A stretch of DNA of 59,474 nucleotides from a virus. Each line of letters opens with the position of its first letter. The first letter of the stretch is position 1. The translations under genes and the position numbers were made by a program. The stretch is from the IMG/VR virus record IMGVR_UViG_3300001352_002199, positions 1 through 59,474 of that record; one strand, given 5' to 3'. The notes below the pieces were generated by a model. It ran no database searches. It worked only from the letters and a program-made list of their open reading frames with translations, and was not told the origin of the DNA. This document shows, piece after piece, positions 1 through 59,474 of this stretch.

Positions 1-904
1 AATTTACACTTGGAAACCAATTTAATTCGTTTTGAATTTTAGTATTATCAATTGCATAACGCCAATCGTGACCTAATCTATCTTTTACGAATTCTATTTG
101 ATCTTCATCTTTATCTAGTAGTTTTAGAATAGTTTTAACAATATCTATATTGCGTACTTCATTTTTGCCACCGATATTGTAAACTTGACCAATTTTCCCA
201 CCATGTAATACTGCATCGATACCAGAGCAATGATCTGAAACATGAATCCAGTCACGAATATTTCTACCATCACCATAAACAGGAAGTTTTTTGCCTGCCT
301 TAGCATTTTTAATCATTAATGGAATTAATTTTTCTTCGTGTTGATTTGGTCCGTAATTGTTTGAACAGCGAGTAATTAAAATAGGGTAATCGAAAGTCTC
401 ATAAAAACTGCGACATAATAAATCTGCACTCGCCTTGCTTGCTGAATAAGGGCTATTTGCTTGCAATGGAGTGTTTTCGGTAAAAGCATCATCTTCTTCA
501 CTTAAACTGCCATATACCTCGTCTGTGGACACTTGAAGGTATCTCTCGATACTAGAGCAATCGTGAAGCAAACTTAATAAAGAATGTGTTCCATTTATAT
601 TGGTTTTAATGAAGGGCGTTGAATTATTTATACTATTATCAACATGACTTTCAGCTGCGAAATTAACAATATAATTTATGTCATTCTTTTGTATTAAATT
701 ACGAATACTATCTGTATCATTAATATCACAAATTGATAAACTGTATCTGCCCGATTGATCTATCTCTTCGCTAATATTTTTATAGTTGGCCGCGTATGTT
801 TTCGAATCAACATTGTGAATGTGATAATCATATTTATGGAAAATATGTTTAATAAAGTTAGACCCAATAAAGCCTAATCCACCTGTGACTAATACACTTT
901 TCAT
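1..904 (-). CDS. rfbB: dTDP-glucose 4,6-dehydratase, cut by the window edge
   Basis: Reading from ATG at 904 toward base 1 gives an open frame of about 301 codons with no stop before the edge, so the C-terminus is missing. The N-terminus has the extended-SDR nucleotide-binding motif GGLGFIGSNF. Further on are STDEVYGSL, the catalytic YSASK and RCSNNYGP, which together are diagnostic of RmlB/RfbB. The family converts dTDP-glucose to dTDP-4-keto-6-deoxyglucose, the entry to rhamnose and related deoxysugars, in the cytoplasm. The ATG overlaps the TGA of the upstream gene (ATGA), so translation is probably coupled. It heads a sugar-modification island and likely makes an activated sugar for the nearby glycosyltransferases. 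Confidence 0.95.
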   Translation of the reverse strand, partial: MKSVLVTGGLGFIGSNFIKHIFHKYDYHIHNVDSKTYAANYKNISEEIDQSGRYSLSICDINDTDSIRNLIQKNDINYIVNFAAESHVDNSINNSTPFIKTNINGTHSLLSLLHDCSSIERYLQVSTDEVYGSLSEEDDAFTENTPLQANSPYSASKASADLLCRSFYETFDYPILITRCSNNYGPNQHEEKLIPLMIKNAKAGKKLPVYGDGRNIRDWIHVSDHCSGIDAVLHGGKIGQVYNIGGKNEVRNIDIVKTILKLLDKDEDQIEFVKDRLGHDWRYAIDNTKIQNELNWFPSVN

Positions 905-1440
905 TCTACATTATAAATTTCCGTATTAGGCTTAGGTATAAATTTTACACTATCATTTACTATATGGTCATCCCATATGATCTTATTTGTTGGCTGCGAG
1001 GCAAAATTGCCCTCTTTTAATTTTATAAAATGAAATGGTTTATAAAACTTTGGGTCTTCTGCACGATCTGACCCATAAGGTTCTAGGGTAAACATATATT
1101 GACCATGATGAAATTCTTTATCTTTGTCAAAAAACTTACAATTCATATATTTGAGGTAATCGTATTCAATAACACTATTAGAATAGCTAAATGAGTCGTA
1201 AGTCATTAAGAATGATAAATCTCTTTGTGGAGCTTCCTTGAGCCAACAAAAGGCATGCAAGGGTAGCTTTGTATATACTGCACCATTTTCAATCATAGCT
1301 ACAAATGTCATAGCTTGATTTTTAATTGTATGAACGCCGAAAATTACACAATTTAAATGATAGGGTATATCTTCAGAGTTGGAGACGAATTCTCTCCTTA
1401 AAAAACATTTTATAGCTGGTGTATTATTGCAAAGCTCCAC
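901..1440 (-). CDS. hypothetical protein of the glycan island
   Basis: A 179-residue protein that I do not recognise. It is rich in aromatic residues, with no signal peptide, membrane segment or clear catalytic motif. The start is GTG at 1440: the only nearby ATG (1444) is out of frame, and the GTG lies exactly 8 bases after the GTGTAA box that recurs at other unit starts. It overlaps the dTDP-glucose dehydratase by four bases, so the two are probably co-translated. A role in sugar modification is suggested only by context. Confidence 0.75.
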   Translation of the reverse strand: MELCNNTPAIKCFLRREFVSNSEDIPYHLNCVIFGVHTIKNQAMTFVAMIENGAVYTKLPLHAFCWLKEAPQRDLSFLMTYDSFSYSNSVIEYDYLKYMNCKFFDKDKEFHHGQYMFTLEPYGSDRAEDPKFYKPFHFIKLKEGNFASQPTNKIIWDDHIVNDSVKFIPKPNTEIYNVE

Positions 1441-1448
1441 GCATTATA

Positions 1449-1454
1449 TTACAC
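1449..1454 (-). promoter_or_regulatory. GTGTAA box (putative phage promoter, leaderless)
   Basis: On the minus strand GTGTAA is followed by 8 bases and the GTG start at 1440. It lies right at the stop codon of the upstream gene, with no Shine-Dalgarno between box and start. It is one of eleven such boxes in the window. Confidence 0.55.
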
Positions 1455-2327
1455 TCAAATCACATATTTAGATAATGAATCTTTTAATGCTTCTTGAGCA
1501 GTTCTAATCGAAATATACTGTTCAATTTTTGATGTATCTAAAACACAATTTGAACGAGGAGCAGTAACTTCTTGCATGAAATTATCTAGCTTACTAAAGA
1601 ACTTAAACTCTTTATTTATCTTTAAATGCTCTTGCATTAATTCAACTACTTCTTTAGTAGTAACACTACCTTTATTTGTTATATTGTAGATGCCAAATGG
1701 GACATTTTGCTCGATTAAATCAATAGTATATTTTGCAAAATCAGTGCGATGAGAAAGAGAATTGCGCACATCTAATAATTGATCATAAGTCAATAATTTA
1801 GTTAAATAATTGCGAGGAGAAGCGAATTCATCAAATGGTATACGCAATCTAAAAATATAACTATTTGGCGCATTTTGCTTCACAATTTTTTCTGCAAGTG
1901 CTTTTGTGCCACTATAAAAACTACCATTTTGAAAATCAAAATTAGGGGCATCTTCTTCGGTGAAATCTTTAGAGTATCCGCCATAAATACAACCAGAAGA
2001 TATATGGGTGTATAAATAACCTTTATTTGCGCAAAGTTGCGAAAGCATTGCGGGAAATATTACATTGCCTTCAACTGTATCTGCTTTATTTAGTTCACAA
2101 GCATCCACATTTGGTTTACCAATATATCCCGCGCAATTAATTATAGAAACATTGTGGTGTGCAACTGTTTTTTTATAAGCATTATTTGATAGCCAATTAT
2201 CAAAAATTTTCATATTTGTATAATCAACTTTAGAACGACTGAGAGCCCAATAAGGTAAATCGCGTGACGTTAATTCTTTCATTATAGCTTGTGCTATATA
2301 TCCGTTTTTTCCTAGTATTATGTACAT
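1455..2327 (-). CDS. extended-SDR sugar reductase/epimerase (RmlD-like)
   Basis: A 290-residue extended short-chain dehydrogenase. The N-terminus MYIILGKNGYIAQA carries the GxxGxxA dinucleotide-binding motif. ISSGCIYGG and YSGTKALAE supply the Ser and the YxxxK pair. The length and the short N-terminal loop resemble dTDP-4-dehydrorhamnose reductase, which would act after the dTDP-glucose dehydratase encoded nearby. A different NDP-sugar epimerase or reductase is possible. The stop at 1455 touches the GTGTAA box of the next gene. Confidence 0.8.
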   Translation of the reverse strand: MYIILGKNGYIAQAIMKELTSRDLPYWALSRSKVDYTNMKIFDNWLSNNAYKKTVAHHNVSIINCAGYIGKPNVDACELNKADTVEGNVIFPAMLSQLCANKGYLYTHISSGCIYGGYSKDFTEEDAPNFDFQNGSFYSGTKALAEKIVKQNAPNSYIFRLRIPFDEFASPRNYLTKLLTYDQLLDVRNSLSHRTDFAKYTIDLIEQNVPFGIYNITNKGSVTTKEVVELMQEHLKINKEFKFFSKLDNFMQEVTAPRSNCVLDTSKIEQYISIRTAQEALKDSLSKYVI

Positions 2328-2335
2328 AAAATATT

Positions 2336-3049
2336 TTAAGCGTAGTGATGATTGCCGTATGAACCCCTTTGTTCAAATTTATCTCTTAGGTTTGGTTTGA
2401 TTTGAGGTATTACTTCATGTTTTAATAAACATAAATTCCATGTAGGTTGATCTCTAAAGGTAATGTCTGATTGAGTGTAAATTTCCCAAAAATTTGTAGT
2501 GACTTTTTTAACTAAGTCATTGGGAGTATAGCCAAAAATTGTGTTTTCAAAATATTGTTTGGCTGAAAGAGAAATTTCTGGAAATTCTTTTTTAAAAAAT
2601 AAAAGTGTTTTCGAGATGCTGTCTTTAGAATCTTTGCGACCCCAAATTATTAATTGGCATTCACGCTTAACTCCTTTATTGTGGCAAGTGGGATGTTTGT
2701 ATTGAAGAAAGGGATAAGGTTTAGATATAAAAGTATTTGATATAGATACCCAGTCAACATTACATTTTGGGTTCAAATGAACATCGCAATAATATATACA
2801 ATCATAATCTACACCCATAGAATCTAATAATTCCCAGCCCATAAATTTAGCATATCGAGACTTTCTTACATTGCAATTCAAGTTAGATATATTGGGATTA
2901 TTGGAAATATTGTGCACATCCCAATCTGTGTCGAAATCTTTTTGATCTCTGTCGCTAAATAAAAAGTAATCACAACCATCAACCCGTTGAAATCTAGCGG
3001 GATTGTTTCCACGTTTACCAAAAAGAGATGTAATAAATGCTATTTTCAT
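2336..3049 (-). CDS. DUF616-like putative glycosyltransferase
   Basis: A 237-residue protein starting MKIAFITSLFGKRG. RKSRYAKFMGWEL followed by YDCIYYCDVHL resembles the DUF616 (TOD1/MUCI70-type) family of predicted GT-A glycosyltransferases, where an acidic cluster after a short hydrophobic strand would bind metal and nucleotide sugar. It has no signal peptide. A Shine-Dalgarno-like GGAGA sits 6-7 bases before the ATG. It lies three bases after a sulfotransferase and before the reductase, so it is probably in the same operon. The family assignment is from memory of motifs. Confidence 0.6.
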   Translation of the reverse strand: MKIAFITSLFGKRGNNPARFQRVDGCDYFLFSDRDQKDFDTDWDVHNISNNPNISNLNCNVRKSRYAKFMGWELLDSMGVDYDCIYYCDVHLNPKCNVDWVSISNTFISKPYPFLQYKHPTCHNKGVKRECQLIIWGRKDSKDSISKTLLFFKKEFPEISLSAKQYFENTIFGYTPNDLVKKVTTNFWEIYTQSDITFRDQPTWNLCLLKHEVIPQIKPNLRDKFEQRGSYGNHHYA

Positions 3050-3051
3050 AT

Positions 3052-3630
3052 TTATTCTCCAAATTTATACCCGAAATACTCAATGTCTTTTGCATATTGT
3101 TCCGCAACGATTGCGCGAGTTTCGTCATCGTAGTATTCGGTGTAGTGTTTGTGTTTAGTGGTGTTTTCGTGTGAAAGTTCTTGTCTTGGAATTTCAATTA
3201 TATCACAAACCGTTTCAAAGTCTTCTTGTAAATTTTCAAATCGACCTATAAAATCTATATGTTTATCTATAAATTCAACTTGCTTGTTGACATGTCTTAT
3301 CTGCCAATTTTTTGGAGTTTTTAAGAATTCTAAAAAACTAATGTTTTTAAATTGCGGACCCCAATTATACTCACTTGCTACTTTGTCGAATGGGTTTCGC
3401 ACAAATGTAAAAGAAAAATATTTTTCTCTGAATGTTATGTCAAATTCTTCATGAAATGCATGACCTTTAATGCCAGAATCTAGATGATATTGATTTTGTA
3501 TATTTTGCGGAAGAAGCGATAATCTTTCGGGCCTTTTAATACCCTCAAGATTTAAGAGATGCTTCTCTATAGATGTTCCCGCGCATTTTGGAACATGAAT
3601 AAAGATGTATTTATAATTATGACTAATCAT
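3052..3630 (-). CDS. sulfotransferase (Sulfotransfer_2-like)
   Basis: A 192-residue protein with both PAPS-binding signatures: FIHVPKCAGTS at residues 10-20 (5'-phosphosulfate loop, Lys15) and FVRNPFDKVAS at 76-86 (3'-phosphate binding). These are typical of cytosolic or Golgi-type carbohydrate sulfotransferases, which move sulfate from PAPS to a hydroxyl or amino group. The acceptor cannot be told from sequence; the neighbours suggest a glycan. It is short for the family but has both binding halves. It overlaps the next upstream gene by 8 bases. It is one of five sulfotransferases in the window. Confidence 0.85.
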   Translation of the reverse strand: MISHNYKYIFIHVPKCAGTSIEKHLLNLEGIKRPERLSLLPQNIQNQYHLDSGIKGHAFHEEFDITFREKYFSFTFVRNPFDKVASEYNWGPQFKNISFLEFLKTPKNWQIRHVNKQVEFIDKHIDFIGRFENLQEDFETVCDIIEIPRQELSHENTTKHKHYTEYYDDETRAIVAEQYAKDIEYFGYKFGE

Positions 3631-3865
3631 GATTCTCTAAGTCCCAAAAATCGTTATAAAATTTCTTAGCGTTATACTCATGTAGTTTTTTGCTAATAAG
3701 TTTTCCTTTTTCATATGTGGATTCTAAGGTGTGTAAAATTTTTTTATATTTATCATCTTTGCGAGCAGAAAGCTCTTTGTAAACTTTTCGATGAAGCTCA
3801 CAGATAGTTCGCATTGGAGCCGTGCGATTATTTTTAATGTGTTGTTCTAAGTTGTCCTCACCCAT
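3623..3865 (-). CDS. small hypothetical protein
   Basis: An 80-residue, highly charged, probably helical protein (MGEDNLEQHIKNN..., many Lys and Glu) with no recognised domain. It overlaps the sulfotransferase by 8 bases and the following upstream gene by 8 bases, as expected for a translated member of a compact phage operon. Confidence 0.6.
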   Translation of the reverse strand: MGEDNLEQHIKNNRTAPMRTICELHRKVYKELSARKDDKYKKILHTLESTYEKGKLISKKLHEYNAKKFYNDFWDLENHD

Positions 3866-4073
3866 CTTTTACGCTTCCTTCATTATGCTTGTTTTTTTGA
3901 TACCAATCTTCTGATTTTGATGTTGCATGTTGTTCAAATTTACACAACATTTTCTTTGCCATATCAAACATTTCTTCAATCATTGGCAGAATATCATCGC
4001 TTTCATTCATTGTTTTAAGTTCAGAATGTATTTCCTTTAGCTCTTTTAAAATTGTTTTGTCGTCGTAATTCAT
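3858..4073 (-). CDS. small hypothetical protein, coiled-coil-like
   Basis: A 71-residue charged protein with a heptad-like N-terminal half (ILKELKEIHSELKTM). It has no recognised domain. An AGAGA sequence precedes the ATG. It overlaps the downstream 80-residue gene by 8 bases. Function unknown. Confidence 0.6.
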   Translation of the reverse strand: MNYDDKTILKELKEIHSELKTMNESDDILPMIEEMFDMAKKMLCKFEQHATSKSEDWYQKNKHNEGSVKDG

Positions 4074-4091
4074 TCTCTATATATTATATCC

Positions 4092-4914
<823 letters not shown>

Positions 4915-4918
4915 ATTT

Positions 4919-5476
4919 TTACTCTCCTATAGTTTGCGTTTCAGCGCACCATAATTTCATAGTGAAGCCTTTTTCTTGTAATTTTTTGACTAAATTATTA
5001 TGAAATTGTGTGCTAATATTTTTTAATTTACCCAAATGCCACTCTCCATATAGTGTGTTTATATAACCGTCAAACAAACCATCCTCTAGCATCTTGGGTA
5101 ATATATCATACTCTGACCCTTCGATGTCCATCTTGAGGATAATATAATCGTCTTTATTGAAGTTTTTAATAATGAAATCAGAAATATCAATACAATTCAC
5201 TTTAATTTTCTTAGAGTTAAACATTCCAGTAGTTTTATCCGATCTAAGTGTACTACTTAAATTTGCTCCAACACGAAAACTCGACTCGCCATAAAATGTA
5301 GAAACAGCATAATCGTAAATTTTAAAATCAGGGAATTTGGATTTATACTCTTCCACCATGCTAGGATTGCATTCAAAGCTATGTATTTCGTAATCTTTAG
5401 AATCAATAAATGATTTCAAAAATAAATCTACAGAACAACCATTATTGGCGCCGAGATCTATAAATATTTTTTTCAT
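4919..5476 (-). CDS. FkbM-family methyltransferase
   Basis: A 185-residue SAM-dependent methyltransferase. Motif I is IDLGANNGCS (residues 6-15), the acidic end of strand 2 is in HSFECNPSMV, and MDIEGSEYDIL is the FkbM hallmark. The family O-methylates sugars and polyketides. Between glycosyltransferases it probably methylates a glycan hydroxyl. It is somewhat shorter than the usual family but covers the whole core. The start overlaps no other gene and the spacing to neighbours is about 4-10 bases. Confidence 0.85.
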   Translation of the reverse strand: MKKIFIDLGANNGCSVDLFLKSFIDSKDYEIHSFECNPSMVEEYKSKFPDFKIYDYAVSTFYGESSFRVGANLSSTLRSDKTTGMFNSKKIKVNCIDISDFIIKNFNKDDYIILKMDIEGSEYDILPKMLEDGLFDGYINTLYGEWHLGKLKNISTQFHNNLVKKLQEKGFTMKLWCAETQTIGE

Positions 5477-5485
5477 AAATTTTGA

Positions 5486-6220
5486 TTATTTATGATAAAT
5501 ATAAAAACTTTCATCTTTAAAAGCATACCTCTTAAAAGGAGAAAAGATAGAACTATCTATTGGTATATTTTTAGTTTTAAGCATGATATTGAGCAGTAGA
5601 TTGTTGCAGTTTATTTTGGGACTCGAGCTGGAGACATCTTCCATTAAGTACACGTACTCCTTTAGGAAACTATGTATTAGTTCGATATAACCACCCCATA
5701 CTCCAGCATTTAATGGAGTTGTAGGGAGTTTTATGTATGAATTAATATCTAAATTAGAGGATGACTTAAGGGTTTGTAATTGAGTTCTATAGTGGTTATT
5801 AAAGAAATTAACCTCACTCGATGTTTCTTCGCAAATTTGAATTGTTTCTTTATCCATTTTTTGAATTGGGTTTTTTCGAATAAAAACATCACTAGCATCA
5901 GAAAACAAAATATGAGTAAAGTTTTTCGATAAATGAAAATTATCTAAATAGATTTTAAATCTATAATCATTATTTGATAAATTGGTGTTATTAGGAGAAA
6001 TGCGAACAAAATGAATGTTTCTATTGGATTTGGTAATATTACCTTCGATGTGATTCGATACACTGCCGTCGTGAAAAATAAAAAGATCGATGTCATTTTG
6101 AATACAACCAATCATTAAAGGGTAAAAAACACACTCAAAATTAGCTGGAAAACTAAAATTTCTCTGCGGGTCTAAACCGCAAGAAAGATATGTTGTAAAT
6201 ATACAAAGTTTATTGTTCAT
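5486..6220 (-). CDS. putative GT-A fold glycosyltransferase
   Basis: A 244-residue protein with FTHILFSDASDVFI (around residues 100-114), a metal-binding DxD-type strand, and TTPLNAGVWGGYI later, which resembles the acceptor-side LNAGV/NGG motif of GT-A transferases. It has no signal or membrane segment. It lies in the first glycan island between an FkbM methyltransferase and a DUF1796-like gene. Sugar and acceptor are unknown. Confidence 0.65.
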   Translation of the reverse strand: MNNKLCIFTTYLSCGLDPQRNFSFPANFECVFYPLMIGCIQNDIDLFIFHDGSVSNHIEGNITKSNRNIHFVRISPNNTNLSNNDYRFKIYLDNFHLSKNFTHILFSDASDVFIRKNPIQKMDKETIQICEETSSEVNFFNNHYRTQLQTLKSSSNLDINSYIKLPTTPLNAGVWGGYIELIHSFLKEYVYLMEDVSSSSPKINCNNLLLNIMLKTKNIPIDSSIFSPFKRYAFKDESFYIYHK

Positions 6221-6228
6221 TTATATAT

Positions 6229-6783
6229 TTATCTAATATGTAGGAATTTAATTGTTTTATTGCCATAATGTTTATAAATTGAGTTGATTATAGTGCTTTC
6301 ATTAAGTTTTGAGTATTTACTTGACTCCTTATACAAAAAAACAATGTCATCATACTTGATTGAGGTGTTTTTGAAGTTTTTAATTCTTTGTTCGTATCGT
6401 TGACGAAATTTATGAAAATTATTTCTAATATAGAATTCATCATCATTACGACCTTCAGAAAAGAGATGTGAGTGCCCTCCTCCTTCGTGGTTAAAGACTA
6501 TGCCTGCGTCATTTGTTATAGCGGTACCTCCAGGGCCCGCATTTGACCTATTGCCTGAAGCATTGCCCCATGCACAAACTCGCAAGCCTTTGAAGAAAGT
6601 TTCAAAATTATGCTCTAATAAATCTTCGACTGCAGAAGGAGGAGAAATGCAAAGATCAAAAGGGTGTGTTCGGTACCCATTAGATCTGCCTGTTTTATAT
6701 TGATTTTTGAGATTGATTCTAGGATCGCAGTTCCAACCTAATGAAATCCAATTTAAATGAGGGTAAATCTTTTCTGTGGTCAT
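6229..6783 (-). CDS. DUF1796-like putative papain-fold protein, second copy
   Basis: 184 residues. WISLGWNCDPRIN...GYRTHPFDLCISPP matches the DUF1796 signature (SLGxNC, then HPFDW-like), with Cys19 as the possible nucleophile. FNHEGGGHSHLF would carry the His. It is more divergent than the copy at 4228-4914, and the C-terminal half is short. Catalysis is not demonstrated. The upstream spacing to the GT2 gene is 18 bases. Confidence 0.6.
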   Translation of the reverse strand: MTTEKIYPHLNWISLGWNCDPRINLKNQYKTGRSNGYRTHPFDLCISPPSAVEDLLEHNFETFFKGLRVCAWGNASGNRSNAGPGGTAITNDAGIVFNHEGGGHSHLFSEGRNDDEFYIRNNFHKFRQRYEQRIKNFKNTSIKYDDIVFLYKESSKYSKLNESTIINSIYKHYGNKTIKFLHIR

Positions 6784-6801
6784 TTTTTTACAAGACTATT
6801 A

Positions 6802-7380
6802 TTAATATCCAACATGATAACATATTTCGTCAGTTATGGTATAATTATAACCTTGATTGATTAAGTTTTTAACAAATTCAAAATCCTCGCCACCCTCATT
6901 TTTAGGAAATAAAATTGGCTCTTTGGGAGTTTTAAAGGAAAAGGAAATGCCTACATTACCAAAACGAATTTGATTGTAGTTTGGTCGAGGTATAATTGTG
7001 TTATTTTTAGTACAATGCATTCGAAAAATGACAAGGTCAAATTGAGAATACTTAGATAAAAGTAAATCGACATAATTAGGGGTTATAGTGTCATCGTCAT
7101 CTAAAAAAGACGTCCAAGTTGTGTCGACATTTTGAAGGCCAATATTGCGTACAAGACCAGCTTCATTGTGAGGATACGAAGAGTCTGTGATTCTTCCTAA
7201 TTTTTCTGTTTGCAAAGTTGTGATCTTTTTACTTTGAAAATCTTCTGTGGGGTTTACTCCATCATATACAATGATCGATTTCCAGTTTGGGTTTGTTTGT
7301 GTGTGTAAAGAAGCTATGCTTCTACTTAATGTCGGGCGACCAATGCTAGGAATAATAAAAGTTGTACTCACTGCTGTCAT
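6802..7380 (-). CDS. family 2 glycosyltransferase
   Basis: 192 residues. The N-terminus STTFIIPSIGRPTLSRSIASLHTQTNPNW is the GT2 nucleotide-binding start. WTSFLDDDDTITPNYV (Asp94-97) is the metal-binding DxD region, and NEGGEDFEFV is the catalytic-base ED motif. It is a compact single-domain GT-A enzyme without membrane segments. The ATG overlaps the cupin gene stop (ATGA), so translation is probably coupled. Confidence 0.85.
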   Translation of the reverse strand: MTAVSTTFIIPSIGRPTLSRSIASLHTQTNPNWKSIIVYDGVNPTEDFQSKKITTLQTEKLGRITDSSYPHNEAGLVRNIGLQNVDTTWTSFLDDDDTITPNYVDLLLSKYSQFDLVIFRMHCTKNNTIIPRPNYNQIRFGNVGISFSFKTPKEPILFPKNEGGEDFEFVKNLINQGYNYTITDEICYHVGY

Positions 7381-7733
7381 GAACGCTCGTAATCGTCTTC
7401 AATTCTAACTATATCATCTTCTCCAAAATAAGTGCCTGTTTGAACTTCTATTAAAATCATATCTTCTGAATCGCTAGGGTTAGCCATTCGATGTTTATCT
7501 TCAAAACCAATTAATACAGTTTCTCCAACTTCATAATCTGTATCAATATCATTTAATGTAACACGAGCGACTCCTTGCACAACAGTCCATGCTTCTTGTC
7601 GATGATGGTGATATTGATAACTTAGCCTTTGTTGGGGCTTAACAACAATACGTTTAACTTTACAATACTCTGTGTCGAGTAAAATTTCATAATGTCCCCA
7701 AGGGCGAATTGATTCATCTTCTTGCTTATTCAT
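7377..7733 (-). CDS. cupin, type II mannose-6-phosphate isomerase domain
   Basis: 118 residues. RPWGHYEIL opens the domain. YQYHHHRQEAWTVVQG (His42-44, Glu47) supplies the metal ligands, and the end QTGTYFGEDDIVRIEDDY is the near-invariant tail of the ManC/RfbM C-terminal isomerase domain. Alone, this domain interconverts fructose-6-phosphate and mannose-6-phosphate, feeding GDP-mannose-type sugars. The pyrophosphorylase half is absent, as in other stand-alone phage and bacterial versions. Confidence 0.85.
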   Translation of the reverse strand: MNKQEDESIRPWGHYEILLDTEYCKVKRIVVKPQQRLSYQYHHHRQEAWTVVQGVARVTLNDIDTDYEVGETVLIGFEDKHRMANPSDSEDMILIEVQTGTYFGEDDIVRIEDDYERS

Positions 7734-8130
7734 TTAAAGTTATTATATCCCATCTGTTGTCATAATTCAACCGAAAAGTGCCTTGATAGCCATCTTTCCC
7801 CCAAGAGCATTCATTAGGAGAAAATAAACTCATAAAAAGTCGCCCGCTATCTTTTTTGTAAAGATAATACTCTTTGCCGATGACAGGCTTGAACCGCATT
7901 TCTGCATTAAATATCACTTCGTTCCATTCCAACTCTTTGGTTAGTTGTTGGTATTCTGATTTGAGTTTATCGAATCGCTCTTGATAGTGTTGGTTGGCTC
8001 GATGAACTGCTCCAATTTTCCAACCACCCAAACTATGGTTGGGCTTAATAATAGGAGCGCCCAAATCGCTAGCATAAGGTAAAGAATGAGGGTTTGGGAC
8101 GACATTGTCGGGCACTTGCTTTTCATCCAT
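7726..8130 (-). CDS. DUF2452-like conserved protein
   Basis: 134 residues. VPNPHSLPYASDLGAPIIKP at the N-terminus and the C-terminal pattern FKPVIGKEYYLYKKDSGRL...GTFRLN match DUF2452, a family of unknown function common in marine bacteria and phages. The middle is a predicted coiled coil (YQERFDKLKSEYQQLTKEL). The ATG at 8130 (MDEKQ) overlaps the stop of the upstream gene (TAATG) and is preferred over a TTG six bases earlier. It overlaps the cupin gene by 8 bases. Confidence 0.7.
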   Translation of the reverse strand: MDEKQVPDNVVPNPHSLPYASDLGAPIIKPNHSLGGWKIGAVHRANQHYQERFDKLKSEYQQLTKELEWNEVIFNAEMRFKPVIGKEYYLYKKDSGRLFMSLFSPNECSWGKDGYQGTFRLNYDNRWDIITLNE

Positions 8131-8321
8131 TACCAATTTTTAATTACGTTAGCCACTATAAAACCACAAGTAACCATATTTGTCAAGACTATAATGGTTC
8201 TTATTAATAAACTAATTTGTGCATCTTTTAACGAAAGAATAGGAATATCGGGTTCATCGTCGTCAGTTCTACCTACTCGATGATCTAATGTTCGCGCCCA
8301 TATTAACCATAATTTTTTCAT
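8130..8321 (-). CDS. small phage-type inner-membrane protein
   Basis: 63 residues beginning MKKLWLIWARTL. One hydrophobic stretch (SLLIRTIIVLTNMVTCGFIVANVI) forms a single C-terminal membrane helix after an acidic linker. The pattern KLWLIWA...IRTIIxxxxxVTxxFIxANxI recalls small membrane proteins of T4-like cyanophages, from memory. Function unknown. Confidence 0.7.
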   Translation of the reverse strand: MKKLWLIWARTLDHRVGRTDDDEPDIPILSLKDAQISLLIRTIIVLTNMVTCGFIVANVIKNW

Positions 8322-8337
8322 TCACCAAAATATTAAA

Positions 8338-8535
8338 CTAATCAATTTCGTCGCCTTGACGCCAATTCATGCACCATTTATAGCTTTGAACATTAACGAC
8401 TTCTTTTTTATCGTCTTCATTTAAATAAATAGTAGTCGTTCTTAAGTTAGTTTGCAGAGTATCAATTAATGCATATAGTTCGGCGATTTGTTTGTCTTTT
8501 TGTAAGAGTTGTTTTAATAAGTTTTTTTCGTCCAT
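8338..8535 (-). CDS. small coiled-coil hypothetical protein
   Basis: 65 residues. The N-terminal half is a leucine-rich coiled coil (LLKQLLQKDKQIAELYALIDTLQ) and the C-terminus has VQSYKWCMNWRQGDEID. No known domain. It opens a unit: a GTGTAA box ends 9 bases before the ATG. Confidence 0.65.
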   Translation of the reverse strand: MDEKNLLKQLLQKDKQIAELYALIDTLQTNLRTTTIYLNEDDKKEVVNVQSYKWCMNWRQGDEID

Positions 8536-8543
8536 CCAAGAAT

Positions 8544-8549
8544 TTACAC
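8544..8549 (-). promoter_or_regulatory. GTGTAA box (putative phage promoter, leaderless)
   Basis: ATAGTGTAA followed by exactly 8 bases and the ATG at 8535. It sits just past the stop of the 48-residue gene upstream. No Shine-Dalgarno is visible in the 8-base gap. Confidence 0.6.
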
Positions 8550-8552
8550 TAT

Positions 8553-8699
8553 TTAGCTGCTTTCAAGATGTTTTTTAACTAAATTTTTTATTTCAATTAC
8601 TTTTTCTTTATTATTTTCTTTGTATAACTTTAGGATAATAGAATTAACTAAAGCATTTACTCTTTCTTCCCAAGAATAATCTATTTCAAAACGATTCAT
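8553..8699 (-). CDS. 48-residue hypothetical protein
   Basis: A short frame from ATG 8699 to TAA 8553 (MNRFEIDYSWEERVNALVNS, then a Lys/Glu-rich helix ending KKHLESS). The ATG overlaps the TGA of the hibernation-factor-like gene upstream (ATGA), and there is no gap otherwise, which supports it as real. Function unknown. Confidence 0.6.
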   Translation of the reverse strand: MNRFEIDYSWEERVNALVNSIILKLYKENNKEKVIEIKNLVKKHLESS

Positions 8700-9031
8700 T
8701 TAAATATATTTAAGTGTCGTTTGAATTTTTCGATTCGTGATTTTCGGCGTAATACTCTATCCATTTTATCAAACAAAAAGTCGATAGATTTTAATATATC
8801 GTCACTAGCCGCAGAAACTACTGAAGATTTACCTTTGAAGCTTAGGTGACCTTTTGCGATAAATTCGTTTTTATGGGAGCGAGAATGAGCGTCCCGAATT
8901 AATTCGACCCTTAAGTCAATAATAGATTCTGAGCGGTCAAGCAATTTTTGGCATTTTTGCTTTAACATGGCGACATGTATGCGCTTTTTATTTATATGAA
9001 TAAACTCGATCTTTAAATCATCAATTTTCAT
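8696..9031 (-). CDS. HPF/RaiA-like ribosome-associated protein
   Basis: 111 residues. From about residue 30 the sequence follows the S30AE fold of bacterial hibernation-promoting factor: LDRSESIIDLRVELI, then a His/Lys-rich turn (AHSRSHKNEF), AKGHLSFKG, a Ser/Ala stretch SAASDDILKSIDFLFDKMDRVLRRK and a C-terminal KFKRH. In HPF the last segment is the (A)S-x-D-D-xYxAID-xxxDKLxRQLxK-x-K signature, here nearly intact. The family binds the 30S decoding centre and stalls or dimerises ribosomes. A phage copy could protect or silence host ribosomes. The assignment rests on motif likeness only. Confidence 0.7.
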   Translation of the reverse strand: MKIDDLKIEFIHINKKRIHVAMLKQKCQKLLDRSESIIDLRVELIRDAHSRSHKNEFIAKGHLSFKGKSSVVSAASDDILKSIDFLFDKMDRVLRRKSRIEKFKRHLNIFK

Positions 9032-9288
9032 TTTATTTTAATATATGGATTGACATCTCCATTTTGGAGTATTTTTTTATCTTCATAGGGAGCAACTAAT
9101 CTCCGATAAATCTCCATTTTAGCACATTCGATTGCGCCGATAATGTCGTTAGCAGTTTGATAGTTAAAATCGTTTTGTTCAATGTAGATATTGACCAATT
9201 GGTTTAGTGCGTAATTGAATTGACCTGCGGTCGTAATCAAGTTGTCTTGATCTACTCGTTTTTTTTCTGATGGCGGTATATAAGGCAT
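9028..9288 (-). CDS. conserved small phage protein (MPYIP family)
   Basis: 86 residues. MPYIPPSEKKRVD at the start, AGQFNYALNQLVNIYIEQ in the middle and AIECAKMEIYRRLVAPYEDKKILQNGDVN at the end match a small family found widely in tailed phages and prophages (I believe DUF6899; recalled, not searched). Function unknown. It overlaps its neighbours by one to four bases. Confidence 0.75.
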   Translation of the reverse strand: MPYIPPSEKKRVDQDNLITTAGQFNYALNQLVNIYIEQNDFNYQTANDIIGAIECAKMEIYRRLVAPYEDKKILQNGDVNPYIKIK

Positions 9289-9656
9289 TATAGCATCTCC
9301 TCTATTTGTTTTTTGTATTCATTGGTTTGGTTCATCAATGTCACTGTGACATTTTTTAATGTAATTAAAGATTCAGTATCCACTTCACGCTCTGGAGGAA
9401 TATCGACATAAGTATTGTTAAGGTCTATTAGATCAGAGAGCGCATCAATTTGTTTTTGATACAATAAAAACAGTTTAGAGCAAGATTCTTTGCATTTCGA
9501 TTTAACTCGATCTCTCTGATATTTTTTAGGAGAAGTGTTCTCACTTACAAAACGTTTTAAAGTTTTTAATGTATTCATGTGAACTTCTTCATACTCAACT
9601 ACTTCGTTGGTATAAAACTCGTAAGTTTCCCAAGCTAACTCTAATTTATTAATCAT
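9288..9656 (-). CDS. hypothetical coiled-coil protein
   Basis: 122 residues, mostly charged helix (KLELAWETYEFYTNEVVEYEEVHMNTL, and a C-terminal TLMNQTNEYKKQIEEML). No recognised domain. It overlaps the downstream MPYIP gene by one base and the upstream gene by four. Function unknown. Confidence 0.65.
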   Translation of the reverse strand: MINKLELAWETYEFYTNEVVEYEEVHMNTLKTLKRFVSENTSPKKYQRDRVKSKCKESCSKLFLLYQKQIDALSDLIDLNNTYVDIPPEREVDTESLITLKNVTVTLMNQTNEYKKQIEEML

Positions 9657-9826
9657 AGAAATTTATGCAACAACTCAAAATCTCGAAGTCCAACATATTT
9701 AACAAAATAAAGACAGAACTCAGCCACTTTAGATGGAGACCATTGCTCTTCTCTGATTATATTGCCGATTTCAAGGTATTCACCGTCATTCCAGAGGTCT
9801 GTAAGTTTGATATATTCAGTGTTCAT
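9653..9826 (-). CDS. small hypothetical protein, leaderless start
   Basis: 57 residues starting MNTEYIKLTDLWNDGEYLEIG. A longer reading to 9862 would start inside the promoter -35 box (its first codon is the TTG of TTGACA), so the ATG at 9826 is chosen. That ATG is 7 bases after the -10 box, giving a transcript that begins at or next to the start codon. Function unknown. Confidence 0.65.
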   Translation of the reverse strand: MNTEYIKLTDLWNDGEYLEIGNIIREEQWSPSKVAEFCLYFVKYVGLRDFELLHKFL

Positions 9827-9833
9827 GATGATG

Positions 9834-9862
9834 ATCATACTAGAATAAATGATTAATGTCAA
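9834..9862 (-). promoter_or_regulatory. sigma-70-type promoter
   Basis: Minus-strand TTGACA (9857-9862), 17-base spacer, TATGAT (9834-9839). Transcription should start 7 bases on, at the ATG at 9826. Confidence 0.8.
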
Positions 9863-9875
9863 GAGTAAAAAGTAG

Positions 9876-9881
9876 GTGTAA
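9876..9881 (+). promoter_or_regulatory. GTGTAA box (putative phage promoter, leaderless)
   Basis: On the plus strand TAGGTGTAA is followed by exactly 8 bases and the ATG at 9890. It shows that the signal follows gene orientation, because this gene runs opposite to its neighbours. Confidence 0.6.
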
Positions 9882-9889
9882 CATAACTT

Positions 9890-10516
9890 ATGGCATTTAG
9901 AAGAAAAATATGTTGGTCATGTATGATGTTGTTTTGTGCAATATTAATGGTGGTTTGGGGTTTGACATCCTGTAATAAAGTGAATTTTGATGAATTAAAA
10001 AGCATTCCAACAATTGAAACTAAGGAAGATCAAAAGTATAGAGTTTACTATAGAAAAGATTTTGGTTTACGCTTTGGTCATCAAATAGGCAATAATTCTG
10101 TAAAAATAGATGTTCCCACTAACGTTCAAATTATGATGCTTGATGGAAGTTTTAGGGAAGTTGATTATTATTTCTTTAGAAAGTTTAATAATTGGTTTAA
10201 GGATGTCAAGTTTCAAAATGGAATTATGGCAATTAATCAAAATGAAACATTAGATTGCGATAACTTTGCAATGCTTTATAAGTCTTTAATGAGTGTCGCG
10301 AGTTACAAAAGTAAGATAGAACAAGAATTAGCTGTCGCTCTTGTTGTAGTCGAACAGAAAAATGAATTTGGGGGTATTCCTGGAACTGGAGGGCTTCATA
10401 TGTTGAATTTAATTTTCACAAGCAGAGCTTGGTATATATTTGAGCCGCAAACTGGGGAATATATAGAATTACAAAATTACCCAAACCAAAAATACATAAG
10501 AACGATAATTATTTAA
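9890..10516 (+). CDS. lipoprotein with transglutaminase/papain-like fold
   Basis: 208 residues. The N-terminus is a basic, hydrophobic signal ending in the lipobox LTSC (Cys28), so it is probably a lipidated envelope protein. The body has LDCDNFAML (Cys123), GGLHMLN (His170) and WYIFEPQTGEY (Glu185), in the order and context of a Cys-His-Asp/Glu triad of transglutaminase-like cysteine proteases. It may cut or crosslink envelope peptides. It is one of only three plus-strand genes and its end overlaps the HNH gene by 8 bases tail to tail. The family assignment is inferred from motif order. Confidence 0.65.
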   Translation: MAFRRKICWSCMMLFCAILMVVWGLTSCNKVNFDELKSIPTIETKEDQKYRVYYRKDFGLRFGHQIGNNSVKIDVPTNVQIMMLDGSFREVDYYFFRKFNNWFKDVKFQNGIMAINQNETLDCDNFAMLYKSLMSVASYKSKIEQELAVALVVVEQKNEFGGIPGTGGLHMLNLIFTSRAWYIFEPQTGEYIELQNYPNQKYIRTIII

Positions 10517-10943
10517 GCTTCCTTTTAGCCCAAGCTTTTTTCATTGCTTCACTTTGTTTTTTCTTGAATTCAGGAGAAGAGTGATTGGATGAGTTTTTAT
10601 TGCCTTTCATTGATTTTGAAATTTTATTTTTACTTTCTGTTGTATGGGGATGATTAAATATAGGAGGATTACTCTTGTGAGCTTTTGATATTTTAATACA
10701 ATGTTCTTTGGATTTCGACTTACCTTTATTGTTTAGCCCTCCGATTCTTGAACGTTCGCGAAAAATTTCTTCTTTACCTATTTGTTTCCTTAACCCTTTG
10801 TAAGCTAAATAATTTTCTATGTTTCCATGTTCTAAGTAAAGCTTAGCGTGAGCAATTGCATGCTCTTTAACTGAAAGGACAATAATATTATCTGGGTCAT
10901 CTGTGCCCCCCATGTGTTTTGGAATAATGTGATGTTTATGCAT
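10509..10943 (-). CDS. HNH homing endonuclease with NUMOD3-like tail
   Basis: 144 residues. HKHHIIPKHMGGTDDPDNIIVLSVKEHAIAHA at the very N-terminus is the HNH metal-finger core (His-His, Asn, His). The C-terminal half carries repeated NUMOD3-type DNA-binding elements (KGKSKSKEHCIKIS, ESKNKISKSMKG, SPEFKKKQSEAMKKAW). This is typical of mobile phage homing nucleases. It starts only 5 bases after the CCA end of tRNA-Thr. It may be a selfish gene inserted beside the tRNA. Confidence 0.9.
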   Translation of the reverse strand: MHKHHIIPKHMGGTDDPDNIIVLSVKEHAIAHAKLYLEHGNIENYLAYKGLRKQIGKEEIFRERSRIGGLNNKGKSKSKEHCIKISKAHKSNPPIFNHPHTTESKNKISKSMKGNKNSSNHSSPEFKKKQSEAMKKAWAKRKLK

Positions 10944-10948
10944 AAAAA

Positions 10949-11025
10949 TGGAGCCACCTGTCAGGATCGAACTGACGACCTACGCATTACAAGTGCGTCG
11001 CACTACCAACTGTGCTAAGGTGGCT
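10949..11025 (-). tRNA. tRNA-Thr (anticodon UGU)
   Basis: 77 bases on the minus strand. The acceptor stem AGCCACC/GGTGGCT is followed by an encoded CCA. There is a standard D arm, an anticodon stem ACGCA/TGCGT with loop CTTGTAA (anticodon TGT), and a T arm with TTCGATC. It reads ACA codons, which suit this A+T-rich genome. It is flanked on both sides by HNH endonuclease genes. Confidence 0.95.
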
Positions 11026-11039
11026 TAATTTATAATAAA

Positions 11040-11624
11040 TCAAGAATCATTCATTTCAATTTGTTTTTTGTATTCAAGAACTTTTTCACATAAATTATAA
11101 AAGTCTTCTAGAAGTATTTCATTCTTCGCTTTATTTGCTTGAGGTGTAGCTATCTGTAAATTAGATAAATCATTTGTGCCGCCCAATTTAATTGGTATAA
11201 TGTGATCGAATTCATAAGTGTCACCTTTGTATAAATCAATAGATTGACCAGTTAAGTAACACTTTGGGTTTTTGCCTATTTTAGCTAAGACATCTTTAGA
11301 TGTATAATTACCTTCTGGTATATTGTTTACAATAGTTTTATTTCTTCTAGTAGTCCTTTTGAAGCTTCTGCACTTACTTATAATTGGTTTTGGTGTATGT
11401 TTGCTTTTAAAGCTATTTACTTTTTTCATGATTGCTTTTTCGGGTGTGTTTTTGTTTTTATGGTAAGAGTCCACTTTCAGTTTAGTAGACCCACCATTAC
11501 AATGATAACTAATTACTGATTTGGAGCAATTTAATGCAGATGCAATATCTCTGTAGGATAAGCCTTCTGCCCTTAATTTTAAAATATCTTCTTTAACTCT
11601 TCTATTGTTAGTTGCTCTATTCAT
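11040..11624 (-). CDS. HNH endonuclease with N-terminal helix-turn-helix
   Basis: 194 residues. Residues about 10-37 (VKEDILKLRAEGLSYRDIASALNCSKSVISYH) form a resolvase-like helix-turn-helix. The C-terminal part has YEFDHIIPIKLGGTNDLSNLQIATPQANKAK, a classical HNH core, preceded by CYLTGQSID. The middle is a basic linker. It is probably a homing or stand-alone nicking endonuclease, unrelated in sequence to the HNH gene beyond the tRNA. The start overlaps the upstream gene by 8 bases. Confidence 0.9.
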   Translation of the reverse strand: MNRATNNRRVKEDILKLRAEGLSYRDIASALNCSKSVISYHCNGGSTKLKVDSYHKNKNTPEKAIMKKVNSFKSKHTPKPIISKCRSFKRTTRRNKTIVNNIPEGNYTSKDVLAKIGKNPKCYLTGQSIDLYKGDTYEFDHIIPIKLGGTNDLSNLQIATPQANKAKNEILLEDFYNLCEKVLEYKKQIEMNDS

Positions 11625-12039
11625 TTGTAATCCAAAAATCGTTTAGCATACTCAATCTTTTGACCTCAACTTCAAAAATCTGATAAAGCATTACACCTTC
11701 GACCATAAAGTCAAAAGCTGTCTTGAGGCAATAAAAATCTTCAATATCTTCATAATTATTTAAATAAAAAACATCAAAAATTATTTCAGATGATTCGATT
11801 GATTTTGAGAGTACTTTTATTAATGGTTGAGAGTTTATTATTCCATTTAAAATACGAGTACAGAATGATGGGTCTTGGTCTTCTTTATGAATCATCGTGA
11901 CTTCATTTAAATTAGTACGATTTAATGCATCACCACCCAATAAGCATTCACCAAGATAAACATCTAAAAATGTATCATGCTTGGATTTGAATAAGCTTTC
12001 CGCATTTCGAAAAACATGAGTTTGAGTAGGGTGTATCAA
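11617..12039 (-). CDS. hypothetical protein, TTG start
   Basis: 140 residues with no recognised domain. The frame opens with TTG at 12039, which overlaps the TGA of the upstream gene (TTGA), so re-initiation is plausible. Acidic and hydrophobic residues are mixed, with two Cys near positions 28 and 58. Function unknown. Confidence 0.6.
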   Translation of the reverse strand: MIHPTQTHVFRNAESLFKSKHDTFLDVYLGECLLGGDALNRTNLNEVTMIHKEDQDPSFCTRILNGIINSQPLIKVLSKSIESSEIIFDVFYLNNYEDIEDFYCLKTAFDFMVEGVMLYQIFEVEVKRLSMLNDFWITNE

Positions 12040-12236
12040 TTGGTTTTATTTTTGCTTTTAATTGAAGCAATAATACAAAGAGCCCCATGCTCATTAGAAG
12101 TCATTAAAGCTTCTCCGTTAGTCATCATTATTTTCCACATTTTTTTCCCCATATGATCGCGCTCTTTAACATAGATTACTTGTTTGGGGTTGATGTGATA
12201 TTTTTCTTCGTTTGCGTCTTCTATTAAGATCATCAT
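12036..12236 (-). CDS. small hypothetical protein
   Basis: 66 residues (MMILIEDANEEKYHINPKQVIYVKE...). The short alternating strands followed by ALCIIASIKSK resemble small beta-rich phage proteins, but no domain is recognised. It ends in the TTGA that starts the downstream gene and lies 3 bases after the sigma gene. Confidence 0.6.
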   Translation of the reverse strand: MMILIEDANEEKYHINPKQVIYVKERDHMGKKMWKIMMTNGEALMTSNEHGALCIIASIKSKNKTN

Positions 12237-12239
12237 TAT

Positions 12240-12788
12240 TTATATTTGATTGTTAAATTCTTTTTCTGCTTCCTCGTAAGCGGTATTGATACAACCCATT
12301 ATATTGGAACGTATTCTATGAAGAGTAGCACTAACTGAACCAATTGGTCTACCGAGACATAAACTAATTTCTTTCATACTTAAATCCCTCTTAAATCTTA
12401 ACTCAGCGATTTTACGCATGTGTTGAGGTAGCTTGTTATAACATTTATTTAAGGCGTTCATTCGTATTTGAGGGGTATCATAATCTATAGATTCAGAAGC
12501 TAAAACTTCAGTCAATTCATTAGATAAACAAATTTTACTTCTGGCATGCTTAGTTTTATGAGCCATAACTTGAAATTTAGCTACACCAAAAGACCAATTC
12601 CTAAAAGACCCTAATCCAGCATCGAAGGATTTTTGTTTTTGAAATAATATTAAATTTGTTTTTTGTAAAACATCTTCAGCATCTTGCTTGTGAGGCAATA
12701 AACTAAATATGAATTTGTATAATGATAGCTGAGTATCTTTGAGTAATTCTTCAAAACTTACTTCAATATCTAATGAGCTCTTGTTCAT
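12240..12788 (-). CDS. ECF-like sigma-70 factor, Rhodopirellula/Verrucomicrobium type
   Basis: 182 residues. Region 2 is recognisable in LSLYKFIFSLLPHKQDAEDVLQKTNLILFQK (core RNA polymerase binding), then FRNWSFGVAKFQVMAHK (region 2.3/2.4). Region 4 is LPQHMRKIAELRFKRDLSMKEISLCLGRPIGSVSATLHRIRSNIMGCI (helix-turn-helix for -35 contact). The pattern LP...DAEDVLQxTN...FQVxAH...R...CI is that of the sigma family named for Rhodopirellula and Verrucomicrobium. It should redirect host RNA polymerase to phage genes. No anti-sigma gene is seen next to it. The family call is from memory. Confidence 0.85.
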   Translation of the reverse strand: MNKSSLDIEVSFEELLKDTQLSLYKFIFSLLPHKQDAEDVLQKTNLILFQKQKSFDAGLGSFRNWSFGVAKFQVMAHKTKHARSKICLSNELTEVLASESIDYDTPQIRMNALNKCYNKLPQHMRKIAELRFKRDLSMKEISLCLGRPIGSVSATLHRIRSNIMGCINTAYEEAEKEFNNQI

Positions 12789-13048
12789 TTTAAATTTTCT
12801 ATCGTAAGATCAAGTGAATTATTTATATTTTTAGTAATAATTAAATTAACAGCGGAATTATTGTCGGTAAATAAAGATTGATAAAGAATATCAATAATTT
12901 CAGACAGATCAGTGTCAAGATATGTTGATGGTTCAACTTCTTCAAGTAAAGGGTCTGTACCTACTTCTTCTACTGCTTTCATTAAATTTTTAAGAGCTTT
13001 TTTTATTTTATCTTCTTCTGATTCGAAACTATCTTTAAATGCTATCAT
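12785..13048 (-). CDS. hypothetical acidic protein
   Basis: 87 residues, acidic (DSFESEEDKIKKALKNLMKAVEEVG..., STYLDTDLSEIID). It overlaps the sigma gene by four bases and the upstream gene by four, so it is probably co-expressed with the sigma factor. No domain recognised. An anti-sigma role is possible from position only. Confidence 0.55.
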   Translation of the reverse strand: MIAFKDSFESEEDKIKKALKNLMKAVEEVGTDPLLEEVEPSTYLDTDLSEIIDILYQSLFTDNNSAVNLIITKNINNSLDLTIENLK

Positions 13049-13281
13049 GGAATTACAATTCTGTCAACATCATTCTCTAATTCATAATTGTCCCAATATT
13101 GATGATCGTATTTGCTGTAAGTAATGTCATTAAATAAAATTAATATTCGTGTTGGAGAGTTAGAGTCAACTTCATAACCCACTGCTGTTCCGTCAGGAAC
13201 TCTACCGCTTCCATCTGTATATTCGAAACATTCATCGTAGTTATGTTCGGAGTATATTATATCTGAAGATTTAATCTTCAT
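13045..13281 (-). CDS. small hypothetical protein
   Basis: 78 residues, beta-rich (RVPDGTAVGYEVDSNSPTRILILFND), acidic, without a known domain. Its ends overlap both neighbours by four bases. Function unknown. Confidence 0.6.
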   Translation of the reverse strand: MKIKSSDIIYSEHNYDECFEYTDGSGRVPDGTAVGYEVDSNSPTRILILFNDITYSKYDHQYWDNYELENDVDRIVIP

Positions 13282-13523
13282 GAGTAATAATTTGATTCTC
13301 TTTCAGATATGTCTTCAGAGCGGTCTTCCCATTTTTGAGAGTAAGGGTTATATTTTTCTATGCTAACATTTTGAACGCAAGTATGCTTATGCTTTATTGT
13401 TTCCATATGAAAATAAAACGCTTGAGCTGCGCTTACAGCCATATAATAATGATAGCTATCCATTGCAGAATGTTCTTGACCTGCATTATATTTTATGCGA
13501 TATTCAAAAAGTTTTTCATTCAT
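13278..13523 (-). CDS. small hypothetical protein
   Basis: 81 residues from ATG at 13523 (MNEKLFEYRIKYNAGQEHSA), which overlaps the upstream stop as TAATG. A further 10 codons upstream would run into the preceding gene, so the shorter start is chosen. It has SAAQAFYFHMETIKHKHTCVQNVSIEKYNP, a pattern seen in small phage proteins of unknown role. Confidence 0.6.
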   Translation of the reverse strand: MNEKLFEYRIKYNAGQEHSAMDSYHYYMAVSAAQAFYFHMETIKHKHTCVQNVSIEKYNPYSQKWEDRSEDISERESNYYS

Positions 13524-13726
13524 TAATCGTGTTCCCCGAAAGGAGGGTTCCAATAAATATCATCAAACAACTTAAATTTAACCTCAGTATAAGGAGGTTC
13601 GTCTAGGTTGCCTCTATGATTAATAGTGATATCAACACCTACAGGTGTATGCTCGCTCACTAGCTCATCATTGCCCGTGTAGAAAAACTCTTCGAAGTCA
13701 GATGCGTATATTAATTCGTAACTCAT
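13523..13726 (-). CDS. small hypothetical protein
   Basis: 67 residues, acidic and beta-rich (SDFEEFFYTGNDELVSEHTPVGVDITINHRGN). First gene of a minus-strand unit with a sigma-70-type promoter 25 bases upstream and no Shine-Dalgarno visible. Function unknown. Confidence 0.6.
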   Translation of the reverse strand: MSYELIYASDFEEFFYTGNDELVSEHTPVGVDITINHRGNLDEPPYTEVKFKLFDDIYWNPPFGEHD

Positions 13727-13751
13727 AATATTTAATAATTGTTAAGGTTAT

Positions 13752-13780
13752 AGTGTAAAGTATTTTGACTAAAATGTCAA
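13752..13780 (-). promoter_or_regulatory. sigma-70-type promoter, overlapping a divergent box
   Basis: TTGACA (13775-13780), 17 bases, TACACT (13752-13757) on the minus strand, firing toward 13726. Its -10 box occupies the same bases as the GTGTAA box of the divergent plus-strand gene. Confidence 0.7.
13753..13758 (+). promoter_or_regulatory. GTGTAA box (putative phage promoter)
   Basis: Plus-strand TATAGTGTAA. Candidate starts downstream are TTG at 13765 (6 bases) and ATG at 13774 (15 bases), so the spacing differs from the usual 8. Confidence 0.45.
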
Positions 13781-14388
13781 GAAAAATGATTTGCAAAAAA
13801 TACAAAGTAATCTTTATTCATATACCCAAAACTGCAGGAACATCAATAGAATATATGTTTGGATTCTTTGAGAAAGTAAATAATGGTAAAATTATCCTTA
13901 ATAAAAATATTGGAAGAACTCATTTAAGTATAAAAGAAATACAAGAACAATTTCCAGAATATTATAAAGATTTCTATAGATTTACAATCGTTCGGAATCC
14001 ATGGAGTAAGGCATTATCTATGTATAACATGCTTACTCATTCTAAGCATTACTCTATATCTTTTAAGGAATACATTAAAACTATTATTTTACCAAAATCA
14101 AAATTAAAAACATCCCTGCACAGAAGTCAGCTTTCGTTTATAACTATTAACGGTGAAATCAAAGTAGATTACATTATGAGATATGAAGAATTAGAAAAAG
14201 AATGGGTTTGCTTGTGTCAAAAAATACAAAAACCCTTTGAGACTATGGTAAATATGTTAAAGTTTAAAAACCCTACTGAAAGTATGGAGAGTGGATACGA
14301 TCAAGAAAACATAGATTTGATAGCAAAAATTTATAAAAAAGATATTGAATATTTTAATTACGATTTTCCCGCTAAAACAACATCTTAG
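13774..14388 (+). CDS. sulfotransferase (Sulfotransfer_2-like), plus strand
   Basis: About 204 residues. VIFIHIPKTAGTSIEYMFG near the N-terminus is the 5'-phosphosulfate loop, and FTIVRNPWSKALSMYNML is the 3'-phosphate motif. Possible starts are TTG 13765, ATG 13774 and ATG 13786; the last gives MICKKYK, like the MISHNYK start of the sulfotransferase at 3052-3630. It is the only sulfotransferase on this strand and its tail overlaps the opposing glycosyltransferase gene by 17 bases. The acceptor is unknown. The opposite orientation suggests separate acquisition. Confidence 0.85.
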   Translation: MSRKMICKKYKVIFIHIPKTAGTSIEYMFGFFEKVNNGKIILNKNIGRTHLSIKEIQEQFPEYYKDFYRFTIVRNPWSKALSMYNMLTHSKHYSISFKEYIKTIILPKSKLKTSLHRSQLSFITINGEIKVDYIMRYEELEKEWVCLCQKIQKPFETMVNMLKFKNPTESMESGYDQENIDLIAKIYKKDIEYFNYDFPAKTTS

Positions 14389-15094
14389 CTATAGAAGTTA
14401 AATCTTTTCTACCATGAACGAGCTTGATATAATCTTTGATAGAAGTTGGTAGTTTGTGAAAAGTATTGTGATAGCCTGAGTTGGCTAAATTTTGGTCATA
14501 GGTGCGACTAAGAGGGTGTTCGATGGTGTGATTAGAGTCACGTATAACAGGCATGCCGATCATGTGAGAAACCGCGCAAAATACTATATCCCATCCCCAA
14601 CCCATCTTATTATCTAAAAAACAATCTTCAAGGTCAAGGTATTTAAAATATTGAACGACTCTTGGATGAATAAACCAAACAGTTTCGTCGCCATTGACAA
14701 TATATTTAATGTTGGAATCTTGGGTAGTAACCATTTTCAAACTCGCAAGATCATCGCTTTGCCACTCTACATTATTTACTTTTGAATAATAAATACCAGC
14801 ATTATATTTTTGCATATAGTGCCGCGCATCTTGAACTAATTTAGGCCAGTCATGATATGATGTATCGCCCTGAACATGAAAAAAGACACTAGCTCCATCA
14901 TGAATGTCGAGAGCTTTTAAGAATTGATATGTAAAATAAGAATCTTCGCCAATATTATGCCAATACTCTCGATAGTTTTGCTCGTCGCTATTTATTACAT
15001 CGACACTATCAACGCATCCGTGTAGAGCTGATTCGATAGCTAGTGTAGAATCGAATTTATCGCGCCAATTAAATATAAAAGCCTGTATATTAAT
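14372..15094 (-). CDS. putative glycosyltransferase, probable AUU start
   Basis: The frame is open from 14372 back to the stop codon of the upstream gene at 15098-15100. The first ATG (14815) would discard about 93 residues that look fully coding (INIQAFIFNWRDKFDST, YWHNIGEDSYFTYQF, VFFHVQGDTSYHDW). There is no ATG, GTG or TTG in that stretch at the expected place; ATT at 15094, one codon after the upstream stop, is the best start, with ATA at 15088 next. The protein (about 240 residues) reads like a GT-A enzyme: VQGDTSYHDW, GDETVWFIHP and NKMGWGWD. Confidence 0.6.
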   Translation of the reverse strand: MNIQAFIFNWRDKFDSTLAIESALHGCVDSVDVINSDEQNYREYWHNIGEDSYFTYQFLKALDIHDGASVFFHVQGDTSYHDWPKLVQDARHYMQKYNAGIYYSKVNNVEWQSDDLASLKMVTTQDSNIKYIVNGDETVWFIHPRVVQYFKYLDLEDCFLDNKMGWGWDIVFCAVSHMIGMPVIRDSNHTIEHPLSRTYDQNLANSGYHNTFHKLPTSIKDYIKLVHGRKDLTSIAKMLF

Positions 15095-15097
15095 GTG

Positions 15098-15430
15098 TTA
15101 ATCCCAGTTTCCTTGAGCAACATTTCGACCGTCGAGATTGCTCCAGTCTACAGCAAATGGATCTTCGTCTTCGTTTTGTTGTTGATGTTCGTTGTTGAAT
15201 TCTTGTTTTTGTTCGTCATATAATTTTGAATGCATTCTTTGTCCCATCCATAAAGATTCAAGAAGTAAGGCTTGTACAGCTTGTAGGTTGTAACTCTCTT
15301 CGCGGCTACAACGATATGCTAATTTTAATACATTGCACAATGTGCGTTTTTCATCAAATGGTTCGGTCATGGCGACCTTCATTTGCTCGGCAAGTTCCTT
15401 GGTGAAGGGTTTTGGTTTGTATTCGCTCAT
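15098..15430 (-). CDS. hypothetical phage protein
   Basis: 110 residues with an acidic, Gln-rich C-terminus (EFNNEHQQQNEDEDPFAVDWSNLDG). The helical middle has LKLAYRCSREESYNLQAVQALLLESLWMGQRMH. No known domain. A GTGTAT box lies exactly 8 bases before the ATG. It is followed without a gap by the AUU-start gene. Confidence 0.6.
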   Translation of the reverse strand: MSEYKPKPFTKELAEQMKVAMTEPFDEKRTLCNVLKLAYRCSREESYNLQAVQALLLESLWMGQRMHSKLYDEQKQEFNNEHQQQNEDEDPFAVDWSNLDGRNVAQGNWD

Positions 15431-15438
15431 ATTGATAT

Positions 15439-15444
15439 ATACAC
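15439..15444 (-). promoter_or_regulatory. GTGTAT box (putative phage promoter, leaderless)
   Basis: TAAGTGTAT, exactly 8 bases, then ATG at 15430. A variant of the GTGTAA box; the upstream stop codon TAA is part of it. Confidence 0.5.
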
Positions 15445-16023
15445 TTAGCCAAAGGGAAATCCTATTTTTATAAACATATCGTAATCTTTGTTGTTAAAAT
15501 AAGGCCAATCGAACTTTTTGCAAATATGACGTATCATTTCTAAAAAATATATTGCTGGAGGATGGTATGGTTCAGTCGGTTTTTTTGGGTAGAAGTTTGT
15601 TAGTTCAAAATTTTCAAGGAGTGTGTCAATGGTTATTTCTACTTCTCTAGCTTGGTCCCTGCGCCTCATTCCTTCAAGGGTGACATCTAAATTGTTTACA
15701 TCTAGATAAAAATTAGTAATAGATACGCATTGAGCTTCTGGCAAAACAAGCGAACTTAATGCTTCAGTGTGATAGTCTGGAGAGCCTGTCTCGGTCATGT
15801 TTAGGTTTATAATATAATTACATGATTTTATGTACTCTATTGGGTTATAAGGGCATTTTATTTGTGAATTTAATTTCTTAGCAAGAGGGTAATTTCTTGC
15901 ATCTAAAAAACCAGAGTATCCATCAGAAAAAGAAACCCAATAACATTCTGCGTCAGGTAATAAGTATTTTATGTAAAACGATAATGTTTCAAGGTGACAG
16001 TGTCCTATTGTTGCTATTTTCAT
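15445..16023 (-). CDS. possible WcbI-like polysaccharide protein
   Basis: 192 residues. MKIATIGHCHLETLSFYIKYLLP resembles the start of WcbI-type capsule proteins (IGxCQ/H followed by a hydrophobic helix), and PTEPYHPPAIYFLEMI could be the Pro-rich IxPxIxF element. The likeness is weak and a plain SGNH-like fold is an alternative. It sits between a glycosyltransferase and a small phage gene and overlaps the glycosyltransferase by four bases. Confidence 0.45.
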   Translation of the reverse strand: MKIATIGHCHLETLSFYIKYLLPDAECYWVSFSDGYSGFLDARNYPLAKKLNSQIKCPYNPIEYIKSCNYIINLNMTETGSPDYHTEALSSLVLPEAQCVSITNFYLDVNNLDVTLEGMRRRDQAREVEITIDTLLENFELTNFYPKKPTEPYHPPAIYFLEMIRHICKKFDWPYFNNKDYDMFIKIGFPFG

Positions 16024-16706
16024 TGTTGGGAGAATGTCTGATATTGCTTTACTATATCTAGTCTGCTAAATTTTCTGTCGACACCTCTTTCATAACAACC
16101 TCCGTCATAGTGAACTAGAGGTGTGTCATTGAGGAAATCAGCTTCAATATTTGAACAATATTTTTTGTTGTGTTCATCTAATTTTAGAGAAAAGCATTTC
16201 GTATACTTAATTATAATATTCATGTCATTACAACTACCTCTTTTAGGACCCTCCTGGAACGGCTGATTGTTGAATTGTAAAATTGCTTGCTCAATATCCA
16301 TCACCCCTTCCTTGCCAAGATAAACAACTGCTCGTTCTCTGCAAAAATAACTATTTTCTTTTGCAAAATTTAGAATATTTGGTGTGAATCCGTAATTCAT
16401 TACATCATAGTCTGCATATAATGTTGCACCATGTTCACGAACATATTGACAATATGCAAGCAAACGACAATAACAACTGCGATGATATTTCCACATTGAT
16501 GAATGTATTGTTTTATAGAAATTAGCATCAGGATTATCCAAATCAAGTTCATGAAACAATTCGTTACGTTTAGAATATTCTTCGTTTAATACGATTGGAT
16601 TCCATCCATGTTTAATCCATGATTGTTTGTATAGCTCAATTAACTCTTCGCTTTGTTTAGAAAAGTCAAGGTTTGGTATTGATTGGAAATATGATATTGT
16701 GTTCAT
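16020..16706 (-). CDS. putative GT-A glycosyltransferase
   Basis: 228 residues from ATG 16706 (MNTISYFQSIPNLDF). This start leaves a 2-base gap to the upstream gene, whereas the longer form would overlap it by 28. GATLYADYDVMNYG is a DxD metal-binding strand. The N-terminal LYKQSWIKHGWNPIVLNEEY fits the GT32-like/DXD family entry. DTPLVHYDGGCYERG is near the C-terminus. The substrate is unknown. Confidence 0.65.
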   Translation of the reverse strand: MNTISYFQSIPNLDFSKQSEELIELYKQSWIKHGWNPIVLNEEYSKRNELFHELDLDNPDANFYKTIHSSMWKYHRSCYCRLLAYCQYVREHGATLYADYDVMNYGFTPNILNFAKENSYFCRERAVVYLGKEGVMDIEQAILQFNNQPFQEGPKRGSCNDMNIIIKYTKCFSLKLDEHNKKYCSNIEADFLNDTPLVHYDGGCYERGVDRKFSRLDIVKQYQTFSQQ

Positions 16707-16708
16707 TG

Positions 16709-17383
16709 TTATTTTGTTAAATTTGAGCACAACCAAAATTCAGCAAGCATTCTTTTTGAATGATTCGTAAACATAGGTCGTGTTCTCTCAGATTGATTTA
16801 GTGCTCTGTAATCATAATACCTCTCTTTACTTGCATGAAATTCAGTGTATGATTTCAAAGTTTTGATATAATTTGAATTTGCCCACCAAAAATTTCCCGA
16901 ATAATGAGGTAGTGGTTTTTCCTGAAAGTCTATTCCGTCAGTTTCTTTTTTGTTTAAATTTTGCAAACAAATTTCGTGATTATCTATTAAATATTCGTGC
17001 ATACGATTTGTCCATTGCTTTGCAAATTCAGTTGTACACAAAGGATTTGTTTTCCTTCTTTCATCATCATACGATGCACCTTTACTATGTATATAGAGAA
17101 TCTTAGAATTAGGATTATTCTGAGAATGTTTATGCATTAAATCTAAAGTACAACCCTCACCAGTTGCATCTGAAGATTTAGTGAAAATAATTTTTTTGTC
17201 TTGTTTGAATTTATTCGATAATAATTTCAGGAAATCTTCTTTTTTATCTCCAACTAAATTGCAATAAATATTAGATGTTTTTTGGTATAAACCACTGTCA
17301 ATTATTCTATTTAAAGTATTAAGAAACAATTCGTATGAATGATTTACGCAATATAGATGATAGAATATATAAATTTTATTCAT
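16709..17383 (-). CDS. putative glycosyltransferase-like protein
   Basis: 224 residues. MNKIYIFYHLYCVNHSYELF at the start, ILYIHSKGASY (around residues 94-104) and HYSGNFWWANSNYIKTL match a family of short cell-surface or LPS glycosyltransferase-like proteins seen in cyanobacteria and phages. There is no canonical DxD; the HSKG and HYSGNFWW motifs take that place. Neighbouring glycosyltransferases on both sides support a glycan role. Confidence 0.65.
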   Translation of the reverse strand: MNKIYIFYHLYCVNHSYELFLNTLNRIIDSGLYQKTSNIYCNLVGDKKEDFLKLLSNKFKQDKKIIFTKSSDATGEGCTLDLMHKHSQNNPNSKILYIHSKGASYDDERRKTNPLCTTEFAKQWTNRMHEYLIDNHEICLQNLNKKETDGIDFQEKPLPHYSGNFWWANSNYIKTLKSYTEFHASKERYYDYRALNQSERTRPMFTNHSKRMLAEFWLCSNLTK

Positions 17384-17386
17384 AAT

Positions 17387-18523
17387 TTATTTCCAAATTG
17401 AATTCAATGCATTTTCTAAATCAGAAATTTTGATAAAAGTTTTATCAAATTTAGAATCGTCTGTATATAAAATATGATTGTAATTTAAATACAATCCGTG
17501 CATTACATTATGGTAACCGTTAAAAGGTCGTTGCACACTCCCGCATTCAACACTTGGTACGAATTCTAAAATCTTGACTTTATTTAAATCAGAGTATATC
17601 ATATTGATCAATCCAGTTCCGTGAGGACCGATAATGGTATGAGCATTACTAAAAATCTCGATTTGCTTTGCTATTGATAATGTTTCTTGATTGCCGTTTT
17701 GTCCCGAAAATATTTTTAGTTCACCTTGAATATTATATTTTTGCATCAATGTTTTGATTGTGTTGATCGCAGTTTGTTCATTATTTAAATCTAATACTCT
17801 ACGATTGGTAGTTCCGTGCCTTGTATAAAATATTACATCTTTAGGATTTCTTGATATTTTGCAGTTGGTTATCCATTTTTTAAAATACTGCATAAAGTTA
17901 TTGCCCATTATACATGGATGAACATCAGGAGTAGATACAATTAAGTTTCCTTTGATTTTTATCGTTTCTCCGATGTTTATCCAAACGATACGATTTAATA
18001 ATTTAGGATCAAGTTCTTTAAGCATATTTTGCTTAACTTTACTTTTTAACATTAATATTTTGTAATCTTCAGGAATCACCGAAAGAAACCATGTTAAGTA
18101 TGGTAAATTATCGTGTATAATATGACCATAATTGTTGTGCCACCATGTATGAAATCCTGCATAATCTCCTGTTAATTCTATAATTTTAGAGTTTTGTTTA
18201 ACTTCGTTTGTTTGGTAATCACTCCAAGGTATATTGACCATTGCGCCAAAAAAGTTTTTTCTTTCTGATTGTTCTGTTTTGAATGGATTAACCCAACCAT
18301 TGCCTTTTACGATTTGATGATCATTCCATGCACTTTGCAATACACTAGGTCCTCCGTTCCATATTGCATAATTGGCATTTTTATATAATGTTGTTGTTGT
18401 TGGAAAATCACGGTCAAGACCTATTTTAATACCTGCTTCAAGGTATTGTTGTGTGCATACATTGATAAACTGATTTTGTATATCAGGTTTCGCACTAAAA
18501 ATATTTGGCCATTTTATGCTCAC
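17387..18523 (-). CDS. GT61-family glycosyltransferase (DUF563-like)
   Basis: 378 residues with GTG start at 18523. The middle has WWHNNYGHIIHDNLPYL, the GT61 acceptor-domain motif, and the C-terminal half has NAHTIIGPHGTGLINMIYS, the donor-binding signature of EOGT/XylT-type enzymes. In bacteria such proteins add pentoses or GlcNAc to capsular or LPS glycans. It has no signal peptide. The TAA of the small frame before it abuts the GTG. Confidence 0.85.
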   Translation of the reverse strand: MSIKWPNIFSAKPDIQNQFINVCTQQYLEAGIKIGLDRDFPTTTTLYKNANYAIWNGGPSVLQSAWNDHQIVKGNGWVNPFKTEQSERKNFFGAMVNIPWSDYQTNEVKQNSKIIELTGDYAGFHTWWHNNYGHIIHDNLPYLTWFLSVIPEDYKILMLKSKVKQNMLKELDPKLLNRIVWINIGETIKIKGNLIVSTPDVHPCIMGNNFMQYFKKWITNCKISRNPKDVIFYTRHGTTNRRVLDLNNEQTAINTIKTLMQKYNIQGELKIFSGQNGNQETLSIAKQIEIFSNAHTIIGPHGTGLINMIYSDLNKVKILEFVPSVECGSVQRPFNGYHNVMHGLYLNYNHILYTDDSKFDKTFIKISDLENALNSIWK

Positions 18524-18610
18524 TTAGTAAATGCCATCAGTCCATGTTGCATCGTCTATACCATAACGTACTTTTCCGTTATTTTTATCTACGTGTGGTT
18601 TAATATTCAT
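18524..18610 (-). CDS. 28-codon frame, doubtful
   Basis: ATG 18610 to TAA 18524 reads MNIKPHVDKNNGKVRYGIDD and ends ATWTDGIY. The start overlaps the sulfotransferase end and the stop is directly joined to the GTG of the GT61 gene, so it could be a tiny coupled gene or the leftover of a deleted gene. No family recognised. Without it the stretch 18524-18599 would be an unexplained 76-base gap in an otherwise compact region. Confidence 0.3.
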   Translation of the reverse strand: MNIKPHVDKNNGKVRYGIDDATWTDGIY

Positions 18611-19142
18611 ATCCTTTTAATTGTATTACTTCTTTTTCGTGATTTGCTACAAGATCAATTAATTCTTGGTTGTAAAAATCTTGATAATTTACTCTTCGTT
18701 GAGATCGATTGGATTTTTTGCTTGGCAAAGTAAGTGGAAGATTAATTTTGTTAAGAATTAATTTCATATCTTTATGCATATTTTCTAAAGAACCAATGAA
18801 GTCGGTTACTATAACTCCATCTTGTATATACCAGTGAGATTGAGGTTTAGCACTTTGTCTGCCAAGGTGTCCTTTGAGCCATGATCCAAAAGAATCTGGG
18901 TCCAATGGCCGGTTAAGCCAATTATAATAAGATAAAAATCTATCCCATGGATTTCTCACAAAAGTAAAAACAAAGTAATCGCTAAAATCATAATTAATAA
19001 AATGTTTTTTTATTTCAATTAAATTTCCGTGCTGAAGACTTGTAACATGCTCTCCATGTTTCCATAGTAAGTTTTGACGATAATTAGTCCCTGTTTTGGG
19101 CGGATCTAGGCTTATGAATTTATGTTTATGTGATATAATCAT
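18600..19142 (-). CDS. sulfotransferase (Sulfotransfer_2-like)
   Basis: 180 residues. SHKHKFISLDPPKTGTNYRQ (Lys16) is the PAPS 5'-loop and FTFVRNPWDRFLSYYNWL the 3'-phosphate motif. It has the same MxISHKHKFI start as the adjacent gene at 19126-19782, so the two look like an old tandem duplication. It overlaps that gene by 17 bases. The usual family catalytic base (His or Glu after the 3' motif) cannot be assigned with certainty. Confidence 0.85.
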   Translation of the reverse strand: MIISHKHKFISLDPPKTGTNYRQNLLWKHGEHVTSLQHGNLIEIKKHFINYDFSDYFVFTFVRNPWDRFLSYYNWLNRPLDPDSFGSWLKGHLGRQSAKPQSHWYIQDGVIVTDFIGSLENMHKDMKLILNKINLPLTLPSKKSNRSQRRVNYQDFYNQELIDLVANHEKEVIQLKGYEY

Positions 19143-19782
19143 AATTTTTTAATTGTATTACACTCTTTTCTTTTTGCGCTACGAGATCAATTAGTTGTTG
19201 ATTGTATACGTCATGTATATTGAATGACTGGACGCTTTTATTTCCGTGGCGCAATGTTGGCGTATTTATACCAATTTGGCTACACAAAAAAGAAAACTCG
19301 TCTTTAAGGTTTTCAAAGCTCGCAATATGATCTATCATAATTGCACCCTTTTCATTGCAGTAATACGCGTCTTGCGAGTTATTGTTTAATATGATGTTTT
19401 TTAATACAGTTTGATCGTCTTTATCTTTAAATAATTCGACGCAAAGTTTGCCTTGATTGATTTCTGGTTCACGCCAATTTATAGATTCGTCTCGACGCAT
19501 GCACTTTTCGCCGTAACTCTTAAAATACTTAAGAAAACTAAAATATCTTTGCCATGGATTGCGAACTATAGTGAATTTGTAATACTCATTCCAGTTCCAG
19601 TTGTTTTTTGCAAATTGTTTTTTTGCGCGAATTGCACCGTCATGTTGATAGAATTGCGCATCTACTTTTGGTTCTCCATGAATATCAATAACGCCCAATG
19701 GCAACAAGCTTTCCCGAAGAGACCTGCTTCCAGTTTTAGGTATATCAATCGTAATAAATTTATGTTTATGTGATATTAGCAT
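19126..19782 (-). CDS. sulfotransferase (Sulfotransfer_2-like)
   Basis: 218 residues. SHKHKFITIDIPKTGSRSLRES (Lys16) and FTIVRNPWQRYFSFLKYF are the two PAPS-binding motifs. The C-terminal pattern YNQQLIDLVAQKEKSVIQLKNYDY is nearly the same as that of the downstream paralogue. It is in the middle of three consecutive sulfotransferase genes. PAPS must come from the host because no PAPS-synthesis gene is seen here. Confidence 0.9.
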   Translation of the reverse strand: MLISHKHKFITIDIPKTGSRSLRESLLPLGVIDIHGEPKVDAQFYQHDGAIRAKKQFAKNNWNWNEYYKFTIVRNPWQRYFSFLKYFKSYGEKCMRRDESINWREPEINQGKLCVELFKDKDDQTVLKNIILNNNSQDAYYCNEKGAIMIDHIASFENLKDEFSFLCSQIGINTPTLRHGNKSVQSFNIHDVYNQQLIDLVAQKEKSVIQLKNYDYIT

Positions 19783-20683
19783 TTTTACAATACCTCTCCC
19801 ATAATTTTCTGTCCCAATATGTTCGATCTAAAAATGTTTGGCGAGTCTCTTCTGATAAATAATTAATATCTACTTTGTGTGTGTTGGGGGTTTCGTTTTT
19901 ATCTAAATTTTTCGCAACGACACTTTCCTCAACATCTTTCCTCATAACCCCATAAACTCCATGAAAAACTGAGTCAATTAAATTATCAACTCCACTAATA
20001 TCTTTAATTCTGAAATTTTTTAGGTAAGTATTGTGAGCTAATGTTAAATGATATGGTTCTATTATGACATCTTCACTAAGATCCAATAAACTCCTTAAAA
20101 ACCAACTATCTTCAAGTTCATGAGATTGTATATATTTAAAAAAAGTGGGGGACTTGATTGAACCATGTGTTGGTTCGTGATTACTCGCATCACTACTTAA
20201 GTAATGAAAAAGAGATTGGGCTCTATCAAAAGGATTGCGTAAGACTGTAAAATGCAGTTTATGTTTTAAATTTGACGATTCGCAAATGCGATTTATAGCT
20301 AATCTGGCAGAATTCCAGCCTGGATCCATTGGGTCAATGGAAACAGAAAAGGGTACAATATCTTTGGAAATAATACATTCTATAAAAGTTTCAATATCAA
20401 CATCATCACTACTCATATCTTCTGCAGAGTGCATGCGAAAGTTAGTATTATGTCGATTAATGTCAGTGGGAGTATAATAACAGCAAGTTAATTGCTTTCC
20501 ATCTTCAAGATGTAGTAAGCCCCTACGAATCCGATGAGCTCCCCAACCCTCAATATTTGCACTGCCGTTAAGTAAGTTATATTTCCTGCACAACATCATC
20601 ATCCAACTTAATACATATGTTCCTGCATTTTTAGCAATATGATGAAATACGGGTAAATATTCTGGATCTTTAATTATGCTCAT
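19766..20683 (-). CDS. sulfotransferase-like protein, larger form
   Basis: 305 residues. PVFHHIAKNAGTYVLSWMM (around 10-28) is a modified 5'-phosphosulfate loop with Lys and Asn-Ala-Gly-Thr, and FTVLRNPFDRAQSLFHYLS is the 3'-phosphate motif. The large insert between them is unlike the two smaller neighbours and recalls the 2-O-sulfotransferase group. It overlaps the next gene by 17 bases and the upstream glycosyltransferase by four. The acceptor is unknown. Confidence 0.8.
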   Translation of the reverse strand: MSIIKDPEYLPVFHHIAKNAGTYVLSWMMMLCRKYNLLNGSANIEGWGAHRIRRGLLHLEDGKQLTCCYYTPTDINRHNTNFRMHSAEDMSSDDVDIETFIECIISKDIVPFSVSIDPMDPGWNSARLAINRICESSNLKHKLHFTVLRNPFDRAQSLFHYLSSDASNHEPTHGSIKSPTFFKYIQSHELEDSWFLRSLLDLSEDVIIEPYHLTLAHNTYLKNFRIKDISGVDNLIDSVFHGVYGVMRKDVEESVVAKNLDKNETPNTHKVDINYLSEETRQTFLDRTYWDRKLWERYCKNANIT

Positions 20684-21510
20684 TTTTTATGTAAAATGAT
20701 TGTTTGTGGATATTGTTTCTTTGCACTTTCTATACTTGTGTCTGCATCAATAGGTAAAGAAAAGTTGCTAATAATTGGAGAATCTATTAGGTGATTTTGT
20801 GGTTGCAGTGGATCGTGGCAATGCTGGCGACCAAATAATGCACTGTATAATGTATGCATAGCGACATCAAAACTAATAAAACTATTTATTTTATGATTAA
20901 CATTAAATTCAATAAGTTTTTTAGATTCTTGAATGAAAATTTTAAGAAATGGAATATTACGATATAAAGCTATTCCATTTAAGTGACCCGTCCATTCTTC
21001 GTAGATTGGAAGTGTTTGTTTACCTTTGTATGTGCTACCTGCAATTAAGAATTGATTGTTATCGCAATAGTCGATAAGTTTGTCTATCCAGTTATCGGTA
21101 ACCGGTTGAGAATCAACTTCAATTAAAAGATAATCTCTATAATCTAAATCGTAAAAGCGATCAAAAGATTTATAAAATAAATTATTAGGTCCAGTAGAAC
21201 CGCCAAGTTTAGGTGTTGATGAGAGACTTGACTCTCGCATAGCTTGTGGAGTGGTAGCATAAAAATCATCCAATCCAGAAAGATTCAATGTAGATATATA
21301 AACATTATTTAAGTTCTTGAATTTAGTTAAAAAATCTAAACCAGAATATTCTGATAATTTGCCTTTATTGAAAGTTATTTGTAAGTCAATTTTGTATTGA
21401 GAAGAAGCATTGCTTTCAAAGTATTTTCTCAAACATCTCTCTACACTCCCATCGAGATATTCTCTTTGGGTAGACATTAAAAATACTGATAATTTATTTG
21501 TATATTTCAT
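20680..21510 (-). CDS. putative GT-A glycosyltransferase
   Basis: 276 residues. DYLLIEVDSQPVTDNWIDKLIDYC has the DxD-like strand followed by a typical acceptor helix, and GHLNGIALYRNIPFLKIF resembles the glycosyltransferase HxNG element. It has no signal or membrane segment. It overlaps the sulfotransferase gene by four bases, hinting that sugar addition and sulfation are expressed together. Confidence 0.6.
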   Translation of the reverse strand: MKYTNKLSVFLMSTQREYLDGSVERCLRKYFESNASSQYKIDLQITFNKGKLSEYSGLDFLTKFKNLNNVYISTLNLSGLDDFYATTPQAMRESSLSSTPKLGGSTGPNNLFYKSFDRFYDLDYRDYLLIEVDSQPVTDNWIDKLIDYCDNNQFLIAGSTYKGKQTLPIYEEWTGHLNGIALYRNIPFLKIFIQESKKLIEFNVNHKINSFISFDVAMHTLYSALFGRQHCHDPLQPQNHLIDSPIISNFSLPIDADTSIESAKKQYPQTIILHKK

Positions 21511-21764
21511 TTATTTAAACAATTGCAGTTTATATTATGTTTTGAATTATACTTTTTACACTTATTATATAGTCTTTCTTGTAAATAAAGTGGCCAAAAG
21601 AAATAAAAAGCGGCATCATCTTCGTTTCTTAAAGCATTACCCAGTTCTCGAGCATAAAGTTGCTCCCAGTTTCGGTCAACTAGCTTCAGTTTAGTATCTG
21701 AGGGTGTTAGTTGTTTGTGGGGCGTATTGCACCCAACCAATAAAAACAAAAACAAAAACCTCAC
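21507..21764 (-). CDS. small lipoprotein
   Basis: 85 residues with GTG start at 21764. MRFLFLFLLVGC is a short signal with lipobox LVGC, so the mature protein begins at Cys12. The rest is polar and ends CKKYNSKHNINCNCLNK with Cys residues that might pair. A GTGTAT box lies 8 bases upstream of the GTG. Function unknown; small phage lipoproteins can act in lysis or exclusion. Confidence 0.65.
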   Translation of the reverse strand: MRFLFLFLLVGCNTPHKQLTPSDTKLKLVDRNWEQLYARELGNALRNEDDAAFYFFWPLYLQERLYNKCKKYNSKHNINCNCLNK

Positions 21765-21772
21765 ACCATATT

Positions 21773-21778
21773 ATACAC
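21773..21778 (-). promoter_or_regulatory. GTGTAT box (putative phage promoter, leaderless)
   Basis: TAGTGTAT followed by exactly 8 bases and the GTG start at 21764. Confidence 0.55.
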
Positions 21779-21780
21779 TA

Positions 21781-22449
21781 TTAAATTTGATTAATTAATT
21801 CCAATGTTCGAGAATACAAGTGAGGTCGTCGGGAACTACCATGAAAACCAAAAACCTTGTTAATATCTTTATTATATTGATTGTCTTCTTCTAGGGAAAA
21901 TTTAGAAGCTAACTGCTCGGGAGCAAAAGAGAACCCATTGTCGCACAAATAGTTGTAGTGGTCTGTGCAAATAAGCTTATCTTCATTAAAAGAAAAATCT
22001 AAATCTAAATTAGAACAGTATTTCATTAACTTTTTACTTCTTAAACTAAATCCTCCATTGCCTACTCGATTTACCTTGCTCCATGGAGCTTCAGGAAATA
22101 AAGCACCAATATAATCATAATCTAAAAATCTATCACTCCAAAGGTTTGAATTTAAAATAAACCCATCATGTTGAAAAATTAAGCAATATTCAGCATCAAT
22201 ATGCTCATGCAGTCTTGTTAAGACAAATTTACTGTAATCCGCTACAGAGTGTAATTTCGTAGGTATGTATTGAAGTTTTTTATTCTTTGGTAATTTTTGA
22301 ATTTCAGGATAACCCGTAAAAATTTTAATAGAATTAAATTCTATGAATTTCGAGCTATGTTCAGCAATTTTAATTAATAGATTTATTCGATCTAAATTTT
22401 GACTACCATCGGCAGTAATTAGATCTATCGAACTTAGGTTTATGCCCAC
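21781..22449 (-). CDS. DUF5672-like glycosyltransferase
   Basis: 222 residues. YCLIFQHDGFILNSNLWSDRFLDYDYIGALFP and VGNGGFSLRSKKLMKYC are the two signature blocks of DUF5672 (QxDGfxLn, YDYIGAP, GNGGFSLRS), a family of predicted GT-A transferases in polysaccharide clusters. The start overlaps the upstream gene by one base. The sugar is unknown. Confidence 0.8.
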   Translation of the reverse strand: MGINLSSIDLITADGSQNLDRINLLIKIAEHSSKFIEFNSIKIFTGYPEIQKLPKNKKLQYIPTKLHSVADYSKFVLTRLHEHIDAEYCLIFQHDGFILNSNLWSDRFLDYDYIGALFPEAPWSKVNRVGNGGFSLRSKKLMKYCSNLDLDFSFNEDKLICTDHYNYLCDNGFSFAPEQLASKFSLEEDNQYNKDINKVFGFHGSSRRPHLYSRTLELINQI

Positions 22450-22673
22450 TACTTATGCAAGTAATATAAGATATGGGCAGCTAATTCTTCTTCATTTATA
22501 ATATCTTGAATCTCAGTATCATCAAATTGACACTTCTCAAATAATTTTTGATACGTCATAGAAAGTTCCATCATTTTATCTTGAGGTAACTTTCGATTTT
22601 TATAGTAATTTTTATAGACATAATTAAATACATCTTTAAATTTTACTTCACTAAATAATTCATTAGTTTTCAT
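22449..22673 (-). CDS. small hypothetical protein
   Basis: 74 residues, helical, charged (MKTNELFSEVKFKDVFNYVYKNYYKNRK...). No domain recognised. It shares its last base with the DUF5672 gene start and follows the membrane-protein gene without a gap. Confidence 0.6.
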   Translation of the reverse strand: MKTNELFSEVKFKDVFNYVYKNYYKNRKLPQDKMMELSMTYQKLFEKCQFDDTEIQDIINEEELAAHILYYLHK

Positions 22674-22898
22674 TTAATTATATTTTTCGTAAAAAGGAGC
22701 GGTTTGCTGTTGTGTCTTGTTGGATTGTTTGATCACCATGTTTTGACACTCAATTAAAAATAATTGTTTTGAAATAGCTTTGTCTTGAATTTTTATAGTG
22801 TCTTCGAGGTATATATTGTGTTCGTGTTGTTTGTTGGTAAACCAAAGTAAAATACAAATAATTAAAAAGAAAATAACATCTGTTGCATTTAATTTCAT
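22674..22898 (-). CDS. small membrane protein
   Basis: 74 residues. LNATDVIFFLIICILLWFT is a single N-terminal membrane helix, followed by a polar helix with ISKQLFLIECQNMVIKQS. It may be a spanin-like or accessory protein, but nothing proves this. The start overlaps the virion-protein gene by four bases. Confidence 0.6.
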   Translation of the reverse strand: MKLNATDVIFFLIICILLWFTNKQHEHNIYLEDTIKIQDKAISKQLFLIECQNMVIKQSNKTQQQTAPFYEKYN

Positions 22899-23707
22899 AA
22901 TAGCGCTATATCAAAATCTGCATTAACTGCTCCACCATTTCCATCTGCGCCAACAATTTGAAATATTATATCAGTTTTAGGAGGTAATTCTAATGGAAAC
23001 AATAAAGTTTCTTCATCTGATTGATTTGTTGAACAAGATATAATCTTGCGAGTTCTGAAAACTTTTCCAAATTCGCGTGTTTTAAAATGAATTGTATAAT
23101 TAATAGCAGCAGAAGAAGTGTTTTGAGCAGAACAGTGAAATTTCATTAAGTAGCCAGTATATTCTGCTGGGATTGTATACAAAGCCATTAATGTTTGATT
23201 GTTTTCGGGCATCAGATAAGCATATACATCGCCTTCGCTATTTACTACTGAAATATCTCCAGATAACTCACTAGAGCCGCTATTGTAAGCTCTAAATACC
23301 CTTGACCAAGATCCATTAAGAGCTACATTGGTAGTACCATTCAAGTTGATTGTTTGTTGTTTGGAGGAAAAGTTTTCATCTAAACCGACCACTGTAATTT
23401 CTTGACCTATATCAGCAGGATCTGCAGACACAATGAATAGGGACTCTCCAATATCATCAGGGAAATTGTAATTTGTTTGAAAATCCCAAGCAGTAACAGG
23501 ACTTTCTATTGAAACTTGATTTGGAACATTACTATTAGATCCAAATTTATGAATGTTTGATTTAGCCTGACCTAATATAGAATCATAACTATTTACAGAC
23601 ATAGGAGTCCAATAGCTATTACCATTATCCCACACATAATTATAATTTACATTATGATTGCGGCTCGGAGCCTGTTCGATGTGGGAGTTGTAGTTAGGTT
23701 CAGCCAT
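22895..23707 (-). CDS. putative virion structural protein
   Basis: 270 residues, Asn/Ser/Gly-rich and beta-strand in character, without charged helices, signal or enzyme motif. The centre SADPADIGQEITVVGLDENFSSKQQTINLNG and the repeated loops resemble phage decoration, fibre or baseplate proteins of marine viruses. A GTGTAA box sits 8 bases before the ATG, suggesting late expression. The exact virion role cannot be assigned. Confidence 0.55.
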   Translation of the reverse strand: MAEPNYNSHIEQAPSRNHNVNYNYVWDNGNSYWTPMSVNSYDSILGQAKSNIHKFGSNSNVPNQVSIESPVTAWDFQTNYNFPDDIGESLFIVSADPADIGQEITVVGLDENFSSKQQTINLNGTTNVALNGSWSRVFRAYNSGSSELSGDISVVNSEGDVYAYLMPENNQTLMALYTIPAEYTGYLMKFHCSAQNTSSAAINYTIHFKTREFGKVFRTRKIISCSTNQSDEETLLFPLELPPKTDIIFQIVGADGNGGAVNADFDIALL

Positions 23708-23715
23708 AACTATAT

Positions 23716-23721
23716 TTACAC
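23716..23721 (-). promoter_or_regulatory. GTGTAA box (putative late promoter, leaderless)
   Basis: TTAGTGTAA, exactly 8 bases, then ATG at 23707 of the putative virion protein. No Shine-Dalgarno and no TTGACA 17 bases upstream. Confidence 0.65.
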
Positions 23722-23724
23722 TAA

Positions 23725-24399
23725 TTATGCCTTTGCTCTAGATTTTTTTCTTTCTCCACCAAATAAATATTGGATAGACTTATTACCTTGAGTTAGAACC
23801 TCTTTATCACAGTCTTCATTTATGCTTATTTTAATATGAGATTTAATTCTTTCATATATATCACGAATAGAATGAGATATTGCTTGATGAGAAACTCCTA
23901 ACGCTTCACCAAGCTCGTCAAGAGTTTTACCTTGTAGTATAAATGGGAATATATTTTTTTGGCGAGGAGTTAATATTTCGCTGTAATCTAATAACCATTT
24001 AATTATGTTTTCATGTTTATCTGAGACATTTAATTGTGAGAAGTTAGGGTCTTCATCACCTATAGTTTGACATACATAGTCAAAGATAGTTTTAGAACCT
24101 TCATCAGTCTCAACTATGTTATCATTTTTCTTGTCTTGATACTTCTTTTCTTTATAGGAATGTCCACCTCTAGCAGTCCATTTAATGAAATTGCGACAAA
24201 GCATATGAGTAAATTTTTTAAAATCAACATCAGTTGGAAAAACTTTATCAAGCAAACGGTTAATGAAGTAATTATTTACCTCAGAAATTATTTCCTCTAC
24301 AGACAACTTGTGGTGAGGTTTTCTATGCTTACCTACAATTTTAATCATGTCGTCTTGATAATCAGACAACCATTTCATGTTTTGATATTTATTTTCCAT
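23725..24399 (-). CDS. sigma-70-like factor, region 4 clear
   Basis: 224 residues from ATG 24399 (MENKYQNMKWLSDYQDD), chosen because the longer form would overlap the upstream gene by 80 bases. The C-terminal part LTPRQKNIFPFILQGKTLDELGEALGVSHQAISHSIRDIYERIKSHI is a region-4 helix-turn-helix. The N-terminal half (EVNNYFINRLL, FKKFTHMLCRNFIKW) could be a diverged region 2. It may be the counterpart of T4 gp55 or another phage sigma. It shares no close similarity with the ECF-like sigma at 12240-12788. Confidence 0.65.
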   Translation of the reverse strand: MENKYQNMKWLSDYQDDMIKIVGKHRKPHHKLSVEEIISEVNNYFINRLLDKVFPTDVDFKKFTHMLCRNFIKWTARGGHSYKEKKYQDKKNDNIVETDEGSKTIFDYVCQTIGDEDPNFSQLNVSDKHENIIKWLLDYSEILTPRQKNIFPFILQGKTLDELGEALGVSHQAISHSIRDIYERIKSHIKISINEDCDKEVLTQGNKSIQYLFGGERKKSRAKA

Positions 24400-25255
24400 A
24401 ATTAAGACACTTTTTGACGGTTTTATAGTCCAACTTGAATGTTGAGCGTATTTTATGAATACTAGCACCTTTGGATCTCATCTCTATGACTTGTGGAGCT
24501 AATCGAGCTATGCGAGCTTGTGACTTTTTTCGCAAAGTAGCTTTCATTTTAGCTACCCTTACACCTTTATAAACTGAGGAAAGATGGAAGCGAGGGCGGG
24601 GTGGAGGGAATTCTTTTGACCAATCAACTTCCACAAATTTTTTTTCCATCAATTTATATAAATATCGAAGTTTAAAACCCATTGACTTCGCAGCTTCAGT
24701 ACGATTGTTATTGTTTAATGATAGATGTAATTGAATTTTTTCTTTTAAAGCTTCACGTTCTGCTTTGGGCCATTCAATCCACTTTCCCTTCCATAGCATG
24801 TAAGGTTTTTCCTCTTTTTTTGCGGTATGAATAGGGCGAATCTTATTACCTTTTTGAAACGCTTTGTTTTTAGCTGGAGGCTTGCCTTTGTTAAATCGAT
24901 TATTGTAACCTTCTGGGCGGGGCTTATGATGCTTAAATAAGTGATTAGCAAAATTAGGGAAAGATGCAGCCTTAATGCATTGCCAATCTTTAATATTTAA
25001 TTTCAACCCACCAATATGAGTATCATGGGCAAACATGAATATCTGCAATGATTTTATTTTGTGCGAAGGATTATCTTCTTTAACTTTTTTTATTAAGATT
25101 TTTTTAGCTAAATCTGCAGACCTGGCTTTAATAATAGTATGATAATCTAATTCGTTGCCATCTCGGCTATGTTCAGTATAGCCAATTTTCCAATACTGGT
25201 CAAATGAGAATTTTGTACGTCGATATTTTAATTGTGAATTATATTTTTTAGGCAT
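24389..25255 (-). CDS. basic DNA-binding protein with two helix-turn-helix motifs
   Basis: 288 residues, very Lys/Arg-rich. Two candidate helix-turn-helix segments: NRTEAAKSMGFKLRYLYKLM (Fis-like) and VIEMRSKGASIHKIRSTFKLDYKTVKKCL (resolvase-like, C-terminal). The first part has YWKIGYTEHSRDGNELDYHTIIKA and may be a separate domain. No HNH or GIY-YIG nuclease core was found, so it could be a regulator or the DNA-binding part of a mobile element. ATG 25255 is 9 bases after a sigma-70 -10 box. Confidence 0.55.
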   Translation of the reverse strand: MPKKYNSQLKYRRTKFSFDQYWKIGYTEHSRDGNELDYHTIIKARSADLAKKILIKKVKEDNPSHKIKSLQIFMFAHDTHIGGLKLNIKDWQCIKAASFPNFANHLFKHHKPRPEGYNNRFNKGKPPAKNKAFQKGNKIRPIHTAKKEEKPYMLWKGKWIEWPKAEREALKEKIQLHLSLNNNNRTEAAKSMGFKLRYLYKLMEKKFVEVDWSKEFPPPRPRFHLSSVYKGVRVAKMKATLRKKSQARIARLAPQVIEMRSKGASIHKIRSTFKLDYKTVKKCLNYGK

Positions 25256-25264
25256 AATTCGTTT

Positions 25265-25293
25265 ATTTTAACACGAGAAGATTAAATAGTCAA
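25265..25293 (-). promoter_or_regulatory. sigma-70-type promoter
   Basis: TTGACT (25288-25293), 17 bases, TAAAAT (25265-25270); the ATG at 25255 lies 9 bases beyond the -10 box, so the transcript would have a leader of 0-3 bases. Confidence 0.75.
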
Positions 25294-25294
25294 G

Positions 25295-25462
25295 CTATTT
25301 CCATTTGCAATAATTAGGATCTTCTCTTCTTTTTCGCCTCATGTATTCGCGTTTTTGGATGCGACGTTTTTCCTTATTATCCTCTTCATACTTTTCTCTA
25401 GCCTTTTTTATGGCTGCTTCACCCTTTGGGGTTTTTTTATATTTTGATTGTCTATCGTCCAC
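25295..25462 (-). CDS. small basic phage protein, GTG start
   Basis: 55 residues from GTG 25462 (VDDRQSKYKKTPKGEAAIKK... REYMRRKRREDPNYCKWK). The Lys/Arg-rich helix and the end YMRRKRxEDPNYCKWK recall small basic proteins of large marine phages, possibly nucleic-acid binding. The GTG lies in a sequence repeated before the gene at 26081-26347. It ends just upstream of a promoter. Confidence 0.6.
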   Translation of the reverse strand: MDDRQSKYKKTPKGEAAIKKAREKYEEDNKEKRRIQKREYMRRKRREDPNYCKWK

Positions 25463-25467
25463 TGTAA
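25453..25467 (-). repeat. repeated start-region sequence, copy 1
   Basis: TTACAGTGGACGATA, identical over 15 bases to 26338-26352; both contain the GTG start codon of a gene. Upstream of each is a similar AAAAATTT...CGG/CGAG stretch. Confidence 0.6.
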
Positions 25468-25493
25468 GTCAAAGTCTTCTCGGAAATTTTTCT

Positions 25494-26075
25494 TTACATA
25501 ACCTGCTCAAATTTCGGTAGAGACTGTATGAGGTGAGATAAGAAAGGAAAGATGTGAGAATCACAACCCTCTAATTTGTCAGAACCAAAAGTAGGCCAAT
25601 TGATATTATACTTAACGTACTTTTTCATTCTAACAGATTGCTTATGCTCTTCATGATTGGCAGGTTTGATGCCCTCCCTGCAAACAGAAACTAAAGTACC
25701 TCCGTTCATATTAATCCATTGAGCTTCATTTTCATACCTCACATCAGTAACAAATACATAATCACCTTCATTTAAATGATGAATAACCCTGGGCTGAACT
25801 TTTTCTATCCAACAATTTTGATTTAAATGGCGGCGAATATGAGTGCCGTACGTGACAAGAAGTGGGCGGATCAACTCTTTATCTTGATCTTCCTCAGTAA
25901 ATGCTGAAATACCAGTATGAGTTGTTAGTAATTCATTTAATTCATTTTTTAATGCATCTGCAAAAGCTATGCGGGCAGAAGAATGTCCTTCTTTAGCTAA
26001 AAAATTAGCAGCACGTTGATAAAAAGTATCTTTGCCTGACCGGGCAAAGCCTGTAATTCCAATTAATTTTTTCAT
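25494..26075 (-). CDS. deoxynucleoside monophosphate kinase
   Basis: 193 residues. LIGITGFARSGKDTFYQRAANFL has the Walker A loop GFARSGKDT (residues 8-16). FADALKNELNELL, IRPLLVTYGTHIRRHLNQNCWIEKV and YVFVTDVRYENEAQWI follow the order of T4 gp1-type dNMP kinases, which phosphorylate dNMPs to dNDPs using ATP. It supports phage DNA synthesis, together with dCMP deaminase and NrdB. Confidence 0.85.
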   Translation of the reverse strand: MKKLIGITGFARSGKDTFYQRAANFLAKEGHSSARIAFADALKNELNELLTTHTGISAFTEEDQDKELIRPLLVTYGTHIRRHLNQNCWIEKVQPRVIHHLNEGDYVFVTDVRYENEAQWINMNGGTLVSVCREGIKPANHEEHKQSVRMKKYVKYNINWPTFGSDKLEGCDSHIFPFLSHLIQSLPKFEQVM

Positions 26076-26080
26076 ATTTT

Positions 26081-26347
26081 TTATTCTAGTTCTATATCTG
26101 ATTCAAAATCTTCATTGCCCTCATTGGACAACTCAACTACTTTTTCTTGGAGAGCTCCAATGATAGTGATAGTATTAATGTCATATTCATCTATATATCT
26201 ATATATAAGGTTCTCTAGATCGAACCTAAAAGAATCCGTTTGTTCGTTGTAGTCTCTGGGGCCAGAGATAAATAAATCATCGTCTTTGGGCATAATATTA
26301 TTATAATTATTAAAAGTATTTTTTTCTAGTAAATGTATATCGTCCAC
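26081..26347 (-). CDS. small acidic hypothetical protein, GTG start
   Basis: 88 residues, acidic (DDDLFISGPRDYNEQTDSFRFDLENLIYRYIDEYD). GTG 26347 is supported by the same TTACAGTGGACGATA context as the GTG-start gene at 25295-25462; an internal ATG at residue 19 (MPKDDDLF) is the alternative. No domain recognised. Confidence 0.55.
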   Translation of the reverse strand: MDDIHLLEKNTFNNYNNIMPKDDDLFISGPRDYNEQTDSFRFDLENLIYRYIDEYDINTITIIGALQEKVVELSNEGNEDFESDIELE

Positions 26348-26352
26348 TGTAA
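26338..26352 (-). repeat. repeated start-region sequence, copy 2
   Basis: Second copy of TTACAGTGGACGATA (first at 25453-25467), again spanning a GTG start codon. It is preceded by AAAAAAATTTTCGGAG. Confidence 0.6.
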
Positions 26353-26380
26353 TTTAATTTTGCTCCGAAAATTTTTTTCG

Positions 26381-27109
26381 CTAATACTGTCTTACGACAT
26401 CTAAAACAGAAGGTTTGAATTTCAAACAAACCGCGCCTCTTCCACCCCACGAATTATTCTCTGGGAGAATTTCTTTGTCGCGAATGTGTTGATTGATTTT
26501 ACTAAAATTTTGAATAGATATATATTGATTATGGCCAACTAATAAGTGGATATAATAATCATTATCTTTAATAGATTGATATTCTGGATTTTTCCCTCCA
26601 CGAAGTGTTAATTTTTGACTACGCAAAAAAGAATTATTAGCTTTAATATGTATATCAATCGGTTTAGATCCTGCGACTACTCGAAGGTCGGGTTTGCGAG
26701 TAATTAGTCTTCCTGGCTTAGTATAAATCTCGCGTTTATTACTGTCAGAATTAAATTCTGAACTAATTATGTTGATTTTGTAATCTGGGTATAGCTTTGA
26801 TAACTTTTTAGCATGTAGAGCTTCTTTCAATGTGCCATTAACTTGATCCGCTAAATAAGTGTGAGGAGAACGCTTGTTTCGATTACCTGTACTACCGAAT
26901 AATCTATTGCAAAGATTTAAAAATCTATCATCAGGCTCCCTGAGTAAAGATATACAAGCAAACCAATCGTAAACCTCAATAGGGGGTCGAGAATTTGGCC
27001 CCTCTTTGATGTCTATATTATCTCTAATCCATTCGCAGATATTACAGCCAAATGACTTTTCAAATTCATCTTTAAACGATTGAAAGTTTTCATGCATAAA
27101 TTTATTCAT
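26381..27109 (-). CDS. candidate type II restriction endonuclease
   Basis: 242 residues, translationally coupled (ATGA overlap at 27106-27109) to a C5 cytosine methyltransferase. RLITRKPDLRVVAGSKPIDIHIKANNSF (around residues 135-162) places Asp141 and Asp152 before a strand ending in HIK156, resembling a PD-(D/E)XK core with a non-standard last motif. No closer family is recognised. Pairing with a methyltransferase is the main reason for the call. It could instead be a methyltransferase accessory protein. Confidence 0.5.
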   Translation of the reverse strand: MNKFMHENFQSFKDEFEKSFGCNICEWIRDNIDIKEGPNSRPPIEVYDWFACISLLREPDDRFLNLCNRLFGSTGNRNKRSPHTYLADQVNGTLKEALHAKKLSKLYPDYKINIISSEFNSDSNKREIYTKPGRLITRKPDLRVVAGSKPIDIHIKANNSFLRSQKLTLRGGKNPEYQSIKDNDYYIHLLVGHNQYISIQNFSKINQHIRDKEILPENNSWGGRGAVCLKFKPSVLDVVRQY

Positions 27110-28443
27110 AATGTAAATTCTAACTGTTTTACTGTTTGTTTAGATGGAGTATTGATGTGTTTTAATTCCGAAAAGATAGCTAATGATACTTTAGGTAAAA
27201 ATAACTCACCTAAAACCTTGCGTATAAAGCTGGGATGATAGTCATAGCCAAACTTACCACTCTTAAATTTAAATTTAGTGTCGTCTGTAATTTCATGAGC
27301 AAAACTATCCAATAAGTCTGGCGGTAATCCACAAACAAGTAATACTTCTCTAATAGTTAAAACTCTAGCGTCAGAAAAAGTACCGTCAGAATTTGATCTT
27401 CCTGGATGCACATTATTCTGGCTGGAGATGGATCCATTAGTCATTGTGACAGTAGGAGCAGGCTTATCCCAAGACATCCTCTTATAAGCCGTAGTGAAAC
27501 CATACACTTCCCGCTTTAAGGAGTGATTTGGAGGTATTTCTGCAAACATTTTTAATTTTCCATCAATACTTTTAGTGGTAATGTTTGCGTTGCCAATATT
27601 TCCATCTTTATCTATAATTACGGGCGGATTGGTGTGCCAACCTACATCGCCATTCTTGATTAAATCTTCAATGGTTTCGTTGGATTCATTTTTTATAATT
27701 TTAGTAGGGTAATGATCTCCTTTATTGAAGTATGCACTTTTACCAGAAGGAGTATTACTCATCCAGTCTATGTGATGGGGATTATGCTTAGAACTGAAGT
27801 GCCATTTAAGGTTAGATGAGGATTGAGCTTCTATACTATCTAAATAACCGATAGAGCTTTCAAGGGTAACAGTTTCATTCTTATCTTTGGGAAATCTCCA
27901 TTCTCCGTTTTTAGATATTAATGTAATTGAGCGCTTTCTCTCTTGTGGAGTATTGAAATATTTTCCATCAACGACTTGAGTGATACATTTAAAACCTTCG
28001 GGAATTACCTCTTCGATATAATCTATGATTTTAATTTGACCATAATCTGGATGATAAATATATGTGTTTGGCATATTGGTTACATTCTCAATCAACATAT
28101 AATTCGCTTCAACAGCTTTAAATACGTCCATAGCATGCACTATGAGTGTGTTTCTGGGGTCGTTGGACTCTTTGGTAGCATTAGCTAGACTCATGCCTTG
28201 ACAGGGTGGGGTAGCTAAAACAATATCTATCGGGCCAACTTCTTTGCATGCATTAATTATTTTTGACTGTACGCTATTGTCTCCAATGTCGCCGCAAATA
28301 ACATTTTGAGCGTCGGGGTAAAGAGTTTTGTAAAAATCAACACGATCCTGCAATAACTCATTAGCAACAACTACATTAAAGTTGTTTTGCTTGAGATAAT
28401 ATTCACCAAAACCCACATTAGAAAATAGAGATAATATATTCAT
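27106..28443 (-). CDS. DNA (cytosine-5) methyltransferase
   Basis: 445 residues. Motif I MNILSLFSNVGFGEYYL, motif IV LATPPCQGMSLANA (catalytic Cys81), motif VI YMLIENVTNMP and motif VIII QERKRSITLIS are in order. AHEI...SFIRKVLGELFLP carries the C-terminal motif X region. SAM-dependent methylation of the C5 of a target cytosine is expected. Its partner gene overlaps at the 3' end by four bases. Target specificity cannot be read from sequence. It might modify phage DNA or be part of a full restriction-modification system. Confidence 0.9.
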   Translation of the reverse strand: MNILSLFSNVGFGEYYLKQNNFNVVVANELLQDRVDFYKTLYPDAQNVICGDIGDNSVQSKIINACKEVGPIDIVLATPPCQGMSLANATKESNDPRNTLIVHAMDVFKAVEANYMLIENVTNMPNTYIYHPDYGQIKIIDYIEEVIPEGFKCITQVVDGKYFNTPQERKRSITLISKNGEWRFPKDKNETVTLESSIGYLDSIEAQSSSNLKWHFSSKHNPHHIDWMSNTPSGKSAYFNKGDHYPTKIIKNESNETIEDLIKNGDVGWHTNPPVIIDKDGNIGNANITTKSIDGKLKMFAEIPPNHSLKREVYGFTTAYKRMSWDKPAPTVTMTNGSISSQNNVHPGRSNSDGTFSDARVLTIREVLLVCGLPPDLLDSFAHEITDDTKFKFKSGKFGYDYHPSFIRKVLGELFLPKVSLAIFSELKHINTPSKQTVKQLEFTL

Positions 28444-28445
28444 AC

Positions 28446-28484
28446 AAAAAAAAGAGGAGAGACGACCATTATAGTCGACTCTCC
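28446..28484 (-). terminator. intrinsic terminator
   Basis: On the minus strand a hairpin of GGAGAG + mismatch + CGAC paired with GTCG + mismatch + CTCTCC, loop of 7, is followed by TCTTTTTTTT. It ends the membrane-protein/barrel unit at 28510-29442. Its loop holds the -10 box of the next promoter. Confidence 0.85.
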
Positions 28485-28496
28485 CCTTAAAGTCAA
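28468..28496 (-). promoter_or_regulatory. sigma-70-type promoter inside the terminator hairpin
   Basis: TTGACT (28491-28496), 17 bases, TATAAT (28468-28473). It drives the methyltransferase at 28443, with a leader of about 17 pyrimidine-rich bases and no Shine-Dalgarno. The -10 box lies in the loop of the terminator. Confidence 0.75.
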
Positions 28497-28509
28497 GAGT
28501 AAATATTAC

Positions 28510-28770
28510 TTACTTACCCTTGGAGCATTGGCCTCCGTCACAATTAAGTTTACCGATCAAAGCTACTACAAGAACCAGAGTCACAAAAGAAGTGAATCCA
28601 GCTCCAGCTCCAACAAATCCAGCAAGCAAAGCTTCGAGATTGCCGATGACGTTAACAGGAGCCGCAGCTCCAAATACAGCTTGAACGACAATAAGTAGAC
28701 CAAGGACACTAAGTAATGTAGCAGCAATACCTTTTACTGCACACGTGATGTTTTCTAATGTTTGTTTCAT
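28510..28770 (-). CDS. small two-helix membrane protein (holin-like topology)
   Basis: 86 residues. Two hydrophobic stretches (IAATLLSVLGLLIVVQAVFGAAA and VGAGAGFTSFVTLVLVVALIG) with a short Ala/Gly-rich linker, and a short C-terminus with two Cys (NCDGGQCSKGK). The topology fits a holin or small membrane factor, but no family is recognised. It is directly upstream of a strong terminator and follows the barrel gene. The codon use of this pair is visibly richer in G and C than its surroundings, suggesting strong expression. Confidence 0.65.
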   Translation of the reverse strand: MKQTLENITCAVKGIAATLLSVLGLLIVVQAVFGAAAPVNVIGNLEALLAGFVGAGAGFTSFVTLVLVVALIGKLNCDGGQCSKGK

Positions 28771-28791
28771 AATTATAATTAGGGGGTTAAG

Positions 28792-29442
28792 TTAAAATTG
28801 GAAGCTTAAAGCTGTACCAAATACAAATTCACGCTCAATATCATCAGAATCAATAAGATCTACAGACAGGCCAAGGTCAACTCCCGCTCCAATTTGACGA
28901 GTCAATCCACCTCCTACAGAATAATAGGTTCTATTGTTAGCTGTAGTTACTTCAGTGTTGCCAACGGAACCACGTACATTCAGAGAGGCAAAGGATAAAT
29001 CAAACGATTCAGAAAGCGAACCTTCAAATGTATATAAATCTTCGTCTACATTACGAAAAGCAGATAAAGTAGGATTACCGAATACATTTACCGATCCTGA
29101 TAGTTCAATTTCAGACAAAGCTTCACCAGCAACATCTTCGAAATGATTAAATCCGCCATAGATAGAAAGCAAACCTTCAGTAAAGTCTGTGCCCAAGCCA
29201 GCAGCAAAACGATAACTATCGACTCCTTCATCAATAGATTGATTGGTGCAAGCATGAAGCTTCGCATCTAATCCAAGTAATGCAGTTTCTAAATCAACTG
29301 CGGCTTGAACAGACTCAAGAGCTTTTTGCTCGCCTCTATAGAAAAAATCAGATGCATATCCAATTTTAGCAGAGTTTCCCGCAAAAGCGGCGTTAGTAAG
29401 AAGGCCTAAGGCCATCAATAGTGATGTTAGTTTTAGTTTCAT
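28792..29442 (-). CDS. outer-membrane beta-barrel (TorF-like putative porin)
   Basis: 216 residues. A Sec signal peptide (MKLKLTSLLMALGLLTNAAFA, cleavage near residue 21) is followed by alternating strands, and the protein ends FGTALSFQF with the terminal aromatic residue used by the barrel-assembly machinery. IGYASDFFYRGEQKALESVQAA resembles the SDYxFRG start of the TorF-family putative porins. In a phage it could alter host envelope permeability or mask receptors. It forms a two-gene unit with the small membrane protein. Confidence 0.75.
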   Translation of the reverse strand: MKLKLTSLLMALGLLTNAAFAGNSAKIGYASDFFYRGEQKALESVQAAVDLETALLGLDAKLHACTNQSIDEGVDSYRFAAGLGTDFTEGLLSIYGGFNHFEDVAGEALSEIELSGSVNVFGNPTLSAFRNVDEDLYTFEGSLSESFDLSFASLNVRGSVGNTEVTTANNRTYYSVGGGLTRQIGAGVDLGLSVDLIDSDDIEREFVFGTALSFQF

Positions 29443-29462
29443 AATAATTTATGGGTTAAAAT

Positions 29463-30128
29463 TTATTTTATTCTCACTTCTTTCCAAGTAACTAGCTTAC
29501 CTTTCACAAGATCTCTAATGTACCTTTGCTTTTTATTAAGCTGGCTATTACCACTCTTGACCTCAATGAAAGTAATTTCATCATCTCCGAAGGATATATA
29601 ATCAATCGGTTTACCAAGGAAAGTACAATTTTCGGGGTCAAAATCAAATTGATCTAAGAAGGGCGCTAGTGTTTCTGCTATATGTCCTAGACGAACTTCA
29701 CTACTTTTCTTTTGAGATGTAACTTTTTTACGGTTTGCAGTCTCTTCGGTTAAGCGTTGTTCTAGATCATTAAGTTCTTTTAAAAGTTTTTGCTCTTTAA
29801 AATCAAGTTCAAGTTTGCGTTCTTTTATTGATTCTTGTTCCCTGTTAAAGCTAGATTGTAATTTATCTATAGTTTGCTTGAAGTAGGATTCGCGTTCTTG
29901 AAATTGTGAGTAATTTTGGGTTAGTTGATTCCTTAGGTCTGTGTTTTGCTTCTCTAATGAATCGGCGTTAGATTGTTTTTCTTTAAGTTGAAAGTTAAGT
30001 TGGTTTTTAAGATTTTCGTTTTCTTTTTGTAATAAGTCTTTATTAGATTGTCGCTCTTTTAATTTAAAAATTGTATAACTTAGGTATATAATAAACCCAA
30101 GTAGGGCGATTTCTAATAAAAAATTCAA
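29463..30128 (-). CDS. membrane-anchored coiled-coil protein with Holliday-junction-nuclease-like domain
   Basis: 221 residues. LLEIALLGFIIYLSYTIFKL is an N-terminal membrane helix. Residues about 20-140 are a long coiled coil (repeated KEKQSN/KENENLKN). The C-terminal 75 residues LGHIAETLAPFLDQF...GKPIDYISF...ITFIEVKSGNSQLNKKQRYIRDLV match the endonuclease family related to archaeal Holliday-junction resolvases (PF10107), with Glu, Asp and ExK in place. The catalytic domain would be held at the membrane. Confidence 0.8.
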   Translation of the reverse strand: MNFLLEIALLGFIIYLSYTIFKLKERQSNKDLLQKENENLKNQLNFQLKEKQSNADSLEKQNTDLRNQLTQNYSQFQERESYFKQTIDKLQSSFNREQESIKERKLELDFKEQKLLKELNDLEQRLTEETANRKKVTSQKKSSEVRLGHIAETLAPFLDQFDFDPENCTFLGKPIDYISFGDDEITFIEVKSGNSQLNKKQRYIRDLVKGKLVTWKEVRIK

Positions 30129-30131
30129 AAC

Positions 30132-30383
30132 TCACTTTTTTGTGATAGATAAAATGCGGTCATGTCGAAACGATCTCATTTGACCCCTAGCAAAACAGAA
30201 GGCTCTGAAGCCTACATTGTCTCTTTTGTCTCGCTTGTTTCCAAAAGAATTATATAAATTAATATTACCTATTTGATAGGTTTTAATTTTATTATGTTCA
30301 TTCTTGTAGACAATATAATATCTACGACAAAACAAACAATCAAATTTAGATTTAAATCGAGATAGTAAACTTTTAATCTTCAC
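30132..30383 (-). CDS. small basic hypothetical protein
   Basis: 83 residues, Arg/Lys-rich (MKIKSLLSRFKSKFDCLFCRRYYIVY, RDKRDNVGFRAFCFARGQMRSFR). No known domain. Between two membrane-associated genes, overlapping the upstream one by 11 bases. Function unknown. Confidence 0.55.
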   Translation of the reverse strand: MKIKSLLSRFKSKFDCLFCRRYYIVYKNEHNKIKTYQIGNINLYNSFGNKRDKRDNVGFRAFCFARGQMRSFRHDRILSITKK

Positions 30384-30588
30384 TTAATAAACCTCTCTCT
30401 TCACATATAGCAACACTATATCCTACTTTGTAGTGGAATGTTTGAGCAAAATAAACGAGAGCCATAATAACATATGGTTGCCAAGTATAAAACCCTAAGC
30501 TGGAAAATAGCAAAAAAGCTACTACTCCAATGGGGCAAAATTTATTTAATGTATAATTTATAATTGAATTTAATTTATTTATATTCAT
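30373..30588 (-). CDS. small membrane protein
   Basis: 71 residues with two hydrophobic stretches (FCPIGVVAFLLFSSLGFYTW and VIMALVYFAQTFHY). No family. The start overlaps the deaminase end by 14 bases. Function unknown. Confidence 0.55.
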   Translation of the reverse strand: MNINKLNSIINYTLNKFCPIGVVAFLLFSSLGFYTWQPYVIMALVYFAQTFHYKVGYSVAICEERGLLSED

Positions 30589-31003
30589 ATTGTTCGACTT
30601 TTATTTTAGCTTGTTTTAATAATTGAATACCTTCGTCACTTCTATAGAAATCTTTATATACTACGCGAGATATACCTGATTGAATGATTAACTTAGCGCA
30701 GCCTAAGCATGGAGAGATGGTGATATACATTGTTGCTCCAACACTAGACTGTGTTGATTTAGCAAGCTTTGTAATAGCGTTACTCTCTGCATGTAAGACT
30801 TCATCTTTAGTTTTAAGATTACTATCATACTCGATTTCGCAAACATTGTCAAACCCTTTCGGTGTTCCGTTATATCCGTCCGATATAATTGCACCATCTT
30901 TAACGATAATACAACCAACTTTCTTACGTTTAGCGTAAGATAATTTAGACCATGTTTTACAAATGTCAAGATATGCTTCATCTAATTTAGATTGTGAAGC
31001 CAT
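30575..31003 (-). CDS. dCMP deaminase
   Basis: 142 residues. The zinc site is HAESNAI (His71, Glu73) and SPCLGCAK (Cys99, Cys102). KVGCIIVKDGAIISDGYNGTPKG is the N-terminal family pattern. It converts dCMP to dUMP for thymidylate synthesis; phage forms are usual in T4-like viruses. The ATG is part of the promoter's own -10 box (TATAATG), so a transcript from that promoter would start inside codon 3 or 4. The ATG is probably served by read-through from upstream. Confidence 0.9.
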   Translation of the reverse strand: MASQSKLDEAYLDICKTWSKLSYAKRKKVGCIIVKDGAIISDGYNGTPKGFDNVCEIEYDSNLKTKDEVLHAESNAITKLAKSTQSSVGATMYITISPCLGCAKLIIQSGISRVVYKDFYRSDEGIQLLKQAKIKVEQYEYK

Positions 31004-31030
31004 TATACGACAAAAAAACTAAACTGTCAA
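31002..31030 (-). promoter_or_regulatory. perfect-consensus sigma-70 promoter overlapping a start codon
   Basis: TTGACA (31025-31030), 17 bases, TATAAT (31002-31007), both boxes at full consensus. The last two bases of the -10 box are the first two of the deaminase ATG. Confidence 0.8.
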
Positions 31031-31033
31031 GAA

Positions 31034-31240
31034 TTAATTTATAGAATCTGGATCCTCTGTTTCCATGATTACCACTTTTTTGGCATCAGGATCTGAGAAA
31101 TTTTTCAAAGAAGCTATTAATCCTTGAGCATGACTTTGAGCTTCACTAATAGTCCAATAGTTTTTAGGCCAAGCTCGGCGCCCATTTCTAGTAACAACAT
31201 AAAATGTTGGCTTACTTTCTTTTCCAATTAATTGATTCAT
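31034..31240 (-). CDS. small conserved phage protein
   Basis: 68 residues (MNQLIGKESKPTFYVVTRNGRRAWPKNYWTISEAQSHAQGLI...). It is like a short WGR/beta-sheet segment plus helix; similar proteins occur in marine phages, from memory. The start overlaps the upstream 50-residue gene by 29 bases in another frame. Function unknown. Confidence 0.6.
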   Translation of the reverse strand: MNQLIGKESKPTFYVVTRNGRRAWPKNYWTISEAQSHAQGLIASLKNFSDPDAKKVVIMETEDPDSIN

Positions 31241-31364
31241 AATTTTTATCGTATTTATTTTTGGAGAAAGGACGAGTTTTATCTCCTTTTCCGTTTTGAT
31301 TAGTTTTTTTAATAGAGCAATTACCTGTTTGACATTTAGGCTTTCGCTTTACTGATGATGCCAT
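31212..31364 (-). CDS. 50-residue hypothetical protein
   Basis: ATG 31364 to TAA 31212 (MASSVKRKPKCQTGNCSIKK ... RPFSKNKYDKNYESINWKRK). Basic, with a CxxxxC pair. It fills what would otherwise be a gap and overlaps both neighbours (16 and 29 bases), typical of this genome. The KYDxNYExIxW ending recalls small phage proteins of unknown role. Confidence 0.55.
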   Translation of the reverse strand: MASSVKRKPKCQTGNCSIKKTNQNGKGDKTRPFSKNKYDKNYESINWKRK

Positions 31365-31507
31365 ATCGATTTATTTAGTTTTATTTGTTTTAGTTTATAG
31401 TACCAATAAAATGGGAGAGCTAAAGAGTAGCCCATTGATAAGATTATAATAAGAGAGCCCGAAAAAGTCCAGAAATTTGTAAAAATTATTTTGAGTGCTT
31501 CTGCCAT
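31349..31507 (-). CDS. 52-residue membrane protein
   Basis: ATG 31507 to TAA 31349 (MAEALKIIFTNFWTFSGSLIIILSMGYSLALPFYWYYK...). A single strongly hydrophobic helix follows a short N-terminus; the C-terminal tail is basic. Its ATG lies in the end of the nuclease-like gene (22-base overlap). It resembles other tiny phage membrane proteins. Function unknown. Confidence 0.6.
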   Translation of the reverse strand: MAEALKIIFTNFWTFSGSLIIILSMGYSLALPFYWYYKLKQIKLNKSIWHHQ

Positions 31508-31980
31508 ACTTGATGGTTTGGGATATTTAGCAAATCTTTAACTTTGATTTGCGTAATAGTTTCAAGAGTATCTTTTCTTCTAAATAACCTATACTTAGAG
31601 TTCCAAGGTTTATCAACATAAGGCAAGTCCCACCTTACTATCTGTGATTCATTCAAGAACTTTATCAAACCTTTCCTTGGAATAAAAATAAATTCTTTAG
31701 AGGTTTCAAAAATAACAAAATCAGACATACCATAAAGCCATCCTTTTCCTCCTTTAGAGTTTTCATATTCTATATATACCCAGTGGTTTGCATTTTTACC
31801 ATTTTTTTTCTTTAGATCTATGCGAACTTCGCTAGATTGACCACCTTTTTGACCTTCAAGTAAGAAGTCTACATTACCTTTTCGCTCGGAAAAGCTAGGC
31901 TTTTTGACTTTATATCCTTTTGACTCAGCGATTTCGATAAAAAGTTTTTTATAACTTTTAGTTTGTTTTTTCTCTGCCAT
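31486..31980 (-). CDS. putative PD-(D/E)XK nuclease, phage type
   Basis: 164 residues. KKLFIEIAESKGYKVKKPSFSERKGNVDFLLEGQKG...VRIDLKKKNGK...VYIEYENSKGGKGWLYGMSDFVIFET has a D...D-L-K nuclease-like core and the GWLYGxxD motif of a family found in marine T4-like phages. It may be a resolvase-like or repair nuclease. The catalytic assignment is a motif guess. It sits next to the UvdE-like gene, 5 bases apart. Confidence 0.6.
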   Translation of the reverse strand: MAEKKQTKSYKKLFIEIAESKGYKVKKPSFSERKGNVDFLLEGQKGGQSSEVRIDLKKKNGKNANHWVYIEYENSKGGKGWLYGMSDFVIFETSKEFIFIPRKGLIKFLNESQIVRWDLPYVDKPWNSKYRLFRRKDTLETITQIKVKDLLNIPNHQVWQKHSK

Positions 31981-31985
31981 AAATT

Positions 31986-33068
31986 TTAAGAATCATACAA
32001 AGCATTAAATGCTCGAGATGCATCTTGAGATTTTTTATACTTGTTTTTTGTAATGGTAACAATTACTTCTTCGGTCACCTTGTCCTCATCCTCAGGCATT
32101 GTGTACTTAATAATAGCTTTATCTCTTTTGCGCACATCGCACTCCCATTTAATATTGTAATTGAAATCTGGGATAGGACCAGAAAGATACTCTGCGGAAA
32201 CATTAGAGCCTTCCTTATCTTTTTCTGACCACAAAAACACAGGAACAACACCCATCCAAGTCTCATGAAATGCCCCAATATTTACGATAGGTTCAACAAT
32301 CTCAGATCCAAAAGAGCCAGGATTTCTTTCGTCAGCTATGTTATAATAACTCAAGACCATGCCATTTCCAAATTTTTCATATAGATAAACATGAAAATAT
32401 TTAAATAAATTAACAGGATTCCAGAAACCTTTTTCTTCGTTTTGAATTACAATTCTTTTTTGAGTTTCTTTATTTAACTTTTTAAAGTTATCATGAAAAG
32501 ATTTAACTAAGCTGACAGCTGATTCATGACTTGTTGATTTTGGTTCAGAAAAAGGCTTAATTATTATGGGGTTGGAAGCATTAGAGGGGAAGCCTGCAGT
32601 CTCAAAAAACCAACTGTGAAAGTTTAATTCTTGAATAGCTCTATTTAAATTGACTTCATCTTCAGTAACTAAACTGTTGGACGAATCGGGATAAACAGAC
32701 AATGTAATGTTGTTTTGCCTAGCAATTACCCCAATAGATCTAATTTTGTTAAGGATGTTTGAATGATTTGGTAGCGAATCTATACTTAAGTTTAAACCAT
32801 TGGAAAAGTCGCAAATCAAACTAAAGATCGAAGAGCTAATTCTATAATGAGTTATACCAACTTTAGGCAAAAACTCGATTATATTCTCAGTTAAGTTTAA
32901 ATTATGTATAATTCTATTTGAAAGCTCTAGTAAGGCAGCTTCATCTCCTTGACTTTCTTTAATTCCAGAAAAAGTTTTTTGAGCGATACCTGAGAAGGTG
33001 TAGGAACCATCTTTTTGCTGCTCTTTTAGGAGTTCGGATAAACTAATTAGACCATACAGTACATTCAT
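31986..33068 (-). CDS. UvdE-like protein with altered active site
   Basis: 360 residues. The TIM-barrel landmarks of UV-damage endonuclease are visible: NLNLTENIIEFLPKVGITHYRISSSIF (RISS at 76-79), IQNEEKGFWNP (residues 208-218), NPGS (249-252), ETWMGVVPVFLWSE (269-282) and WECDVRKRDKAI near the end. At the places of the metal ligands, however, the usual residues are absent: Tyr126 for the HP motif His, Lys171 for the second His, Gln209 for the ENDD Glu, Asn243 region for Asp-His, Leu279 for the HxSE His. Catalysis is therefore doubtful. Normal UvdE nicks beside UV photoproducts. A GTGTAA box lies 10 bases upstream. Confidence 0.7.
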   Translation of the reverse strand: MNVLYGLISLSELLKEQQKDGSYTFSGIAQKTFSGIKESQGDEAALLELSNRIIHNLNLTENIIEFLPKVGITHYRISSSIFSLICDFSNGLNLSIDSLPNHSNILNKIRSIGVIARQNNITLSVYPDSSNSLVTEDEVNLNRAIQELNFHSWFFETAGFPSNASNPIIIKPFSEPKSTSHESAVSLVKSFHDNFKKLNKETQKRIVIQNEEKGFWNPVNLFKYFHVYLYEKFGNGMVLSYYNIADERNPGSFGSEIVEPIVNIGAFHETWMGVVPVFLWSEKDKEGSNVSAEYLSGPIPDFNYNIKWECDVRKRDKAIIKYTMPEDEDKVTEEVIVTITKNKYKKSQDASRAFNALYDS

Positions 33069-33078
33069 GTTAATGTAA

Positions 33079-33084
33079 TTACAC
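33079..33084 (-). promoter_or_regulatory. GTGTAA box (putative phage promoter)
   Basis: TTAGTGTAA, 10 bases, then ATG at 33068. The TAA is also the stop codon of the 102-residue gene upstream. Confidence 0.55.
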
Positions 33085-33387
33085 TAAACTATCTGGGATC
33101 TCTTCTTTTTTTGGAGATTCTTGTATATCTTTTTCATTTGACTTAATTTCTGCAGAGCTTGAATCAGAGGATTCTGCATCTTTAGATACATAGAGAACAT
33201 AGTCTGGCTTCTTGTCGTTATCTTTGTAGCGATTTGGAAACATAACTACCTTCATTTTCTTCTTAACTCCAAGCTCATCGACTTCGATGCTACCTGAGAG
33301 ATATTTACCTTTAGCACTATCCCTAGTCCAAAAGGCTCCAATTTCGCGTTGTGACCAATCTGATTTTGTGTTTTGTTCTTCTAACAT
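33079..33387 (-). CDS. DUF736-like small protein, possible ssDNA binder
   Basis: 102 residues. REIGAFWTRDSAKGKYLSGSIEVDELGVKKKMKVVMFPNRYKDNDKKPDYVLYVSKD follows the strand pattern of DUF736-type proteins (GxF...G.I.TL...V...FxPN.KKDNDKAPDFRVY). The C-terminus is acidic and Ser-rich (ESSDSSSAEIKSNEKDIQES), like the tail of single-strand binding proteins. Binding is not shown; the family has no known activity. Confidence 0.55.
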   Translation of the reverse strand: MLEEQNTKSDWSQREIGAFWTRDSAKGKYLSGSIEVDELGVKKKMKVVMFPNRYKDNDKKPDYVLYVSKDAESSDSSSAEIKSNEKDIQESPKKEEIPDSLV

Positions 33388-33404
33388 AATGTGTATATGA
33401 TTTT

Positions 33405-33716
33405 ATGGTTGTAATATATGATTCGACGTTAACTGAGCCACCTAGCTCAATTCATTGTTTTAGAGATGTAACTTTATTTGTTAAAGTTTTTTGTGGGAAA
33501 GATAATATTTTAATGTGCCCGAAGGGAACAAAAAGTAGTTATTGGAAATGGATAAAAAAATATGGAGCACATGATTTTGTTGAGCAATTAATAACGAAAG
33601 GGGAGGATCAGGATGGGCTTTTAGTTGGGAGTTTTGGAGATATTTCTTGCGATGTATTGAATGAATATAACTATGGTGAAATTTTAAATTCGATAAAAAG
33701 TAGATTATCGATTTGA
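33405..33716 (+). CDS. hypothetical protein, plus strand
   Basis: 103 residues (MVVIYDSTLTEPPSSIHCFRDV ... GDISCDVLNEYNYGEILNSIKSRL). The composition (Trp-Lys-Trp, mixed charges) is protein-like, and the minus-strand frame over the same bases is of low-complexity character. It is divergent from the gene at 33079-33387 with a 17-base gap, and a TATGAT box with weak -35 (TTGTTC, 17-base spacing) precedes the ATG. No domain recognised. Confidence 0.5.
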   Translation: MVVIYDSTLTEPPSSIHCFRDVTLFVKVFCGKDNILMCPKGTKSSYWKWIKKYGAHDFVEQLITKGEDQDGLLVGSFGDISCDVLNEYNYGEILNSIKSRLSI

Positions 33717-33783
33717 TTGTAAATGATTTAAATAAACATAAACAACCATACAATAAAAAATAAACAAATAAGTATCTAGCATG

Positions 33784-34320
33784 CTATCTAAACTTTGGTT
33801 GTAATAATCTCCACCTATCAGAATCTATCGGTTTACTGCCATTGTCTATAGCATACAACATTTCTATGATTTCGTCAAGAGAATTATAAATATATTTATG
33901 TGGAAGCATCCCCAGCATCCATAGTGGGGTTTTTGATTTACCACCTTCCATACTAATAAAGATAGGTTTTTTCATGCGCACAGCAGTAACAATCTCTTCT
34001 GCACTACCCCAACTAGCAACATCTGGAACTAAATGAGCGATAATAAAATCTGAGCGATCAACTAAATTAAGATCGTAAGCTCGAACCGTTTTCATTCTAT
34101 CAGTCACTCGATCATATTGCTTAGTCTTCATCCAAGTTTCCATTTCTTTACGAGAAGCTTCATCTTCTTCTACGTCTTTAATAAAAGGCTTCTTGTAAGG
34201 GTCAAAACATAGAATATCTAGAGGCTCTAGCTTTTCAGTAACTTCTTCGCGCCAATTTCGGCCACTAAGATACTGCATGTGACCAACGAGATAAGTTTTA
34301 GTTTTATACAGAAGATTCAT
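33784..34320 (-). CDS. nucleoside 2-deoxyribosyltransferase-like protein
   Basis: 178 residues. TYLVGHMQYLSGRNWREEVTEKL at the start, FDPYKKPF, VRAYDLNLVDRSDFIIAHLVPDVASWGSAEEIVTAVRMKKPIF match the phage/bacterial nucleoside deoxyribosyltransferase family (SxxR.W...DP, D...DxxD, GT/SxxE). The GSAEEI glutamate would be the nucleophile. It exchanges or cleaves deoxynucleosides in nucleotide salvage. The ATG is 9 bases after a sigma-70 -10 box. Confidence 0.75.
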   Translation of the reverse strand: MNLLYKTKTYLVGHMQYLSGRNWREEVTEKLEPLDILCFDPYKKPFIKDVEEDEASRKEMETWMKTKQYDRVTDRMKTVRAYDLNLVDRSDFIIAHLVPDVASWGSAEEIVTAVRMKKPIFISMEGGKSKTPLWMLGMLPHKYIYNSLDEIIEMLYAIDNGSKPIDSDRWRLLQPKFR

Positions 34321-34329
34321 ATTCTGAAT

Positions 34330-34358
34330 ATATTAACAGAAATGAGATTGAATGTCAA
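34330..34358 (-). promoter_or_regulatory. sigma-70-type promoter
   Basis: TTGACA (34353-34358), 17 bases, TAATAT (34330-34335), then 9 bases to the ATG at 34320. It lies right after the T-run that follows tRNA-Ser. Confidence 0.75.
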
Positions 34359-34366
34359 CAAAAAAA

Positions 34367-34457
34367 TGGCGGAGAAGACAGGATTTGAACCTGCGGAGGA
34401 ATTAACTCCCTCAACGCTTTAGCAAAGCGCCGCCTTAAACCACTCAGCCACTTCTCC
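34367..34457 (-). tRNA. tRNA-Ser (anticodon GCU)
   Basis: 91 bases with acceptor GGAGAAG/CTTCTCC, discriminator G and encoded CCA, D arm TGGCTGAGTGGTTTAAGGC, anticodon stem GCGCT/AGCGT with loop TTGCTAA (anticodon GCT), a long variable arm (TTGAGGGAGTTAATTCCTCC) as expected for tRNA-Ser, and a T arm GGTTCAAATCC. It reads AGC and AGU. It lies 13 bases from the tmRNA and probably shares its transcript. Confidence 0.95.
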
Positions 34458-34470
34458 TTTTTTATTTAAA

Positions 34471-34869
34471 TGGTGGACGTGGCGGGAGTTGAACCCGCGT
34501 CTTTAAATCTTCAAGAGATACACATCTACAAGTTTAGTCGATTTTTTTTATAGTTATGATATCGACATCCAACTAAACATTTCAATTATTCACTCAAACT
34601 TGAGGCCCCCGAATACTCAGTGGTACAGTTTATAAAACGGATAAACTTTTATCTGTTTTGCAGATAGATGACCCCGCAATCCTTTTATCTGCGTCAAAGG
34701 TTACGAGGTAGCAGAGATTAGGCTGCTAGAGCAAGCTGACGCTTCTTAAAAGCGAAAGCTTTAACACGTGACTTATTGCCATGTAGTTTTTTGTGCCTTT
34801 TGAAGGAGCCAGGCACAACTCCTACTTGCAGTATACTGATTCAATTTAAATCAAATCCAGAACACGCCC
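34471..34869 (-). ncRNA. ssrA: tmRNA (transfer-messenger RNA)
   Basis: 399 bases. The ends GGGCGTG (5') and CACGTCC-A-CCA (3') pair over 7 bp with a G3-U70 wobble, the alanine identity element of tmRNA. The 3' end carries a TTCAACTCC T loop. A pseudoknot follows the 5' domain (AGGAG/CTCCT with GTGCC/GGCAC). The tag frame is at 34718-34780: from GGC it encodes GNKSRVKAFA FKKRQLALAA and stops at TAA. tmRNA rescues stalled ribosomes and adds a degradation tag. The tag is long and very basic compared with the common 8-15-residue tags, but ends in the protease-recognised ALAA. Promoter TATACT lies about 24 bases upstream. Confidence 0.95.
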
Positions 34870-34893
34870 ATAAATTTATCAAAGAACTTGTAT

Positions 34894-34923
34894 AGTATAC
34901 AGTAAAAAACAAAAAAAAGTAAA
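34894..34923 (-). promoter_or_regulatory. probable tmRNA promoter
   Basis: TATACT (34894-34899) preceded 17-18 bases earlier by TTACTT/TTTACT inside a T-rich stretch. The start would lie about 18-24 bases before the mature tmRNA 5' end at 34869. Confidence 0.5.
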
Positions 34924-34932
34924 GAAAAAAAA

Positions 34933-36231
34933 TTATAAAGGATGTCCCCATGCTAATATTTTAGGTCTTTCAGGAAAAAAACTTTCCCCATAAATATAAA
35001 ACCCTTCATCAGTAGGAGTTGACTCTGGGTCGGTATAATCTAAAGAGAAGGTTAGCTCTACAGTTTTAGCTTGACTATCTACGGAACTTTGGAAAGATTC
35101 TGTATCAAGTATAGCTTTTTTGAAATAAAAAGATAAGTGAGCATCTCTTTGATGTAAATTTCCGTCACATAAATCTAAGTTACAGATGTCATGTAATGAT
35201 ATAACAACGTTATGAAAATCTTTTTTACATAAATGATCAACTAAATTAGCCTCTTTTAATTCCGATAGATTAGCTACACACTTGACTTCTATTTTATTAG
35301 GAAACTGATACACTCTATTATATTCGTAAAAACTCCCTAATCTATTAATACGAATAGTGGGTAGTGGCACATTGAAGGTAAAACCTTGAATGTGAGCAGC
35401 TTTAATATTCTTTTTATTTTCTGACGATGTAGTTTCTGAAAGTAAACCAGAGTCATCTAGGGATATTTTAATACCAGCAGGCGAAACTCCAGGAGAATTG
35501 TTATGAAATAAAACTTCGTTAAACTGATTACCTATACCTGGGTAACTAAAACTATCAAAAGTGTCGGGTAGACTAAATTTGTAAGGGGAACAAGCAGATT
35601 GATTAGCTAAGTCAAGTGAAGGTAGGGGTAAATTTTCTACCCCTGAATCATGAGTACTAATATTAAAACCTTCATAAGATAATCTAGCTCTGGGCATAGA
35701 TCCAACTTCTGCAGTAAAGGCATATTGAGTTAAAAAAGCATTGCCTATACCAACAACCGAAACAGCAGGATTACTTTGGGATAAATCTGACCCTATAATA
35801 TCGTGCCCATCAGGACCTATGGCTATAAATATATTTTGACCAAATGGAATATTAGCTGAAAGAAAGTCATACAAGGCTAAAGTTACACCATCAACCTTGA
35901 GTCCAGAAACTAATTCATTGTATCCATCAGCAAAAAGATATTCAAAATTAATATAAACATCTGGCGTTCCAATAGGTACTGAACTAACTTTACCTGCTTG
36001 ACCATACTGATTTACGTCCACATTGTTAACTTTAAATCCATAATCTAAGGATTGTATTCTATGTAATTGACGAACAGAATTACCATCGACTGTAGACCAA
36101 TGTAGGTTGCGCCTGAGGCCGCCAGAATCGAAAGACGAACCATCATTAAAGTGGGGCTCAGTAGCCTGGGGGCTTATATAAACGAATTGATTTTGATAAT
36201 TAATTCTATGATGTTTAGTTTTATAACTCAT
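34933..36231 (-). CDS. putative virion structural protein
   Basis: 432 residues, beta-rich, low in Lys clusters, without enzyme motifs or a signal. Segments such as SLDYGFKVNNVDVNQYGQAG, YAFTAEVGSMPRARLSYEGFNI and FYFKKAILDTESFQSSVDSQAKTVELTFSLDYTDP look like tail-tube or sheath-type domains, but I cannot place it in a known family. It overlaps the ClpC-like gene by 11 bases. Both are on the unit headed by the GTGTAA box at 38617. Confidence 0.5.
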   Translation of the reverse strand: MSYKTKHHRINYQNQFVYISPQATEPHFNDGSSFDSGGLRRNLHWSTVDGNSVRQLHRIQSLDYGFKVNNVDVNQYGQAGKVSSVPIGTPDVYINFEYLFADGYNELVSGLKVDGVTLALYDFLSANIPFGQNIFIAIGPDGHDIIGSDLSQSNPAVSVVGIGNAFLTQYAFTAEVGSMPRARLSYEGFNISTHDSGVENLPLPSLDLANQSACSPYKFSLPDTFDSFSYPGIGNQFNEVLFHNNSPGVSPAGIKISLDDSGLLSETTSSENKKNIKAAHIQGFTFNVPLPTIRINRLGSFYEYNRVYQFPNKIEVKCVANLSELKEANLVDHLCKKDFHNVVISLHDICNLDLCDGNLHQRDAHLSFYFKKAILDTESFQSSVDSQAKTVELTFSLDYTDPESTPTDEGFYIYGESFFPERPKILAWGHPL

Positions 36232-38608
36232 GACATAAAAAATTACCTTTTGAAAATGAAACTTTTATGTTAGTAACATTTTTATTTATTAAAAATTTAG
36301 CTATTTCAACTTCAACTTCATTTTGTATAATTCTCCTAATAGGTCTACCACCTAAATTCTCTGAAATAGTTTTATCTAAAATTGCCAGCTTTAATGAATT
36401 TAGAAATTTTGATTTGATTCCTTTTTTAGAGAGTTTATTGCTTACTTTTTTTAATTCTATATTAATAATCTTTTTAAGATCTGAATCTTTAAAGTTGTTA
36501 AACAAAACAATACCATCAAACCTATTAACTAGCTCTGGACTTAATTTACGCTTAGCTTCTTCAAACACTTTATCTTTATGAGTTGATTCAGTATTCATAA
36601 AACCTACAGAACCTTTTTTATCAATAATGTCCGCACCTAAATTACTTGTTAATATAATGATCGTATTTTTGAATGAAGTTTCTTCTCCAGTATTGTCAGT
36701 TAATCTACCTTCTTCTAAGATTTGAAGCAAGGATTGCAAGACTACTGGATGAGCTTTTTCAATTTCATCAAACAATAAAACGGAATGAGGGTCCTTTTTA
36801 ATCTTCTCAGTAAGTATGCCTCCATTTTCATAACCAACATAACCTGGGGAGGAGCCTGAGAACTTATTGACTGAAACTGAATCACTAAATTCAGACATAT
36901 CAAAATAAATTAATTTCTTATGAGAACCAAAATAATGATTAGCTAAAGATTTAGCTGTCAATGTTTTACCAACTCCAGTCTTTCCTAAAAATAAAAAACT
37001 ACCTATAGGCCTGAATTCATCAGACAAGCCACAATGAGTTTTAAATAGTGAATTAACTATCTTTTCTACAGCTTGTTCTTGACCAATAACATCTTTAGAC
37101 ATTCGATTGGACAATTTTAAAATTTTGTTAGAATAGGTTTCATTCAGAGATTCAATAGGTATGTCTAATTGTTTAGAAATTACGCGACGTACATCTATAG
37201 GTTGAACTTTAGCAATTTTTTTTAACTTCTTTTTACTCCAAGAATCCATGATGGTTTTATATTGTTCATATATAGAGTTTTTGGTATGCGAGTCGATGTT
37301 TTCAGTAGTTAAAGATTTTTCTATCTGTTTGGCCATTTGAGGCTTTTTATAGAATTTAATTTTTACATTAGATCCAGCCTGATCTAGTAAATCTATAGCT
37401 TTATCTGGTAATTTTTTGTTGTGAATAAACTTATTAGAAAGATGAATAGATTCTTTAATGGACTCTAGGGAGTAGTTTATATTGTGAAAAGAAGAATAAC
37501 TTGGTATTAAGTTGCCAATAATTTCTAGAGTTTCAGACTCTGTTGGCTCTTTTACATGAATAAAGTGGAATCTACGCTTTAAGGCTGCATCTTTACCAAA
37601 ACTTTTTCTATATTCTTCGTGAGTTGTCGATCCGATGCATGTTATTTCTCCCCTGGAAATGTAAGGCTTTAGTATATTGGCTGCATCTAAAGCTCCTTCT
37701 GAGTTTCCTGCCCCAACGATAGTGTGGATTTCATCGATAAATAAAATAATATGCTTGTGCTGGGTAACTTCATCGATAAAAAATTTAAGCCTCTCTTCGA
37801 ATTGACCTCTATATTTTGTGCCTGCAACCATTGAATTTAAATCCATAGAGATAATAGTCTTATTAATGAGGTAGTCGTTAGAGTCTAAATTCACAATTCG
37901 TTTAGCTAAACCTTCCACTAAGGCAGTTTTACCAACACCAGCATCACCAACTAAAACTGCGCAAGATTTATTCTTTCTACACAAAGTAGATTCGAGTTCG
38001 TGAATGTAATTTTGATTAGGGAATACAAAATCAAATTTACCTGACTTAGCTAAAGTATTAAAATTTACTCCATAAGATTCAAGAGTAGTTTGATTGCCAT
38101 TACTTGACTTGGGTGAGGCCGGGATACTGGAATCTTCAGTGTTAAAAATAGGGCTATGCACTATATCTTCATCTAGCAAGCTATTTAGCAGATCTTCCAT
38201 CGCCAATATATCTATATCAGCCTCAATAAAATAATCAATTGCATTAGAATTTAAATCATTAATTAATGCTGAAAAGATATGCTCGACACTTATATAGTTA
38301 TGCTGCTTAGAATTTGATAGGGAGATTGAATAATCAAGGCAAGATTTTACTTCGCTAGAGAATACAATATCATCAATTAAATTACTATCCTTAACTTCAA
38401 TAAACTTAAAGTATTTATGAAGCGAATCTTCTAGCTTAGTAAATTGAGTATTGAGATGCAATTCTAGAAAAGGGACTACAAAACTATCAGCCTTAATTAA
38501 AGAGAATAGAATATGCTCTATATGAACGGCTTCATGATTAAATTTTCTAGCTAATTTTTTAGCTAAGCTTAATATCTCTTGTGTTCGAGGAGTAAAATTT
38601 GCTCGCAT
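36221..38608 (-). CDS. ClpC/ClpA-like AAA+ unfoldase
   Basis: 795 residues. An N-terminal Clp repeat domain (about 1-150) is followed by AAA-1 (Walker A GDAGVGKT 221-228, Walker B ILFIDEIHT 288-296), a short middle segment and AAA-2 (GKTGVGKT 542-549, LLFDEIEKAHP 611-621). After AAA-2, GSVGFMNT (VGF at 668-670) matches the VGF loop of ClpC that docks on ClpP. No ClpP gene is seen, so it may use host ClpP. It could remodel or degrade host proteins or help virion assembly. It shares a unit with a putative structural gene. Confidence 0.9.
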   Translation of the reverse strand: MRANFTPRTQEILSLAKKLARKFNHEAVHIEHILFSLIKADSFVVPFLELHLNTQFTKLEDSLHKYFKFIEVKDSNLIDDIVFSSEVKSCLDYSISLSNSKQHNYISVEHIFSALINDLNSNAIDYFIEADIDILAMEDLLNSLLDEDIVHSPIFNTEDSSIPASPKSSNGNQTTLESYGVNFNTLAKSGKFDFVFPNQNYIHELESTLCRKNKSCAVLVGDAGVGKTALVEGLAKRIVNLDSNDYLINKTIISMDLNSMVAGTKYRGQFEERLKFFIDEVTQHKHIILFIDEIHTIVGAGNSEGALDAANILKPYISRGEITCIGSTTHEEYRKSFGKDAALKRRFHFIHVKEPTESETLEIIGNLIPSYSSFHNINYSLESIKESIHLSNKFIHNKKLPDKAIDLLDQAGSNVKIKFYKKPQMAKQIEKSLTTENIDSHTKNSIYEQYKTIMDSWSKKKLKKIAKVQPIDVRRVISKQLDIPIESLNETYSNKILKLSNRMSKDVIGQEQAVEKIVNSLFKTHCGLSDEFRPIGSFLFLGKTGVGKTLTAKSLANHYFGSHKKLIYFDMSEFSDSVSVNKFSGSSPGYVGYENGGILTEKIKKDPHSVLLFDEIEKAHPVVLQSLLQILEEGRLTDNTGEETSFKNTIIILTSNLGADIIDKKGSVGFMNTESTHKDKVFEEAKRKLSPELVNRFDGIVLFNNFKDSDLKKIINIELKKVSNKLSKKGIKSKFLNSLKLAILDKTISENLGGRPIRRIIQNEVEVEIAKFLINKNVTNIKVSFSKGNFLCHEL

Positions 38609-38616
38609 ATAATATA

Positions 38617-38622
38617 TTACAC
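38617..38622 (-). promoter_or_regulatory. GTGTAA box (putative late promoter, leaderless)
   Basis: TAGTGTGTAA, exactly 8 bases, then ATG at 38608. It opens the unit with the ClpC-like and structural genes. Confidence 0.65.
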
Positions 38623-38623
38623 A

Positions 38624-41191
38624 CTATTTTAAGTCAGCTAACTTCATGCAGATTTTTTCATCCACAATGGAAAGGCTATCTATAAACAAAATATCTTCAG
38701 CCTTTCTACCTACAATAATAACTATGTTGTCTTTGTCTGGAACTTTCCCACCAGACTCTATGTATTCCGTGCAGGTCATTTGCCTTCTAGTGTCAACCAT
38801 TATTCCTGGAATTGTACCCATTTCGTCTGATAATAAGATTTTAATATATTTATTACCATTAGCACTAGTACTCCTAAAAGAGTCTTCTACTACACCTATA
38901 AATTTACCCCTGTCATTAGCTAACATAGAATTATAGCTCAAGGAGTCATTTAATTCTACAGCATCACTTTTAAATACATCTTTTAATCTAGATGAATAAC
39001 TGTAACCTAATAATTTTTTTTCAAAATACCAATTAGCAAAGCTTTCATACTGAACATTTTGCTCATAGATAGCTTTATATTTATCATATTTCTTTTTAAA
39101 AGTAATGAATCTAGACTCCTTCATTAGGGGTCTGTTGTCGTCAGCTAATAAACTATCTTTTTTCGCTGCATGTATAGATTCAAGAATGTCGTAACTATAC
39201 TTTGGACCAAGAGATATAAAATTCCTTTTTTCTCTATCTGTTAATAAATTAAAAGCTTGAGCTTCAAGAACTAATCTTGGACGACTAAGAGTTTCATCTT
39301 CACTAAGAGCTCCTGCCTGAATTAATGCAGACATAACTCCGATATTTAGACCTGCTTGCTTAGCGGATAAAAATACATCATACTTATTAGAGTTATCTGT
39401 ATCCCTAAAATCCTCTAAAGCTTTTAAGCTTTTTTCACTAATACCCTTGATGCTATTTAAGCCGAATCTAATATTGTTTTTATCAATAGTAAAATTAAAT
39501 TTAGACTTAATTAAGTTTGGTTGAAGTAAATTAATATCAAAGTACTGTAATTCTCTACTAATTTTAGCAATCTCTTCTTGAGCATTAGGTTCAAATTGAG
39601 ACATCTTAAGTAAACTTAAAAAGAATTGTTTGGGGTGCTTGAATTTTAAGTAAGTAGTCCAAGCTGCAAGAGTAGCGTAAGATATAGAGTGAGACTTATT
39701 GAATGAGTAATTAGCACTATCTTCTGCAACCTTCCATAATACATCAGACACTTCCACGGGTAAATTGTTGTCTTGAACTTTTTGTTTGATTTTTTCTTGC
39801 CATTCTGGCATTAGCTCTACCTTCTTCTTTCCGACTATTCGACGAAGTTGTTCTGACTCATCCAATGTAAAGCCTACCTTTACAGCCATTTTCATTAACT
39901 GCTCCTGATAAAGAGGAATGCCGCCAGTATAATCTAGGACATCATCAAAAAACTCGTGAACACTTTGAAATCGATCAGTAGCCACATAGTCGGAGTAGCT
40001 ATCCGCAAACTCAAGAGCTCCTGGCCTAGCAATAGCTACAACAGCACTTAACTGCTCCATGTTTTTGGGTTTGATTTTTTGACAGATTCTGAAGTTAGTG
40101 TCAGCCTCAATCTGAAATAAGCCATGGGGATTTTGTAGGTCAGTTAAAGGCTCAAAAACTGCTGGATCATTTAAATCAATATCATAAACATCGATATCTA
40201 AATCATTGCAGACATCATAGATAACACTTAAAGTGCGGAGACCAAGAATATCAAACTTAACCATTAACTCAGCAACCCAATTCATATCATAACCGGTCAC
40301 ATAAGAGCCGTCGTTAGTTTTTTGAATAGGACATATATCTGATATTTTCTGATGAGAAATTGCTATACCTGAAGGGTGGACTCCTGTATTTTTGTTTAAC
40401 CCCTCCAGCTGTTTTGCTATTTTAAAAACTCTTGGATTATCTTTAACCCAAGAAGCAAAGCGTTGACTCTCTTCTTCAGCAATTCTTAAGGGGGCTACCT
40501 TACCAAATTTTTTGGGTATGTAACTACTAACATCATTAACTTCTTGCTCAGAATACTCTCCAACTATTTTACCACATTCTTTAACACACAGTTTACCACT
40601 TAAAGTGTTTAATGTCAAAATGTTTGCGGTTCTAGCAGGATGTTTTTGCTCAATATAATCTATAACTTTTTGACGATGTTCATAGGCGATGTCATTATCT
40701 ACATCAGCTAATAAGCTACCGTCTAAATATGTGGTTCCATCTTTTTCTATTTTTCTAGCCCTACTTTTAGAGACGAAACGCTCAAAGAAAAGATCATACC
40801 TTATGGGATCAACCTTAGTAACATCAATTAAAAATAAAACTAATGAGCCCGCAGCTGAACCTCGGCCTGGACCAGTGGGAATATCGTTCTCATGGCAGAA
40901 ATTTAAAATATCCCAATTCAAAAGAATGTAATCAATAAAACCAAGATCTTGAAGGATTTCTAATTCCATCTTGGTTCTAGAGTAGTATTCATCTTTATTA
41001 TCTAGTTTGTCAATGCCCTTAGCTTTAACTCCTTGCATGCATAAAGCTCGCAGGAAATCATAATTAGAACTACTAGGGTCTATATCTAAGTCAGAATAGT
41101 ACTTTGGGTTTACATCAATTTCAGGAAGTAGGACTCCTGGAGGAGCATAATTTTTATACTTCGTGAATTTACTTAAAAATAAATCAGACAT
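38624..41191 (-). CDS. dnaE: DNA polymerase III alpha (DnaE-type), polymerase part
   Basis: 855 residues from ATG 41191, preceded by GGGAGGTGA at ideal spacing; a 6-codon-longer start is also open. GPGRGSAAGSLVLFLIDVTKVDP (from residue 108) and LLADVDNDI (Asp163, 165 and 167, the triad seen as PDxDxD in bacterial DnaE) mark the C-family palm. GVHPSGIAIS, IPLYQEQLM, SYNFNKSHSISYATLAAW-type and helix-hairpin-helix regions follow, then an OB-like end. The N-terminal PHP domain is missing here and is encoded separately at 41974-42759. It is probably the phage replicase. Confidence 0.9.
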   Translation of the reverse strand: MSDLFLSKFTKYKNYAPPGVLLPEIDVNPKYYSDLDIDPSSSNYDFLRALCMQGVKAKGIDKLDNKDEYYSRTKMELEILQDLGFIDYILLNWDILNFCHENDIPTGPGRGSAAGSLVLFLIDVTKVDPIRYDLFFERFVSKSRARKIEKDGTTYLDGSLLADVDNDIAYEHRQKVIDYIEQKHPARTANILTLNTLSGKLCVKECGKIVGEYSEQEVNDVSSYIPKKFGKVAPLRIAEEESQRFASWVKDNPRVFKIAKQLEGLNKNTGVHPSGIAISHQKISDICPIQKTNDGSYVTGYDMNWVAELMVKFDILGLRTLSVIYDVCNDLDIDVYDIDLNDPAVFEPLTDLQNPHGLFQIEADTNFRICQKIKPKNMEQLSAVVAIARPGALEFADSYSDYVATDRFQSVHEFFDDVLDYTGGIPLYQEQLMKMAVKVGFTLDESEQLRRIVGKKKVELMPEWQEKIKQKVQDNNLPVEVSDVLWKVAEDSANYSFNKSHSISYATLAAWTTYLKFKHPKQFFLSLLKMSQFEPNAQEEIAKISRELQYFDINLLQPNLIKSKFNFTIDKNNIRFGLNSIKGISEKSLKALEDFRDTDNSNKYDVFLSAKQAGLNIGVMSALIQAGALSEDETLSRPRLVLEAQAFNLLTDREKRNFISLGPKYSYDILESIHAAKKDSLLADDNRPLMKESRFITFKKKYDKYKAIYEQNVQYESFANWYFEKKLLGYSYSSRLKDVFKSDAVELNDSLSYNSMLANDRGKFIGVVEDSFRSTSANGNKYIKILLSDEMGTIPGIMVDTRRQMTCTEYIESGGKVPDKDNIVIIVGRKAEDILFIDSLSIVDEKICMKLADLK

Positions 41192-41832
41192 TATATATTC
41201 ACCTCCCATAACATTTTCTTAAATACTTCGTAGTTCTGCTCAATATCATACATAGCATCATGCAATCGGCTCTCGTCAATTTTAATATCATAATGTTTAC
41301 ATAAATCAATTAATTTCTTTTTAGATTTTCTATCAACCATATTATTTAATCTATATTGCCAATTGAAGAAGTCATCGTCTTTATTAAATTTAATATCATT
41401 TTTTATAGCTTTAGCTAAGCAAAGGGTATCGATGGACCTATTGATGTAGCTATAGTCTGGTTTTTTATGAACGCACTTTCTATATATACCATGAATGTAT
41501 ATGTCGAATCCTAGTATATTGTGACCTACATTAATGTAAGATTCATCATACAAGTATTTCTCGAAGTCATGTAAGATTGGTTCAGCTAGTTGAGCTTTCT
41601 TATCGTACTCAGACTTTGTCCAGCCAGTCATCTTAGCGGCTGCGTCTGACATCTTTAAGTTAGACCAGTGTATCCAGCAGTCTTTTTTCTCTACGATCTT
41701 ACCCTCGTTGATTACCATGTAACCAAGTTGCCAAGGTTTATTATCTAGAGAACCTAAATTTAGACAACAAGTTTCAAAGTCAAAAAACAAATAGTTTTGC
41801 TTTTTATTGAACCTAAGTAGATCTTCTTTCAT
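41191..41832 (-). CDS. DnaQ-like 3'-5' exonuclease
   Basis: 213 residues. YLFFDFETCCLN (DxE, Asp18 and Glu20), GHNILGFDIYIHGIY (second Asp) and LHDAMYDIEQNYEVF (HxxxxxD) give the DEDDh exonuclease triad. It probably proofreads for the adjacent polymerase. The stop overlaps the polymerase ATG (TAATG), so the two are expected to be made together. Confidence 0.9.
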   Translation of the reverse strand: MKEDLLRFNKKQNYLFFDFETCCLNLGSLDNKPWQLGYMVINEGKIVEKKDCWIHWSNLKMSDAAAKMTGWTKSEYDKKAQLAEPILHDFEKYLYDESYINVGHNILGFDIYIHGIYRKCVHKKPDYSYINRSIDTLCLAKAIKNDIKFNKDDDFFNWQYRLNNMVDRKSKKKLIDLCKHYDIKIDESRLHDAMYDIEQNYEVFKKMLWEVNI

Positions 41833-41837
41833 TGTAA

Positions 41838-41966
41838 TTATTGCTTATTAAAAAACTCTTCAACTTCAGATAAGAATTTAGATTTTTCTTTGTCGGAAAG
41901 AGCGGTGTATTGCTTTTTAATTTGACGCAAAACTCTTTTCTGTTCTGGAGTGTCTTGGTAGGACAT
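41838..41966 (-). CDS. 42-residue hypothetical protein in the replicase block
   Basis: ATG 41966 to TAA 41838 reads MSYQDTPEQKRVLRQIKKQY then a Lys/Glu helix ending FFNKQ. It lies between the PHP and exonuclease genes of the replicase with 5-7 base gaps. Helical and charged; it may be a linker or clamp-binding peptide but no clamp motif is evident. Confidence 0.55.
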   Translation of the reverse strand: MSYQDTPEQKRVLRQIKKQYTALSDKEKSKFLSEVEEFFNKQ

Positions 41967-41973
41967 TGCTTTT

Positions 41974-42759
41974 TTAATTCTTAGTAATTGCTTCTTGTTC
42001 ATATTTTGTTTCTAAATAACTTTCATAAGAGAATTCTGGACTAGATAAATGATCAAAATTTGGTACAGATAAAGTTCTTTGTTTTCCGTTCCTCTTTGCA
42101 CATATACATTTATATGTTTGATACGCTTCGAAATCTTCTTTTTTGTTATAGTAAATTGATTTTGATTCGCTATAATTGTACTTGAAATTTTCACAATAGT
42201 CAATAACTTTCGACCTTATTTGCTGATCAAAGGGTAAGTAGTTATTTTCTAAAAAGAAATGAGGGTCACAAAACGAAAAATCAGGAATACAACTACAGAA
42301 ATGCATACTATTCATAAATATGAATGAATCATAAAAGGGTATAGCCATTTGCAAATCTTCATTAGACCACATTTCTTTAAGGCTAGGGATGTCTATAACT
42401 CCATTATTATTACAGAATGCATGAGAATATATTTTATTTAATAATGAACAGCCAGCATCATTCTTAGCGAAAATTATCAATTTATGACAACAATGATTAG
42501 TTGGGGAGTCAGAGTCAGCAGAAACCTCTAGATGCGAACAGGATATCCTTAATCCAAAAATTAAATGTTTACCCATAGACTCAGCTGTTTTTTGTGCTTG
42601 CAGGAAGCCCACTAAAGAGTCTTCAACTAATGTGATTGAGTCTTCGTTTTCCGCTATAGAGAAAACGCTCTGTGGGCCATCCTCTTGAACCTTAGACGGA
42701 TGACTCAAAGTTAAAATAGATTTACCTATTGAATAGTGACTTTTGAACAGTGCTATCAT
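41974..42759 (-). CDS. separate PHP-domain part of DnaE, degenerate
   Basis: 261 residues. The order of elements fits the N-terminal PHP domain of DnaE: SHYSIGKSIL for HxHSxYSxxDG, SIAENEDSITLVEDSLVGFLQAQKTAESMGKHLIFGLRISC for the AxTDhGnlxGxxxF...GIKPIxG block, HKLIIFAKNDAGCSLLNKIYSHAF for the LLaknexGyknLxxLvS block, and FEAYQTYKCICAKR near the end. Metal-binding His residues of the first two blocks are missing, so it is probably structural. ATG 42759 lies 6 bases past a -10 box. Confidence 0.75.
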   Translation of the reverse strand: MIALFKSHYSIGKSILTLSHPSKVQEDGPQSVFSIAENEDSITLVEDSLVGFLQAQKTAESMGKHLIFGLRISCSHLEVSADSDSPTNHCCHKLIIFAKNDAGCSLLNKIYSHAFCNNNGVIDIPSLKEMWSNEDLQMAIPFYDSFIFMNSMHFCSCIPDFSFCDPHFFLENNYLPFDQQIRSKVIDYCENFKYNYSESKSIYYNKKEDFEAYQTYKCICAKRNGKQRTLSVPNFDHLSSPEFSYESYLETKYEQEAITKN

Positions 42760-42765
42760 TCAATC

Positions 42766-42794
42766 ATGATAGCAAGAAAACACATTTAAGTCAA
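42766..42794 (-). promoter_or_regulatory. sigma-70-type promoter
   Basis: TTGACT (42789-42794), 17 bases, TATCAT (42766-42771), then 6 bases to the ATG at 42759, so the transcript is expected to be leaderless. Confidence 0.75.
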
Positions 42795-42795
42795 G

Positions 42796-43791
42796 CTATA
42801 TCTTGTATTTTTCGATAAATGATTCAGCGGGCTTTCCGTCAGCTAAATGAATTTCAAGATCTAGTAAAATTTTATTCCTCAATTCAAGCACATCCTTCGA
42901 TTCGGATGAACCTTGGGACTCTTTGAATGTTGCGGAAGCAGCTACAACCAAAAGAATAGCTAATGGATCAAAAACAAAAATAAGAATTAAAATAACCATC
43001 CTAACCGCAGATTCAGAGTTTACTTCTGGACCCCCAAAATCAGAAACGAGCTCAGCTATATATTTAATTGGGCCGATTTCCGCCTCTAACTCTTTGAGCT
43101 TGGATTCTATTTTACTTTTGTCTAAATTAATTAATAAATAATCTTCTTCTAAGTTTTCTAGATTAGGAAATATCTCGCTTTCCAACTTAACTCTATAAGC
43201 TTCTAGCCTATTCTGTATATCTTGTTTCGATTTCTCTATGGAGGCGCGCTCATCTGCTTGATTCTCTCTCTCTTTTTTAATGTTGCTGGATGTAGAAAAT
43301 CCACCTTTCTCTCTAATGTGAGTAATCATAGAGTCTAAATCTTTGAGCCTATCATTTAAACGCTGTAATGAAGTATAGTCATCAGATTTAAGCTGTTCGT
43401 TAGTTTTCTTTTGGGATTCTAGAGATATCTTTTTAGTGTCAATAGACTCTAGCTTTTTATCTAACATAGATATTTGAGAGCCGTACTGAGATGCACCAGC
43501 TTCTTGTTCTATGTGAGACTTACTCAAGAATCCAAATATACCCATACTTGTAATCCCAGATAAAACTAAAACAGCAATTGCTAAATAATATTTAATTAAA
43601 CGACCAGCTGTTTTCCAATTTCTATGAAGCCAGACAGCAGTAACTAACTTGCCAATTTCGAGAGTACTACCCATTATTACGATAGACCAAAATACACCTG
43701 GAAAGATAGTTGTTAAGCCTATAATGCTAAAATAAGCTGCTACAGCAGCTAACGATAAAGAAGAAAGAGCAATTACTATTGGAAAAACCAT
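42796..43791 (-). CDS. membrane protein with central coiled coil
   Basis: 331 residues. Three N-terminal membrane helices (VFPIVIALSSLSLAAVAAYF, FWSIVIMGSTLEIGKLVTAVW, YYLAIAVLVLSGITSMGIFGF), a coiled coil of about 130 residues rich in Lys/Glu/Ser, and a fourth helix (AVRMVILILIFVFDPLAILLVVAA). The pattern FDPLAxLLxxAA is common in membrane proteins of marine phages. It opens a unit behind a GTGTAA box. Function unknown; an infection-remodelling or virion membrane role is possible. Confidence 0.7.
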   Translation of the reverse strand: MVFPIVIALSSLSLAAVAAYFSIIGLTTIFPGVFWSIVIMGSTLEIGKLVTAVWLHRNWKTAGRLIKYYLAIAVLVLSGITSMGIFGFLSKSHIEQEAGASQYGSQISMLDKKLESIDTKKISLESQKKTNEQLKSDDYTSLQRLNDRLKDLDSMITHIREKGGFSTSSNIKKERENQADERASIEKSKQDIQNRLEAYRVKLESEIFPNLENLEEDYLLINLDKSKIESKLKELEAEIGPIKYIAELVSDFGGPEVNSESAVRMVILILIFVFDPLAILLVVAASATFKESQGSSESKDVLELRNKILLDLEIHLADGKPAESFIEKYKI

Positions 43792-43799
43792 AATAATGG

Positions 43800-43805
43800 T
43801 TACAC
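43800..43805 (-). promoter_or_regulatory. GTGTAA box (putative phage promoter, leaderless)
   Basis: TTAGTGTAA, exactly 8 bases, then ATG at 43791. No -35 and no Shine-Dalgarno. Confidence 0.65.
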
Positions 43806-43809
43806 TAAT

Positions 43810-44901
43810 TTAACCAAATAAGTCTACATGCTCTGACTCTGATGGCTTCCAGTAAGGACAACCTTCATACTCCATTCGGTCAATCGATTGACCTTCTTTC
43901 TTAACTTTCTCTAAACTATTTAAGTCATCGATAAAACAAGTTTTTAAGACTTTACCAGAACTATCCTTAAGTGCATAATAAGGAAAAGGTTTTCTAAAAG
44001 AACATATAAAGGCTGGAATGGGATTGCCATTTTTATCAAGAACAGGTTGACCTCTACTCACCTTAAATCCATCCTTACCACAAGCTAAAGGCCCTCCAAA
44101 TGTACCATCAGAAGGGTAAGATTGAGCTCCAGCAAAATTAGAATGAGCTTGCTCTTCATCAAAATTGTCAATGACTTTTTGAATCTCAGTTAGTTCGTAT
44201 TGAAACCCATACAACTCGGAGTCAGAGAGCGGTTCCATCCTGAGGACTCCATTGCCAGTTTTTTTAAACAAATCTTTACTTAAATCAAATTTCAAAAATA
44301 AAAATTCACTTTCTCTTTTTTTATAATTAGGGTATAAATGCTTAACAGCTAGAGAATACATTAAGTCCTGCAAGTTGTCAGTAATTTCTTTACCCTTAAA
44401 TACTTGCTTACTACTCTTAAAATCTCTAATTAAAGCGTAGGATGTTTCTTCATATAGAAATAACTTATCAATGAAACCTTTTATGCGATAAGAAAAATCT
44501 TCATTTTCTACTTCGATATCAAAAGACTCTTCTGATATAGCTTTGGTGGGCTCATTATCATCACCGCCAAAAAAATCATAATGTAAACCATTAACGGTCA
44601 TGGAGTCAATTAACTCTAAGTTTTCATCGTCATCAACATTTAATTTTCTAGCATAATAAAGAGTCAATCGCTCTATAGGAGGGCATTTAAAAATAGATCC
44701 GTGCTTGATTATGGACTCGTAATGTTTCTTGTGTCTTGGGTTACCCAGTAATTCAAAAATTAAGTGGCAGATCCAACCACGACTAGCACCATCATTAGAT
44801 GTGTCGGGCAGCTTTAATTTATAATTGCCCCAGTATTTCCATGAGCACATTTGTAGAGTTTTAATTCTACTTGCAGATAACGCTGATTCATGCTTCTTCA
44901 T
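43810..44901 (-). CDS. RecB-like PD-(D/E)XK nuclease
   Basis: 363 residues. LSASRIKTLQMCSWKYWGNY at the start, ASRGWICHLIFELL and IKGFIDKLFLYEETSYALIRDFKSSKQVF give the RecB/Cas4-type nuclease core (GxxHxxxE-like, D, DxK). Cys residues near the N-terminus (Cys18) and C-terminus (ACGKDG, FICSF, EGCPYW) could hold an iron-sulfur cluster as in AddB/Cas4, but the spacing is not standard. It overlaps the primase gene by 14 bases, so a replication or recombination role is likely. Confidence 0.8.
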   Translation of the reverse strand: MKKHESALSASRIKTLQMCSWKYWGNYKLKLPDTSNDGASRGWICHLIFELLGNPRHKKHYESIIKHGSIFKCPPIERLTLYYARKLNVDDDENLELIDSMTVNGLHYDFFGGDDNEPTKAISEESFDIEVENEDFSYRIKGFIDKLFLYEETSYALIRDFKSSKQVFKGKEITDNLQDLMYSLAVKHLYPNYKKRESEFLFLKFDLSKDLFKKTGNGVLRMEPLSDSELYGFQYELTEIQKVIDNFDEEQAHSNFAGAQSYPSDGTFGGPLACGKDGFKVSRGQPVLDKNGNPIPAFICSFRKPFPYYALKDSSGKVLKTCFIDDLNSLEKVKKEGQSIDRMEYEGCPYWKPSESEHVDLFG

Positions 44902-45943
44902 ATAATAATGTTAAGTTCTTTTTTAAGGTTTTAGGTATATCCCTCTTGTTGTCTAGTTTTTTAGCGAAAGAAATAATTTTAGGGATTTGATCTGTTTCAT
45001 TAATTAATTTAAGTTTTTCTCTCCATTTAATAAAATCAACTTCCCCCATATCACCAAAGTCATTTTGTGTAGGTAAGCAGATTTTGATTTGAGAGGAATC
45101 ATAATAATTTAGTAGTTTCAAATAATTTTTAACACATGCATTCATGCCTCTATTATCTTCTTTGTTGGAGTCGTTGTTGAAGGAAAGAATAACTCGCTTG
45201 AAGTTAAACTGAATTAAAGAGCAAAGAAGCTTGGACGATATATCTAAACCGAAAGAAACTAATACATTAGTTATTCCGTTTTCTATACAACTTAACGCAT
45301 CACCAATGCTCTCAACTATAAGAACATAATCTTTATTTACATTATCAAAAAATACTCCATCTTCAGTTGGAACATAAGCGGGGTAAACCCAAGATTTCTT
45401 TTTGCCCATATGTTTCCATTTAGGGCGACCCTCTTTGTTCGACATATCCCTGCCAGAAAACCCATGAATTTGTTTGTACTCATTATAGATAGGAAAGACA
45501 AACCTCTGATACATTTGAGACCTAGTAGCTAAACCACCCTTCAATTGAATTAAGGTATCATCGGATATACCCCTGCCGTTGTAAAACTTATAATGAGGCA
45601 AGAGTTTATCAAGTATACTGTCTGGATAAACTTCTTCAACTTGGAGCTTTTCAATTGTGTTTCTTGCTCTCTCCGTCAGGAAGAAAGTTTCTTCCTTGTT
45701 TAAATATTTTTTAAGCTCTGTAGGGTCATTAGTATTAAGGGTTAAAACTAATAACTGCTTAAATGGCATGAACGGTGTATTCTGAACATAGTCCTTCCAA
45801 GCTCCAGTATCCTTATATATTTGCAAGGCTGTTGAGTTGTCTCCACCTCTATATAGAGCTGCACACTGCCAATAAGAACCTTTATCATTAAGTTTGTAAC
45901 CTAACTGCTCGAGTATATCTCGAATTTTATCAGAACTTATCAT
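44888..45943 (-). CDS. DnaG-like primase
   Basis: 351 residues. The middle has GGLATRSQMYQRFVFPIYNEYKQIHGFSGRDMSNKEGRPKWKH, the DnaG N-terminal core, and a TOPRIM domain with VLIVESIGDALSCIENG (Glu) and RVILSFNNDSNKEDNRGMNA (acidic pair). The N-terminal zinc-finger region (YWQCAALYRGGDNSTALQIYKD) keeps the fold pattern of CHC2 but lacks most Cys ligands. It should make RNA primers with the DnaB-type helicase that follows. Confidence 0.85.
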   Translation of the reverse strand: MISSDKIRDILEQLGYKLNDKGSYWQCAALYRGGDNSTALQIYKDTGAWKDYVQNTPFMPFKQLLVLTLNTNDPTELKKYLNKEETFFLTERARNTIEKLQVEEVYPDSILDKLLPHYKFYNGRGISDDTLIQLKGGLATRSQMYQRFVFPIYNEYKQIHGFSGRDMSNKEGRPKWKHMGKKKSWVYPAYVPTEDGVFFDNVNKDYVLIVESIGDALSCIENGITNVLVSFGLDISSKLLCSLIQFNFKRVILSFNNDSNKEDNRGMNACVKNYLKLLNYYDSSQIKICLPTQNDFGDMGEVDFIKWREKLKLINETDQIPKIISFAKKLDNKRDIPKTLKKNLTLLYEEA

Positions 45944-47457
45944 ATATCTGGCAACTCATCAGGGTTATTGTTGAGGCTCACATCCGCTTCAGCCATTTGA
46001 GTGCGCACTAAATCTACAGTATCTCCAACTTCAGTAATATTAAAGTTATCAAAATTTAAATAAATAGAATTCTTAACCATTGTTACATCATCCGAAAGTC
46101 GAACGGGCTGCAAAGCTCTCATGTAATTTGAACCCAAATGCCTATGCTTGAAACAAGAAAGTTTATGTGTTCCGAAATTAGGGCTATCCGCCATTTCATC
46201 TTGAGATTTTTGCCTAAGACTAAATAGGTGAGAACTAAATTGTGTGATTCTATCAGAAAGAGATACAACACTTTCGTCTTCTACTATATTTTCTGCCCTA
46301 CGATTATTGGTAATACCAGAACGATTACTTTGAACACTAGTCATCATAGCTACCATTGGGTTGCCTTCAAATAAAATATCTCGTTGAACTAATTTTTTAA
46401 ATTTATCAACCATTTCACCAACCACTTGCCATTCGCTTTTATTGTTTGAGTTTTCAGATGTAGTTTTGATGTAGTCAAAATTAAAGATCATTTCATTACC
46501 TCTACCAACCTTGCTGTAGTAAAAACGTTTAACTAAATTTACCATTTGATCAACATTCATTCCTGATACATTAAAATAATGTAATTTGTAAGATTTTATT
46601 TTAGGCCAGACAGATCTGACCCTATTAACCATTTCTTCGCCGCCTCTACGCCATTTTCCAGTCTCAATAAAATGAAGAGGCACGCCAGACATTGAGGCAC
46701 ATAAACGCATCCTAAGTTCTTCCTGACTCATCTCTCCATTATCAAAGTGCAAGATGGGTGTAAAATTATTTAATTCGGAGGTTTTAAGACAAAAATCTAA
46801 ACAAAACTGAGTTTTACCAACTCCAGATCTAGCTGTAATTGTGGTGATATTTCCTGGCCTAAGTAGGGATCCATATAATTCGTGAAGCCTTTCATGTGGA
46901 CCAGTTAAACCAAACTCCTCAATAGGATTATTTCCCCTATCTTCAACATAATCCTCCATTTCACTAAATAAATCTTCAGGAACATTTGAGCCGTTATCAT
47001 AAAGGGATATAGTGCTATTATAAATTTTATCAGCATCCTCTATTAATTGACTAAATGAATCTTCAGAGGAAGCATTCTGCATTCTCTTTATTATTTTAGA
47101 GCCACACCCAGCTACCTTACGCCTAGCAGAGTATTTCTTTAAGTCTTTAGCTAAACCAATAACGGTATTGGAATTAGTCTTCCTTAAAGAAAGGGCTTGG
47201 ATGTAGTCACCTATATTTATATCATCCTCAAAAGATAAATTAAGAGATAACGCTCTTTCCGTAAGCATTACATAATCAATTTGATCACCGCCCTCTATGG
47301 ACCTTTTAAGAATTGAGAAAATTGTTTTATTAACTTGAGAAGACTCACTATAAAAATCATCCTCGCAGATATAGGAAGATATTTCTACAAAAGAGTCTGG
47401 GTGATTAATAAGTGTTGCAAGAAACTGCTGTTCCTCTTTAAAAGAATACATTGCCAT
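45940..47457 (-). CDS. dnaB: DnaB-type replicative helicase
   Basis: 505 residues. EEQQFLATLINHPDSFVEISSYICEDDFYSESSQVNKTIF is the N-terminal DnaB domain. NITTITARSGVGKTQFCLDFCL (Walker A about 209-216), FTPILHFDNGEMSQEELRMRLCASMSGVP and MIFNFDYIKTTSEN (Walker B region) are helicase motifs of SF4. It unwinds DNA at the fork with the adjacent primase. It overlaps the primase gene by four bases; its own promoter lies upstream. Confidence 0.9.
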   Translation of the reverse strand: MAMYSFKEEQQFLATLINHPDSFVEISSYICEDDFYSESSQVNKTIFSILKRSIEGGDQIDYVMLTERALSLNLSFEDDINIGDYIQALSLRKTNSNTVIGLAKDLKKYSARRKVAGCGSKIIKRMQNASSEDSFSQLIEDADKIYNSTISLYDNGSNVPEDLFSEMEDYVEDRGNNPIEEFGLTGPHERLHELYGSLLRPGNITTITARSGVGKTQFCLDFCLKTSELNNFTPILHFDNGEMSQEELRMRLCASMSGVPLHFIETGKWRRGGEEMVNRVRSVWPKIKSYKLHYFNVSGMNVDQMVNLVKRFYYSKVGRGNEMIFNFDYIKTTSENSNNKSEWQVVGEMVDKFKKLVQRDILFEGNPMVAMMTSVQSNRSGITNNRRAENIVEDESVVSLSDRITQFSSHLFSLRQKSQDEMADSPNFGTHKLSCFKHRHLGSNYMRALQPVRLSDDVTMVKNSIYLNFDNFNITEVGDTVDLVRTQMAEADVSLNNNPDELPDI

Positions 47458-47468
47458 AATTAAACCTT

Positions 47469-47497
47469 AGTATAAACTAAGAAATTATAAAAGTCAA
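47469..47497 (-). promoter_or_regulatory. sigma-70-type promoter of the replication block
   Basis: TTGACT (47492-47497), 17 bases, TATACT (47469-47474), then 11 bases to ATG 47457. The expected leader is only 3-5 bases. Confidence 0.75.
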
Positions 47498-47500
47498 GTT

Positions 47501-47764
47501 TTATTCTTGATCCCCATTAATATCAAATGGAGCATCTACATTTTCAATTTCAATTAAATACTTTTCTAAAGCCTTGCGAATTCCCATTTCTATAATTTGA
47601 CTACCAGCCCTGCAAAAAATCATTGGCGCACCATCTTGATCCGTGTAGGCTATTAAGAAACCTTTGGATCCATCGCTACTACCTCCTGTAAACTCGTATA
47701 ATTTTTCTAAAAGGCTTTGAGGTATCTGAAAAGCTGGTAAGTTTTCTGGATCTATTTGACTCAT
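47501..47764 (-). CDS. small hypothetical protein
   Basis: 87 residues (PENLPAFQIPQSLLEKLYEFTGGSSDGSKGFLIAYTDQDGAPMIFCRAGSQIIEMGIRK...). It looks like a small alpha/beta phage protein with no known name. A GTGTAA box lies 10 bases before the ATG. It is followed by the promoter of the helicase gene. Confidence 0.65.
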   Translation of the reverse strand: MSQIDPENLPAFQIPQSLLEKLYEFTGGSSDGSKGFLIAYTDQDGAPMIFCRAGSQIIEMGIRKALEKYLIEIENVDAPFDINGDQE

Positions 47765-47774
47765 TCAATATATA

Positions 47775-47780
47775 TTACAC
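47775..47780 (-). promoter_or_regulatory. GTGTAA box (putative phage promoter)
   Basis: ATAGTGTAA, 10 bases (TATATATTGA), then ATG at 47764. Confidence 0.55.
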
Positions 47781-47783
47781 TAT

Positions 47784-48194
47784 TCACAAGAGAATATCTA
47801 GCTTTTTAAAAAAATCTTTAGATAATTTATCTTTTTCATATATTTCTACCAACTTTATATTATTAAGCTCGCAAAAATCATGCTTTTGGTGATCTCGTTT
47901 AAGTTGCATTAAATAGTTGTTTTTGTAATTACCATGAAAAAAGGGTACATATTTTGTATGTTGTCCACCTTGAACTTCTATTGCAATTTTTTCATTGGCG
48001 TTATAAAAATCCAATGTCATACGGGTACCAGCAATTGGGAACTCTTCAAAAACTACATGTCTAGACCAATATTCATGCAAGAAATCTTTAACCGACTTCT
48101 GAAATTTACTGCGACTTCCGGCGTCCCAATCGATAGCATATTTAGTGACACCAATAATTTTACGAGTGGAGCCAGTTAAGGTTTTAAATTTCAA
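47784..48194 (-). CDS. putative PD-(D/E)XK (Vsr/DUF559-like) endonuclease
   Basis: 136 residues. RMTLDFYNANEKIAIEVQGGQHTKYVPFFHG then LKRDHQKHDFCELNNIKLVEIYEKD is the D...ExQ plus RDxxKxxxxxxxGxxLVEI layout of Vsr/DUF559-type nucleases. The N-terminus has FLHEYWSRHVVFEEFPIAGT. It overlaps the fusion gene by four bases. It might be a mobile or repair nuclease. Confidence 0.75.
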   Translation of the reverse strand: MKFKTLTGSTRKIIGVTKYAIDWDAGSRSKFQKSVKDFLHEYWSRHVVFEEFPIAGTRMTLDFYNANEKIAIEVQGGQHTKYVPFFHGNYKNNYLMQLKRDHQKHDFCELNNIKLVEIYEKDKLSKDFFKKLDILL

Positions 48195-50554
48195 CCTTCG
48201 ATTCTATCTTCGGGTTTGTAATGTTTGAATCTATCATGAGTGACGGTAGATGCTAACAAAACCGCAGGTTTAATTTCACCTTTTTTAGTTTCTTGAAAAA
48301 TGTGAGACATCCAGGTTTGCTCGTAAGGATGCGCCCATTTTGTATTAATGAACATTTTTTTATTACCTTCTCTACTAGTTATATGAGGCCAATTGGCATA
48401 ATAAATTTCTCCACTAATATAAGAGAGACCATTAAGGACTTCAACATTTTTAAACTCTGTACGTGGACAATTGGGGTCGAGCCCAGTGGTTGGCAACTTA
48501 TCATAATTGGGCCAGGTTTCTGTACGGACAGACTGAGGTACATTGTACCAGCTGACCTGTATATTATTATCCATGTAAACTTCAGTATAGGATAGTTTGA
48601 GGAAATCAAATTTTTCCTTTAACATAATTTGATGAAGTTTTTTGTATAAGTCGGGAACATGCTTATTAAAACCGTTTCTACATATCCCTTCTTCTGGGTC
48701 AGATATAGTCATGTCGTCTTCAAAAAATAAGTAGAAATCTGAATCACTAGAATCAAAATGCTCTGCAGCAAATTGGCGACCGCCACATATGCCAGTATTT
48801 TTATTCATTATAATATGCTCAAAACCATACTTTTCACAAATCAAACTATTGCCATCTCTAGCTTCTTGGTTTGTGGAATTATCGATAATAATTTTTTGAC
48901 ATGGGTGTGTCAGGAAATCTTCATGTTTTTGTAAAGACTTTATCGTGGCTTCTAGCTGATCAGGAAAATTAAAAGTAAGGAAATATAAGTTAGTTTTAAC
49001 ATTAGATATATCTTGAGTAACTGGAGTAAACTGAGGACGTTTAGCAGTAAACTCTTCAAGTTTGGCGGTCCCATTCTGTAAAGCTTGAACAAATTTAACA
49101 ATCAGACCATTGCCGTCCAAAGAATAACGCTTATAATACTCTGGAAAAAGTTTTGCCATTATAGCAAAAACACTTTCTTCCGTGCCCGCTAAACCTTCAT
49201 TGATAGTTCTTTCTAATAAGTGGTAATACTCAGCATTAGCTTGAGATAAAAAGTCTTTATGACCACCAAATAAACCTCCCCTGCAAACATAATCAACTTT
49301 GGTTCCAGCATATCTATTGATTGAATTAAACTCAAACCCATGAATTTCATTATCTGCTTCATAGGGATAAGAAAGAAACAAGAAAGGGTCTATTTTATCT
49401 ACGATACCCTGAAGAACTTTTTCTTCGTAAAAATAATTTTCGTAAACAGTTTGACTTATACCAGCATCAAGCCATACGAAGTAATCAGTATCAAATGGGT
49501 TCCATATTTTAGAGTCATGAAGAAAAAACATCTTAGACATGACGATAGGATTATAATATTCATTTTTGCACTGCGGACTTTCTGGTAGCCAACCCGCTTG
49601 ACTTTGCCACTTTTTACTAGTTCGAATAGATTGCCACTTATCCCAGAAAGGCGCAAACATACCAGCCTTTATGTCTTCAAGCTCATAAATCCGAATAAAT
49701 GTGTTTTCTTTTGATCGACGCTCCCAAACGAAAGACTCCAGAGACTTAGGGATCCAGAGTACCATATTGCATGGAATTTTAAGAAATTTATCAAAGTGCT
49801 CTTCGTATCTAGACCAATCGCGTCCAACTCGGTTAATATCCCAGAGACCGCTGACTATAGTTAAGTCAGAATTTCTATCAATTAAAGAAGGTGAAGATGA
49901 AATTTTATTTGCTTCGCATTTGACAAAAACCCCTAACTGATCACAAGGGATTTCAAAATTTGGATTATACCCTTTGCTTTTTAAAAATTCTTCAGCTGCC
50001 GCTCTTACTCCTGGTAGATCAGGCCTGTCAAAATCATGAAAACAAATAATTCCACCTTCACTGACTTTATCGAATATCTTGGATAAACTATCATAAATAG
50101 AGTCATAAAAATCTCCATCTAAAAAAGCAAAACTAATCTTTGTGGGAATTTTATCATCAGGAACATCCTTGAACCAACTTTTATATATAATAGGTTCTGG
50201 TAAATTATTATTGTGGAAATTAGATTTTAATGCATCAACGCTAGTTTTAAGTGTTCCAGGTCTCCAACCAGTGCCTTCTTCAAATTTAGAAAGTTCAGGA
50301 AGACCTTCAAATGAATCATACACATATAATTTTTTAGTGGAATTATGATGTAATAAAGTGTGGGTTAAAAATTTGGAAGACTCACCAACATAGCAACCAA
50401 ACTCAACTACATCACCCTCAATATTTTTAGATAAAGAATCTATTAATTGAGAGCAGATATTTTGAATTTGATTGAAGTTAATGATGTCATGACAGACTTT
50501 TTGATTCATTCTTTCAAAATTATGCAAGAAATCTAAATTGTAAGTGGTGCTCAT
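48191..50554 (-). CDS. three-domain fusion: TylF-like methyltransferase + HtrL/WlaTC-like + GT2
   Basis: 787 residues. (1) About 1-215: DVVEFGCYVGESSKFLTH, KLYVYDSFEGLPE, FAFLDGDFYDSIYDSL and GGIICFHDFDRPDLPG are the motifs of TylF/macrocin-type O-methyltransferases. (2) About 228-510: LTIVSGLWDINRVGRDW, MVLWIPKSLE, NEYYNPIVMSKMFFLHD and DYFVWLDAGI match the HtrL/YibB (WlaTC) family. (3) About 517-787: NLYFLTFNFPDQLEATIKSLQ, MNKNTGICGGRQFA and YLFFEDDMTI are GT2 motifs. The order suggests assembly and methylation of one glycan. No linker intein or frameshift was seen. Substrates unknown. Confidence 0.8.
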   Translation of the reverse strand: MSTTYNLDFLHNFERMNQKVCHDIINFNQIQNICSQLIDSLSKNIEGDVVEFGCYVGESSKFLTHTLLHHNSTKKLYVYDSFEGLPELSKFEEGTGWRPGTLKTSVDALKSNFHNNNLPEPIIYKSWFKDVPDDKIPTKISFAFLDGDFYDSIYDSLSKIFDKVSEGGIICFHDFDRPDLPGVRAAAEEFLKSKGYNPNFEIPCDQLGVFVKCEANKISSSPSLIDRNSDLTIVSGLWDINRVGRDWSRYEEHFDKFLKIPCNMVLWIPKSLESFVWERRSKENTFIRIYELEDIKAGMFAPFWDKWQSIRTSKKWQSQAGWLPESPQCKNEYYNPIVMSKMFFLHDSKIWNPFDTDYFVWLDAGISQTVYENYFYEEKVLQGIVDKIDPFLFLSYPYEADNEIHGFEFNSINRYAGTKVDYVCRGGLFGGHKDFLSQANAEYYHLLERTINEGLAGTEESVFAIMAKLFPEYYKRYSLDGNGLIVKFVQALQNGTAKLEEFTAKRPQFTPVTQDISNVKTNLYFLTFNFPDQLEATIKSLQKHEDFLTHPCQKIIIDNSTNQEARDGNSLICEKYGFEHIIMNKNTGICGGRQFAAEHFDSSDSDFYLFFEDDMTISDPEEGICRNGFNKHVPDLYKKLHQIMLKEKFDFLKLSYTEVYMDNNIQVSWYNVPQSVRTETWPNYDKLPTTGLDPNCPRTEFKNVEVLNGLSYISGEIYYANWPHITSREGNKKMFINTKWAHPYEQTWMSHIFQETKKGEIKPAVLLASTVTHDRFKHYKPEDRIEG

Positions 50555-51186
50555 TATTTTTTAGTTTTACAAACCCAGACACACCGATCAAAATCTTCTT
50601 GCATTACTGGGTGTAAGTTTTCTTGAGTGCTAATTTCACTAATATCTGAATTTGAAATTTCATGCCAATTCCAGATTTTGTTATAAATTGAGTTTTTGAA
50701 TTTTTCTTGATCGTAAGCATAATCGTGAGCCATTATAATGTCTCCAGATTTAAGGAAAGGAGCTAGAGTATTAAATTCAAAAATTTTATTTCCTCCATCA
50801 CATAGTAATAAGGTTTGGCCTGGGGATTGAATTAAGTTTACAATTTCTTCCGTAGCTTTATGAGGCGAGCTTTCCGTATGCCAACTGTGGTGACGAAAAT
50901 CAATATCATAGTCTAATAAAGATTGCGAAGTCCATGGTTTATGAATGTCATAACTAATGACATTTGCATTTAAATCTAATTCATTAGCACACCATTTTAA
51001 AAACATTGTAAATCCCCCTGCCGCAGTTCCGATCTCTATGATTCTAGAAGGATTAATGGTTTGCATAAATTTACAAAAAACCTCAAAGGCATGGTGCGAT
51101 TGAGAGCATTGGTGCCCTTGCCAGCATGAAATTCCAGAGCCTGATTCTATGTTATTATGCGTTGTGATATATTCTGATTTAAACAT
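50554..51186 (-). CDS. SAM-dependent methyltransferase (CmcI-like)
   Basis: 210 residues. PSRIIEIGTAAGGFTMFLKWC is motif I, VISYDIHKPW the second acidic strand, and TLLLCDGGNKIFEFNTLAPFLKSGDIIMAHDYAYD the motif of cephalosporin-hydroxylase-type or rhamnosyl O-methyltransferases. It shares one base with the fusion gene. It probably O-methylates a sugar. Confidence 0.75.
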   Translation of the reverse strand: MFKSEYITTHNNIESGSGISCWQGHQCSQSHHAFEVFCKFMQTINPSRIIEIGTAAGGFTMFLKWCANELDLNANVISYDIHKPWTSQSLLDYDIDFRHHSWHTESSPHKATEEIVNLIQSPGQTLLLCDGGNKIFEFNTLAPFLKSGDIIMAHDYAYDQEKFKNSIYNKIWNWHEISNSDISEISTQENLHPVMQEDFDRCVWVCKTKK

Positions 51187-51199
51187 GATATTGATTGGG

Positions 51200-52213
51200 T
51201 TAAAAAAGTTTATTTAGGTCAATTAATGTAAATAATTGATTGACATATTGGTCTATAGTGCAATGATTTAAATAATATTCTCTGCCATTAGATGAGATAA
51301 AATTAATGAGATCTTTATCTTTTTTGACTTTATTAAAAGTGTCATAATATTGATCAGCTAATTCTTTGTGGATCAACTCATCCTCTCGTGTGAATTTTGG
51401 ATCATGATGATAACCAAGTGGACTAAATGGGATATGGTTACCATTAAAAGGGACTTCAATATAATGAAAATTTGGATTAATTGAGTTGTGGCATTTTTGC
51501 GGAAAAGCTGGAGATAATACTGCAGTACCTAGACCCATTCCTTCAATTAATCTCATGCTAACTCCAGATACAGAATAAGTATCTATATTGATCCAGTTTT
51601 CGTGTAGCTCTTTCAAATGGGCACAAGAGTCAGTTTTAGCGCCCGTAAAACATTTAAAACGTTTATCTTTAAATAAAAATGCTCGAAATCCATAGCCATG
51701 ATTAACCATTCTACAAGACATATTCTGAGGGATTGTGCGGTGATTGGTACCCCCTTTCATTATTGATTCAATTTCTTCAGTTACATATGGGCCCCAGGGT
51801 ATTTTATTAATTGGAGTGTAATTTAAATTAGGATGTTCTTCAAGATTTTTTTCGTAATTAAAACACCCCTGAGCGGTAAAAAATTCTACACAATTCTCTA
51901 TAAAATCTAAACTCTTAAAATGAGCTATACTTTCCCAAGCTCTATCCCAGTAACCTAAAACCATATACTTTCTGTTGATTGGGTTTTCAATAATAAATTC
52001 AAAACATTTAAAATGATGTCCGTGATTTTGTACTAATTTTAAATCAACGGGATTTGTGTTTTTAATTTCAGAATCGCTAAGTGTGACATAAGACTTTTGA
52101 TTAAAGTTGATGTTTTTATGGCTAACCCGCCATTTTTGCATCAAACATTCTAAAGCTCTAGGCTTAATGTCATCACTGGTAGTCCAGTCTCCCCAAATAT
52201 TGATAGACTTCAT
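51200..52213 (-). CDS. putative GT-B glycosyltransferase
   Basis: 337 residues. The C-terminal half has WINIDTYSVSGVSMRLIEGMGLGTAVLSPAFPQ, the donor-side GxxxRxxEGMxxG motif typical of GT-B enzymes, and PFSPLGYHHDP follows. The N-terminal half contains HGHHFKCFEFIIENP. No signal peptide. It lies between two methyltransferases and other glycosyltransferases. Substrate unknown. Confidence 0.65.
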   Translation of the reverse strand: MKSINIWGDWTTSDDIKPRALECLMQKWRVSHKNINFNQKSYVTLSDSEIKNTNPVDLKLVQNHGHHFKCFEFIIENPINRKYMVLGYWDRAWESIAHFKSLDFIENCVEFFTAQGCFNYEKNLEEHPNLNYTPINKIPWGPYVTEEIESIMKGGTNHRTIPQNMSCRMVNHGYGFRAFLFKDKRFKCFTGAKTDSCAHLKELHENWINIDTYSVSGVSMRLIEGMGLGTAVLSPAFPQKCHNSINPNFHYIEVPFNGNHIPFSPLGYHHDPKFTREDELIHKELADQYYDTFNKVKKDKDLINFISSNGREYYLNHCTIDQYVNQLFTLIDLNKLF

Positions 52214-52217
52214 AAAA

Positions 52218-52997
52218 CTACATCCAGAAGCGCTCTACTTTGGGATTATGTTTGCAATCAAAGAGGCCAGAAAAGTCTTCTACGGTACCTTTGATATTAA
52301 GAGCATTATATATAGGAGCTAATATATATTCGTTGTTAATTGCATAAGAGCCCCAAAATAAATTTTGGGAATTATTTTTATATATATGCAGCATAGTTTG
52401 ATCCCATATCTCAAAAAACTTAATCATAATATCGAGATCAGAGAAGCAGAAAAGTTTCCCTGCAGCATCATAAATTCTAACTTCATCATCAACTGATAAA
52501 TTATATTTAGACTTTAAAAAATTTACAATAAAATGCATGTTATTTTCTTGAGTCTTTTGATCCCACCTGCTAACAGTATTATATATTTTATTGTTTTTAT
52601 CTTCAACTTGCAAAAATCTATCAATGTTTAAGTCGGTATCTGTGCCAAGTAATGCAATATTTTTAATTCCATTTTGATGAGCGAGCAATAAATGAAATCT
52701 GTTAGTGGAAAAAGGAAATTTATAACCTTGTTTTAAAAATTTTTCAGCATAATCTTCTTTGCTGGAACTCTCTAGAAAGTATTCGTATTTTTCAACATGA
52801 GGAAATCGAGGGTAAAAGTCTTTTAAGTTTTTGACAATTAAATTTTTTCTATTAATGTCTGAAAAATAATCAACATCTTCAGTGATAACAAAAAAATAAA
52901 TATCAGGATTGTCTTTGTATAAATTAATTAATTTATCTCTGGCAGTCGCTCTGTATGTTGGGCCGCAACATGTGTAACATAAGGCTATTTTATCCAT
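52218..52997 (-). CDS. putative glycosyltransferase
   Basis: 259 residues from ATG 52997 (MDKIALCYTCCGPTYRA), chosen because GGAG lies 9 bases upstream and it overlaps the previous gene by 8 bases; a start 5 codons earlier is possible. NIALLGTDTDLNID has the DxD-like strand, and the start resembles other short GT-A transferases. The C-terminal EDFSGLFDCKHNPKVERFWM has no clear family. Substrate unknown. Confidence 0.6.
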   Translation of the reverse strand: MDKIALCYTCCGPTYRATARDKLINLYKDNPDIYFFVITEDVDYFSDINRKNLIVKNLKDFYPRFPHVEKYEYFLESSSKEDYAEKFLKQGYKFPFSTNRFHLLLAHQNGIKNIALLGTDTDLNIDRFLQVEDKNNKIYNTVSRWDQKTQENNMHFIVNFLKSKYNLSVDDEVRIYDAAGKLFCFSDLDIMIKFFEIWDQTMLHIYKNNSQNLFWGSYAINNEYILAPIYNALNIKGTVEDFSGLFDCKHNPKVERFWM

Positions 52998-53514
52998 GAT
53001 TTTTAACTCCATAAATTACACCCAAGTTATCTGGGGTGGAACGAAAGTTAGCTAGTGTATGTATAGTGAATCCCCATTCATTTGGAATTTTATCAAGAAA
53101 AGCTTCTTTGAGTTCAAGTGTATGAAACTCAATAGCGATATCAGTAATGTTCTCTAAATCTTGTACAGTAAGATCAAGTAATACTGACTCTCCTCCTTCG
53201 ATGTCAGATTTTAAGAAATTTATATCATATTTAGAAATTAAACTTTGAATTCGAGACACATTGTTTATGCTCTCGCAATAAAATATATATTTAGATTCAT
53301 TAATGCAGTGATTATTATATATATTTATGCAATTTTGATTAGAATCAATTCCTATAACAGTATTAGCTGTTTTACCGAAAAACAATGGTGTTGTTTCATT
53401 TAAATCTTTTGTGTGCCAAGTGCCGCAACCTATATCTAGAATATTTTTTCCTTTAGAATCTACGAAGCGCCAGTGGTTAGATGCGTCTTCTGATGTAATT
53501 TCATAATATTTCAT
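52990..53514 (-). CDS. FkbM-like methyltransferase
   Basis: 174 residues. GKNILDIGCGTWHTKDLNE is motif I, TVIGIDSNQNCINIY the second strand, and FLKSDIEGGESVLLDL the FkbM DIEGxE signature. It is short for the family. It probably O-methylates a glycan. The tail overlaps the glycosyltransferase start by 8 bases. Confidence 0.8.
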   Translation of the reverse strand: MKYYEITSEDASNHWRFVDSKGKNILDIGCGTWHTKDLNETTPLFFGKTANTVIGIDSNQNCINIYNNHCINESKYIFYCESINNVSRIQSLISKYDINFLKSDIEGGESVLLDLTVQDLENITDIAIEFHTLELKEAFLDKIPNEWGFTIHTLANFRSTPDNLGVIYGVKNHG

Positions 53515-53532
53515 AGTTTTATTTTTGTTATT

Positions 53533-54444
53533 TTATAAATTTAAATGTGATATAATTTTTTTTAAACGATTTTTCTTGGTGCAGTTTTCTTCATAGTAAG
53601 TTCTAGCAGATAAACTAACATGATCAAGTAATTCTTGGTCATTTTTTACTTCATTATATCTGTCTTGATACCTTATTATATAATCTTTACCTCCAGCTTG
53701 ATCTCTGTTAGAATCTTTTGGGAGACCTTCTCGGGAAATAGAAATGTAATGATGATTTGGTCTAAGGTGTGGATTATATTTATTGAGGAACTCAAAACGC
53801 ATTAGAGGTAAACCTATTGCCATATATTCTATATCCCTGTGGCATATCTCAGAGCATCCAGATATAGATAAACCTAATTTATAAGTAATCGCCTTCTTTA
53901 AATATTCTTCTAATGATTTAACTGGAAATCTAGAATTGATCAAACCTATTTTTTCTAACTCAAACTCATCCCCTCTTCCAGTGGTGCAGCGAAAAAAAGC
54001 TTGGTCAATCATACTATCAAATTTAATATTTTTTCTGATTTTATATATTTTATCATAATCCATAAATGGAGAGTATGTTAAAAAATTTGTATTAGTTAAA
54101 TTGTATTTATATTTTTTTTTGTATTGATCTAAATTAAGAATTCCCCATTCGCGTAAATGAGCTAGAACCAATATGTCATTTCTTGAATTTCTATTTTCAA
54201 AAACCTGTAGTAACCCATTATTAAACTCTCCATAAGAAATGGCTTTTAAGGTGTCGGAATGTTCGTCATAAATTAAAACTTCAGCATCCCCCATAGAATA
54301 ACCTAAACTTTCAATCAGTTGGGAACCTCCCTCTTGAATATAAATTTCAGCGCTAAATTGTTTTTTTAAAAATAAAATTAAATCTTCTAAAAGAGCATGG
54401 AATGTCCATTTGGGGTGTTTATTTGTGACTAAAAAAGCTTTCAC
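53533..54444 (-). CDS. putative glycosyltransferase (exostosin-like)
   Basis: 303 residues. LGLSISGCSEICHRDIEYMAIGLPLMRFEFLNKYNP is the C-terminal donor-binding element seen in GT47/GT-B-like proteins (CHRDxEYxAxGxP). The N-terminal half has SLGYSMGDAEVLIYDEHSDTL. It shares one base with the next gene, so it is expected to be coupled. Substrate unknown. Confidence 0.6.
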   Translation of the reverse strand: MKAFLVTNKHPKWTFHALLEDLILFLKKQFSAEIYIQEGGSQLIESLGYSMGDAEVLIYDEHSDTLKAISYGEFNNGLLQVFENRNSRNDILVLAHLREWGILNLDQYKKKYKYNLTNTNFLTYSPFMDYDKIYKIRKNIKFDSMIDQAFFRCTTGRGDEFELEKIGLINSRFPVKSLEEYLKKAITYKLGLSISGCSEICHRDIEYMAIGLPLMRFEFLNKYNPHLRPNHHYISISREGLPKDSNRDQAGGKDYIIRYQDRYNEVKNDQELLDHVSLSARTYYEENCTKKNRLKKIISHLNL

Positions 54445-55709
54445 TATATTTTTCTTTCTACTCTTTCTGCCCAGCCACGTTTTTTACTATTGGCCCAGTA
54501 AACTACACGGGCTGGCTTTTTATCCGTCATGAACATTTCTTCGTAATGTATTGGTTTTGAATTTTTTATAAATTGATTTAGTTGTTCTCCTTCGATTGAT
54601 TTAGAAAAAATACCTTCTCCATTTTCATCATCAAATGCAATTAATATAGATTGATAATCATCTTTAGGCATTTCATGACGTTCTAAATTGACTAAATGAT
54701 AAAAGGAGAACATAAAACTGTCTTCCCATTCTTTGTCGCTTTTATATGGATAAGGATTGGGTGCAAAGTTGTTATCTTTAGTATATTTCTGGAATGACAT
54801 TTTTTTGAAATGAATACCAGCATATTTTTCATACTCACGTAAACTACGTTTGTCGCCAAGGCCATACTCACCTAAATGTATGCCATTGTCTTCAACCCCT
54901 ATAAGCTGGCGAATTCTTGCTCGAGCAGAATCGTTACCTTTCCACCACATACTTTCTCCACGCTTACTTTGGTCATCCCAAACTAATTTACCTGCCCGCT
55001 CTTCCCTCATGGTTGCATGCCATATAACCACTTTATTGGGGTGAAATAGATCATAACCATGAGTAAAACTTCGGACAGTTAGGTTTAATTCTTCGCCTGC
55101 AAAAAATATATTTCTATCATGCTTGACATCACGAGCCCACTGGTTTGAACCAAATGCAAAGTGACCACTTAAAAATCTAGCTGGGTAAGGTTTTTTTAAA
55201 TGCTTCCAGCCGCCTTTAACTGCAGTAGGTCTAATAAAAATTGTGTTATGCGGATAAAAACAAGCAGCTTCAGAAAACCATGGCTCATGAACTCTATCCT
55301 CAGGATCATTAAATGGATTATAATAAGGTAGGTAACCCCCAATAACTGGATTGTGACCTTCAGACTTTAATTGGTCATACCAATCTATGAGTGTACTATC
55401 CCAGTTTTTATCGAACCTGTGATGGGAATCTAACTGACACACAAAATCTTCATCAGTTAGCAGTTCATCATTGATGATTGCTCGAGCGGTAGCCAAACCT
55501 TTGGCTTGACCATAAGGCATATCGTGAATTTTAAACCTGGGGTCTTTTCTATATTTATCTAGGTTGTCAAAACCATCTTTTTCACAGAACTGTCTACATA
55601 TACCAAAATGTATTCTTTCGGGGTGCCCTGCATTTTTGAGGGCACTTTCTATAGTAGGCACAAGTTCTGGCTCTCTATAAGCAGGTAGATGTACTAAAAT
55701 AGTCTTCAA
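54444..55709 (-). CDS. GT60-like GlcNAc-transferase
   Basis: 421 residues. VHLPAYREPELVPTIESALKNAGHPERIHFGICRQF, VCQLDSHHRFDKNWDSTL (DxH metal motif), ARFLSGHFAFGSNQWARDV and FFAGEELNLTVRSFTHGYDLFHPNKVVIWH are the signature blocks of GT60, the family of cytoplasmic UDP-GlcNAc:hydroxyproline transferases (Skp1 glycosylation) that also occur in large phages. It is expected to transfer a sugar to a protein hydroxyl or glycan. It overlaps its paralogue by four bases. Confidence 0.85.
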   Translation of the reverse strand: MKTILVHLPAYREPELVPTIESALKNAGHPERIHFGICRQFCEKDGFDNLDKYRKDPRFKIHDMPYGQAKGLATARAIINDELLTDEDFVCQLDSHHRFDKNWDSTLIDWYDQLKSEGHNPVIGGYLPYYNPFNDPEDRVHEPWFSEAACFYPHNTIFIRPTAVKGGWKHLKKPYPARFLSGHFAFGSNQWARDVKHDRNIFFAGEELNLTVRSFTHGYDLFHPNKVVIWHATMREERAGKLVWDDQSKRGESMWWKGNDSARARIRQLIGVEDNGIHLGEYGLGDKRSLREYEKYAGIHFKKMSFQKYTKDNNFAPNPYPYKSDKEWEDSFMFSFYHLVNLERHEMPKDDYQSILIAFDDENGEGIFSKSIEGEQLNQFIKNSKPIHYEEMFMTDKKPARVVYWANSKKRGWAERVERKI

Positions 55710-56974
55710 AAAGAAGGTACCTCCCCTTCAATCCTTTCCATCCAACCTTTAGATTTAGAGTGAGGCCAGACAAGCCATTTGGATGGAACTACAGACGTTT
55801 CAAATTGACGCCAAAACCTTATGAATTCATCTTTCGGGTTTTCATTTAGTAACTTTTGAACTTCTTGCTCGTTGGCATCTAAGCGAATCATCTCTTCTCC
55901 ATCTTTATCTTTGAATGCCATTACCCAAACATCATAGTCGCTCTCACTAAACATAGGTTTATGCATATCAATACAATACTTAAATTGAGACACGAATTTT
56001 GATTCATAATCTTTTTTACTTTTAAATGGAACTGGTGGCTCATTTTTATCTAAGGTGTGTTGATGTATTTTTCTATCACTGAATTGAATGCCTGAATACT
56101 TTTCATAATCTTCGAGAGACCTAACCTTTCCTAATCCATATTTTTTAAAATGAACCCTACGCAACCCGTCCATTCCAAATAACTTCCTATACCTTTCGAA
56201 ACTTTTTTTGTTTAACTCTGCCCACTTAGATACATCGTCCCAATGACGCTTTCTACCTTCTCTTGTGTAGTGATGCCATACCAAGGGCTTGGGTAAATGA
56301 AATAGATCGTAACCATGAGTGAAGGCCCTAACGGCAAGAGAGCTTTCTTCCCCATGGAAGTATAACTTAGGATCATAAGGAACTTCTTTAACGAAAGATC
56401 CATCGCAAAAAATAAAATGACCGCTAATAAATCTAGCTTTTTCAGGGAATTGTTTTTCTTGCCAACCCTGTATGGATTCAGGAAAAATAAAAACTGGACC
56501 TTCTGGCATAAAGCGATCAATATATGTGCGCCACACATCATTTAAGCGATCTTCCCCCTTAACATCTGGATTGTAGGAAGGTAAGTAAGATGACAATAGT
56601 GGTTTTTTATATCCCTCTTTTTTTAAACTGTTCAGGATCTTTTTAACTTCATAATCCCAGTCTTGAGTGAAGCGATGGTGGGAGTCTAATTGAAAATAAT
56701 ATTCCTCACCGTCATAAAATTCTTGAACTTTACTCCTGGCATGACAAACTCCAAGGCTTTTAGATGCGGGAGACTCTATAATTTTAAAGTTTTTTTTAGC
56801 TTTATATTCAGTTAAATCATTGAATTTATCATTTTGATGATACTGATTAGATATAGCGAAAACTAAATGTTGGGGAGATTTAGCTTTAGCTATACAGTCT
56901 TCGATGGTCGGTATTAACTCTGAGTCTCTGTATCCAGCAATGGAGATAAATATTTTATTCTTTTTCATTTTCAA
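55706..56974 (-). CDS. GT60-like GlcNAc-transferase, paralogue
   Basis: 422 residues with the same block order: ISIAGYRDSELIPTIEDCIAKAKSPQHLVFAISNQ, YFQLDSHHRFTQDWDYEV, ARFISGHFIFCDGSFVKEV, YFHGEESSLAVRAFTHGYDLFHLPKPLVWHHYT. It differs from the downstream copy over most of its length, so the duplication is old, and the two may use different acceptors. It overlaps the UvsX-like gene by 20 bases. Confidence 0.85.
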   Translation of the reverse strand: MKMKKNKIFISIAGYRDSELIPTIEDCIAKAKSPQHLVFAISNQYHQNDKFNDLTEYKAKKNFKIIESPASKSLGVCHARSKVQEFYDGEEYYFQLDSHHRFTQDWDYEVKKILNSLKKEGYKKPLLSSYLPSYNPDVKGEDRLNDVWRTYIDRFMPEGPVFIFPESIQGWQEKQFPEKARFISGHFIFCDGSFVKEVPYDPKLYFHGEESSLAVRAFTHGYDLFHLPKPLVWHHYTREGRKRHWDDVSKWAELNKKSFERYRKLFGMDGLRRVHFKKYGLGKVRSLEDYEKYSGIQFSDRKIHQHTLDKNEPPVPFKSKKDYESKFVSQFKYCIDMHKPMFSESDYDVWVMAFKDKDGEEMIRLDANEQEVQKLLNENPKDEFIRFWRQFETSVVPSKWLVWPHSKSKGWMERIEGEVPSF

Positions 56975-58052
56975 AAATTTTATTTATAGTATTATAAAAA
57001 TACTCCTTAAGATTTCCATTCGATTCGAATAATTCTAATAACTTTTTATCTCCTTGGACTTTTTCGGGGCACTCTATTTTTTTAGAGGAAATATCCTTTA
57101 ACGCTTCCTCATCAAATGATATCCATGCGCCTTTTTTTTCTATAAAACCCCATAGGTACATCATGTCAATAATTTCTTTTTCTAACCATATTGAATTTCC
57201 ATTGGTTCGCCCGTAGCGAATTGGGTATCGAACTTGAGCTCCAGTTTTTTCATTAACACTTTTACGAAAACGTATCTTGCAATAATGACCAGTTGGGTCA
57301 CCTTTGTCTTCTATCTTGGAAGCGGATGGATTTTCCCACATAATGTCGTTGTTGTAACGCTCTTCAAATTCCAGAATGAAGTTAGCATAATGTTTGATTG
57401 CATTACCGCCAGCTTGTTTAACTTTTGGGCCACCCCTAGCAGCGTATGGGTTGGCGGCTACTTCAACCCTGACCTGAGAAGTTAAAAGCATCATGTGCCC
57501 CATTTTAGTAATAGGTAGAACCATCTTTTTTAAGAACACGGAAGTTACCAATGCTCCACCAGCAACCTGTTCACTCTCACTGAACGGTTTATCCATGTCA
57601 TTCATGCGACACAAGGCATCAACGCTATCAACTATAAACATGTATTTTTTATTATCTTCATTATTAAAGACTAGGTCGCGAATAAATTCAAAAACTTTTT
57701 CAAAGATATTACAATCAAGGATGAATAATTTTTCTGGATCTTGGTCTACACCAGTTCTCTTAAGCATTTCAGGGCTGAGCCTACCTTCAGATTTAACCAC
57801 AACAACCATTCCATCTTTACCAAAATGATTCTGGAAGTTTTTCGCAAAAGTTAATGCACAACTGGTTTTCCCACCTTCATTAATACCTGTAAACCTATGA
57901 GCTCCAGCTGGAAGACCTCCACCTAAAGCTAAATCTAAATTTAGGCTTCCGCTTGATATCTTATATTCTTCTTCATTAAAGGAATTAAAATGATATTTCT
58001 TATTATCTTTATTATCTAAAAATTTATTAATTTGCTCTAACGTCTTACTCAT
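56955..58052 (-). CDS. uvsX: RecA/UvsX-like recombinase
   Basis: 365 residues. GINEGGKTSCALTFAKNF (Walker A 56-63), YMFIVDSVDALCRM (Walker B) and MLLTSQVRVEVAANPYAARGGPKVKQAGGNAIKHYANFILEFEERY are the RecA core landmarks. It promotes strand exchange in phage recombination and replication. Its length and loop order are those of phage and bacterial RecA rather than of RadA. It overlaps the upstream gene by 8 bases and the downstream GT60 paralogue by 20, an odd placement of a core gene beside a glycan island. Confidence 0.9.
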   Translation of the reverse strand: MSKTLEQINKFLDNKDNKKYHFNSFNEEEYKISSGSLNLDLALGGGLPAGAHRFTGINEGGKTSCALTFAKNFQNHFGKDGMVVVVKSEGRLSPEMLKRTGVDQDPEKLFILDCNIFEKVFEFIRDLVFNNEDNKKYMFIVDSVDALCRMNDMDKPFSESEQVAGGALVTSVFLKKMVLPITKMGHMMLLTSQVRVEVAANPYAARGGPKVKQAGGNAIKHYANFILEFEERYNNDIMWENPSASKIEDKGDPTGHYCKIRFRKSVNEKTGAQVRYPIRYGRTNGNSIWLEKEIIDMMYLWGFIEKKGAWISFDEEALKDISSKKIECPEKVQGDKKLLELFESNGNLKEYFYNTINKIFENEKE

Positions 58053-58380
58053 CTAGGAATCTTCTTATTGTTTTAGGTTTACTGTTGATTACTATATCAC
58101 AGCCAGACTTATCTGTCAACTCTATTTTTTTGTATTCTGGGATCTTATAATGAAATTCCTTGTATTTTTTATCTAAGAGAAATTTACCATAATCAGACTG
58201 TAATATTACGAGTGAATCCCAGTCATTTTCAAAATGTATTTTCTGCCAAAAGTCTTCATTTGGATACTTCTCCATTAAACGTTTTAATATTCCGTATTCA
58301 CGAGTCCAGAATGGACCCTTGATGGATTTAGGAGGAGTAATTAAGCGAAGTACTATTTGCTTTTTATTTAACTTAGCCAC
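58045..58380 (-). CDS. hypothetical protein, leaderless GTG start
   Basis: 111 residues from GTG 58380 (VAKLNKKQIVLRLITPPKSI...). A longer GTG start at 58398 would begin before the -10 box, while the GTG at 58380 is 8 bases past it, like the other leaderless starts. GPFWTREYGILKRLMEKYPNEDFWQKIHFENDWDSLVILQSDYGKFLLDKKYKEF is compact and alpha/beta, but unrecognised. Confidence 0.65.
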   Translation of the reverse strand: MAKLNKKQIVLRLITPPKSIKGPFWTREYGILKRLMEKYPNEDFWQKIHFENDWDSLVILQSDYGKFLLDKKYKEFHYKIPEYKKIELTDKSGCDIVINSKPKTIRRFLDE

Positions 58381-58388
58381 AGTTAAAT

Positions 58389-58417
58389 ACTGTAGCACAT
58401 AATTTACCTAAAGTCAA
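58389..58417 (-). promoter_or_regulatory. sigma-70-type promoter
   Basis: TTGACT (58412-58417), 17 bases, TACAGT (58389-58394), then 8 bases to the GTG at 58380. It heads the recombinase unit. Confidence 0.7.
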
Positions 58418-59431
58418 TTAAAAATCATCTTCGAGGGAGCCGCTTTGTTGATACTCTCTAACTCTACGCTCGAAGAAATTACCCATAGCTTGCACATCAA
58501 CAACTTCACCAAGCCAAGGAAAGGGATTCTTGTCGCTAGGGAAGCGATAGTCTAAACCTATAGCTTCTAACCTACGGTTTCCTATATAGTGCATATAATC
58601 GACGAACATTTCAGCATTAAGGCCAAGGATTCCAGTAGGAAGAACATCGTGAGCATAAGCTATCTCAAGCTCAACAGCTTTTTTAATATGAGAAACGAAT
58701 TCGTCTTGGATTTCTTTAGTCCAAATTTCTGGGTTTTGTTCAATAAGAGTATTAATTAAGTATGTACCAAAAGCAATATGGGAACTTTCATCTCTTAGTG
58801 TGTATTTAATTTGATCAGAAACACCCTGAAGTTTATTTTGTCTACCAAGAGCTAAAAGCATAGCGAAACCACTAAAGAAAAATGTGCCTTCACATACAAT
58901 CCAATAAGTTAAGAAATTTCTGAGGATTTCCTGCTTTCCTTCTTTAGTTGTTGAGTCAAAATCCTGACGACTAATATCATCAGTAATACTCATTAAGAAA
59001 TCATCTTTAGCTTTGATACTAGGAATATTTTCGTAAGCCGCAAAAACTTCTTCGATTTCAAGATCTAAGCTGTCACATATATAAACTACCGTAAGATTGT
59101 GAAGACTCTCTTCGAAAGCTTGGCGCAAAATGTACTGACGACATTCAGCATCCGTGATAAAGCGAAAAGCAGAGAGTAACAAATTGTTACCAACCAAAGA
59201 CTCAGATCCAGCAAAAAATCCAAGACAACGTTTAACAAGTAGTTTTTCATCTTCTGTAATTTCATTGTTTTTCCATTGTTTTATATCTGATTGCATACTA
59301 ATTTCAGTAGGCATCCAGTTGTTAGCGCAACTTTTAAGAAATAAATCCCATGCATATTTATGTTTGTGTGGTAAGATGCGGTTTACACCAGCTATATTTT
59401 TAGTAAGTAATTCTCCAGTTTTTGTGTCCAT
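58418..59431 (-). CDS. nrdB: ribonucleotide reductase small subunit, class Ic-like
   Basis: 337 residues. The di-metal ligands are Glu77 (GSESLVGNN), Glu108 and His111 (FEESLHNL), Glu181 (VCEGTFFF), Glu215 and His218 (RDESSHIAFG). Four residues after His111 there is Val115 where class Ia/Ib enzymes have the radical Tyr, and Glu77 replaces the usual Asp. Both changes are those of class Ic (chlamydial-type) enzymes with a Mn/Fe cofactor. With a large subunit it makes deoxynucleotides; nrdA is not in the window and may lie beyond base 59474. The C-terminus ends SLEDDF. Confidence 0.9.
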   Translation of the reverse strand: MDTKTGELLTKNIAGVNRILPHKHKYAWDLFLKSCANNWMPTEISMQSDIKQWKNNEITEDEKLLVKRCLGFFAGSESLVGNNLLLSAFRFITDAECRQYILRQAFEESLHNLTVVYICDSLDLEIEEVFAAYENIPSIKAKDDFLMSITDDISRQDFDSTTKEGKQEILRNFLTYWIVCEGTFFFSGFAMLLALGRQNKLQGVSDQIKYTLRDESSHIAFGTYLINTLIEQNPEIWTKEIQDEFVSHIKKAVELEIAYAHDVLPTGILGLNAEMFVDYMHYIGNRRLEAIGLDYRFPSDKNPFPWLGEVVDVQAMGNFFERRVREYQQSGSLEDDF

Positions 59432-59474
59432 AGATATATATCGATAGTTTTATTGTTTTAGTTTAGAGAAAATT
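59432..59474 (-). other. upstream region of nrdB, cut by the window
   Basis: 43 bases with ATCGATATATATCT just before the ATG. A GATATA/TATATA stretch could be a -10 box but no -35 is visible in the remaining bases. The region is too short to judge. Confidence 0.2.

Follow-up and report, generated by a model that had tools for sequence, protein, structure and literature searches.

Bacterial HPF and RaiA bind the decoding centre of the small subunit of idle ribosomes. Mizuno et al. 2019 (PMC6375957) described HPFs encoded by phages of Cronobacter and E. coli as well as by uncultivated viruses and raised the possibility of competition with the factor of the host, and a later coliphage survey repeated the finding (PMC6969025), so hibernation factors encoded by phages are not new. 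In the phage collection searched here, 129 records matched E. coli HPF; most were Escherichia phages, and the gene was widespread in the Vequintavirinae. The one phage HPF assayed is that of rv5. When expressed in E. coli, it was present in the cell extract and not on the ribosomes after stringent salt washes, and the 100S particles were unchanged; growth phase, lost binding and the washes themselves were given by the authors as possible reasons for this negative result (PMC6375957).

The DNA analyzed here, referred to as the window, is the whole 59,474-base IMG/VR virus record IMGVR_UViG_3300001352_002199. The original prediction had placed an HPF/RaiA-like S30AE protein at positions 8696–9031, and an ORF coding for 111 amino acids was found on the minus strand exactly there. 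PF02482 (Ribosomal_S30AE) matched residues 23–97 of the 111-aa protein with an E-value of 9.3e-6 and 26.7 bits, above the curated cut-off of 23.7, and the phage S30EA family PHROG 8990 matched residues 16–107 with an E-value of 2.7e-5. Against the HPF/YfiA equivalog model TIGR00741 the protein scored 19.5 bits, below the curated cut-off of 40.9, and on its sequence it is not filed as a TIGR00741 equivalog; the agreement of beta strand 1 with the profile was poor. A profile built only from four bacterial HPF/RaiA sequences gave the 111-aa protein 25.1 bits, and none of 20,000 shuffled versions of it exceeded 13.0 bits. Two of the four, the 8rd8 (Psychrobacter RaiA) and 9sda chains of the PDB, were taken from profile-search alignments, and the other two were E. 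coli HPF and YfiA. The 111-aa protein is basic (pI 10.1) and consists of the N-terminal-type domain only; the C-terminal dimerization domain of long-form HPF is absent, and the protein should therefore not form 100S dimers by itself. Taken with the fold and contacts described below, the predicted HPF/RaiA-like identity is supported, and the protein almost certainly belongs to the S30AE family.

The structure of the 111-aa protein was modeled by AlphaFold2, the input consisting of this protein and a single viral homologue (see below). The best model had a mean pLDDT of 84.7 and a pTM of 0.74, and its elements (E7–11, H17–33, E37–46, E57–65, E68–76, H79–110) reproduce exactly the β-α-β-β-β-α order foreseen for an S30AE fold. 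As the five models spread widely, with mean pLDDT values from 84.7 to 45.4, the fold call is based on the best model and the sequence evidence combined. Thus, a PF02482 match and the fold were both found, the joint lack of which had been named beforehand as the outcome that would speak against the assignment. When the model was compared with the PDB by Foldseek, ranks 1–38 were all HPF, RaiA, protein Y or chloroplast pY, the best being chain D of 8rd8, Psychrobacter RaiA on the ribosome (E-value 3.3e-9, TM 0.80 and 0.84). Among predicted viral proteins, the named top matches were the S30AE proteins of Cronobacter phage GAP32 and Escherichia phage PBECO4. The first non-HPF match in the PDB, at rank 39, was T7 Gp1.2, a dGTPase inhibitor (E-value 5.7e-3, TM 0.51–0.64). 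This match, and the failure to find rv5 HPF on ribosomes, would fit an S30AE fold that now serves to bind a target other than the ribosome, a change of role sometimes seen in small phage inhibitors. However, the sequence similarity is specific to HPF/RaiA and the rRNA-contact residues, which a repurposed fold would not need, are kept, and we consider such a repurposing highly unlikely.

In Francisella RaiA, Lys23, Lys26, His29 and Asp75 touch the rRNA backbone, Arg83 and Lys87 touch rRNA at the P site, and Lys86 is a further backbone site (PMC13122176). The 9sda chain fits the residue numbers of that report position by position and was therefore used as Francisella RaiA. In the alignment, K26, K29, D84, R92, R95 and R96 of the 111-aa protein correspond to Francisella K23, K26, D75, R83, K86 and K87, so that what is kept are the charged helix 1 and helix 2 positions at which Francisella RaiA touches 16S rRNA. 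Three Francisella contacts are not kept: His29 is replaced by D32, Arg8 by I11 and Glu51 by K60. This combination bears on an idea proposed by Mizuno et al. 2019 (PMC6375957), according to which the phage protein would be an antagonist, sitting weakly or transiently at the HPF/RaiA site and blocking silencing by the host factor, so that phage proteins would still be made while the host is starved or mounts a defence. The tested rv5 protein was not retained on salt-washed ribosomes, and the 111-aa protein keeps the helix contacts while Arg8, His29 and Glu51 are altered; in addition, the loop joining strands 2 and 3 is longer and the C-terminal helix is basic. On the other hand, with the main rRNA contacts intact, the protein would be expected to truly occupy the site and to be inhibitory, and this phage has no known host factor. 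An antagonist is accordingly an unlikely reading, albeit one to be kept in mind. As family, predicted fold and contacts agree, binding to the 30S decoding centre is the likeliest activity of the 111-aa protein.

A search for further members of the family yielded one homologue, in the 68.5-kb related viral contig IMGVR_UViG_3300020185_004854 (G035). Its S30AE product of 127 amino acids is 43% identical to the 111-aa protein over 87 residues (E-value 2e-20), matches PF02482 with an E-value of 1.1e-12 and reaches 48.3 bits with TIGR00741, over the cut-off of 40.9. A profile of the two phage proteins found chain D of 8rd8 with an E-value of 1.8e-9, as well as many other solved HPF/RaiA chains. The contig belongs to the same lineage as the window (DnaE 63% identical), and its S30AE protein likewise has a basic tail, but the HPF gene lies in an unrelated neighbourhood with a MazE-like gene downstream. 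Because of this different neighbourhood, it is not the same insertion as that in the window. Direct searches of the viral contigs with the 111-aa protein, the G035 protein and their alignment gave no relative besides G035, a degenerate-motif scan of the same contigs returned four chance matches and no S30AE protein, and no relatives were found in the bacterial genome contigs searched. Several weak matches were rejected as chance: one in viral contig G003 (E-value 7.5e-4), which falls within a dNMP-kinase-like gene, one to gp334 of Bacillus phage G, annotated as a NUDIX hydrolase, and those in Gordonia and Microbacterium entries among the sequenced phages, the latter two groups all with E-values above 1.

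The DnaE and DnaB proteins of the window have hundreds of relatives in viral contigs, with identities of up to 83% and 86%, respectively, and DnaE has only distant relatives in sequenced phages. PF02482 was present in one of 106 distinct related viral records, namely G035, and was not found in the other 105, most of the records being fragments, so the true frequency of the HPF gene may be higher. In the window, the gene is preceded by a DUF6899 gene (9028–9288, minus strand; PF21840, E-value 1.4e-23), the stop of which overlaps the HPF start by four bases (ATGA), and its own stop overlaps the start of a 48-aa ORF (8553–8699, minus strand), again as ATGA. The 48-aa ORF had no phage match in tblastn and no match in Pfam. 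Downstream follows a conserved 65-aa phage protein (8338–8535, minus strand). In related contig G024, the DUF6899 and 65-aa genes are adjacent and 23 bases apart, their products being 83% and 81% identical to those of the window, and the same arrangement with the same 23-base spacing was seen in the contig of loci L188 and L194 (82% and 68% identity). In the window, 492 bases separate these flanks, and the gap is filled by the HPF gene and the 48-aa ORF. In the nearest relative, G001, the DUF6899 flank is 83% identical to that of the window, and the slot holds an unrelated 123-aa ORF on the other strand (L182, 2641–3012, minus strand). The slot is thus empty in two relatives and occupied by an unrelated gene in a third, which makes the HPF gene an optional, variable cargo and marks a small hot spot for cargo between the two flanking genes.

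Such a hypervariable slot, empty or otherwise filled in relatives, and the occurrence of the gene in a single one of the related records could also be expected of an acquired passenger gene without function. However, the reading frame is intact, the coding is compact with a start/stop overlap with the upstream gene, and the fold and contacts have been kept despite strong divergence from cellular HPFs; we regard a non-functional passenger as very improbable indeed.

The window contains further genes of interest. Long runs of ORFs at 901–7380, 13765–22449 and 48191–56974, which by eye are glycosyltransferase-, sulphotransferase-, methyltransferase- and sugar reductase-like, seemingly form a large surface-glycan toolkit, and a cupin was identified by a profile match at 7377–7733. 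A UV-damage endonuclease UvdE homologue is located at 31986–33068 on the minus strand (PF03851, E-value 1.6e-11). An ECF-type sigma factor (12240–12788, minus strand) is closest to the Rhodopirellula/Verrucomicrobium family TIGR02989, with an E-value of 5.9e-33 and a score just under the cut-off; it may hint at a planctomycete or verrucomicrobium host.

The original prediction also listed a tmRNA and tRNAs and combined them with the HPF gene into a translation-control set. The tmRNA is real (34471–34869, minus strand; Rfam RF00023, 119.6 bits), although ARAGORN missed it in the window, and two tRNAs, Thr and Ser, are present. The tRNA-Thr gene (10949–11024) is flanked by HNH/homing-endonuclease-like genes at 10509–10943 and 11040–11624 (minus strand). 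Of 49 related viral contigs (relatives including L204–L223), 29 had a tmRNA scoring above the Rfam cut-off, and its tag, which ends in GNKSRVKAFAFKKRQLALAA in the window, is largely conserved among them, mostly in the form GNKxRxKAF...LALAA. The tmRNA therefore seems to belong to the core genes of the lineage, which is uncultivated, and this part of the proposed set holds lineage-wide. The HPF part does not, as the gene is a rare insertion that lies about 25 kb from the tmRNA in a different neighbourhood and was not found in 105 of 106 related records. As the HPF gene is rare, the translation strategy of the lineage does not depend on it, and it is linked to the tmRNA by association only. A lineage with a conserved tmRNA might occasionally add a ribosome-plugging protein and, with the coupled 48-aa protein, manage the host ribosomes, HPF parking idle ones and the phage tmRNA recycling stalled ones with a phage-specific degradation tag, but we hold this broader scenario to be very doubtful.

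With regard to the 111-aa protein itself, we favor, with moderate confidence, the reading that it is a genuine short-form S30AE protein of the HPF/RaiA type, carried as accessory cargo, and that it most likely parks idle host ribosomes through the decoding centre of the small subunit. The analysis shows the family, the predicted fold, the kept rRNA contacts and the insertion into a variable slot, whereas ribosome binding, the timing of expression and a benefit to the phage are inferred. The gene would have entered the phage genome as an accessory, and its translation is probably coupled to that of the upstream DUF6899 gene. The protein is predicted to bind the small subunit of idle host ribosomes at the decoding centre, covering the A and P sites and the mRNA channel, and bound ribosomes would be kept inactive and shielded. 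During infection, the shielded ribosomes might stay usable or be withheld from host mRNA. Parking of host ribosomes, their protection and competition with the host factor had all been put forward as possible roles in the original prediction. Counting against such parking are the shortfall in TIGR00741, the poor strand 1, the loss of Arg8, His29 and Glu51, the negative result with rv5 and the rarity of the gene.

Compared with known systems, the HPF of the window is a divergent new example of an already known type of phage gene. Like the HPF of rv5 (V5) and other Vequintavirinae (PF02482 E-value 1.8e-12), it is of the short S30AE type, comes from a large tailed phage and is encoded among small hypothetical genes, but the two are only 15% identical in the multiple alignment, and the gene is common in Vequintavirinae and a rare insertion in the lineage of the window. 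The rv5 protein keeps five of the six contacts, with Ala at the Lys86 position (Thr in E. coli HPF), and the neighbouring Lys80 is also lost. The best match in sequenced phages was the S30AE protein of Serratia phage BF and the Erwinia SNUABM jumbo phages (Eneladusvirus), with 30% identity over 66% of the query and an E-value of 4e-3; unlike the 111-aa protein, the BF protein has lost two of the six contacts (K23 to E and R83 to A), and its tail is acidic. The best PDB match in both sequence and fold, RaiA of Psychrobacter urativorans (8rd8 chain D, ribosome-bound with Balon), resembles the 111-aa protein in the length of the loop that joins strands 2 and 3, but is 26% identical and, unlike this phage cargo, a stress protein of the cell. 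The gene of the window is thus a divergent and independently placed addition to the few phage hibernation factors, and the empty sites in relatives mark it as optional cargo. Owing to its kept rRNA contacts, the 111-aa protein offers, after the negative result with rv5, a second useful case in which to ask whether HPFs of phages act on ribosomes at all.
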